A stretch of 33,303 nt of DNA from Candidatus Roizmanbacteria bacterium (GTDB lineage: Bacteria; Patescibacteriota; Microgenomatia; UBA1406; GWC2-37-13), in assembly GCA_013335175.1 (NCBI GenBank), contig JAAXWC010000015.1:1-33303 (forward strand), in the 5' to 3' direction. Both the position numbers and the translations under genes were made by a program. The notes beneath the pieces were generated by a model that was given only the letters and a program-made list of their open reading frames with translations, ran no database searches and was not told where the DNA came from. Positions 1 to 33,303 of this stretch are shown piece by piece (positions within the stretch are counted from its first letter, which is position 1; each line of letters begins with the position of its first letter).

Positions 1-61
1 TATCTCGTTTAGGTTTGCGTCGATCATAGTTATGTTCATCCTATGATTCTACCTGCCGCTT

Positions 62-119
62 TTTTTCATGCTCATCTTGTATGAGAATGCTTTCTTTTTC
101 ATGCTCATCTTGTGTGAGA
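62..119. repeat. two direct repeats, about 25 bp, upstream of purA
   Basis: Two near-identical copies (62-86 and 95-119, period 33 bp) share the core TTTTTCATGCTCATCTTGT followed by A or G and TGAGA. A weaker third copy may lie around 32-45, beside a 7-bp inverted repeat (23-29 with 41-47). No function is evident; they lie just upstream of the candidate purA promoter. Confidence 0.6.
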
Positions 120-131
120 CAAGACTATCAG

Positions 132-160
132 TTGTAAAGAACCTCGGATACTTCTATACT
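132..160 (+). promoter_or_regulatory. candidate sigma70 promoter of purA
   Basis: TTGTAA at 132-137 and TATACT at 155-160 are separated by 17 bp. The predicted start near 167 leaves a leader of about 45 nt before the purA ATG at 212. There is no convincing Shine-Dalgarno sequence in that leader. Confidence 0.4.
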
Positions 161-211
161 TTCTTTGGTTTCTGGCTCTTTTTACATCTATCAGTTCTTT
201 TTTCAAAATAT

Positions 212-1480
212 ATGAACACTGTTGTGCTTGGGACTCAATGGGGCGATGAAGGAAAGGGGAAAATTGTAGATTTGTTAGCAGAACAGGCGGATTATGTTGT
301 TCGATACCATGGCGGGAATAATGCAGGGCATACCGTAGTGATAGGTAAAAATAAGTATTTCTTTCATCTTATTCCTTCTGGTGTGTTTCATCCTCAGACA
401 GTCGGCATTATTGGCAATGGTGTAATACTCGATCTCGAAGTACTGACCGAAGAGCTTGCCAAACTTCAGGAAGCGGGCATTGCTATTTTGAAAAAATTGA
501 TAATTTCGCCTCGATGCCATCTTATACTCCCCTATCATAAAGCCCTTGATGTTGCGTATGAAAATGCCCGAGGAACAAATAAATTGGGAACAACAGGCCG
601 AGGAATTGGACCCGCTTATGCCGATAAAGTGAGTTATAACGGTATTCGTGTATATGAACTTTTAAACTGGGATCTGTTTATAGAAAAATTTAGATTTCAA
701 GCAAAGATCAAGAATAAGATACTCAAAACGTTTTCCGTTGAACCGATAGATATTGAGGCTTCCTTAGAAAAATATAGCACGCTTCGAGAGCAGATTATCC
801 CGATGGTGCAGGAAACGTACCCCTTGTTGCAGCGCGTGATTGGTAATAATAAAAATATTGTATTTGAAGGAGCTCACGGAATAATGCTTGATAATGACTG
901 GTCGCCATACCCATTTTGCACGGGTTCGAACACCATTATCGGTTCCGTTAACACTGGGGCGGGAGTATCCATTAAATCTTTAGATACGATTATTGGCGTT
1001 GTAAAAGCATACCTTTCCCGCGTGGGAGGAGGACCGATTCCGACAGAAATTCATGACACGCTTGCCGATACCATTCGTGAACAAGGGTATGAATACGGAA
1101 CAACAACAGGAAGACCAAGGAGAATCGGATGGCTCGATTTAGAAGCAGTAAAGTTTGCAACTGAAATAAATAGCATAAACCAATTAGCAATTACAAAGCT
1201 TGATATCTTAAGCGGACTGAAAGAACTGAAACTATGTACGGGGTACAAACTAAAGGGGAAGAAAATTAGTTATTCTGAATGCGGATACCGCGAACTAGAA
1301 CAGCTTGAACCTATCTATGAACTGCTGCCTGGATGGGACGAACCTATTTCTACCATAACGGAATTTCATCAGCTTCCCACTAATTGCCAAAACTATCTTG
1401 GCTTTATTGAGGAATATCTCAAGGTTCCCATTAAGATCGTTTCCGTTTCTCCAGAGCGGAATGCAACGATACGAATATAA
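212..1480 (+). CDS. purA: adenylosuccinate synthetase
   Basis: It joins IMP and aspartate using GTP to make adenylosuccinate, the first committed step to AMP, in the cytoplasm. The 422-residue product has the family's N-terminal signature VVLGTQWGDEGKGK (catalytic Asp and P-loop-like glycine stretch), then GGNNAGHT and the IMP-site segment GTTGRGIGPAY. GVVKAYLSRVGGGPIPTE and the GTP-base segment TKLDIL follow in order. The length is normal (about 420-430). The reading frame is open back to position 68, but that 48-residue extension is Phe/Leu-rich and outside the family; the ATG at 212 puts the signature at the N-terminus as expected. It stands alone, convergent with the GH130 genes, with a possible shared terminator across its stop codon. 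Confidence 0.97.
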   Translation: MNTVVLGTQWGDEGKGKIVDLLAEQADYVVRYHGGNNAGHTVVIGKNKYFFHLIPSGVFHPQTVGIIGNGVILDLEVLTEELAKLQEAGIAILKKLIISPRCHLILPYHKALDVAYENARGTNKLGTTGRGIGPAYADKVSYNGIRVYELLNWDLFIEKFRFQAKIKNKILKTFSVEPIDIEASLEKYSTLREQIIPMVQETYPLLQRVIGNNKNIVFEGAHGIMLDNDWSPYPFCTGSNTIIGSVNTGAGVSIKSLDTIIGVVKAYLSRVGGGPIPTEIHDTLADTIREQGYEYGTTTGRPRRIGWLDLEAVKFATEINSINQLAITKLDILSGLKELKLCTGYKLKGKKISYSECGYRELEQLEPIYELLPGWDEPISTITEFHQLPTNCQNYLGFIEEYLKVPIKIVSVSPERNATIRI

Positions 1481-1524
1481 CGGAATGCAGGGAGTATTCT
1501 CACTACGTTTCCGTATCGTGTTTT
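1466..1524. terminator. possible bidirectional terminator between purA and the GH130 genes
   Basis: ACGATACG (1466-1473) can pair with CGTATCGT (1512-1519), and a T-run follows on the plus strand. A competing inner stem (1479-1485 with 1508-1514) is possible. The structure spans the purA stop codon in the short gap between two convergent genes. The long loop makes this a moderate call. Confidence 0.35.
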
Positions 1525-1527
1525 AGC

Positions 1528-3444
1528 TTATCCCAATGCCTGGAGAATTTTTTCTACGGAGATGGTAGCAACGGCGACATATTGATCTGCTGCTCCATAG
1601 TATAAGTAGATTTCCTCTTCTATGACTACTGCACCACAGGGGAATACCGTTCCTGGGCGATAGCCGTTATTTTCATATAATTCACGTGGCTCTAAAATTG
1701 GTTCGTCCAACCGTTTTTTTACGATCGCTGGATTTTCAAGATCTAAAAGCACAACTCCCAACCGATACTCCAAGTCTATTTGTGAAATTCCATGATAAAA
1801 CAAAATCCAACCCTCTTTTGTTTTAATAGGCGGCGAATTAATACCAATTTTGATATTATCCCACCAGTTGGGTCTTGGCTCAATGAGCACACTCCCGCGC
1901 ACCGGTTTTTGAAATTCTAAATCTTCTACAAAATCAATCCAGATAGAAGGGGCAAGGCGATGGAGAACTGCATACTTGCCATTAATTTTTTCTGGAAACA
2001 AACAGGCATCCTTATCTTCTTCATCTGGTGGAGTAATTATTTTCGGTTTACTCCACAACCAACGTTTTGAGAGAAAATCTTCCACCGCAATTGAAGTGAT
2101 GGCAACCTTTGGAATATGTACGCCATCGTATGCGGTGTAAAGCATGTAGTAGGTATCGTCGATTCGCGTTATACGCGGGTCTTCACAACCGGAAAAACCC
2201 GGGTGTATTTTCGTTTCAAAATCCTCTCGCGGAATATAGATTGGGTCAGAAAGTCGTTCATCTATCGTAAACCCATCACTACTTTTGGCATATCCCATAA
2301 CAGAAGTATCATCATCTCCCATTGCCCGATAGACAATATGAACGTTTCCTTTTTCATATACTGCCGCCGGATTAAACGTATACTTCGATTCCCATGAGTG
2401 TTCGATAATGGGAGAGATAATGGGATTCCCTTCAAATCGTTGAAACTCTGGCCGATTATTATTGAAGAGACACATATACCTATCCGTATACAGATGATCT
2501 AAAATATCCTGTACCTTGCCGTGGGCAACGCAACACGTGGTATCCGAAGCTCCGTAATATAAAATGAGTTCATCGTCTTCTACTAAAGCACCTGAAGGAA
2601 ATACAATATCCGGGATAAGCCCATGTAGTTCGTACTCCATTTCAGGGACCAAAAAAGGATCTTTCGTACGGCCCAAAACCTTTAACGGATTTTCTAAATC
2701 TAACAGAACGGCTTCTATACTAAACACGCGGGATGATTCCCGGTAATTCCGAATATATGAATACAAAATGAGCCACCCTTCCTTTGTTTTGACCGGTTGG
2801 GTCCCAACCTCAAGATGATCCTCAGCACTCCGCAACAACGGGATTACATGACTATCAAGACCGTCGTACCAATCTTCCCAATACTCGCGTGACCACATCT
2901 GACGCGGTTCGTCAAACTGGGCAATTGCTATTTTTGCGGGAGGCATATCGGTATGAACCGTCAGAATGGCTGTTAACTTCCCATTTATTCGCTCGGGAAA
3001 AAGTGCCATTGCCTTCGAATTAAACGGCGTTACCGGATGTTTTTCCGTTATTGTTTTAAAATCTTTCGTTAAGGCGACTCCTACTCGTATGCCATCTGCA
3101 GAAAAAGGAAAAGTAGATAATGCGGTATAAAAAATATAATGCGTTCCCTCAAGCGAGGTCACCCGCGGATCTTCACAACCAAATCGTTCCCAGGGATACT
3201 CAGGGATAATAAACTGCTGACGATTGGAAAAATGAACGGTATCAGGCCCTTCTGCTAAACCAATTGTCGAAAGTTGAAGATTGACACCTTCTCGTTCCTG
3301 TTGGTGGGATTGAGCACGATAGACCATGTAATACCGATCATCGGCTTTCGTAACTGAACTATTAAACACTGCTTCGTCTTCCCAGGGATGAGTAGGATCC
3401 GGCTGAAGAATAGGATTTTCCGGATAGCGCAGAATATAAGACAT
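1528..3444 (-). CDS. double-domain GH130 mannoside-phosphorylase-like protein
   Basis: GH130 enzymes have a five-bladed beta-propeller and phosphorolyse (or hydrolyse) beta-mannosides, releasing mannose 1-phosphate. This 638-residue protein holds two consecutive GH130-like halves, about 1-325 and 333-638. Each begins with a PENPIL or EGNPII motif followed by W-E-x-x-x-x-F-N. Each carries the catalytic GCEDPR motif (Asp92 and Asp422), later a KTKEGW-I/L-L-Y strand, and a VFP(S/C)GA motif followed by LYYGA(S/A)D near the end. Ordinary GH130 proteins are about 300-400 residues, so this is an internal duplication. Both halves keep the acidic catalytic residue, so both could be active. No signal peptide is visible, so it is probably cytoplasmic. 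It starts 1 nt after the stop codon of the next GH130 gene and must be co-transcribed with it. Exact substrate and phosphorylase versus hydrolase activity cannot be told by eye. Confidence 0.88.
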   Translation of the reverse strand: MSYILRYPENPILQPDPTHPWEDEAVFNSSVTKADDRYYMVYRAQSHQQEREGVNLQLSTIGLAEGPDTVHFSNRQQFIIPEYPWERFGCEDPRVTSLEGTHYIFYTALSTFPFSADGIRVGVALTKDFKTITEKHPVTPFNSKAMALFPERINGKLTAILTVHTDMPPAKIAIAQFDEPRQMWSREYWEDWYDGLDSHVIPLLRSAEDHLEVGTQPVKTKEGWLILYSYIRNYRESSRVFSIEAVLLDLENPLKVLGRTKDPFLVPEMEYELHGLIPDIVFPSGALVEDDELILYYGASDTTCCVAHGKVQDILDHLYTDRYMCLFNNNRPEFQRFEGNPIISPIIEHSWESKYTFNPAAVYEKGNVHIVYRAMGDDDTSVMGYAKSSDGFTIDERLSDPIYIPREDFETKIHPGFSGCEDPRITRIDDTYYMLYTAYDGVHIPKVAITSIAVEDFLSKRWLWSKPKIITPPDEEDKDACLFPEKINGKYAVLHRLAPSIWIDFVEDLEFQKPVRGSVLIEPRPNWWDNIKIGINSPPIKTKEGWILFYHGISQIDLEYRLGVVLLDLENPAIVKKRLDEPILEPRELYENNGYRPGTVFPCGAVVIEEEIYLYYGAADQYVAVATISVEKILQALG

Positions 3445-3445
3445 A

Positions 3446-5284
3446 TTAGTTAGCCATCTGAGCTACCTCAACAGGATGAAGATGAGGAACTTCTGAATGC
3501 TTTAACTGATCCATAAACTCCTGATACGGGGCACTTGCAGCACACACCACCATATCTGCTCCTCCATAATAGACAATCAGTTGCCCTTTAAAAATAACAG
3601 TTCCACAAGGATATACTACTCCCCATTTCATCCCCTGATTCTCATAATGGGCTTCCGGTTCGAGAATAGGACGATTGCATCGATATAAAACTTTTTCCGG
3701 GTTATCTTTGTCCAGCACCATCGCTCCAATTTTATATCTGCCTGGATCCTGATCTCCCACAGATTGATAAATCATTAACCAGCCTTCGTCCGTAAGAATT
3801 GGTGTCGGACCAACCCCTACTTTACGACTATCCCAAAATGATCTTCGAGGAGGAATATGATGTTTCTTCTCCAACCATTTCGTTTTTCCATCAAAGTTGA
3901 GATCGTCTACATAATCAATGAGAATATGGGGATAAATACGATGAAAAATTGCATACTTACCTTTTACTTTTTTTGGCAAAATGCAGGCATTTTTATTTAC
4001 TACGCCAGGGGCAGAAATGAGCACTGGCTTAGCCCAGCAATCCCATCGCTGATTTTTAAAATCTTCTACAGAAATTGAAGTCAGCGCAACACGTGGAGCA
4101 CTCCAGCCATCATAAGCAACGTACGTCATATACAGCATATCATCAATACGCGTAATACGAGGATCTTCGCATCCGCCATTCCCTCCACCACCAGACATAA
4201 AGGCAAGAGAACATTCCTTGTTTACCGGAGAACGCCCTTCAAACGATTCTCGAGGGACATAGATCGGTTCTTTCCCCCGGTAGGTAAAATTGATTCCATC
4301 TTCACTGGTAGCATACCCTAAGGTTGAGATATCATCGTCTCCGATTGCACGATAAATAAGATGTACTTTTCCATCCTCAACAAACGCAGTTGGATTAAAT
4401 ACAGCCTTTGATTCCCACCAGTGAGCTGCAATCGGAGAAAGTATGGGATTTTCTGCAACGCGACTTAAAAATGAAGGAAAGGCTTTTTTACCTTTTTTAA
4501 CAATATGTCGAAAAAGGGTATGAGTAATTGCCAATAATCCTTCACCCCCTATATCCCAGTAAGAGATATACGAGCCATTTAATTCAACGAGAGAAACGGG
4601 ATTCACCTGTTTCATACGCCACTCATCCGGGCCTTCCCAAAGCGGGTGTTGCGAATGCCAGAGGAGATGATCGGGCTTATGCTTATCGAACAACGCACCA
4701 TGAATTACTACATGCTGATAATCCTGTTGATCTAAATACGTTTGAAAATAGAGGATGAGAATACCTTCTGGGATCACTTGCGCAATTCCAAGGAGTGTTT
4801 TTATGTCTGTTCCTATATGTTTATGAGGTGCCAGAACCGACTGGGCATTCACTTCCCATTCATGTAAATCTGGCGACTGAGCCACCTGAATTACACGCTC
4901 TCCAAAATAGAGAATATGGTTCCCCTTGTGTTTAAAATCAGGTACCAGTACCCCCACTTCTTGAATGCCACTCAGTTTTGCTACTTCTTTCCAAACACGC
5001 CCATTGAGAGAAAGAGCAACATGAAGGAATGATTGCGTCTTCTCTGTTTTTTTGTAGAGCAAACTAAGCGAGTCCTCCTGAGAAGCTATACGAAAATCGG
5101 AGCATGATTCTAGTTGAATGAAATTATTTTGTTTATCGTTTAGTTCAAAATTTTCAACGGTTCCTTTAAAGGAAAGGCCATCATTACTCACACTTAAATT
5201 ATGTTTTGAAGAAGAATGCAGCAAATACACTTTATTATTTTGATGGAAGACACCTACAATGGCTTTGTTTTTTTTATTTTCCAT
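3446..5284 (-). CDS. GH130-like protein with a degenerate N-terminal half
   Basis: The 612-residue product has a C-terminal half (about 272-612) that is clearly GH130: AENPILSP, a W-W-E-S-K-A-V-F-N-P-T-A segment, IYRAIGDDD and GCEDPRITR with Asp374. It ends with the same YPCG and YYGGAD features as the neighbouring paralogue. A glycine-rich insert (about 364-371) precedes the catalytic motif. The first 270 residues have propeller-like repeats (HILYFGER, LILYFQ, SYISYWDIGG) but no EDPR motif, so this half is probably a non-catalytic propeller. The frame is open to 5368; the ATG at 5284 was chosen because a strong promoter lies only 12 nt upstream of it. First gene of the two-gene GH130 operon; role in beta-mannoside or mannogen-type oligosaccharide turnover is inferred from the family. 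Confidence 0.85.
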   Translation of the reverse strand: MENKKNKAIVGVFHQNNKVYLLHSSSKHNLSVSNDGLSFKGTVENFELNDKQNNFIQLESCSDFRIASQEDSLSLLYKKTEKTQSFLHVALSLNGRVWKEVAKLSGIQEVGVLVPDFKHKGNHILYFGERVIQVAQSPDLHEWEVNAQSVLAPHKHIGTDIKTLLGIAQVIPEGILILYFQTYLDQQDYQHVVIHGALFDKHKPDHLLWHSQHPLWEGPDEWRMKQVNPVSLVELNGSYISYWDIGGEGLLAITHTLFRHIVKKGKKAFPSFLSRVAENPILSPIAAHWWESKAVFNPTAFVEDGKVHLIYRAIGDDDISTLGYATSEDGINFTYRGKEPIYVPRESFEGRSPVNKECSLAFMSGGGGNGGCEDPRITRIDDMLYMTYVAYDGWSAPRVALTSISVEDFKNQRWDCWAKPVLISAPGVVNKNACILPKKVKGKYAIFHRIYPHILIDYVDDLNFDGKTKWLEKKHHIPPRRSFWDSRKVGVGPTPILTDEGWLMIYQSVGDQDPGRYKIGAMVLDKDNPEKVLYRCNRPILEPEAHYENQGMKWGVVYPCGTVIFKGQLIVYYGGADMVVCAASAPYQEFMDQLKHSEVPHLHPVEVAQMAN

Positions 5285-5296
5285 GAAGAAGTGGTA

Positions 5297-5325
5297 AATA
5301 TAATACCTATTTAATTCATTGTAAA
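5297..5325 (-). promoter_or_regulatory. sigma70 promoter of the GH130 operon
   Basis: On the minus strand TTTACA (5320-5325) and TATATT (5297-5302) are separated by exactly 17 bp. Transcription should begin about 6 nt before the ATG at 5284, giving an almost leaderless mRNA. This rules against the longer reading frame starting at 5368. Confidence 0.6.
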
Positions 5326-5438
5326 AGAATTGTAAAAAAGTGCAAGAGCAAATTACTATTACGTTCATTTTACCGATCTCATTTATACGTTTAGGATAAG
5401 TAATTTATAGTTAGACTCTCTTACTATTTACCTATTAA

Positions 5439-5903
5439 ATGAACACATCAATCAAAAAAGCAAAAGAATCGGAAACTATTGTGATGCCTGCGGTCTCACC
5501 CGATGAGGCAGTTGTGGCATGGGAAGCATACCAAGACTTAAAAAAGAAAATCGCAACAGAACAAGATATTCAAGTAATGCAAGGGCGAGAGTTTTATAAA
5601 AAATCGTACTGGCGAAAACTCGCTACTTTTTTCAATATTTCGGTTGAAATTGTTGAAGAACGGCATGAACGCTATGAAAATAATATTGTTTTTTATTTTA
5701 CCTGCAAAGCGACTGCTCCCAATGGACGCTATGCAATAGGCAGCGGCTCCTGCGATTTATTTGAAAAGGGAAGAAGAAATTCTTTTCATAATGCCCGATC
5801 TACTGCGGAGACCCGAGCGTTTAATCGTGCTATTTCAAATTTGGTGGGTGGTGGAGAAGTATCTGCCGAAGAAATAAGCGAAACCGAAGCTTCCCTTACT
5901 TAA
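5439..5903 (+). CDS. small conserved protein of unknown function, possibly Rad52/ERF-like
   Basis: The 154-residue soluble protein has an N-terminal low-complexity part, a middle SYWRKLATFFNISVEIVEE segment and a later TAETRAFNRAISNLVGGGE segment near the C-terminus. The pattern of a basic alpha/beta domain followed by TRAxNRAxxxxxG recalls single-strand-annealing proteins of the Rad52/ERF type and unnamed phage or archaeal proteins. That likeness is from memory and weak, so no function is assigned. It has no signal peptide or membrane segment. It is divergent from the GH130 operon and its last 8 nt overlap the convergent membrane-protein gene. A TACTAT at 5422-5427 could be its -10 box. Confidence 0.7.
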   Translation: MNTSIKKAKESETIVMPAVSPDEAVVAWEAYQDLKKKIATEQDIQVMQGREFYKKSYWRKLATFFNISVEIVEERHERYENNIVFYFTCKATAPNGRYAIGSGSCDLFEKGRRNSFHNARSTAETRAFNRAISNLVGGGEVSAEEISETEASLT

Positions 5904-7293
5904 AGGAATAAAGCGTGGCTGTCGGGTCCTGATGTACTATTGTTAAAGAGTGTTGGATCCGCTGGACCATCTTTACATCCGTAGTGCGAATTAATAAATA
6001 CGAGATATTATATTTTTCCTGTATTGTTTTGAAAGGAATTTTTCCGGCCATTACATCCATATATTCTTTAAATGCATACGAACTTTGGTTCTGTTTTTTG
6101 TTTGGCAGTCGCCAGGTTGGCATTCTTCCGTCTATAAATACTTTTTTCTCTGGCAGGTTCCAGATAAGATAGCCTCCCCACTCATACAGAGAAAATATGT
6201 TTCCCTCAAGATGCTGTCCTTTTATAAAGAGAACAGATTGTTTGGGGTACCAGTGTTCTTCTTGAGAAATAAATGTATCTTTTAAATTCATACCTGTCTG
6301 GGCAATGCAAACAACAATGACAATGCTAAAAAATATCTTATACATGAACCAGAACCGTTCTTTTCCCTCTGAAATTTTTTTTACATCTGAATAAAAAAAT
6401 TGAATCGCTGCGACTGTCATTCCGAGTGAAACGATAAACCAAAGTATCATATGGCGGATACTCCATAACCCCATCAATAAAAAAAATACATAAGTTATTT
6501 TTTCAAATAATGAAAAATGATTTCTCTGCTTCCAGACGAGTACCAATGAAAATGCGGTATAGAACCACAACGGAATCAAAGGTATAAAAATGGTGGGTAA
6601 CCACTCAGAAATTGCGGTATGCAGATACTGATCATTGGAAATCGAGAGTATCTCTTCCCATAGTCGAAATCCATAGGGTGAAATGACCGAAGAAATCACT
6701 GAGAATAATACGATTAGCCAATCTTGGATCGTTATTTTCCGTTTTTGAAGGAAACAACTTACAAAAAATAGAACCAATAAAATAAGCCCAATAAAAAATG
6801 AGCCGTGAATATTGGTCCAAAAAAGAAGAATAAAGGGGATGAGGTATCGTTGCCAAGTAAGTCTGTCATAGTTCTTTAAAAGAATGAAAAAAAGAGAAAA
6901 TATAAACCAAACAATTATCTGGATTCGTATGCCAACAAACGATAATATCGTTACGAAAATGAGGAGGAGGGGGAGAACGGCAAACGAGTAATATTTTTTG
7001 GGAATTTGAATAATAAAGGCGGAGAGGAGAACACCCGTAAACAGAAGGGATAGAAGGCCCATCCTCCCAAACTTATACAGCTGATAAATGAAGATATTTG
7101 CTAGCCATTCGTAGTCGACAAATGGGTAGCTTGGCATCGTATAGGAAAAAGGATCTGTTTTGGGAATTCCGTGTTGTAGGATGTACTCGCCCATTTTTAA
7201 ATGCCAACCAAAATCGGGATCAATAGAGACTACGCCAATAAACCAAAACAATATAAAAAAGAGTGCGATCACGCTCCCATATACATATTTCAT
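5896..7293 (-). CDS. polytopic GT-C-like membrane glycosyltransferase candidate
   Basis: The 465-residue protein has about ten hydrophobic helices. The first extracytoplasmic loop reads DPDFGWHLKMGEYILQHGIP, then TDPFSYT and WLANIFIYQLY. This D-x-D, W-H-x-x-x-G-E pattern is typical of GT39-like or related lipid-linked-sugar transferases (GT-C fold), which move sugars from polyprenyl phosphate onto acceptors outside the membrane. A soluble C-terminal part (about 365-465) contains YEWGGYLIW and FIDGRMP, also usual in this family. Two start codons are possible. The one at 7293 is preferred because a TATAAT box (7301-7306) overlaps the upstream ATG at 7302 and lies 7 nt from 7293. Donor and acceptor are unknown; a role in cell-envelope glycosylation is inferred. 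Confidence 0.75.
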   Translation of the reverse strand: MKYVYGSVIALFFILFWFIGVVSIDPDFGWHLKMGEYILQHGIPKTDPFSYTMPSYPFVDYEWLANIFIYQLYKFGRMGLLSLLFTGVLLSAFIIQIPKKYYSFAVLPLLLIFVTILSFVGIRIQIIVWFIFSLFFILLKNYDRLTWQRYLIPFILLFWTNIHGSFFIGLILLVLFFVSCFLQKRKITIQDWLIVLFSVISSVISPYGFRLWEEILSISNDQYLHTAISEWLPTIFIPLIPLWFYTAFSLVLVWKQRNHFSLFEKITYVFFLLMGLWSIRHMILWFIVSLGMTVAAIQFFYSDVKKISEGKERFWFMYKIFFSIVIVVCIAQTGMNLKDTFISQEEHWYPKQSVLFIKGQHLEGNIFSLYEWGGYLIWNLPEKKVFIDGRMPTWRLPNKKQNQSSYAFKEYMDVMAGKIPFKTIQEKYNISYLLIRTTDVKMVQRIQHSLTIVHQDPTATLYSFK

Positions 7294-7300
7294 ACCCTTC

Positions 7301-7306
7301 ATTATA
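7301..7306 (-). promoter_or_regulatory. -10 box, leaderless start of the membrane glycosyltransferase
   Basis: TATAAT on the minus strand lies 7 nt upstream of the ATG at 7293 and overlaps the in-frame ATG at 7302. That makes the latter an unlikely start. No good -35 at 17 bp spacing was seen. Confidence 0.45.
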
Positions 7307-7332
7307 TCCTTATTTCTTCCTCATCAACCAGG

Positions 7333-7361
7333 ATGATACGATAATAAAACTCCATTATAAT
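7333..7361 (+). promoter_or_regulatory. promoter of the carotenoid operon, leaderless crtE
   Basis: A perfect TATAAT (7356-7361) lies 6 nt before the crtE ATG, with ATGATA (7333-7338, 4 of 6 to the -35 consensus) 17 bp upstream. Transcription should start at or next to the A of the start codon. No Shine-Dalgarno sequence exists. Confidence 0.6.
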
Positions 7362-7367
7362 TACAGC

Positions 7368-8447
7368 ATGACACAACTACTGTTTAAACAGAAACTAAAT
7401 ACATTTTTATTAGAATTTGAACCACGGTTAGAGAATTATTTTGAAAACAAAATTGAAGAAAGGAAAAATGATACTGAAGCATCTCAGTATGTACTCAAAG
7501 AAATTCAGCGTATCACTCTTTCTGGAGGAAAACGACTACGCCCTGCACTCGTTTATTTTGGATATCTCCTTGGGGAAAAGCAAGTTGAAGAGGAACTATT
7601 TTCCATCGGAATTGCACTCGAACTCTTTCATGCCTATCTCTTGATTCATGATGATATTATGGATCAGGCAGAAACAAGAAGGGGCATTCCAACGATTGAA
7701 TCCATATATAAACAAAAATTTCAATCTCTGAGTAACAAGGACCATCTAGCAGTAACGGGGGCAATACTCGCGGGAGATTATGCCAGTATGCTCGCTCATG
7801 AAATAATCAGCACCATTCCCCTCTCGCCCTCGATTAAAACACTGCTTTTGAACCTGTTTTTTGCGATGCAACATGAAGTTGTATCGGGACAAATTGATGA
7901 TTGTTTGGGCGTAGGAATTGAGGATTTTGACCATATTTCCGAGGAGAATATTGTAACGATGCTAAAGAATAAATCGGGAAGGTATTCTATTGAAAAACCG
8001 CTATTAATCGGAGCGACCCTCGCTGAAGTTTCACCAAAAAAACTGAATCTATTACACCAACTGGGAGATGATCTGGGGCTGCTATTTCAGATTGTTGATG
8101 ACATGATAGGTATATTTGGAGATGAAAAAAAGACTGGTAAACCAAGCAACTCAGATATTTTTGAAGGAAAACGAACGCTCCTCATGTTTTACACGTATCA
8201 GTGTGCCTCAGAGAATGAACGATTAAGAATGAAACAGATACTTGGGAATAGAGCTGCTTCAGCGAAGGATGTAATCTGGCTTAAAGGGTTTATCCAAGAA
8301 AAAGGGATTGATACAAAACTTAAAACGTACACCGAAGATTTGGAAGAAAAAACTCAGGCACTCCTCAGAGATCACTTTGAACCAACAAACCAAGGAGTAC
8401 CGTTTCTCTCTCATCTTGCAACCTATCTCCTCAAACGAGAGCAGTAA
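7368..8447 (+). CDS. crtE: polyprenyl diphosphate synthase (GGPP-type)
   Basis: It condenses isopentenyl diphosphate units with an allylic diphosphate, supplying the C20 precursor for carotenoids. The 359-residue protein shows GGKRLRP at 53-59, the first aspartate-rich motif DDIMD at 95-99 with following RRG, KSGRY, and the second motif DDMIGIFGD at 244-252. These are complete for an active all-alpha prenyltransferase. A tyrosine (Tyr90) five residues before the first motif could limit chain length, so the product (C15 versus C20) is not certain; the operon argues for geranylgeranyl diphosphate. The frame is open to 7263, but ATG 7368 follows a perfect -10 box by 6 nt. It is first in crtE-crtYc-crtYd-crtI-crtB and is separated from crtYc by 20 nt. 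Confidence 0.93.
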   Translation: MTQLLFKQKLNTFLLEFEPRLENYFENKIEERKNDTEASQYVLKEIQRITLSGGKRLRPALVYFGYLLGEKQVEEELFSIGIALELFHAYLLIHDDIMDQAETRRGIPTIESIYKQKFQSLSNKDHLAVTGAILAGDYASMLAHEIISTIPLSPSIKTLLLNLFFAMQHEVVSGQIDDCLGVGIEDFDHISEENIVTMLKNKSGRYSIEKPLLIGATLAEVSPKKLNLLHQLGDDLGLLFQIVDDMIGIFGDEKKTGKPSNSDIFEGKRTLLMFYTYQCASENERLRMKQILGNRAASAKDVIWLKGFIQEKGIDTKLKTYTEDLEEKTQALLRDHFEPTNQGVPFLSHLATYLLKREQ

Positions 8448-8454
8448 TAGTGGG

Positions 8455-8460
8455 TATAAT
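8455..8460 (+). promoter_or_regulatory. possible internal -10 box upstream of crtYc
   Basis: TATAAT lies 7 nt before the crtYc ATG, in the only non-overlapping gap of the carotenoid operon. No -35 box stands out. It repeats the spacing seen at other starts in the window and may give a second, leaderless transcript. Confidence 0.35.
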
Positions 8461-8467
8461 ATATGGT

Positions 8468-8830
8468 ATGCATCACTTTGAATACTTTATTGTTGAACTG
8501 CTTTGCTTTTCGTTCCCTCTTATTTTTACCCTTATTCATCGCAAGACCGTAGCAAAACAAGAAAACTTGAAAGTACTTAATCCTACGGTATTCTTGGCCA
8601 GTATCCCCTTTCTTATCTGGGATGTCCTTGTTACCGCACGCGGACACTGGTCATTCAACCCAGACTATATTACGGGAATAAAACTCGCAAATTTACCCAT
8701 TGAAGAAGTTCTTTTTTTTCTCCTTATTCCGCAATCATGCTTATTGATTTGGGTCGCGATGAACCGCTATACCTCTTTGAATGATTTAAAAAAAGACATT
8801 TTGCACCATTTTGAAAATATTCATCTATGA
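8468..8830 (+). CDS. crtYc: lycopene cyclase subunit, CrtYc-type
   Basis: This is one half of the heterodimeric membrane lycopene cyclase, the type best known from actinobacteria; fused versions occur in archaea and fungi. The 120-residue protein has about three transmembrane helices and the family's WDVLVTARGHWSFNPDYITG segment, followed by LPIEEVLFFLLIP, the conserved PxEE motif implicated in activity. It needs CrtYd as partner to cyclise lycopene ends. GTG at 8450 would add six residues. ATG 8468 is preferred because a TATAAT box lies 7 nt upstream. Its TGA overlaps the crtYd ATG by four bases, indicating coupled translation. Confidence 0.88.
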   Translation: MHHFEYFIVELLCFSFPLIFTLIHRKTVAKQENLKVLNPTVFLASIPFLIWDVLVTARGHWSFNPDYITGIKLANLPIEEVLFFLLIPQSCLLIWVAMNRYTSLNDLKKDILHHFENIHL

Positions 8831-9126
8831 AAGAATATCTTGTATTGGATGGTATCGGTTTTTTTATCGTTCTATTGCTCGACGGAATACTAAAAACGCA
8901 TGTACTGCAAAGAAAAAAGTTCTGGATATTTCAGTTTATCTGCGCAGGATTATTAACGGTAGTAGACAATTATCTTTCCGGCCGCCCTATCATTCTTTTT
9001 AGCCCACAGTATCTTCTCAACATCCACATAGGTGCCGTCCCTATTGAAAACTATCTTTACAGTTTTAGTTTGTTAACGCTTAATCTTATACTATTCGAAT
9101 ATTTTAAAAACCGTGAAAAAAAATAA
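8827..9126 (+). CDS. crtYd: lycopene cyclase subunit, CrtYd-type
   Basis: Second half of the split lycopene cyclase. The 99-residue membrane protein has three hydrophobic helices, VVDNYLSGRPIILFSPQYLL in the middle, then the signature VPIENYLYSF that mirrors the PxEE motif of CrtYc. Together with CrtYc it would convert lycopene to a monocyclic or bicyclic carotene. The start codon overlaps the crtYc stop (ATGA), and its 3' end overlaps crtI by 14 nt. No Shine-Dalgarno sequence is present, so translation is probably coupled to crtYc. A C50-type elongase/cyclase is an alternative, but no crtEb-like prenyltransferase is nearby. Confidence 0.87.
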   Translation: MKEYLVLDGIGFFIVLLLDGILKTHVLQRKKFWIFQFICAGLLTVVDNYLSGRPIILFSPQYLLNIHIGAVPIENYLYSFSLLTLNLILFEYFKNREKK

Positions 9127-10594
9127 GGTAATAATTATCGGAGCAGGATTGGGAGGTCTGACTGCTGCATGCTATCTTGCAAAAGCAGGGTGTGAAGTAA
9201 CTATCCTCGAAAAAAATTCCTGGGTCGGCGGAAGAATTCAAACGTGGAAAGAACAAGGTTTTACCATTGATATGGGTCCCAGTTGGTACTGGATGCCCCA
9301 GGTATTTGAGGATTTCTTTGCTGATTTTGGAACTTCCGTATCTGATTATTACCAATTAAAGCGTCTCAATCCCTCGTATCGGATATATTTTAAAGATGAA
9401 GCGGTAGATCTTCCCGCTGATCAGGACGAACTGTGTGATTTGTTTGAAAGATATGAAACAGGAGCAGGCAATAAGCTAAAACGCTTGCTGAGTGAGACAA
9501 AACGCGTGTATCAAATTGCGATGCGCAGCTTTATTCCCAAATCGTACCACTCATTTTTTGACGTATTAACACCTTCTCTCTTTCAGGAAGGTTTTCGTAT
9601 TCTATCCACGTACAATGGATTTCAATCGGTGGAATCGTATCTGAGTTCATTTTTCAAGCATCCTAAACTCATAAAAATGTTAGAATTCCCCATCTTTTTT
9701 TTGGGTGGATCTTCTTCTGAAATTCCGGCTGTATATAGCATTATGAACCATGTAGATATGGATCAAGGGACCTGGTACCCTATTGGCGGGATGGCAAAAG
9801 TCGGGTCAGCATTTCAGAAACTTGCTGAAAGTTTGGGAGTAAAAATCTATCTCAATGAAGAGGTTGTATCTCTTCCCGTTCACCAATCCCGTATTACACA
9901 GGTGGTGACAACAAAGCAGACATGTGAGGCGGATTATGTTATTTCCAATGCCGATTATCCGTATACCGAAAACACGTTATTATCGCCCGAAAATCAGAGT
10001 TACTCTCCCTCCTATTGGGAGAAACGAGCACTTGCGCCCTCTGCTTTTCTTGTCTACCTCTGTTTAAATAAAAAAGTTACACGGTTACTTCACCATACCC
10101 TGTTTTTTCATACCGACTGGGATGCACATAACCAGAACCTATTTCAAAAACCTAAGTGGCCCGAAAATCCGCTTTATTATGTATCTTGTCCGACCAAAAC
10201 AGACCCTACCCTAGCTCCAAAAGATCAAGATATTTTGGTTATTTTGATTCCCCTTGCCGCCGGATTAGAGGATAATCCAAGTTTAAGAGAAACATATTAT
10301 AATAAGGTTTTAAGAGATCTGGAAGATACGACGGGAGAACCAATTCGCGACTCAATTCGTGCAAAAAAAATCTATGCTCTGAACGATTTTATACAAGATT
10401 TCCACGCATTTAAAGGAAACGCATACGGATTGGCACAAACACTTTGGCAAACCGCCCTGTTTCGTCCGAGTAATAGAAGTAAAAAAATTAAGAATCTCTC
10501 TTACACCGGACAGTTTACGGTACCAGGAATCGGATTGCCTATGGTTGTTATTTCGGGCAAACTGGCTGCTCATGAGTTACTTACACACCTATGA
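9113..10594 (+). CDS. crtI: phytoene desaturase
   Basis: FAD-dependent desaturase converting phytoene, normally in four steps, to lycopene at the membrane. The 493-residue protein starts with a dinucleotide-binding motif (VIIIGAGLGGLTAACYLA from residue 6) followed by an acidic strand end (LEKN) and VGGR. It ends with the bacterial carotenoid desaturase signature YTGQFTVPGIGLPMVVISGK. Length fits CrtI (about 490-510). Start is GTG at 9113, inside the end of crtYd; the Rossmann motif right behind it supports this choice. The stop overlaps the crtB ATG (ATGA). Desaturation number cannot be read from sequence; a ketolase or desaturase of diapo-type carotenoids is less likely given the cyclase genes. 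Confidence 0.94.
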   Translation: MKKNKVIIIGAGLGGLTAACYLAKAGCEVTILEKNSWVGGRIQTWKEQGFTIDMGPSWYWMPQVFEDFFADFGTSVSDYYQLKRLNPSYRIYFKDEAVDLPADQDELCDLFERYETGAGNKLKRLLSETKRVYQIAMRSFIPKSYHSFFDVLTPSLFQEGFRILSTYNGFQSVESYLSSFFKHPKLIKMLEFPIFFLGGSSSEIPAVYSIMNHVDMDQGTWYPIGGMAKVGSAFQKLAESLGVKIYLNEEVVSLPVHQSRITQVVTTKQTCEADYVISNADYPYTENTLLSPENQSYSPSYWEKRALAPSAFLVYLCLNKKVTRLLHHTLFFHTDWDAHNQNLFQKPKWPENPLYYVSCPTKTDPTLAPKDQDILVILIPLAAGLEDNPSLRETYYNKVLRDLEDTTGEPIRDSIRAKKIYALNDFIQDFHAFKGNAYGLAQTLWQTALFRPSNRSKKIKNLSYTGQFTVPGIGLPMVVISGKLAAHELLTHL

Positions 10595-11415
10595 TTTCCC
10601 CTGATATTTACCAATTATTTAAGAAAAATAGTAAGACATATTTCACCAGCAGTCTGTTTTTCCCACGGGATGTGCAAGATAAAATTGCAACATTATATGC
10701 CTTTGTCCGAACGGCAGATAATTTTGTCGACACGTTGCCACAACAAAAAAAAGAATTCCTTGCGTTTGAGAAAGAGTACTACGCGGTACGAAGTGGCAAA
10801 AAAACGAAACAACCTATCCTTCAATTATTTTCAAAACTAGAAACAGAAGAACAGTTTGATACTGGTTGGACCGATGCTTTTTTAGCTTCAATGAAAATGG
10901 ATCTTACCAAAAAAACATATACTTCTCTTGCTGAAACTGAGTCGTACATTTATGGCTCTGCAAATGTTATTGGGCTCTATATCGCCAAAATACTGCATCT
11001 TCCTCAAACGAGCTATCACTACGCTGAATTGCTCGGAAAAAGTATGCAGTTTATGAATTTTATTCGTGATATCAATGAAGATATCCAGTTAGGACGCAAT
11101 TATTTTCCTCAAGAAGATATGAAACGGTTTTCTTTACAAAGTCTTGACTATCAAGAAACCCGGGAAAAACCGGAGCAGTTTTGCAGATTTGTCCAGTTCC
11201 AAATTCAGCGATATAATCAATGGCAAAAAGAAGCGGAGAAAGGATTTCAATATATTCCAAAACGTTATCTCACCCCTATTAAAACTGCATCAGAAATGTA
11301 TAAATGGACAAGCGCCATCATTCAAAAAGATCCATTTATCGTATATAGAAAAAAAATAAAACCATCCTATGCGCGCATTGTTTCTACCGCTTTTTTAATA
11401 TGGCTAAAAAAATAA
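10591..11415 (+). CDS. crtB: phytoene synthase
   Basis: It joins two geranylgeranyl diphosphates head to head to make phytoene. The 274-residue protein contains both aspartate-rich motifs of the squalene/phytoene synthase family: DNFVD at 43-47 and RDINEDIQLGRNYFP starting at 159. YAFVRTADNFVD and YIYGSANVIGLY are also typical. It is slightly shorter than usual (about 290-310) because the C-terminal helix region is trimmed. As last gene of the operon it overlaps crtI by 4 nt, and its final 32 nt overlap the convergent GT87 gene. Confidence 0.93.
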   Translation: MISPDIYQLFKKNSKTYFTSSLFFPRDVQDKIATLYAFVRTADNFVDTLPQQKKEFLAFEKEYYAVRSGKKTKQPILQLFSKLETEEQFDTGWTDAFLASMKMDLTKKTYTSLAETESYIYGSANVIGLYIAKILHLPQTSYHYAELLGKSMQFMNFIRDINEDIQLGRNYFPQEDMKRFSLQSLDYQETREKPEQFCRFVQFQIQRYNQWQKEAEKGFQYIPKRYLTPIKTASEMYKWTSAIIQKDPFIVYRKKIKPSYARIVSTAFLIWLKK

Positions 11416-12517
11416 GTATAAAAGCTCCATACCCCACTTCTGGTACTGCATAAAACAGACATAAACTCAGTAACATAGCTAAGATAAATAAATACGTTTC
11501 TCTATACAGCAGAAGCACTACGGGAAACAACAGACTGAGATCGTGATAATGGGTATGCGGACTAAGGATGAAACCACCTAAAAGGAGAATACTCCAAACC
11601 TGCAGAACTGGCATCTGCGCCCACTCCGTTCTCGACATTCGCATAAATAGCCATGCAATACCCAAAAAGCTTAGAATCGAAATACTCATCTGAGAGACAT
11701 ATCCCTGAAAGAACTTGAATCCTGTTAGCTGCGCAGCGGTATTTGTCCCATACTCATTTATCCAGTGAGATGCTTGCATCAGCAATAATAGGTATTCTTT
11801 CATCCCTGTACTTCCAACCAGACAAAACGAAACCATGATGAGGCTACAAATACCCGTCCCCAGTCCAACAAGCGTTCGCCAATTTCTTACTTTCATAAAA
11901 TATATAAGAGGGAAAATAAGAAAATAGGGTTTCACCAATAACAGAGAAAGCACAACCCCTGCTTCCCAATTTCGTTTATGTAACAACAGCAACATCCCTC
12001 CTAACACGGATACCGACAAAACGAGTGAAAACTGTCCATTGATTACCGTTACCCAAAAAGGGAGATAGGCAGTAATGAGTAAGGGTATTCCGACGTAATC
12101 TGTCGATGCATTGCGTGTTTGAATTTTCTGTGTCAAAAAGAATATGAGACACACAAATAAGAGATTACTACCGGCAAAAATAATATAAGCTGTGGAAAAA
12201 GGGACAAGAGCAAGAGGAGTAAGCACTGCTGCGACAAACGGTGGATTGAGAAAAGGAAGGAGCTGTTCTTCACGTCGTATCGGAGCAAACTGTTTTTGAA
12301 CTTGGGTTTGTGTTGATAACCGATAGAGATTCTTACCTTCCCCCTGAGACAGGAGTACTGCGCCCGTATACTGTGCACGAAAATCGGTAGTTGCGAAACG
12401 CGAAGTTAACTGCGCACTTACCAAAATAACAAAGCCCAGTACTATGAAGAATATGAAACCAAAGAAAACACGGTGTATCCACCGTTCGCGCGGTGAAAGA
12501 GGAAAGCTGAGGTTCAT
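11384..12517 (-). CDS. DUF2029/GT87-type membrane mannosyltransferase candidate
   Basis: The 377-residue polytopic protein has about ten helices. The first large loop carries ATTDFRAQYTGAVLLSQGEG and later FLNPPFVAAVLTPL; the C-terminal part has LSPHTHYHDLSLLFPV. This order (D-x-R-x-x-Y-x-G, L-N-P-P-F, P-H-x-x-x-H-D) is that of DUF2029/GT87 proteins, relatives of the actinobacterial polyprenyl-phosphomannose alpha-mannosyltransferases. It would act outside the membrane on envelope glycans; the precise acceptor is unknown. The last 32 nt overlap crtB on the other strand. A TATACT (12527-12532, minus strand) lies 9 nt before the ATG, so the mRNA is nearly leaderless. Confidence 0.78.
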   Translation of the reverse strand: MNLSFPLSPRERWIHRVFFGFIFFIVLGFVILVSAQLTSRFATTDFRAQYTGAVLLSQGEGKNLYRLSTQTQVQKQFAPIRREEQLLPFLNPPFVAAVLTPLALVPFSTAYIIFAGSNLLFVCLIFFLTQKIQTRNASTDYVGIPLLITAYLPFWVTVINGQFSLVLSVSVLGGMLLLLHKRNWEAGVVLSLLLVKPYFLIFPLIYFMKVRNWRTLVGLGTGICSLIMVSFCLVGSTGMKEYLLLLMQASHWINEYGTNTAAQLTGFKFFQGYVSQMSISILSFLGIAWLFMRMSRTEWAQMPVLQVWSILLLGGFILSPHTHYHDLSLLFPVVLLLYRETYLFILAMLLSLCLFYAVPEVGYGAFILIFLAILKKR

Positions 12518-12545
12518 ACGGCTTTCAGTATACTTTGTTTTCCTA

Positions 12546-12551
12546 TATAAT
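12546..12551 (+). promoter_or_regulatory. -10 box of the cupin gene
   Basis: TATAAT at 12546-12551 precedes a short leader with a strong Shine-Dalgarno sequence AAGGAGG (12561-12567), 8 nt before the ATG at 12576. This gene therefore uses a conventional leader, unlike most promoter-proximal genes here. Confidence 0.55.
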
Positions 12552-12575
12552 GAGTAGAGAAAGGAGGAAAAATAT

Positions 12576-12959
12576 ATGACTGGATTTGTAACAAATATTG
12601 AAGAAAAAACACAGGAAAATTCTCATTTTCGCCAGGTAATTTTTACATCTCAACATAATCAGCTCGTACTCATGCATCTCCAACCATCCGAAGATATTGG
12701 AATGGAAGTACATGCATACACTGATCAGTTTTTGCGTATTGAAAGTGGCGAAGGGAAGGTAATTATGAATGGTGAAGAAACAATGATTCAAGATGGCAGT
12801 GCGATCGTCGTTCCTGCTGGAACGCAACACAATGTAATCAATACATCCGCCGATCATCCACTCAAACTGTACACTATTTACAGTCCACCACATCACAAAG
12901 ACGGGACCGTTCACCATACCAAACAAGACGCGCTCAATGACACTGAAGATCATTTGTAA
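12576..12959 (+). CDS. cupin-domain protein, mannose-6-phosphate-isomerase-like fold
   Basis: The 127-residue protein is a single beta-barrel cupin. Motif 1 reads GMEVHAYTDQFLRIESGEG and motif 2 reads GSAIVVPAGTQHNVIN, giving metal ligands His, Asp/Gln, Glu and His in the usual places. The second histidine of the classical HxH is replaced, as in a widespread conserved cupin family with the C-terminal LKLYTIYSPPHHKDGTVH segment. Members are often annotated as type II mannose-6-phosphate isomerase-like, but the actual substrate is not known. It is preceded by a perfect Shine-Dalgarno sequence and followed by a strong terminator, so it is a stand-alone, probably well expressed gene. Confidence 0.88.
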   Translation: MTGFVTNIEEKTQENSHFRQVIFTSQHNQLVLMHLQPSEDIGMEVHAYTDQFLRIESGEGKVIMNGEETMIQDGSAIVVPAGTQHNVINTSADHPLKLYTIYSPPHHKDGTVHHTKQDALNDTEDHL

Positions 12960-12988
12960 TCGTTTTGTTACTTTTTAAATAACAATGA

Positions 12989-13016
12989 CTACTCATTCCT
13001 GAATGAGTAGTTTTTT
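12989..13016 (+). terminator. rho-independent terminator after the cupin gene
   Basis: A perfect 10-bp inverted repeat (CTACTCATTC at 12989-12998 and GAATGAGTAG at 13001-13010) is followed by six T. This is the clearest intrinsic terminator in the window. Confidence 0.9.
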
Positions 13017-13066
13017 GTATGTGTTCTATGTTATTTTCTGTTGGTTTTAGTTCATTTTCACAAGCA

Positions 13067-14272
13067 CTATTGTGGGAGATCCAGTGATTCTTTGTTAACT
13101 TTAATCATCTTCATTTGAAATGAAATAACTAACTGTAGACTTAGTAACAAACAAATAAGCAGACCTAAATAAAACCCCACTAGTTTTGCTGTATAAAGGT
13201 TGGACGCATAACCGAGTGCTATCGCGGTAATTGCATAGGGAATATTTTTAATCATGTTGTAAGTAGAAAGGGTTGTTGCACGATACCTGGATTCTGTAAA
13301 AGAATGAATAAATACAGAACTAAGATTAGTAAAAATAGCGAAAAAAACAGAGCGAAAAATCAGAGTAATACCTCCCAGTAGGATACCCACCAAAGGAGAA
13401 ATAAGTAACGATACTCCCAGTGCATACCCAAAAAAAACGAACGAAAAGCGATATCCCCATATTTTTGTGATCACTGGAGTCAGTTGCGATGCTACAGCAG
13501 CGACAGTACTAATTACCGCCCACAAAATACCGATTTGAATCGCAGTAAATCCAAACTCAGAGCTCATCATACTGTCGAGCATTTCGTTCACGAGTACCAT
13601 TATGGTACTTACTGATAACAGAAGGATCATATGGCTCACTATGAACGAAGATTTCATGAGTTGATGAAATCCTGACTTTGTTTGTTTCACAAACTCAGCG
13701 ATAGAGAATTTATTGGTATCTACGTGCGGTTCAGAGAGAAATAAGGTAACGACCAAACCGATACCATACACTCCTCCATTGACAATAAATGGAAGTCTAG
13801 GGTCTATGGTATATAAGAATCCGCCAATTACACTACAGATAGCTGGGAAAAACCATTGCAACGAATTGATGTTAGAAATCACTTTTGCAAATTGTTCTAT
13901 TTTACCGTTCTCTTTGAGTGAATCATACACCAATGCTTCTAATGTCCCCGAGTAGAGGGCTCCTCCGATTGCTAGAATAAAAACAGAGATACTCAGCATC
14001 GGCATATCTTTTGCATAGGCCATGAGCAATGATCCAATCACCTCGAGCAAAAATGAGACAAATAACGTTTTTTTCTTTCCTAATAAGTCCGCAATAGCAC
14101 CAGTTGGAATTTCCATCACCGTCGTAGTTACAAAAAGTACTGTTTCAATCAAACCAATCCCCGTGTAGTTTGTAAACCGAAGATAAAAATAGATCCAGAT
14201 CCCAAGCCAAAACCACGAAAATCGGCAAAGGGTCAAAACATAAGATAGCCAAATATTACGCATAGAATTCAT
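13067..14272 (-). CDS. MFS transporter
   Basis: A 401-residue protein with about 12 transmembrane helices. After helix 2 it has the loop IADLLGKKKTLFVSFLLEVIG, a version of the MFS motif A (G-x-x-x-D-x-x-G-R/K-K). The N-terminal segment RNIWLSYVLTLCRFSWFWLGI and the following ETVLFVTTTVMEIPTGAIAD resemble the drug-efflux-like MFS group often found with unknown substrate. Three in-frame starts exist (TTG 14278, ATG 14272, ATG 14263). ATG 14272 is preferred because TATAAT lies 7 nt upstream. Substrate unknown. Confidence 0.85.
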   Translation of the reverse strand: MNSMRNIWLSYVLTLCRFSWFWLGIWIYFYLRFTNYTGIGLIETVLFVTTTVMEIPTGAIADLLGKKKTLFVSFLLEVIGSLLMAYAKDMPMLSISVFILAIGGALYSGTLEALVYDSLKENGKIEQFAKVISNINSLQWFFPAICSVIGGFLYTIDPRLPFIVNGGVYGIGLVVTLFLSEPHVDTNKFSIAEFVKQTKSGFHQLMKSSFIVSHMILLLSVSTIMVLVNEMLDSMMSSEFGFTAIQIGILWAVISTVAAVASQLTPVITKIWGYRFSFVFFGYALGVSLLISPLVGILLGGITLIFRSVFFAIFTNLSSVFIHSFTESRYRATTLSTYNMIKNIPYAITAIALGYASNLYTAKLVGFYLGLLICLLLSLQLVISFQMKMIKVNKESLDLPQ

Positions 14273-14279
14273 GTACAAA

Positions 14280-14285
14280 ATTATA
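14280..14285 (-). promoter_or_regulatory. -10 box, leaderless start of the MFS gene
   Basis: TATAAT on the minus strand, 7 nt upstream of the ATG at 14272. A CTGATA sequence 18 bp further upstream (14304-14309) could serve as -35. Confidence 0.5.
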
Positions 14286-14396
14286 CCCGCAAAGCAATAA
14301 TATTATCAGGTCAACAAACAAACACTCTGTCCTCTTCATACAAGTTCCATGTCCTCTTCCTACGTACTCCTGATGGTAGTCTACTACTGTTACCGC

Positions 14397-14564
14397 ATGG
14401 GAGTAAAGACAATATTAAACAGATTCCTTTCATCAGTGAAACGATCAAAAGATCTTGGAGCACACATACCTTTTTTATCAACAGAGGAAGGTACTTATCC
14501 CTATAATTTTTATCAAAGAATTGGTTTTACAAACAAATTTTCTGCGTCACTTTATTCAAAATAA
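14397..14564 (+). pseudogene. chimeric remnant: copy of the cfa 5' end joined to a GNAT-like tail
   Basis: An open stretch of 55 codons begins MGVKTILNRFLSSVKR and ends with GTYPYNFYQRIGFT. Its first 48 nt match the first 48 nt of the cfa gene at 15600 at 40 positions (by hand), with no gap. The end resembles the last motif of GNAT acetyltransferases (FYxxxGF), preceded by the GNAT-like strand PFLSTEEG. It is far too short for either family, and a GNAT domain needs about 90 more residues upstream. The frame is open upstream to 14349. The likely reading is a decayed gene, possibly formed when the cfa start was duplicated; a small expressed protein cannot be excluded. Confidence 0.5.
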
Positions 14565-15527
14565 TCAGGTTTTCTCTAACATCTGCTTTGCTTCTTCGTG
14601 CCATTGTTTTGTTTCTGTACTCGTATCGCCAGTATTTATAAGCACTGATGTTCTGAGAAAATATGAGGCATACGCAGCTTGAATGAGTGCAGGAATCGAC
14701 TCTAACTCATAAACCGATAGCATATGAATTTTTTGATATTCATCTACTACAGTTTGAATAATTTCATCTTTTTTATTCCAATTTTCGCTAGAAAGACAAA
14801 ACCACGCTAAAAATGTTGATAGTTCTATCAGCTTTGCATCGTAACTCGCGCAACCAAAATCGAGAATGCAGTACTCTCCTTTATTGTTCTTCAGCACATG
14901 CTTTCTTTGCATATCTCCATGGATTACAGCCTTACTGAATCGCGAAAAATCAAGATCAGAAAACCGAGTAATGGCAGGATTTAACAATTTCATTTGATCC
15001 GGTAAAAGATACTGTTTTGTCCGTTCGTACTCTTTGATTAAATTCTTATTTCCCCAAGAGTCATAATCTTCCTCCACCGGAAAATTCAATGTATTTAGGT
15101 GTGCAATATGGGCGGTGAGAGAAATAATATCTTGCCTTGTAGTGTTCTTTTCCTCCTCAAAATTATTCCCTTCAAAAAAATCTGTAAGAATATAGGAGAC
15201 CTGGGCATATGCATGTAAAAACGCACGGTCACTTCCTAAAACAAGATTTATTACTGGCACATGGATACTGCTCGCTTGTTCTAATATTTTTACATAACTT
15301 GCAATTACGCTCTTTGATCTACTTTTAGAAAATATCTTCAAAACATATTTTTTATCGAGGGTTGATATCAAAAAATTTGCATCTTCATATCCCTCCAGTA
15401 TCGGCTCGCAATCTAGGATCTGACCTATGAAATATTGCTTTTGTATTTTGACTAACAATTGTTCAATATTCCCTGTTAAATTTGTTCTTTTAATGAGTGT
15501 TCTTATACCCTGTTCATTTTCATCCAT
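14565..15527 (-). CDS. aminoglycoside/choline phosphotransferase-family kinase (APH)
   Basis: The 320-residue protein has the APH/protein-kinase-like fold. The nucleotide-lobe strand KKYVLKIFSK carries a lysine, and the Brenner motif is VIHGDMQRKHVLKN (His203, Asp205). The Mg-binding segment is ILDFGCAS (Asp223). This fits small-molecule kinases such as homoserine, choline or aminoglycoside kinases; the true substrate is unknown. The gene sits between two copies of the first 48 nt of cfa (14397-14444 and 15600-15647), which may relate to how it arrived. Confidence 0.8.
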   Translation of the reverse strand: MDENEQGIRTLIKRTNLTGNIEQLLVKIQKQYFIGQILDCEPILEGYEDANFLISTLDKKYVLKIFSKSRSKSVIASYVKILEQASSIHVPVINLVLGSDRAFLHAYAQVSYILTDFFEGNNFEEEKNTTRQDIISLTAHIAHLNTLNFPVEEDYDSWGNKNLIKEYERTKQYLLPDQMKLLNPAITRFSDLDFSRFSKAVIHGDMQRKHVLKNNKGEYCILDFGCASYDAKLIELSTFLAWFCLSSENWNKKDEIIQTVVDEYQKIHMLSVYELESIPALIQAAYASYFLRTSVLINTGDTSTETKQWHEEAKQMLEKT

Positions 15528-15533
15528 GACATT

Positions 15534-15539
15534 ATTATA
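15534..15539 (-). promoter_or_regulatory. -10 box, leaderless start of the APH-like kinase gene
   Basis: TATAAT on the minus strand, 6 nt upstream of the ATG at 15527; no Shine-Dalgarno sequence. Confidence 0.5.
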
Positions 15540-15599
15540 CTCTCATAATTCATACCTTCTTCCCATTAACTTTTTACCCAAAATAACTACGATATTTGT

Positions 15600-16745
15600 A
15601 TGGGAGAGAAAACACTATTAAACAAATTTCTTTCATCAGTAAAAAGAGGAAGTTTGGAGATTACCTACTGGGACGGCGAAACAAAAATGTTTGGAACCAC
15701 CAGTCCAAAAGTACAAATTACAATCCATGATCCTTCTGCAATCTGGGATGTTGTAAATAAATCAACACTTGGATTTGGTGAAGCGTACATGGACGGAAGA
15801 ATAGATGTTTCATCGCCATTAGAAATGGTATCTCTATTCTTGGACGATATTCCTTCCCATCCGCATTATCCTCCAGGTTGGAACGTACCAAAAGAGCAAC
15901 AGGTTCAATTTCATTACGACAAAGGAAATGATTTCTTTTCTTTGTGGCTTGATTCAACACTTTCCTATAGCTGCGCATACTTTCAAAAAGAAACGGATTC
16001 TATAGAAAAAGCCCAGTCTCAAAAGACCGCCTACATTTTAAAAAAATTACACCTTCAAGAGAGCCATTCATTGTTGGATATTGGATGCGGTTGGGGGCAT
16101 TTACTTATTGCTGCTGCCAAACACTATGGAGTAACAGGTTTAGGGATTACCCTGAGTGAAAAACAATACGAATATGCAAAAGAAATAGCTAAACGAGAAG
16201 GTATCGAACATCGGGTAAAGTTTCAGTTGATGAGTTTTGAAGATTTAAAAAAGAATAATGATCAGTTCGATCGTATTGTAAGCATTGGTATGTTTGAGCA
16301 TGTTGGACGGCCGAACTATTCGGAATATTTTCATACCCTAAAATCCGTTTTAAAAAAAGGAGGCTTGGGTCTCCTTCATACTATTACGCAGCAAAAAGAA
16401 CAGGGGTCAGATCCGTGGCTTGATACCTATATTTTCCCCGGAGGAATGATTCCCTCAGTTCGAGAGATTGTCCAACTTCTCCCCGATTTTCATTTTTATC
16501 TTCTGGATTATGAAAATTTGAGAGCTCATTATGCACTTACCCTTCGCAGATGGCAGGAGAAATTTGACGAGAATAAAGATCGTATTGAAAAAAAATATGG
16601 CGAATCGTTTTATCGCATGTGGAGGCTTTATTTATCTACTTCCCTAGGTGGTTTTCAGTATGGACATTTATCACTTTCACAGTTTACTTTTTCAAAAGAA
16701 ATAGATTATTCGTATCCTCTTACCCGAGATTCCCTTTATGCCTAA
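15600..16745 (+). CDS. cfa: cyclopropane-fatty-acyl-phospholipid synthase
   Basis: It uses S-adenosylmethionine to add a methylene bridge (or methyl group) to unsaturated acyl chains of membrane phospholipids. The 381-residue protein has the N-terminal Cfa domain (FGTTSPKVQITIHDPSA, GFGEAYMDGRIDV), the core HYDKGNDFFSLWLDSTLSYS ending in YSCAYF, and the SAM-binding motif LLDIGCGWGHLLI (Asp160-Gly166). FEHVG (from 232) contains the bicarbonate-site glutamate Glu233. All catalytic features are present. With the carotenoid genes it suggests active modification of the membrane, although CPR-type cells are thought to depend on others for lipids. The near-perfect spacing of TACGAT (15588-15593), 6 nt before ATG, suggests another leaderless start. 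Confidence 0.94.
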   Translation: MGEKTLLNKFLSSVKRGSLEITYWDGETKMFGTTSPKVQITIHDPSAIWDVVNKSTLGFGEAYMDGRIDVSSPLEMVSLFLDDIPSHPHYPPGWNVPKEQQVQFHYDKGNDFFSLWLDSTLSYSCAYFQKETDSIEKAQSQKTAYILKKLHLQESHSLLDIGCGWGHLLIAAAKHYGVTGLGITLSEKQYEYAKEIAKREGIEHRVKFQLMSFEDLKKNNDQFDRIVSIGMFEHVGRPNYSEYFHTLKSVLKKGGLGLLHTITQQKEQGSDPWLDTYIFPGGMIPSVREIVQLLPDFHFYLLDYENLRAHYALTLRRWQEKFDENKDRIEKKYGESFYRMWRLYLSTSLGGFQYGHLSLSQFTFSKEIDYSYPLTRDSLYA

Positions 16746-16769
16746 ATCGGTGATTTAGTGCTTCATATG

Positions 16770-16994
16770 TCACATTTCTATTATTTCAATCACTTTATTT
16801 TTCGATTTTTCACCTGCTATGAGAAAAACATTGGCTTTTTTTGTATGAAAATGAGCAGCCAGAGATTCTATAACTGCTTTGTTTGCTTTTCCTTCCAGAG
16901 GCGGTTCGTGCACATAAACATGCAACGTCCCAAGTAGGTCTTGTTCTATATGTGATTTTTTTGCATTTGGATGCGCAATTACAGAAATTTTCAT
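16770..16994 (-). CDS. DUF167 / YggU-family protein
   Basis: The 74-residue protein matches the small DUF167 family of unknown function: MKISVIAHPNAKKS at the start, then LHVYVHEPPLEGKANKAVIE in the middle and VFLIAGEKSKNKVIEI at the end. The PPLEGKANKAV core is the family hallmark. The frame is open to 17087, but the start at 16994 matches the family N-terminus. It is convergent with cfa, 24 nt away. Confidence 0.88.
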   Translation of the reverse strand: MKISVIAHPNAKKSHIEQDLLGTLHVYVHEPPLEGKANKAVIESLAAHFHTKKANVFLIAGEKSKNKVIEIIEM

Positions 16995-17170
16995 ATATGG
17001 GAAGATATCACATGAAAAATTCGTTCCGCCAGACGATGATGATCTGTCCCCGACATATATCCCCACGTGTTGGAATCTCCAAAGCAAAGAGCTCGAAGCG
17101 CTTTTGGATTGATATTCATACGATTATTATAGCATGCACTACAAAGCTCTCAATGATCCGCCCTACCTGT

Positions 17171-17176
17171 TATAAT
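17171..17176 (+). promoter_or_regulatory. -10 box, leaderless start of the zinc-ribbon gene
   Basis: TATAAT, 5 nt upstream of the ATG at 17182; no Shine-Dalgarno sequence. Confidence 0.5.
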
Positions 17177-17181
17177 AGCGT

Positions 17182-17547
17182 ATGGGAAATTATAATCGGG
17201 GTAATGGCAGAAGCCGCTCGTTTGGTGACAAACGGGAATTTAACAATAGTAGTTCAAACCGGACTACTTTTTATAAAGCAACATGTGGTAAATGTAGAAA
17301 AGACTGTGAAGTTCCCTTTCGGCCAAGCGGTGAAAGACCAGTTTTGTGTAGAGACTGTTTTCAAAAAAATGGAGGACCTGAAGAAAGACGAACAAATGAA
17401 AGAAATTTTTCACGACCAAGTTATAATTCAAGAACACCGTCTGAGAATAAAAGTAATGAAAATGCGCAGTACAAAGAACAACTGACTGCAATCCATAATA
17501 AGCTTGATCGAATTATTCAAATACTCACGTCTCCCAACTCTGAGTAA
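17182..17547 (+). CDS. CxxC-x17-CxxC zinc-ribbon protein
   Basis: The 121-residue protein has a low-complexity, Arg/Asn/Ser-rich N-terminus (1-32). A four-cysteine zinc ribbon follows, CGKC then 17 residues including VPFRPSGERPVL, then CRDC. The remainder is a disordered linker (about 65-95) and a C-terminal helix that could form a coiled coil (QLTAIHNKLDRIIQIL). Proteins with this CxxC-x17-CxxC domain are common in CPR bacteria and some archaea, often with RNA/DNA-binding-like basic tails, but have no established function. Leaderless start by the -10 box 5 nt upstream. The MFS gene follows 37 nt downstream and may be co-transcribed. Confidence 0.88.
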   Translation: MGNYNRGNGRSRSFGDKREFNNSSSNRTTFYKATCGKCRKDCEVPFRPSGERPVLCRDCFQKNGGPEERRTNERNFSRPSYNSRTPSENKSNENAQYKEQLTAIHNKLDRIIQILTSPNSE

Positions 17548-17557
17548 CCGGTGATTG

Positions 17558-17574
17558 TCTGATGAATTATCAGA
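17558..17574. repeat. inverted repeat between the zinc-ribbon and MFS genes
   Basis: TCTGAT (17558-17563) and ATCAGA (17569-17574) flank a 5-nt centre. There is no T-run, so an operator or processing hairpin is more likely than a terminator. It lies just before the preferred MFS start codon. Confidence 0.35.
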
Positions 17575-17584
17575 AGTGCTTCAG

Positions 17585-18838
17585 ATGAAAAAAACGAGCA
17601 ATAATCCATTATCTGTTCTCAATTTTAAACTCCTTTGGATTGGGGAAAGTATCTCGGTTCTTGGAGATCAGTTCGCATTGATTGCGCTTCCCTGGCTGGT
17701 CTTGCAACTAACAGGTAGTTCTGTTGCGCTTGGTACCGTACTTGCACTTATGGCAATTCCACGTGCGCTTTTTATGCTCATTGGAGGTGCTATTGTGGAC
17801 AAATATTCAGCGAGAGATATCATGATTCTATCTAATATCCTTCGCTTTATTTTGGTTGGCATATTAACCGCGCTTATCTTTCTGAACACTATTCAAATTT
17901 GGATGCTTTTTTTATTTGCATTACTCTTTGGTATGTCTGATGCTTTTTACTTTCCAGCACAAAACTCTCTTGTCCCGCAAACGCTAAAAAAAGAGCAATT
18001 GCAAATGGGCAATACGCTGATTCAAGGAATGGCTCAAATTTCATCTTTGCTTGGCCCGGCATTGGCCGGAATTATTATCGGTCTATTGGCAAAAAATAAT
18101 GTGGAGGGAACAAAAAACTTAACAGGGATTGGAGCCGCGTTTTTGATCGACACTCTTTCCTTTTTAGCTACTATTATTACCTCTTGGCTCATACGAATAC
18201 CCAAAAACTCCAACCATCAGGAAGAGAATATGTGGAAATCAATTAAAGTAGCTGGTCTTTTTGTTTGGAATAATCCGTTATTTCGACTTATATTTTTGAT
18301 CGTTATGGTGCTTAATTTTTTTATCGTTGGGCCATTTACTGTTGGTGTCCCGGTACTCGTAAATAATAAATTTGCCGAAGGCGCAACTGCGTATGGAATC
18401 ATTACCGCTACGTTTGGTGGTGGATCGTTAGTAGGTATTATTTTATCGGGAGTACTTCCTAAAATACGATCACGTTTATTTGGCCCATTGATTATGGTGC
18501 TTATTGGGCTACAGGGAATTACGCTTGCTTTTATAGCATATAGTTCGTCTTTACCTTTAACCGTTTTTATTACAAGCATAATGGGAGTATTGAGCGGTTA
18601 TACAAACTTGCTTGCATTCACCTGGTTACAAAAAAGGATACCTGAAGCACTTATGGGGCGGGTAATCAGTCTTATTATGTTTGCGTCGACCGGTCTTATT
18701 CCTGTTTCTTCCATGCTTTCCGGATTTTTGCTTACCTTTAGTGTTACAATCGTGTTCCTGGGAGCTGGAGTACTCACAGCATTGTTTTCATTCATTATGG
18801 TTTTAAATCCTCTTCTTGCAAAAATGGGTGATGATTGA
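17585..18838 (+). CDS. MFS transporter (MFS_3-like exporter)
   Basis: A 417-residue protein with about 12 helices. The N-terminal FKLLWIGESISVLGDQFALIALPWLVLQLTG is typical of the MFS_3 (enterobactin-exporter-like) group, as are motif A at IGGAIVDKYSARDI and FYFPAQNSLVPQ after helix 4. These usually export small amphipathic compounds; the substrate here is unknown. The frame begins at TTG 17555, giving ten more residues. ATG 17585 is preferred by position relative to helix 1, but neither start has a ribosome-binding site or -10 box. It may be read from the zinc-ribbon promoter. Confidence 0.85.
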   Translation: MKKTSNNPLSVLNFKLLWIGESISVLGDQFALIALPWLVLQLTGSSVALGTVLALMAIPRALFMLIGGAIVDKYSARDIMILSNILRFILVGILTALIFLNTIQIWMLFLFALLFGMSDAFYFPAQNSLVPQTLKKEQLQMGNTLIQGMAQISSLLGPALAGIIIGLLAKNNVEGTKNLTGIGAAFLIDTLSFLATIITSWLIRIPKNSNHQEENMWKSIKVAGLFVWNNPLFRLIFLIVMVLNFFIVGPFTVGVPVLVNNKFAEGATAYGIITATFGGGSLVGIILSGVLPKIRSRLFGPLIMVLIGLQGITLAFIAYSSSLPLTVFITSIMGVLSGYTNLLAFTWLQKRIPEALMGRVISLIMFASTGLIPVSSMLSGFLLTFSVTIVFLGAGVLTALFSFIMVLNPLLAKMGDD

Positions 18839-19011
18839 TAAATAAGTTGTGAGCAAACATGTTCTCATGATAGAAATAGGTAGCCATTTTATCTACTTCC
18901 TCGAAAGCCCCTAAAAAAATAGATCTCCAATATGTTGTTGCCAGGTAATAGTCGGGTGCCCATCCGGATATTCGTCTTTTCGCCCGTTTTTATTGGAGTA
19001 GTGTAGCGTAT
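18839..19011. other. short intergenic region, possible gene remnant
   Basis: Downstream of SemiSWEET on the minus strand, a reading frame (about 18911-19010) continues as NKNGRKDEYPDGHPTITWQQ and ends in HIGDLFF-stop. It has no start codon of its own outside the SemiSWEET gene. It looks protein-like but is not recognised, and may be a decayed gene end. Nothing else is evident. Confidence 0.25.
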
Positions 19012-19290
19012 TTATTTGCTTTTTCGGTAGATAAAAATCTGATAAACAATAATTCCGGTAGTGATAATCCCGAGTCCTTGCCCGAAAAATACTACCCAAT
19101 CTTTTTGTAATAATCCATGCAGGGTCCAGAGAATATAACTAACAAAGGAGAGAATATAAAATGTAGCCGAGACTCCCTCAGTCGATTTTCGTTTAAAATT
19201 TTTTCTCATCTGATCAGGAAAGCCGATTACTTTTATAAGGATCGACAAGGCTGTAGTGAAAAAGCCTATGATAATGGTGAATGTGAGCAT
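19012..19290 (-). CDS. SemiSWEET-type PQ-loop sugar transporter
   Basis: The 92-residue protein is a single three-helix bundle of the SemiSWEET type, which dimerises to let small sugars cross the membrane. Helix 1 ends in GFPDQMRKNFKRKSTEGVSA, the PQ-loop-like segment followed by the S/T-x-G-x-S pattern. Helix 2 contains SYILWTLHGLLQKDW and helix 3 VVFFGQGLGIITTGIIVYQIFIY, with the usual N or Q in the pore region. Length matches the family (about 85-100). In a genome with mannoside-processing genes, import or exchange of a mono- or disaccharide is plausible but not shown. Leaderless start supported by a -10 box 6 nt upstream. Confidence 0.86.
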   Translation of the reverse strand: MLTFTIIIGFFTTALSILIKVIGFPDQMRKNFKRKSTEGVSATFYILSFVSYILWTLHGLLQKDWVVFFGQGLGIITTGIIVYQIFIYRKSK

Positions 19291-19296
19291 AAGCTA

Positions 19297-19302
19297 ATTG
19301 TA
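19297..19302 (-). promoter_or_regulatory. extended -10 box, leaderless start of SemiSWEET
   Basis: TGATACAAT on the minus strand gives TACAAT with an upstream TGn, the extended -10 form, 6 nt before the ATG at 19290. Confidence 0.45.
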
Positions 19303-19316
19303 TCACAAACTCATAT

Positions 19317-19931
19317 TTATCCCTGTGTTGACAGTACACGCCATCGTTTCCAACCGAGATCTGTTCCAATCGAATACTGGTCGATTAAGTAGTTTCGCAT
19401 TGTAGTATTTTCAGTACAATCTGGAAAAGGAGCTAAAATCTGGTTAATATTATTCCGGACGAGATGTTGTAATAATCCAATATCACTTCTGAAATTGTGC
19501 ATTGGATTGAACTGCGCTTGGGCAATGAATTGAATTATATTCGGCGAAAACAATGAAGTAATATTGTCATATTCTTCTCTCGTTATATCGATTTTCCCTA
19601 ACGTTCTGTTCAGTTCTCCATGTTGCATTGATTGTAATTCGAACCACACACAAGCTAATGAAGAACTAACCTGATTCAAACCAAATGCCGGGAAAACAGG
19701 CAGTAGACCACTATTGAAAGCAACTTCGCCCTCTTTTCGCATCCTATACCAAACTTTTCCAAGGGCATCACCATAATTAAAAGTGTTCATTATCTGACTA
19801 AATTTATTATCTTGCGCAAGTTTTATTGAAATTTCCTGATACATTTGTTTCGCATAAGTATGAATATCAGTAGTATTACTTTCATTAAATACATAAATTG
19901 TGGGATCGAGAGGTCCATAATATTCAACCAT
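19317..19931 (-). CDS. hypothetical protein
   Basis: A 204-residue soluble protein of ordinary composition that I do not recognise. It has no signal peptide, membrane helix, or obvious metal or nucleotide motif. Notable segments are GDALGKVWYRMRKEGEVAFN and FGLNQVSSSLACVWFELQSM. It is transcribed from its own promoter 9 nt upstream and ends 26 nt before the SemiSWEET start. The coherent codon structure and promoter support a real gene. Confidence 0.65.
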   Translation of the reverse strand: MVEYYGPLDPTIYVFNESNTTDIHTYAKQMYQEISIKLAQDNKFSQIMNTFNYGDALGKVWYRMRKEGEVAFNSGLLPVFPAFGLNQVSSSLACVWFELQSMQHGELNRTLGKIDITREEYDNITSLFSPNIIQFIAQAQFNPMHNFRSDIGLLQHLVRNNINQILAPFPDCTENTTMRNYLIDQYSIGTDLGWKRWRVLSTQG

Positions 19932-19940
19932 ATGCCCCGT

Positions 19941-19969
19941 ATTTTACCACGTTACTATAGGTTATTCAA
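19941..19969 (-). promoter_or_regulatory. promoter of the hypothetical gene at 19931
   Basis: TTGAAT (19964-19969) and TAAAAT (19941-19946) on the minus strand, spacing 17 bp, with the start codon 9 nt after the -10 box. Confidence 0.5.
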
Positions 19970-19973
19970 TTCT

Positions 19974-20186
19974 TTATTTCCGGACCATCCAATGAAAAAC
20001 AATCTTCTTTTCTTTCAATGAAATTTTTACTACCTCATATCCATATTCTTTCGCTTCTTTTTTGTAATTAAGAAAAGAGTGATCAATTTTAAACCCAAGA
20101 ATATGCTCTATTTCATCAAAAGACAATATGACTTCGATATTCCCATTGTCATAAAGATATTCCCAAACCGGTTTATATTTACTCAT
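19974..20186 (-). CDS. small conserved protein, DUF7662-like
   Basis: The 70-residue protein has the pattern YKPVWEYLYDNG, then VILSFDEIEHILGFKID, seen in a widespread family of 70-100-residue proteins (Y-x-P-L-x-x-Y-L, L-S-F-x-E-I-E-x-I-L-G-F). Their function is unknown. It follows the P-loop kinase gene by 3 nt and has a strong Shine-Dalgarno sequence (AAGGAGG) inside the last codons of that gene. It is therefore the second gene of a two-gene operon. Confidence 0.75.
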   Translation of the reverse strand: MSKYKPVWEYLYDNGNIEVILSFDEIEHILGFKIDHSFLNYKKEAKEYGYEVVKISLKEKKIVFHWMVRK

Positions 20187-20189
20187 ATG

Positions 20190-20723
20190 TTATTCCTCCT
20201 TCAACCATCCAATCTTTTTTACTATTTCTTCGGCAATTTCACCGATGGATTTATTTTCTGTATCTACAATATAATCTTCTAACTGTTCTCTTTCTAATGT
20301 GGCATTCAGCTCGTCTGCTCTCTTAAGATTCCATTCGAGAAATTTTTGACTTTGTGGTCTTCCCCGCAAACGGTCATGAATCGTTTCTAACGACGCACCC
20401 AACCGCACAACAATTACTTTAGCTCCCGGAACTGCCTCTTCAATATGTTTGATATTACTCTTTTTTTCTAGTACGTTTGGAATAACAATTCGCGTTGCAC
20501 CAACTGCTTCATAATTTTTCCAAATAACAGCTAAATTATTATACCCCAGAGCTACATGGAATCGATCAGTAGAAGGCCGAGGATAGGCATATCGTAATTG
20601 ATCCAAGTCTATAACTGCATGATGTATGTTCCGCTCTGTAAGTATTTCACAAATTGCATCTGCTACCGTACTTTTTCCAACTCCTACGGGGCCAATAATA
20701 AGCAAAACAGGTATTTCTTTCAT
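20190..20723 (-). CDS. P-loop kinase, shikimate/adenylylsulfate-kinase-like AAA_33
   Basis: The 177-residue protein has a Walker A motif GPVGVGKST (11-19), VIDLDQLR after strand 2 and a lid-like RLGASLETIHDRLRGRP segment. The Walker B aspartate appears to be within that VIDLDQ stretch. This is the single-domain NTP-dependent kinase fold used by shikimate, gluconate, chloramphenicol and nucleoside kinases. The HDRLxxR lid is common to the group and does not reveal the substrate. It is the first gene of an operon with the DUF7662-like protein and starts 7 nt after a TATAAT box. Confidence 0.8.
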   Translation of the reverse strand: MKEIPVLLIIGPVGVGKSTVADAICEILTERNIHHAVIDLDQLRYAYPRPSTDRFHVALGYNNLAVIWKNYEAVGATRIVIPNVLEKKSNIKHIEEAVPGAKVIVVRLGASLETIHDRLRGRPQSQKFLEWNLKRADELNATLEREQLEDYIVDTENKSIGEIAEEIVKKIGWLKEE

Positions 20724-20730
20724 GAGTTAC

Positions 20731-20736
20731 ATTATA
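20731..20736 (-). promoter_or_regulatory. -10 box, leaderless start of the P-loop kinase
   Basis: TATAAT on the minus strand, 7 nt upstream of the ATG at 20723. A TTGTTG (20755-20760) 18 bp upstream is a possible -35. Confidence 0.5.
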
Positions 20737-20782
20737 ACACCTGTCATTTGAAGCCAACAAAACATTTGTAGTAGTATGTATA

Positions 20783-21109
20783 TTAGCTTGGTCCCATTTC
20801 AACAACCTTTACAAGAGCATCTACTACCTCGTCCAAATGTGTATCTATTATCTGATTCGTAACATAAAAGGTACTAAAATCATCTCCATCAGAATAGTGA
20901 TTTCTCTTAAAATCCCGTTTTATTTGCACAGGGTCATTAAAATGATTCAGGCCGTCTACTTCAATGAAAATGCGAGATTGAAGGATTGCGATATCTACCG
21001 TTTTATGCCCGTCAAAATACTCTAACTGTGCATTAATTCCTCTACTGCGCAGAGCATAATAAAGAGCTTCCGCTTGTTTACTTGCAGTTTTTTCAATTGT
21101 ATGTTGCAT
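20783..21109 (-). CDS. DUF559-like small protein (restriction-endonuclease-like fold)
   Basis: The 108-residue protein has an N-terminal helix (QAEALYYALRSRGINAQLEY), then HKTVDIAILQSRIFIEVDG and HFNDPVQIKRDFKRNHYSDG. The order D-x-A-I...-x-I-E-V-D-G-x-x-H followed by R/K-rich helices is that of DUF559 / Vsr-like nuclease-fold proteins, with Asp and Glu as metal ligands. DNA cleavage has not been shown for most such proteins. The open frame goes to 21139. ATG 21109 was chosen for fit with the family; no promoter or ribosome-binding site decides it. Confidence 0.7.
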   Translation of the reverse strand: MQHTIEKTASKQAEALYYALRSRGINAQLEYFDGHKTVDIAILQSRIFIEVDGLNHFNDPVQIKRDFKRNHYSDGDDFSTFYVTNQIIDTHLDEVVDALVKVVEMGPS

Positions 21110-21251
21110 ATTGTTTATGTTGTGGTGCGCCCTTACCAAATAGCGATTACAAAGCCGAACTTATAATAGATTTTATACTAATCCCGTATTATTAACTATT
21201 TCTTAAATTGCTGAACAATTGTTTCTGTGAACCAAGGAAAAGTGCAGTCCT

Positions 21252-21265
21252 ATCTCAATCGAGAT
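21252..21265. repeat. inverted repeat upstream of the PEP-utiliser-domain gene
   Basis: ATCTC (21252-21256) and GAGAT (21261-21265) around a 4-nt centre lie about 50 bp upstream of the gene's start. It may be an operator. A second small inverted repeat (AATTG, CAATT) lies nearby at about 21205-21219. Confidence 0.25.
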
Positions 21266-21303
21266 TAGATAACATTAAAACATTCATATAAATTCTTCCT
21301 GTG

Positions 21304-21309
21304 TATAAT
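21304..21309 (+). promoter_or_regulatory. -10 box of the PEP-utiliser-domain gene
   Basis: A perfect TATAAT, 9 nt upstream of the ATG at 21319; the leader would be only 2-3 nt. Confidence 0.5.
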
Positions 21310-21318
21310 TAAGCTACT

Positions 21319-22392
21319 ATGGCTATACCAATAAGAAGTGATTACACACTTGCATTTTGGGTTCAAGGGGTAAGCGTTTTTGTGACGGATATTCATGTTG
21401 ACGTGTATAACGATCTTCGAGCATTATTCCTTATCGATCAGGGCATTTTTAAACAATATTTTGAGAATGATGCATACCAAGCGGCGCTTGACCGGGGATT
21501 GAAATTCTATAGCGACCAAAATTCATTCATGGAATATAAAAAACAACTTGAAACACACATCAAAGATTTTAGAGAATTTTTTGAAACTAAAATGAAGGGT
21601 AAAAGAAATTTGTCTGCAGACGCCACAGAAACATTTTTTACGTACACAGTTAAACTGTGCAAAGACTATACTCGTATGAATTTTGAGTTCACAGATAAAG
21701 CTTTCTCCGAGCAGGAGAACAATCCTATCATAAAGCAAAATCTCGCACTGATGTCTCAATTTAAAGATGAGGTTCGTTCATTCATGAATACCGTTCTATT
21801 CGAACCGGAAGGTTTTAGCAACGAGTTTTTCAAAATTCTTGGAGATCAATTTAAAATTAATTCCAACATTCTGAATGACTTAACGCAGCAAGAGATTCTT
21901 GATCTTTACAACGGAGCACCAATAAACCCGGTTCAAATTGTGAGAAGACAAACTGCATTTGTACTTAACTTTGACCGAAGTCTTATGTTGGAGGGAAAAG
22001 AGGCGGAACATCTTTTAACACTGTTTCGGGATGTCGTTACAAACAAAAATATGGTCAGAGGAACCCCTGCAAGTTTGGGGAAAGCAACAGGAAAAGTAAA
22101 ATTAATTACCGTCGATTACACCAATTTTAATGCTTTAAGCAGGGAAATCTCCAAGATGAACAAAGGAGATATCCTCGTAGCAGAAACAACCGCACCCGAA
22201 TTAATTGTTGCTTGTCGAAAAGCATCTGCAATTGTGACAGATGTTGGAGGAATGCTTTCTCACGCTGCGATTGTGAGTCGCGAGTTTGGTATACCTTGCA
22301 TTGTCGGGACAGAGAATGCAACTCAGGTATTTAAGGATGGCGATCTTGTTGAAGTTGATGCCAATGTCGGAACGGTTACTAAAATTGGATAA
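21319..22392 (+). CDS. stand-alone PEP-utilising enzyme mobile domain with unknown N-terminal domain
   Basis: The C-terminal part of this 357-residue protein (about 245-357) is the swivelling phosphohistidine domain of PEP synthase, pyruvate phosphate dikinase and enzyme I. It has GTPASLGKATGKV, GDILVAETTAPE, then GGMLSHAAIVSREFGIPCIV with the phospho-acceptor His315, and GDLVEVDANVGTV. The usual ATP-grasp and PEP-binding TIM-barrel domains are missing. The first 240 residues are mostly helical and not recognised. The protein might be a phospho-carrier or regulatory module working with a separate partner. No partner is in the window. Confidence 0.82.
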   Translation: MAIPIRSDYTLAFWVQGVSVFVTDIHVDVYNDLRALFLIDQGIFKQYFENDAYQAALDRGLKFYSDQNSFMEYKKQLETHIKDFREFFETKMKGKRNLSADATETFFTYTVKLCKDYTRMNFEFTDKAFSEQENNPIIKQNLALMSQFKDEVRSFMNTVLFEPEGFSNEFFKILGDQFKINSNILNDLTQQEILDLYNGAPINPVQIVRRQTAFVLNFDRSLMLEGKEAEHLLTLFRDVVTNKNMVRGTPASLGKATGKVKLITVDYTNFNALSREISKMNKGDILVAETTAPELIVACRKASAIVTDVGGMLSHAAIVSREFGIPCIVGTENATQVFKDGDLVEVDANVGTVTKIG

Positions 22393-22428
22393 TAAATTGT
22401 ACTATCCAGATATGCCTTTTCTCGCACT

Positions 22429-22448
22429 GTTCTTTATAATTAAAGAAC
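22429..22448. repeat. hairpin between convergent genes
   Basis: GTTCTTTA (22429-22436) and TAAAGAAC (22441-22448) form an 8-bp stem with a 4-nt loop in the gap between two convergent genes. There is no T-run, so it may help termination in both directions but is not a canonical terminator. Confidence 0.35.
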
Positions 22449-22504
22449 GCATGGTTAGATTAATTGCGCTACTTATGAACTCATGATCTAAATTTTGATT
22501 ATCC

Positions 22505-23308
22505 TTATCTTTTTCCTCTTATATCAAGATTATTTAAAACAATATCCAGGTCATCAATATTACTCATAGAACAGGTGTGGATATAATAATCTACTCCCTC
22601 AGGTAAGACAAGGAGCGCTTCTCTTCGAGAAATGTTTTCATGAGAATAGCGAACATCTTCTATCTTGTATGAATACTTTCCCATTTTCTTTTCGCTTGTA
22701 CTGGCAATTACCGGACTCTGAAACTCATCTGCGTTGATGCTTCTCCAAGCTTCAAATGTTGAAAAACCTTGAGTGGTCCAGATAGCGATACATTCTTTAC
22801 CGGATTTAATAACCTTTGTATAATCAATGTAATCAGTACCAGAAACCATGGTATCTAGTGGTTGTTTCTCAATAGTAAGAAGAATACGAGGTGGTGCTTT
22901 TCCTCCTTGAGATAGATAGCTTGTCATCATTTCGTCAGTCGTAGCATAATATCTTGCGGGAAACCGTACTCTGAATCCAAAATCAAGTGCTGCTTTCCCT
23001 GCTGAACTATTAGGGTCATCGCTCGTAAGCATAGACATATTGACTGTGTTTAATCCACTCGAGGGTTTTGGATTCACAGGAATGGTAGTTGTCGGTTTTA
23101 ATTGTACTGTTGTTGGCTCAATCAATTGCTTTGTTGGTTGCTGAATTAAGGTTGGTTCTAGAGATTTTTCTGATGATTTGTTTGCGGCAGAAAACTTAAA
23201 GTATAATTGCGTTGCTCCCGATGAAAAGATGGCAACAAAGACGACAATAAAAATAAAAGGAACGAGTTTAATGCTTAATCCAGTTGGAGGTTGTTGTTGA
23301 GGATCCAT
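22505..23308 (-). CDS. membrane-anchored surface protein, Thr/Pro-rich linker
   Basis: The 267-residue protein has a short cytoplasmic N-terminus (MDPQQQPPTG), one transmembrane helix (about 12-34), and a Thr/Pro/Lys-rich linker (about 45-85). An extracytoplasmic domain of about 170 residues has SAGKAALDFGFRVRFPARYY and three scattered cysteines (Cys172 region and near the C-terminus). The architecture is the same as two proteins further on (29309-30070 and 31901-32791). Their domains share a F/Y-P-x-x-Y/W start, as in PsbP-like folds, but the family is not certain. Function unknown. It has the best promoter in the window and a leaderless start. Confidence 0.7.
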   Translation of the reverse strand: MDPQQQPPTGLSIKLVPFIFIVVFVAIFSSGATQLYFKFSAANKSSEKSLEPTLIQQPTKQLIEPTTVQLKPTTTIPVNPKPSSGLNTVNMSMLTSDDPNSSAGKAALDFGFRVRFPARYYATTDEMMTSYLSQGGKAPPRILLTIEKQPLDTMVSGTDYIDYTKVIKSGKECIAIWTTQGFSTFEAWRSINADEFQSPVIASTSEKKMGKYSYKIEDVRYSHENISRREALLVLPEGVDYYIHTCSMSNIDDLDIVLNNLDIRGKR

Positions 23309-23314
23309 ATATTT

Positions 23315-23343
23315 ACTATAGAGAAGTCACCGTAAGATGTCAA
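23315..23343 (-). promoter_or_regulatory. textbook sigma70 promoter, leaderless start of the surface protein
   Basis: On the minus strand a perfect TTGACA (23338-23343) is followed after 17 bp by TATAGT (23315-23320), and the ATG comes 6 nt later at 23308. Transcription should start on the start codon. Confidence 0.75.
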
Positions 23344-23416
23344 CGATTTTGTGTAAACTCAATTCACACCGGTTATATCTTTTCTTCACAGTTCAAACTT
23401 TACGAAAATGCCCCTA

Positions 23417-23764
23417 TTATTTCACTATTTCTGACAAACGATGTTTGATTATTTCTTTGATCAAAAGTTCAGGCAGCATATTATTTTTCGTAAATTGTAT
23501 TGACCCTTTCGCTGTTTTATAGTTTTCAAGTTTATGTTTAAGAGCTTTTATCGGACCAGGAGTTGGAAAAAGGCTCAGGTGATCTTTAAACGCAGCAAAA
23601 CCTAATAAATACTGGCCGTCATACTTAAAACCGGGTATCCCATAGCTCATAACTTCCGTTGCGTCCGGGGCTATTTCATTCACAATTAATCGTATTTTTT
23701 CAAGCTCCAATTTTTGAGAATCATCCAACTTTGCAAAATATCCCTCAAATACTGAATTAGTCAT
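23417..23764 (-). CDS. DUF1801 / YdhG-like protein
   Basis: The 115-residue protein matches the DUF1801 family. It contains YFAKLDDSQKLELEKIRLIV near the start, then EVMSYGIPGFKYDGQYLLGF, FKDHLSLFPTPG and KGSIQFTKNN. The M-S-Y-G-x-P-x-F and G-x-x-x-F segments are its hallmarks. Some members are described as having a frataxin-like fold, but the function is not established. The frame extends to 23866, but ATG 23764 fits the family N-terminus, and TATCAT (23770-23775, minus strand) lies 5 nt upstream. It is divergent from the aminotransferase gene. Confidence 0.83.
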   Translation of the reverse strand: MTNSVFEGYFAKLDDSQKLELEKIRLIVNEIAPDATEVMSYGIPGFKYDGQYLLGFAAFKDHLSLFPTPGPIKALKHKLENYKTAKGSIQFTKNNMLPELLIKEIIKHRLSEIVK

Positions 23765-23769
23765 AAGAT

Positions 23770-23775
23770 ATGATA
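23770..23775 (-). promoter_or_regulatory. -10 box of the DUF1801 gene
   Basis: TATCAT on the minus strand (5 of 6 to consensus), 5 nt upstream of the ATG at 23764. Confidence 0.35.
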
Positions 23776-23840
23776 TCAAACTACAACATATATTTGCGAT
23801 AAAGGAAGAAAGGAACTGTACTAAGATTGAAAAATCCTGA

Positions 23841-23846
23841 TATAAT
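23841..23846 (+). promoter_or_regulatory. -10 box, leaderless start of the aminotransferase
   Basis: A perfect TATAAT, 6 nt upstream of the ATG at 23853; the -35 region is weak. Confidence 0.5.
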
Positions 23847-23852
23847 GCCCCT

Positions 23853-24689
23853 ATGAGCAACCTCATTCACTTCTTAAACGGTACATTTGTAGCGGAACAT
23901 GAACTTCTCATATCTCCAAGAGATTTAGGTTTTGTTCGCGGATACGCGGTTACAGATTTTTTAGTTACCTATAACCACAAACCATTTCGACTCGCTGATC
24001 ACGTTGTACGATTATTTGAATCAGCGGAAATAATTGGATTGCATATTCCATGGAGTAAAGCGCAGGTTGAACAATGGATGCAGAAAACGGTAGATCGGAA
24101 TGACCAAATGGGAGAAATAACTATCAAAACAATTGTATCGGGTGGGGTTTCCCACTCAATGACTCCTGCTGAGACACCAACAATGGTGATGATTGTGAGT
24201 CCGCGCGAACGCAAACCAGAAAAAGACTATGAACAAGGGATAAAAGTTGAAGCCATAAACTATAAACGGCCCTACCCTACAGCGAAACACACCCACTATA
24301 TCGAAGCAATAAAACAGCTCTCCAAACACAAAAATGACGATATCAATGATCTGATTTATTATGATGAAATACAAGTGTATGAGGGGTCTGGTTGTAGTCT
24401 GTTTGCCGTGATAAACAACAAACTGGTAACAGCAAAATCAAGTGTTATAGATGGTATCACCCGCAAAACTCTTCTTGAAATACTAAAACTACCAATTCCT
24501 ATAGAGATTCGTGATTTTACCTTTGCAGAACTTCAACGGGCCTCAGAAATTTTTGTAACCGGTAGCAACAGTGAAGTGCGAGGAGTTATCGAGATGAGTG
24601 GTAAACCCGTAGGGAACGGTAAAGTCGGAGAAATTACAAAAGAAGTGTTAAAACAATACCGAAACTATATACTAAAAACGATGCGGTAA
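23853..24689 (+). CDS. class IV aminotransferase (branched-chain or D-amino-acid type)
   Basis: A PLP-dependent fold-type IV enzyme of 278 residues. It begins with FLNGTFVAEHELLISPRDLG and has DFLVTYNHKPFRLADHVVRL. Lys145 in PTAKHTHYIEA is the expected Schiff-base lysine, and Glu177 in YEGSG is the expected residue beside the PLP ring. The phosphate-binding stretch ITRKTLLEI and FVTGSNSEVRGV (in place of the more common TGTAAEV) follow. It could be a branched-chain aminotransferase, D-amino-acid aminotransferase or aminodeoxychorismate lyase. The sequence alone does not decide, and no biosynthetic neighbours help. Confidence 0.88.
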   Translation: MSNLIHFLNGTFVAEHELLISPRDLGFVRGYAVTDFLVTYNHKPFRLADHVVRLFESAEIIGLHIPWSKAQVEQWMQKTVDRNDQMGEITIKTIVSGGVSHSMTPAETPTMVMIVSPRERKPEKDYEQGIKVEAINYKRPYPTAKHTHYIEAIKQLSKHKNDDINDLIYYDEIQVYEGSGCSLFAVINNKLVTAKSSVIDGITRKTLLEILKLPIPIEIRDFTFAELQRASEIFVTGSNSEVRGVIEMSGKPVGNGKVGEITKEVLKQYRNYILKTMR

Positions 24690-24715
24690 TTTTGTTCGTA
24701 TATTTTTTTGCATTT

Positions 24716-25222
24716 TTAATATTCTCCTTTAATAACAAAAAATGAGCCACGAATTGTTCCGGCTAGTTTAGATTTTTGTCTCGCAAACTTAAATTTCCCT
24801 TCTAATTCTTTGGGAACTTCCATCCCTTCCGAAAGTTTAAAACCAACCGCTCGTTTTTTTGGATTGTCTATCGTATACAAGACGTTTACCGCGAGGCCGC
24901 TCTCATAAAAAACATAAGTCCATTTTATATTTTCTACCTGAAAAGATGAAGTCTCTAATGGTTTTGCAACGAACTCAATAGTACGTTCTTCTTTCAAAAT
25001 ACGATTCACGTAATCGAGTACCTCTTTACTATCATCGGCGGATGTCACCGTAAATGTATGATTGTATTTATTCATAAAATACCGGGCTTCATTAGCACGT
25101 AATCCAGCAAGCGCCTGTGCGACAGGTGATGCCTCTAATCCAACCGTGGATACATTATGAAAATCAACAATAAACTTTCTCACTACTAGTAGTTTATCAA
25201 ATCCTTTTACTAACTTGTTCAT
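24716..25222 (-). CDS. hypothetical protein
   Basis: A 168-residue soluble protein not recognised. Segments include VARKFIVDFHN-like sequence near the start (VVRKFIVDFHN), RANEARYFMNKYNHTFTV in the middle and a GTIRGSFFVIKGEY C-terminus. No membrane segment or cofactor motif is seen. No -10 box lies at the leaderless spacing; AGGTG a few nt before the start could be a weak ribosome-binding site. It is divergent from the short ORF at 25238. Confidence 0.6.
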   Translation of the reverse strand: MNKLVKGFDKLLVVRKFIVDFHNVSTVGLEASPVAQALAGLRANEARYFMNKYNHTFTVTSADDSKEVLDYVNRILKEERTIEFVAKPLETSSFQVENIKWTYVFYESGLAVNVLYTIDNPKKRAVGFKLSEGMEVPKELEGKFKFARQKSKLAGTIRGSFFVIKGEY

Positions 25223-25237
25223 GACACCTACTTTCCT

Positions 25238-25579
25238 TTGGTCGCAAACTCTTTAAAAATAATCAAAAAAGAAGACCATCATTTATCTATTGATGCGGTA
25301 TCAAAGACATTTGGGATCCCGTTTCATGTACTCATGGATACGGAATTACTACCCGGTAAAGGTTTTAAATCGATAAATTCTTCTCTTCTTGCAATTGAAG
25401 ACGAAAGTTTTCTCATGGAGGAAGTTCCTACCGGCACGAAAATCACCTATCGAAACAAGGTACAAATAAAGAATAATGTATTGCAAATATTTGGAAAAAT
25501 TCTCATCGGCAAACCTGCTCTTCTCTTCTGGAAATGGGCCTATATCGATCGACTCCAGAAACTTGCGACCACGGCGTAG
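25238..25579 (+). CDS. possible truncated SRPBCC-like protein
   Basis: A 113-residue ORF that begins with TTG; the frame is open only a few codons further upstream and offers no better start. The sequence (VLMDTELLPGKGFKSINSSL, then VPTGTKITYRNKVQIKNNVL, ending in a helix WKWAYIDRLQKLA) resembles the C-terminal two thirds of START/SRPBCC ligand-binding proteins. If so, the N-terminal helix and first strands are missing and this is a 5'-truncated gene. It lies just before the first cassette-array repeat. Confidence 0.4.
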   Translation: MVANSLKIIKKEDHHLSIDAVSKTFGIPFHVLMDTELLPGKGFKSINSSLLAIEDESFLMEEVPTGTKITYRNKVQIKNNVLQIFGKILIGKPALLFWKWAYIDRLQKLATTA

Positions 25580-25664
25580 TTAGAATATTTTATCGCAGAT
25601 ATTCTAAGCAATGATTGATAAACGAGCAACTATAAAAGAAGTATTTGATGACTCGGTATTCCAA

Positions 25665-25725
25665 CTCCCCCGATAAATTACTGATTATATCGTTTATCCA
25701 TCGTTTGATGCAGTTTTACCCGAAA
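25665..25725 (-). repeat. array repeat R1
   Basis: The most diverged copy. It shares CTCCCCCGATAAATTACT at one end and the stretch TTTGATGCAGTTTTACC at the other. On the minus strand one frame reads VKLHQTMDKRYNQ-stop. It runs across the 3' end of the YecM-like gene in a different frame. Confidence 0.75.
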
Positions 25726-26194
25726 CTATCTCAAGTATCGGTTGTAAGTGAAATTTAACCTGGATCGTATCACCTAGTTTAATCTTTATCATGGGAAAAC
25801 CAGGCTGATTTATAGCTGTCGTATCCCAGTGTAAATCCGGATATTTGTTCATAAACGAATCAAAGCTTTCGGTTAACACAAACTCTACGTGTTCGAGAGC
25901 TGAAGGACAGGTCTGCCCTGCTTTTGGTGCGATGAGTTCAATTGCAGGAATTATGTACTGATGAAACTGTAAAGCCTGACTTAATTTATATATCCCAACC
26001 CTTCTTCCGCCAACTATTTCTTCAGAAACTAGCGAACCAAAATTGTTGAACTCATTTTTTAGGGTGTTATAATCTTCATCCGACGATGCTTGGTATCCAA
26101 TGTGATCCATATTGAGTTTTTCAACATCAATACCATGATTTTTTAACTTATGAAGAATAGTTTTTATAAAATCATCGTAATTATCGAGTATCAT
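25694..26194 (-). CDS. YecM-like VOC-superfamily protein
   Basis: The 166-residue protein resembles E. coli YecM, a glyoxalase/VOC-fold protein of unknown function. LNMDHIGYQASSDEDYNTLK corresponds to the YecM DHI segment, and LVSEEIVGGRRVGIYKL, ALEHVEFVL and IQVKFHLQPILEIV follow in the same order. His and Glu in DHI and HVEFV are possible metal ligands. The last eight residues (GKTASNDG) are encoded by array repeat R1 read in another frame, so the natural C-terminus has probably been replaced. It starts 6 nt after the stop of the zinc-binding protein gene. Confidence 0.75.
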   Translation of the reverse strand: MILDNYDDFIKTILHKLKNHGIDVEKLNMDHIGYQASSDEDYNTLKNEFNNFGSLVSEEIVGGRRVGIYKLSQALQFHQYIIPAIELIAPKAGQTCPSALEHVEFVLTESFDSFMNKYPDLHWDTTAINQPGFPMIKIKLGDTIQVKFHLQPILEIVSGKTASNDG

Positions 26195-26200
26195 GGTTTG

Positions 26201-26530
26201 TTAAATTTTAATAATTTTTTTCAGTATTGCACCAACAAAAAGTCGAAATGCTAATCGCTTTTCTTTTTCATACAAATAAGGGACACCTATTAAAACATGA
26301 CATTCCGGACACAACAACGGTGGTATTTTTATTAATGGAATATTTTCTAATCCTGAATATTGTTCTGATCCAATAATTCTATCAATATACATCCTTTTTA
26401 ATATTCCGGGACCATCTTTTTGATAATAGAATATATGGTGAAAACACGCTCCACACTCAATATCTAATAGTCTTGAGTATCCACCACGAGATTGTTTGTA
26501 CTTATCATTTTTAAATATTGTATTTCCCAC
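26201..26530 (-). CDS. putative zinc-binding protein with two CxxC pairs
   Basis: The 109-residue protein has two knuckles: DIECGACFHH near residue 25 and LLCPECHVLIG near residue 75. YYQKDGPGILKRMYIDRI lies between them. The four cysteines should bind one zinc. The N-terminal MGNTIFKNDKYKQSRGGYSR and the basic C-terminal helix make a nucleic-acid role possible but unproven. The start codon is GTG. It is probably co-transcribed with the YecM-like gene (6 nt gap). Confidence 0.72.
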   Translation of the reverse strand: MGNTIFKNDKYKQSRGGYSRLLDIECGACFHHIFYYQKDGPGILKRMYIDRIIGSEQYSGLENIPLIKIPPLLCPECHVLIGVPYLYEKEKRLAFRLFVGAILKKIIKI

Positions 26531-26556
26531 AAGCTTTATTCTCTGAAAATAAATAG

Positions 26557-26988
26557 TTACTTTTTAAAGTAAGCAGTCATAAATAATCCGGTAACCGCAA
26601 TTGCTATTCCCACTAATTGAAGGAAATTAATACGTTCATGCCAAATTACCAATCCGAACACAACTCCATAAATAATAAGTGCAATATAGAAAATGGGAGT
26701 AAAAAGTGATTGAGGAGCGCCAAGAGCATATGCTTTAATGATTCCGAAATTACCGAGACTAATGAGCAGTCCAATACCGATAACGATCGGAATTACTTTA
26801 GAATTTAGTTCTAATGATTTGTTTGAAGAGAAAAGAAAATGCAATAGCAGCATAACAAGCATTCCGATACATGAAGCATAGGCATTTACCAAAAAAGCCG
26901 AAGTGCCTTTAGGCAACAGTTTTGAAAGTGTTTGGTAGGTAACAAAGAGGAATGGGACAAAAATGGCCAATATCTTCCAATCGAGCAT
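26557..26988 (-). CDS. single-domain EamA/DMT-superfamily transporter
   Basis: The 143-residue protein has about five helices and looks like one EamA repeat: LAIFVPFLFVTYQTLSKLLP first, LISLGNFGIIKAYALGAPQ in the middle and FGLVIWHERINFLQLVGIAI at the end. Full EamA permeases have two such repeats (about 300 residues); short ones are known to dimerise. The frame is open to 27051. ATG 26988 is preferred because a promoter lies 7 nt upstream and the extension is not family-like. Substrate unknown. Confidence 0.8.
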   Translation of the reverse strand: MLDWKILAIFVPFLFVTYQTLSKLLPKGTSAFLVNAYASCIGMLVMLLLHFLFSSNKSLELNSKVIPIVIGIGLLISLGNFGIIKAYALGAPQSLFTPIFYIALIIYGVVFGLVIWHERINFLQLVGIAIAVTGLFMTAYFKK

Positions 26989-26995
26989 ACTAGTA

Positions 26996-27023
26996 ATAGT
27001 AACATAACAAGTACTATTTACAA
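26996..27023 (-). promoter_or_regulatory. promoter of the EamA-like gene
   Basis: TTGTAA (27018-27023) and TACTAT (26996-27001) on the minus strand with 16-bp spacing; the ATG at 26988 follows 7 nt after the -10 box. Confidence 0.4.
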
Positions 27024-27136
27024 GAGCACCTACCCCCAATGTCAAGACCAATTTATAACAAAACGAAGCGTAAACTGATCAAAAAATGTGAACTATATTT
27101 TCTTAATTTTTAACATAAAGTTCCGCTGGTGTTTTG

Positions 27137-27180
27137 TTCTACCACCTTTCTACCACCTTTAAGGTGTGTTGTATTATCTT
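27137..27180. repeat. 44-bp repeat D, copy 1
   Basis: It contains tandem CTACCACC units (11-bp period) followed by AAGGTG, making a CACCTT-T-AAGGTG dyad. It is almost identical to the copy at 27815-27859 (two differences). It lies upstream of the EamA-like gene and downstream of the GNAT gene. Confidence 0.85.
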
Positions 27181-27222
27181 CGTTTTGATAGCTATCTATT
27201 ATATGTAAATCTCATGAATAAC

Positions 27223-27717
27223 TTATTCAAGTTTTATGATTAATTCCAATTCAATCTCATCCCTAATGGGAATTCCGTCATTGCCAAAAAAAGGGATCTC
27301 TTTTACCTTGCGCTGAGCTTCTATTACATTCGTACGTATAGCAGCTATAACAAATCCTCTCTTTTGATAGAAGCGAAGAGCCGTAGTGTTGTCATTTGTC
27401 GTTTGAAGCCATACTCGTTGGCATTTTGTTATTTTGGCAATCTCGCAAACTAATTCAATTAATCGAGAGCCTATCCCTTGTTTTTCAAACGAGCTATAAA
27501 GCGCAACTATTTCGCATTCTTTTTCTTCGATCGCATACAAAATAACTCCAATGGGTTTATTATTTTGTTCCGCAATAAAGCCGGGGAGGGCTTCTACTTT
27601 ATAAAGATGATCTTTACTGATAATTTCATCCGACCCCCATTGTTCCGTTGCTACTTTTTTTATCCAATCATCGTCATTATCATTCTTTTCTCGATATTGA
27701 ATAACAAATTCATTCAT
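27223..27717 (-). CDS. GNAT-family N-acetyltransferase
   Basis: The 164-residue protein has the GNAT fold, transferring acetyl from acetyl-CoA to an amine. Motif A is IVALYSSFEKQGIGSRLIEL, with Q-G-I-G for pyrophosphate binding. The later NTTALRFYQKRGFV is motif B, and GFIAEQNNKPIGVILYAI precedes them. The C-terminal IPIRDEIELELII is like many uncharacterised members. Upstream ATGs at 27735 and 27732 exist; ATG 27717 is chosen because TATACT lies 6 nt before it. The gene is flanked by two copies of repeat D. Confidence 0.87.
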   Translation of the reverse strand: MNEFVIQYREKNDNDDDWIKKVATEQWGSDEIISKDHLYKVEALPGFIAEQNNKPIGVILYAIEEKECEIVALYSSFEKQGIGSRLIELVCEIAKITKCQRVWLQTTNDNTTALRFYQKRGFVIAAIRTNVIEAQRKVKEIPFFGNDGIPIRDEIELELIIKLE

Positions 27718-27723
27718 GAGATG

Positions 27724-27729
27724 AGTATA
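27724..27729 (-). promoter_or_regulatory. -10 box, leaderless start of the GNAT gene
   Basis: TATACT on the minus strand, 6 nt before the ATG at 27717. It overlaps the region of the upstream in-frame ATGs and so argues against them. Confidence 0.5.
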
Positions 27730-27814
27730 CATCATGTTTAATAGATACGATGGACGATTTATTTGCTCAATAGGTGATTTCCTTTCTCAAGAAGCTGTAC
27801 CCTTCTTAATAATT

Positions 27815-27859
27815 TTCTACCACCTTTTCTACCACCTTTAAGGTGTGTTGTATTGTCTT
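27815..27859. repeat. 45-bp repeat D, copy 2
   Basis: Matches 27137-27180 except for one inserted T (making the tandem period 12 bp) and one substitution. The two copies flank the GNAT gene in the same orientation. Confidence 0.85.
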
Positions 27860-27865
27860 AACCAG

Positions 27866-27882
27866 ATGTTTATTATAAACAT
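27866..27882. promoter_or_regulatory. perfect 17-bp palindrome, operator-like
   Basis: ATGTTTAT and ATAAACAT are separated by a single T. Such perfect AT-rich dyads often bind a dimeric regulator, but no regulator gene is adjacent. Confidence 0.35.
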
Positions 27883-27939
27883 ATAAAAAGATGGGTTTCA
27901 ACCGTCTTCATTTTGAGAATGGCTCAAACCCTCAGCGTA

Positions 27940-28013
27940 GCTCCCCCGATATATTACTATTCGCCCCACTTGTGTTTTTCCTTCGTAAATTGATGTGGCT
28001 CCATCTCGTTGAA
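27940..28013 (-). repeat. array repeat R2
   Basis: A diverged copy, starting GCTCCCCCGATATATTACTA on the plus strand. On the minus strand its frame reads FNEMEPHQFTKEKHKWGE-stop, aligning residue by residue with the other copies. Confidence 0.75.
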
Positions 28014-28082
28014 GGCGATGAGACCAGCCTCTATCCCTAATTTATAAAAGAAGACAATGCATTCATCTATCAGGAGAAAATT
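27957..28082 (-). pseudogene. remnant of a protein-coding 3' end containing R2
   Basis: An open frame of about 41 codons reads through DECIVFFYKLGIEAGLIAFN and ends FNEMEPHQFTKEKHKWGE-stop. It has no start codon at its beginning and overlaps the end of the PhnB-like gene by 20 nt. Its last 18 residues align with the C-termini encoded by the other array repeats, so it preserves more of the ancestral gene than they do. The protein family is not recognised. Confidence 0.45.
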
Positions 28083-28491
28083 CTATGATCCATTCAATGC
28101 CGTATTTATCTCGAAGCATACCCGCATATGAACCCCACGGACTGTCACCCATTGACCCTTCTACTTCTCCGCCAGCCGAAAGCCCAGTAAATATTTTGTC
28201 TGCTTCTTCTTTATTTTTCGTACTTACCAAAATTTTACTTCGATTTTCTTGCTCATTTACTCGTCCAAAAATCTCCGGAACATCATTGGCTATCAACACA
28301 GTATCTGCCCCAATAGGTAGGGCAATATACATTATTTTATTTTCTTCTTTTTCTGACACAGGGAATTCAGTGCTGGCAATGTCCTTGAAACGGACTACTT
28401 TCGCAAACTCTCCGCCGAATATTGATTTATAAAATGTAAATGCTTCTTCTGCATTACCGTTGAAGTTGATCCAAGGATTTATTGTTGTCAT
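28063..28491 (-). CDS. PhnB-like VOC/glyoxalase-superfamily protein
   Basis: The 142-residue protein begins INPWINFNGNAEEAFTFYKS and continues with IFGGEF, then IMYIALPIGADTVLIANDVP and WGSYAGMLRDKYGIEWII. This is the PhnB-type VOC family (3-demethylubiquinone-methyltransferase-like), normally 135-150 residues, with unknown substrate in most cases. It forms a single-gene unit between array repeats R2 and R3 with its own -10 box 7 nt before the start. Confidence 0.86.
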   Translation of the reverse strand: MTTINPWINFNGNAEEAFTFYKSIFGGEFAKVVRFKDIASTEFPVSEKEENKIMYIALPIGADTVLIANDVPEIFGRVNEQENRSKILVSTKNKEEADKIFTGLSAGGEVEGSMGDSPWGSYAGMLRDKYGIEWIIEFSPDR

Positions 28492-28498
28492 ATGTTAT

Positions 28499-28504
28499 AT
28501 GATA
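28499..28504 (-). promoter_or_regulatory. -10 box of the PhnB-like gene
   Basis: TATCAT on the minus strand (5 of 6), 7 nt before the ATG at 28491. Confidence 0.4.
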
Positions 28505-28539
28505 CCAATTTATAGTAATTGGATAAAAGCTTTTATTTT

Positions 28540-28612
28540 GCTCCCCCGATGAAAGACTATTCGCACCGCTTGTAGCGTTTCTTCATAGTTTGATGCAGGT
28601 TATTTCACGAAA
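28540..28612 (-). repeat. array repeat R3
   Basis: Starts GCTCCCCCGATGAAAGACTA on the plus strand. On the minus strand it reads LHQTMKKRYKRCE-stop. It begins within a few nt of the HAD gene stop codon. Confidence 0.85.
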
Positions 28613-29093
28613 ACTCTGTATTTGATAATAGACCTTCTATAATAGGAATAAGTTCTTCAATTGCTTCTATTGTATAGTCGGGATTTTGTTTGTCATTTAT
28701 TGGTTTCCAGTCTGCTGACAATCTCTGTCGAGTCCAAACGGTATGCGCGCCAATGCTATTACCCTCTTCTATATCTCTCTTTAAATTATCGCCGATAATG
28801 ATTGCTTTTCTGGGATTTTCGCTTACTCCTAACTCATCAAATATCTTGCCAAAATTTTTACTTTTAATACTTCTTGCAATAATGCTTATCGCTGAAAAAA
28901 ATTGCATTATCCCTAGCTCATTCAACTCTTTCAATCTTTGATCAGTGTCATCGGTTTCTGCAATACTAACCAATCCGAGTTTAAGATTTCTATTTTGAAG
29001 TTCTGTTAATGTATCTATAACTCCTGGAAAAAGGGCTTTTATTGTTGGATCATAGAGTGTTCGTCCGAAGTCAAAAATAACCGCTTCAATCAT
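28605..29093 (-). CDS. HAD-superfamily hydrolase
   Basis: The 162-residue protein carries the HAD motifs in order: motif I VIFDFGRTL (nucleophile Asp8; the usual second Asp is Gly), motif II KLGLVSIAETDD with Ser, and motif IV AIIIGDNLKRDIEEG preceded by the motif III lysine region KSKNFGKIF. The cap is short, so it is a C0/C1-minimal phosphatase-like protein. Loss of the second motif I aspartate, normally the general acid, questions phosphatase activity. It is a single-gene unit between R3 and R4 and has a near-perfect promoter. It ends in TGA. Confidence 0.83.
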   Translation of the reverse strand: MIEAVIFDFGRTLYDPTIKALFPGVIDTLTELQNRNLKLGLVSIAETDDTDQRLKELNELGIMQFFSAISIIARSIKSKNFGKIFDELGVSENPRKAIIIGDNLKRDIEEGNSIGAHTVWTRQRLSADWKPINDKQNPDYTIEAIEELIPIIEGLLSNTEFS

Positions 29094-29099
29094 GATGAG

Positions 29100-29128
29100 A
29101 GTGTAGTAGGAAGATAATCAGATGTCAA
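29100..29128 (-). promoter_or_regulatory. promoter of the HAD gene at the edge of R4
   Basis: TTGACA (29123-29128, perfect) and TACACT (29100-29105) on the minus strand, 17 bp apart; ATG follows 6 nt later. The -35 box begins 9 bp beyond the GCTCCCCC end of R4. Confidence 0.6.
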
Positions 29129-29137
29129 TCCAACCCT

Positions 29138-29211
29138 GCTCCCCCGATGTATTACTATTCGCACCGCTTGTAGCGTTTCTTTATAATCTGATGCAGTTTT
29201 ATCTCGTTGAA
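29138..29211 (-). repeat. array repeat R4
   Basis: Starts GCTCCCCCGATGTATTACTA on the plus strand. On the minus strand it reads FNEIKLHQIIKKRYKRCE-stop. It lies between the divergent HAD gene and the surface-protein gene. Confidence 0.85.
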
Positions 29212-29296
29212 GTGACAAGGCTGAAAAAGGGAGTTATTGAACAAATAAACTTCAACGTAAACTAAATTGTGTCTTTATTATTTTAACTACTATTGT

Positions 29297-29302
29297 TATA
29301 AT
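29297..29302 (+). promoter_or_regulatory. -10 box, leaderless start of the surface-protein gene
   Basis: A perfect TATAAT, 6 nt before the ATG at 29309. It excludes the upstream start at 29267. Confidence 0.5.
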
Positions 29303-29308
29303 AATAGC

Positions 29309-30070
29309 ATGGATCCTAATTCTGCACCTCCACTATTCTCGGAATCTCTTCCACCATCCGGAAATCGTATATCATTGCCAATCGTAATAATGGCAATTGT
29401 TCTAATACTGGTTATCGCGAGTGGAAGTTACTATTTGGGATTGCAATCTCATCATTCCACCTCTCAACCGACAGCTGCAGTTCCCACGGTCGCACCCACT
29501 GTCACTCTCGAGACACCACCCAACTCCCCAACAATACAACCTTTAAACATAAAAAAACAAACCGTCGTTATCACAACAAATCCACCAACATCAGTTTTTC
29601 CAAGTTCCCCTGACAACGAATTTAAGGCCTATACAAACAACGGAATGAAGGTCACTCTTCAGTATCCAACACATTGGAAGATGGTTTCAAACTGCAAATT
29701 TGGAGCTATTTGTTTTTCAAGTACAGATTTTCAGGAAAAATTATCAGGGGTTGGAGATGGAGGAGGTTTTTACTATGCTATCAAAGGTAATTTATTTTCA
29801 TTATCTTCGTCTCCCAGAATGAGCGAAATGAAGCTTGATGATTTCTGTCACCCCGGAGGCCCTATAAAAATACACTCGTGTTTTGATCTAACTTTAGATG
29901 GATACAGTGCTAAAAAAAGGATAGAAGTATTAGATAATAATGTCGAGTTTGCCACAACAATTGCCGTACTTACTGAAAATCAGTTTCTTACGATCGGCTT
30001 AACTTATGCCTCTAAGGAAGATTCTGTACTTCTCGATAAGATCTTATCTACGTTTAAGTTTATCAAATAA
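29309..30070 (+). CDS. membrane-anchored surface protein, Thr/Pro-rich linker
   Basis: The 253-residue protein has a Pro-rich cytoplasmic start (MDPNSAPPL), one transmembrane helix (about 23-45) and a long Thr/Pro/Val linker (about 50-105). An outer domain follows, with NNGMKVTLQYPTHWKMVSNC, ICFSSTDF, and four cysteines able to form disulfides. The Y-P-x-x-W start resembles PsbP-like or lipoprotein domains of unknown function. Same layout as the proteins at 22505-23308 and 31901-32791; probably a small paralogous family. It is the only plus-strand gene in the repeat array, lying between R4 and R5. Confidence 0.7.
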   Translation: MDPNSAPPLFSESLPPSGNRISLPIVIMAIVLILVIASGSYYLGLQSHHSTSQPTAAVPTVAPTVTLETPPNSPTIQPLNIKKQTVVITTNPPTSVFPSSPDNEFKAYTNNGMKVTLQYPTHWKMVSNCKFGAICFSSTDFQEKLSGVGDGGGFYYAIKGNLFSLSSSPRMSEMKLDDFCHPGGPIKIHSCFDLTLDGYSAKKRIEVLDNNVEFATTIAVLTENQFLTIGLTYASKEDSVLLDKILSTFKFIK

Positions 30071-30105
30071 ATATTCGTGTAAACCTATTCATCACGTCCC
30101 ACTTG

Positions 30106-30200
30106 GCTCCCCCGACCGATTACTTTGTAACGTTTCTTCATAGTCAGATGTAGTTCTACCTTGTTGAAAATGAAGAGGTGGAAAGAAAGAAGGAAATAAG
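30106..30200 (-). repeat. array repeat R5 with extended flank
   Basis: Starts GCTCCCCCGACCGATTAC, then lacks about a dozen bases of the middle present in other copies. The far end continues as GAAGAGGTGGAAAGAAAG, matching R7. On the minus strand it reads FNKVELHLTMKKRYK and then runs on in a shifted frame. Confidence 0.8.
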
Positions 30201-30216
30201 CTAATGTTTTCCTTTC

Positions 30217-31668
30217 TCAAAAAGATCTAGCTCGTGCTGTTTTACTAAATACAAAAGGGGAACCTAATATGATTCTTTGTAATGGCCCGCTTATTTTATA
30301 TAAATTAACTACTTTTACCGTTTCCGGATGTGTAGAATAGTTTTGAATAAATCTGTTAGTATAACTATTCATCATATTAAACATTGCTTCCCCTGCTGTT
30401 TGGCCTTGGCTAAACAAAATAAAAAAATCTGTTTGTGAATTTGTAAACCAAAGGGCGTCCTGTACTTCAGATATATCGGTATTGTCAAGTTTCCCAATAA
30501 ATGTAAGTCCTAGATCCTTTCCATTAATAATGGATAAACCCAAAGACGTTGATTCATACTCTAAAAAGTTACCATTTTGGCAACCCCAAGAAAATGTTAA
30601 TAAAGGTAACCCTGTTCTTTGTAATATATCTGCCCCAGTTATATCTTTTGACTTACTCCAAATATCCGTACGATTCCCATGTGTGTGTATATATGCTAAT
30701 TCAGGTAGTTTTTCAAAGTTAGAAAATAATGCTGGGTAGTATGATTCGAGTTGATCACATTGATCAGAAGGGCTTAAGGCTAGAACATTATCTTTTCCAT
30801 AGATGGGAATCATTGGTTGAACCATTTCAAGTGCTGAGGGACAATGAATCATACTAATCATGAAAGGTGAAGTTGATATTTGATCAGAAAAGTACCGATG
30901 GTGTTTATCAAAATAATATTTAAGCTGTGTTATATACGGTATGTTTGTTAGAGAAGGTTGACCATTTTTAGTATTAGCTATACTAAGTGGTTTAATCCAT
31001 GAAACATATATTTCAGGACCTGAATGGAGACCTTGGATTGAGTATCCATTGTAATGGCCATTTGGTTTTATCAAATAGGTAGAATCAAGATCTTCATAAT
31101 AAAACTGGAAAGGTGCAGTATTATCATTATCATATGACATATCATACAGTGCATAAGGAATATCTCCTACAAAGATAGCCCCTTCAATATCTTGACATCC
31201 GTTTTTATCCAAATTACATTTCGACACTAGTATTTGCCTAATTCGCTCTGGACTATACATAGGGGCATTATCTAGAGGTACAATCTCTATTGTTTTTTTT
31301 AGCACTCTGGATACGTCAATTTGCATTTCACTGAGTTGCATAGTAAGCTGCAAAGCATCATTATTATCAATCAATAGTAATACTTTATTTCTTCGATTCG
31401 ATTCACTTTGTGAATAGCTTAATTTCCAAATATTAATATCATTATCATTTGTTTTACCATCGAAATTTAAATCTGTCCATTCAGTGGACTGATCGCAGTA
31501 TTCTGCTTGACGTAAACGTTCAAAATCTCTCAAACTTATTTTTTCATCGCAATCAACATCACCCACTCCATGTTGAAAACATGTAGGTAGGTTATCGACT
31601 GCGTGAGTTTGTATCACTGATAAGCTGAAGCAACAGATAATGAGGATATTAAATATTATTTTTTTCAT
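30217..31668 (-). CDS. secreted dockerin-bearing caspase/gingipain-like protein
   Basis: The 483-residue protein has a signal peptide (about 1-23, MKKIIFNILIICCFSLSV). A dockerin-like pair of calcium loops follows (DVDCDEKISLRDF at 37-49 and DLNFDGKTNDNDI at 66-78). A large domain follows with a candidate His/Cys dyad: IHTHGNRTD (His330) and TFSWGCQNGNF (Cys363), as in clan CD peptidases (C25 gingipain-like, caspase-like). Earlier strands KVLLLID and GAIFVGDIPY fit the alpha/beta/alpha core, GDIPYA being common in C25-like proteins. It should be exported. Dockerins bind cohesins, but no cohesin gene is in view. It ends in a basic tail. Single-gene unit between R5 and R6. Proteolytic activity is inference. 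Confidence 0.72.
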   Translation of the reverse strand: MKKIIFNILIICCFSLSVIQTHAVDNLPTCFQHGVGDVDCDEKISLRDFERLRQAEYCDQSTEWTDLNFDGKTNDNDINIWKLSYSQSESNRRNKVLLLIDNNDALQLTMQLSEMQIDVSRVLKKTIEIVPLDNAPMYSPERIRQILVSKCNLDKNGCQDIEGAIFVGDIPYALYDMSYDNDNTAPFQFYYEDLDSTYLIKPNGHYNGYSIQGLHSGPEIYVSWIKPLSIANTKNGQPSLTNIPYITQLKYYFDKHHRYFSDQISTSPFMISMIHCPSALEMVQPMIPIYGKDNVLALSPSDQCDQLESYYPALFSNFEKLPELAYIHTHGNRTDIWSKSKDITGADILQRTGLPLLTFSWGCQNGNFLEYESTSLGLSIINGKDLGLTFIGKLDNTDISEVQDALWFTNSQTDFFILFSQGQTAGEAMFNMMNSYTNRFIQNYSTHPETVKVVNLYKISGPLQRIILGSPFVFSKTARARSF

Positions 31669-31813
31669 GAATTTATCTAAAGTATAATGGAATAAAACTA
31701 CTATAAACCTATAACTTTATCTGTAATAGTCAAAAATTGCTAGAATTCTCTATAAACAATTTCGAAAAAAATACTTTGCTTTTATTCTGTTGTTAAAAAT
31801 GGTTTTTTTCTAT

Positions 31814-31885
31814 GCTCCCCCCATGTATTATTACTCGCACCGCTTGTGTCGTTTCTTCATAGACTGATGTAGGTTTATAGAAGTG
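31814..31885 (-). repeat. array repeat R6
   Basis: Starts GCTCCCCCCATGTATTATTA on the plus strand. On the minus strand it reads INLHQSMKKRHKRCE-stop, with synonymous CTA, CGA and GAG codons and TAA for TAG. It lies directly after the stop codon of the surface-protein gene at 31901. Confidence 0.82.
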
Positions 31886-31900
31886 AAAAATTCCAGAATA

Positions 31901-32791
31901 TTATTTGACCACTTTTGCAGATTTTATTATTGCCTCAATCACGTTTATTGTATTCTGATTATTTGGACGGGCAACAAATTCTAAGTAATTTACACCATTT
32001 AGAAGATGATATACTACTGCATTATTGTAGATGCTTGTACTTGGAACTGAGCTAGCTGGTGGAGTATATTTACCAATAAATCCGACTGCAGATACGACTG
32101 GTTCGTATGATACTGTCGAGTATGTAGTGATGCCAGGCTTATTACAATCGCGAACTAAAGGATACCCAAACTCTTTATTAAAAGTTTTTTGTAAATTTTG
32201 TTCTGGAGTAGTCAAATCTTCTTCTTTATTATGGTCTCCATCAAAGACTGATCCTCCGGTAACGCTAATTATAATATCCGATTTAGTAAACGTATTTAAA
32301 TATATATCTTGGGCAGAGTTCACTTGTTTCATATTTGTTAACAGTGCTATTAAGTTACCTTGTCCGGAATTATCGATAATCTTTTTAAACTCTTTTGGAT
32401 AATCGAAGGTATAACCAAAAAAAGCATATGTTTTACTTTCCCTACTTATTTCATTTAGCCGATTACAGTCAGAGCTTGATCCGTATGTAATTGAGCTCAT
32501 TGTTGTCGTGGAAGGTTTTATGGTAAGGGTATTCGTAAGATTAAGCTCATTGCCCGATGGCTTCGGAACAGATGAGGGTTTATTAATTGTTGGAGTGGCC
32601 GTGTTCTTGTATATGGGACTCGGCACTTTAGAATCATTTTTTTCAGAATATTGTGTGATCTTCACTGTCTGAATACCTTCATTATATTTCATCCCCAGAT
32701 AAAACCCCACAAACGGCAAGAGGATAAAAAGCACCATTGCCAAACCTTTTGAAAGTGGGGTTGCTGTTGTAAGCGTTGAAGGAAGCTTCAT
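31901..32791 (-). CDS. membrane-anchored surface protein, Thr/Pro-rich linker
   Basis: The 296-residue protein has one N-terminal transmembrane helix (LAMVLFILLPFVGFYLGMKY, about 18-37) and a Ser/Thr/Pro/Lys-rich linker to about residue 100. The extracytoplasmic domain includes FFGYTFDYPKEFKKIID and two cysteines. The C-terminal LNGVNYLEFVARPNNQNTIN helix-strand end resembles the other two anchored proteins here. N-terminal helix and short lysine start could also act as an uncleaved signal anchor. Function unknown. It has a good promoter at the edge of R7 and a leaderless start. Confidence 0.7.
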   Translation of the reverse strand: MKLPSTLTTATPLSKGLAMVLFILLPFVGFYLGMKYNEGIQTVKITQYSEKNDSKVPSPIYKNTATPTINKPSSVPKPSGNELNLTNTLTIKPSTTTMSSITYGSSSDCNRLNEISRESKTYAFFGYTFDYPKEFKKIIDNSGQGNLIALLTNMKQVNSAQDIYLNTFTKSDIIISVTGGSVFDGDHNKEEDLTTPEQNLQKTFNKEFGYPLVRDCNKPGITTYSTVSYEPVVSAVGFIGKYTPPASSVPSTSIYNNAVVYHLLNGVNYLEFVARPNNQNTINVIEAIIKSAKVVK

Positions 32792-32797
32792 AGATTA

Positions 32798-32826
32798 AGT
32801 ATAGAAGAAATACCGTGCTTTTTCAA
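32798..32826 (-). promoter_or_regulatory. promoter of the surface-protein gene at the edge of R7
   Basis: TTGAAA (32821-32826) and TATACT (32798-32803) on the minus strand, 17 bp apart; ATG 6 nt later at 32791. As at R4, the -35 box lies just past the GCTCCCCC end of the repeat. Confidence 0.6.
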
Positions 32827-32835
32827 TCCAGTTTT

Positions 32836-32932
32836 GCTCCCCCGATGAAAGACTATGCACACAGCTTGTAACGTTTCTTCATAGTTTGATGCAGTTTTAC
32901 CTCATTGAAAACGAGGAGGCGGAAAGAAAGGA
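32836..32932 (-). repeat. array repeat R7 with extended flank
   Basis: Starts GCTCCCCCGATGAAAGACTA on the plus strand. On the minus strand it reads FNEVKLHQTMKKRYKLCA-stop. The far end (GGCGGAAAGAAAGGAG) matches the R5 flank. It is the last copy seen before the insertion sequence. Confidence 0.85.
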
Positions 32933-33086
32933 GAAACTATTGTCGTCTGAGCCATAAATCAATTTCGCTTCGTCGACAACCTTTCTAGGCAAACATGTGA
33001 ACAATGAACATATGATAAAATTATATAGCTACAGATAACAAATGAATTTATCCTAACGGAAATTCAATTAATTTATCAAGATAAAT

Positions 33087-33199
33087 ATGAGTCTCGAATC
33101 AGGGGGATTATTTAACAGTGATACTCGACCCCAGTTGCCCCATAATGCTTCAGTTTCAAATTTATCTCTTGAGGAAACTATACTTACCCCCATAAACTA
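33087..33199 (+). pseudogene. ORF start apparently interrupted by the IS element
   Basis: ATG at 33087 opens a frame with a soluble-looking N-terminus (MSLESGGLFNSDTRPQLPHN, then ASVSNLSLEET). It enters the IS left end at about 33179 and stops at 33197-33199. TATCAA lies 7 nt upstream of the ATG. The product is not recognised. It may be the 5' part of a gene disrupted by the insertion. Confidence 0.4.
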
Positions 33200-33303
33200 G
33201 ACCAGATGGTAAGCTTACAATATGGGAGAAAAAAAGATGAGGCGGGTACATACACCCGCATTCAAAAAACAGGTAGTGTTAGCACTTTTTCGAGGGGAAA
33301 AGA
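33179..33303 (+). mobile_element. left end of an IS3-family insertion sequence (partial)
   Basis: TATACTTACCCCCATAAACT at 33179 resembles the left terminal inverted repeat of IS3-family elements of the IS150 type (TGTACTGACCCC-like). It is followed 43 nt later by a typical orfA start. The element runs off the window, so the right end, target duplication and orfB cannot be seen. Confidence 0.7.
33222..33303 (+). CDS. IS3-family transposase OrfA, N-terminal part
   Basis: The visible 27 residues read MGEKKMRRVHTPAFKKQVVL followed by ALFRGEK. This is the start of the helix-turn-helix DNA-binding subunit of IS3-family transposases (R-R-x-x-T/P-x-F-K-x-x-V-V-x-x-x-L-x-G-E). OrfA normally overlaps a downstream orfB with frameshifting; both lie beyond the window. 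AGCTTACAATATGGG shows no strong ribosome-binding site. Confidence 0.8.
   Translation, partial: MGEKKMRRVHTPAFKKQVVLALFRGEK

Follow-up and report, generated by a model that had tools for sequence, protein, structure and literature searches.

P0001, a protein of 483 residues encoded in a genome of Candidatus Roizmanbacteria, is best read as a cell-surface cysteine peptidase tethered through a dockerin-cohesin contact, a reading that we hold with somewhat more confidence than doubt and in which the peptidase function is putative. The gene lies at 30217..31668 on the minus strand of a 33,303-nucleotide stretch of DNA (the window), and it begins with ATG. A sequence-only reading of the same DNA had placed an open reading frame at exactly this position, without giving the strand. 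If our interpretation is true, P0001 offers a concrete example of a small-genome Patescibacterium that shows an enzyme on its outside by means of cohesin-dockerin binding and sortase. Our confidence was slightly lowered because further histidines are conserved in the enzyme part and because an unrelated metalloproteinase outranked the expected gingipain in a structure search.

The amino terminus has the features of an export signal, as had been claimed. Residues 1-23 (31600..31668, minus strand) form a predicted signal peptide in which a K-K pair precedes a hydrophobic stretch, with cleavage placed by eye after THA. Mean hydropathy is 2.65 in the 15-residue windows that start at residues 4 and 5, and the six most hydrophobic windows of this length all fall at this end of the protein. 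P0001 would therefore be exported by a Sec-type route. NCBIfam and PADLOC scans of P0001 returned no match, and a fold model of the whole protein from its single sequence (pLDDT 31.8) was of no use.

A dockerin domain follows the signal, at residues 36-80 (31429..31563, minus strand), N-terminal to the catalytic part. The two dockerin repeats that had been proposed are both present as complete calcium loops (D.[DN].[DNS]...[DNST]..D), at residues 37-48 and 66-77, with starts 29 residues apart; at least two such loops occurred in 0.045% of 20,000 shuffles of the protein. The Pfam family Dockerin_1 matches the segment with an E-value of 0.0066 and 17.1 bits, below its curated cut-off of 22.9, and with 20.7 bits, still below the cut-off, when the whole genome is searched. 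That genome (1.45 Mb, 46 contigs) holds four dockerin matches, P0001 included. When the entire protein was compared with 96 genomes, its own among them, six genomes matched besides itself, and they did so around the dockerin only (query residues 15-95). The sequence-only reading had called the domain combination unusual for a minimal-genome bacterium. For the dockerin this does not hold: it is ordinary for this group, since 244 of the 349 genomes of the class, including this one, have dockerin matches. For the catalytic domain it does: a two-sequence profile matched 2 of 372 genomes of the class, this one included.

The partners needed for tethering are encoded in the same genome. A cohesin partner had been suggested, and we found three cohesin domains above cut-off, all on contigs other than that of the P0001 gene and all on small proteins of 191-238 residues. 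Two of these proteins (206 and 238 residues) consist of a signal-like N-terminal stretch, a cohesin and a C-terminal tail, read by eye, of LPRSG followed by hydrophobic and basic residues. The third has a hydrophobic N-terminal stretch, and its gene adjoins that of a dockerin protein. Together with three sortases, these findings place plug, sockets and anchoring enzymes all in one genome. The dockerin would fold round two calcium ions and plug into a cohesin on one of the cell's own surface proteins, and the two LPRSG-tailed cohesin proteins would be fixed to the envelope by one of the three sortases. Once there, Cys363, activated by His330, may cleave proteins that reach the cell surface, either yielding nutrient peptides or trimming surface proteins of the cell itself or of its neighbours.

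Alternatively, the dockerin-like segment might do no more than bind calcium and stabilise the catalytic part, or bind within the protein, and the enzyme would be released untethered. The sub-threshold Dockerin_1 score of 17.1 bits, the location of the segment between signal and enzyme, and the wide spread of dockerin matches across the class would all suit such an arrangement. However, both calcium loops are complete and start 29 residues apart, and the genome encodes cohesins that score above cut-off. Moreover, the nearest homologue, from Candidatus Gottesmanbacteria RBG_16_37_8 (L030; 39% identity, E 2e-60, on a contig that ends after the cysteine motif), carries a membrane helix at its N-terminus where P0001 has its dockerin. 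The same domain on a different tether argues for tethering, and we consider release of the enzyme unlikely.

The catalytic domain comprises residues 95-483 (389 residues; 30220..31386, minus strand) and is homologous to L030 over domain residues 2-288; it is also aligned with its relatives in A5, A7 and A9. Close relatives are rare. The catalytic part alone found only itself among 379 genomes of the phylum, and a profile built from the two Patescibacteria sequences rang in 2 of the 372 class genomes, P0001's own and one other, where the match (99494-100321) coincides with the place of L030. We therefore assign the P0001 genome to the class of the Gottesmanbacteria, within Patescibacteria. A Peptidase_C25 profile run over the 379 phylum genomes gave no match, but the run was blind, as it also missed P0001 and rang in no control genome. 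A first scan of species-genome contigs for the plain domain produced 41 pattern stretches, none of which was confirmed. A second scan, with the pattern widened round GDIP, produced 268 stretches and eight confirmed loci, with E-values that are relative to the candidates of that scan only.

The seven confirmed loci other than L030 are distant relatives from Bacteroidota and, in one case, Neomarinimicrobiota. HEAT repeats were found in all six that were scanned; L035, by eye almost identical to L033, was omitted when the alignments were built. A tblastn search of plasmids added three tandem copies on a Bacteroides plasmid (L055) and a remote relative from Salipiger (L054), for which the plain domain gave an E-value of 0.8 and hhalign a probability of 91% (E 1.1e-6). 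In the Salipiger protein (L054:3803-7060), the same domain lacks the His-Gly pair and precedes RTX calcium repeats and a C39-like peptidase domain. On the plasmid of Bacteroides finegoldii (L055:1523-8100), the three HEAT-repeat relatives stand in tandem beside a gene for a DUF6850 outer-membrane barrel. Viral contigs and phages searched with the plain domain, and viral scans with three domain alignments, yielded no relative. The Bacteroidota and Neomarinimicrobiota members (L031-L037 and L055) have the domain in common with P0001, along with its G-D-P, HG and C..G.F motifs. Unlike P0001, they have a long insertion between histidine and cysteine and C-terminal HEAT repeats, and dockerin is absent from their Pfam matches.

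Conservation across this family centres on a few motifs. In alignment A9, which holds 12 sequences, the G, D and P of AIFVGDIP (residues 164-171; 31156..31179, minus strand) are invariant. So are Phe368 and the putative nucleophile Cys363, which sits in WGCQNGNF (30580..30582, minus strand). His330 (30679..30681, minus strand), the putative catalytic base, and Gly331 after it are kept in 11 of the 12, all but Salipiger; a single Bacteroides plasmid supplies three of the sequences, which do not each count as independent evidence. This conservation supports the His330/Cys363 pair of the sequence-only reading. Which histidine acts as the base is uncertain, although His330 is likely, because His328 too is found in 11 sequences (all but L033), as is another histidine column, His447, in a stretch that aligns poorly and has a gap in L030, and because Salipiger has a histidine at 328 and none at 330. 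Four further cysteines are common to P0001 and L030, three of them found in none of the other ten sequences and the fourth, Cys158, also in one Bacteroides copy; these shared extra cysteines would suit extracellular disulphide bonds. A6, a three-sequence alignment, was discarded because misalignment had cost it the cysteine column.

The domain could instead be a non-peptidase relative, either a transpeptidase or processing enzyme or an inactive adhesive protein. We know of no member of the family with tested activity. The missing histidine at 330 in Salipiger, the HEAT repeats of the scanned Bacteroidota and Neomarinimicrobiota members, and the outer-membrane barrel gene that adjoins three copies in one annotated locus would each be at home with that explanation. 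Yet an inactive scaffold would need neither an invariant Cys363 nor a His330-Gly331 pair kept in 11 of 12 sequences, and we find a non-peptidase role rather improbable. A putative cysteine peptidase, or else a peptidase-like transferase, of a divergent gingipain-like family remains our preferred reading of the domain.

To which family this peptidase-like domain belongs is harder to say. Peptidase_C25, the gingipain family, matches P0001 over residues 328-440, starting at the HTHG motif, with an E-value of 0.055 and 13.1 bits, below the cut-off of 23. It matches two of the 12 sequences (best E 0.021), and no other Pfam family matches more than a single one. The sequence-only reading had proposed a caspase/gingipain-like enzyme of clan CD, and a structural model gives this a mixed outcome. 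Built from eight sequences, the domain model has a mean pLDDT of 48 and a pTM of 0.41, with values near 46 in the blocks that hold His330 and Cys363. Its strands stop at domain residues 236 (His330) and 269 (Cys363), in agreement with the proposal, but the model is too weak to prove such a fold and gives no significant fold match. In Foldseek, the gingipain RgpB came at rank 35 (E 0.95, probability 0.12), with an unrelated metalloproteinase higher, at rank 18. VIA-align gave RgpB a Z-score of 7.7 (rmsd 4.0 over 123 residues), mostly over model residues 1-170 rather than the catalytic half. Unrelated enzymes reach the same score, which falls within the noise range stated by the tool; RgpB was the only peptidase that we noticed among the best 50 VIA-align matches, and it was not significant. 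No fold stood out in either the Foldseek or the VIA-align list, and in both the catalytic half was hardly covered. PDB sequences searched by profile gave no gingipain, only what appear to be chance matches. A caspase-like fold of the catalytic domain is suggested by the model. Because the model is weak and the RgpB match not significant, we describe the domain as probably gingipain-like and file it in neither family C25 nor clan CD. If our reading is true, it defines a peptidase-like family that, above their cut-offs, Pfam and NCBIfam leave unnamed in the members scanned.

RgpB (family C25, clan CD) offers one comparison. Its catalytic dyad lies at the ends of two strands, according to the part of the source consulted (PMC4357240), and the modelled positions of the His-Gly pair and the cysteine of P0001 are alike in this respect. 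The His-Cys distance of 33 residues also equals that of RgpB if the RgpB histidine is 211, as the flanking Gly210 and Gly212 imply; the passage itself prints 221 (PMC4357240). P0001 differs from RgpB in that its sequence is too distant for the C25 profile cut-off and a dockerin lies between signal and enzyme. That the domain is unrelated to gingipains and its His-Gly and Cys pattern arose by chance would explain the weak C25 scores and the lack of a significant fold or PDB sequence match, but we think this quite unlikely in view of C25 being the sole Pfam family to match more than one member, the predicted strand ends and the conditional RgpB spacing.

The gene had been described as part of an array, and we found seven copies of an intergenic element at about 25.6-32.9 kb (25665-32910), with the P0001 gene between two of them, one downstream (30106..30169, plus strand, 58.7 bits) and one upstream (31813..31888, plus strand, 74 bits). 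The copies are 60-76 nucleotides long, all on the plus strand, and share the core GCTCCCCCGAT...GTTTGATGCAG. From 27.9 to 32.9 kb, one gene stands between element copies: a VOC-like protein, a HAD protein, two membrane-anchored proteins and P0001. The genome has nine element matches, namely the seven of the array, a partial one on another contig and a weak one at 23.4 kb of the window. Across 280 genomes, this one included, four others gave one weak match each; the cassette-like array is almost unique to its own genome among those searched. Rfam at gathering scores matched nothing in the window, the element included. The reading as an integron cassette array is not supported, as attC boxes (RYYYAAC, GTTRRRY) occur singly near two of the seven copies and nowhere as a pair. 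Arrival of the P0001 gene by gene transfer fits both the array and the rarity of the domain.

Several other features of the window deserve mention. A 34-nucleotide direct repeat, 97% identical (27147-27180 and 27826-27859), flanks a GNAT acetyltransferase gene (27223-27735), and the contig ends within an open frame at 33222-33303 (MGEKKMRRVHTPAFKKQVVLALFRGEK) that we take to resemble the start of an insertion-sequence transposase. A carotenoid-type cluster at 7263-11415 encodes two lycopene cyclase halves, an amine-oxidase-family protein and a squalene/phytoene synthase, and a further gene in it is presumably polyprenyl synthase-like. Two neighbouring proteins of about 640 residues are encoded at 1528-5368; the first belongs to GH130, matched over two stretches, and the second looks similar by eye.

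A broader and doubtful idea would join tether, domain and array. The unnamed gingipain-like branch, marked by G-D-[ILV]-P and found in at least four phyla, might be a swappable surface tool of Patescibacteria, held here by a dockerin on a sortase-anchored cohesin and in Gottesmanbacteria by a membrane helix, carried in this genome in an array of one gene per repeat that perhaps moves genes, and acting on a partner cell's surface. A role of P0001 in host-cell contact, as the sequence-only reading had envisaged, is speculation.

How does a tethered peptidase of this kind compare with known systems? Sortase has been reported in another Microgenomates genome in the portion of that study consulted (PMC7143001). 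The dockerin protein SEML1_0315 of a cultured Saccharibacteria epibiont is described as essential (PMC10633639, in part); as compared by text only, it resembles P0001 in that a cell-envelope protein of a Patescibacterium bears a dockerin. Unlike P0001, it comes with no mention of a peptidase in the passage concerned (PMC10633639). A literature search on dockerin, cohesin and gingipain returned, among the matches listed, no description of a dockerin joined to a gingipain-like peptidase in Patescibacteria. The pairing itself is already published, as seen in part of a study of Candidatus Stygibacter of the Cloacimonadota, which has a dockerin-bearing gingipain-like peptidase (C25) and a cohesin scaffold (PMC8542988), and the picture of cellulosome-like complexes is therefore unchanged. 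As far as that text goes, the Stygibacter peptidase shares with P0001 a signal peptide, a dockerin, a gingipain-like peptidase and a cohesin protein in the genome, but its dockerin is C-terminal and its scaffold is a protein of 3,755 amino acids with repeated cohesins (PMC8542988). Here, in another phylum, the dockerin is N-terminal, the peptidase domain scores below the C25 cut-off, and the cohesins sit on proteins of 191-238 residues, two of them with LPRSG tails.
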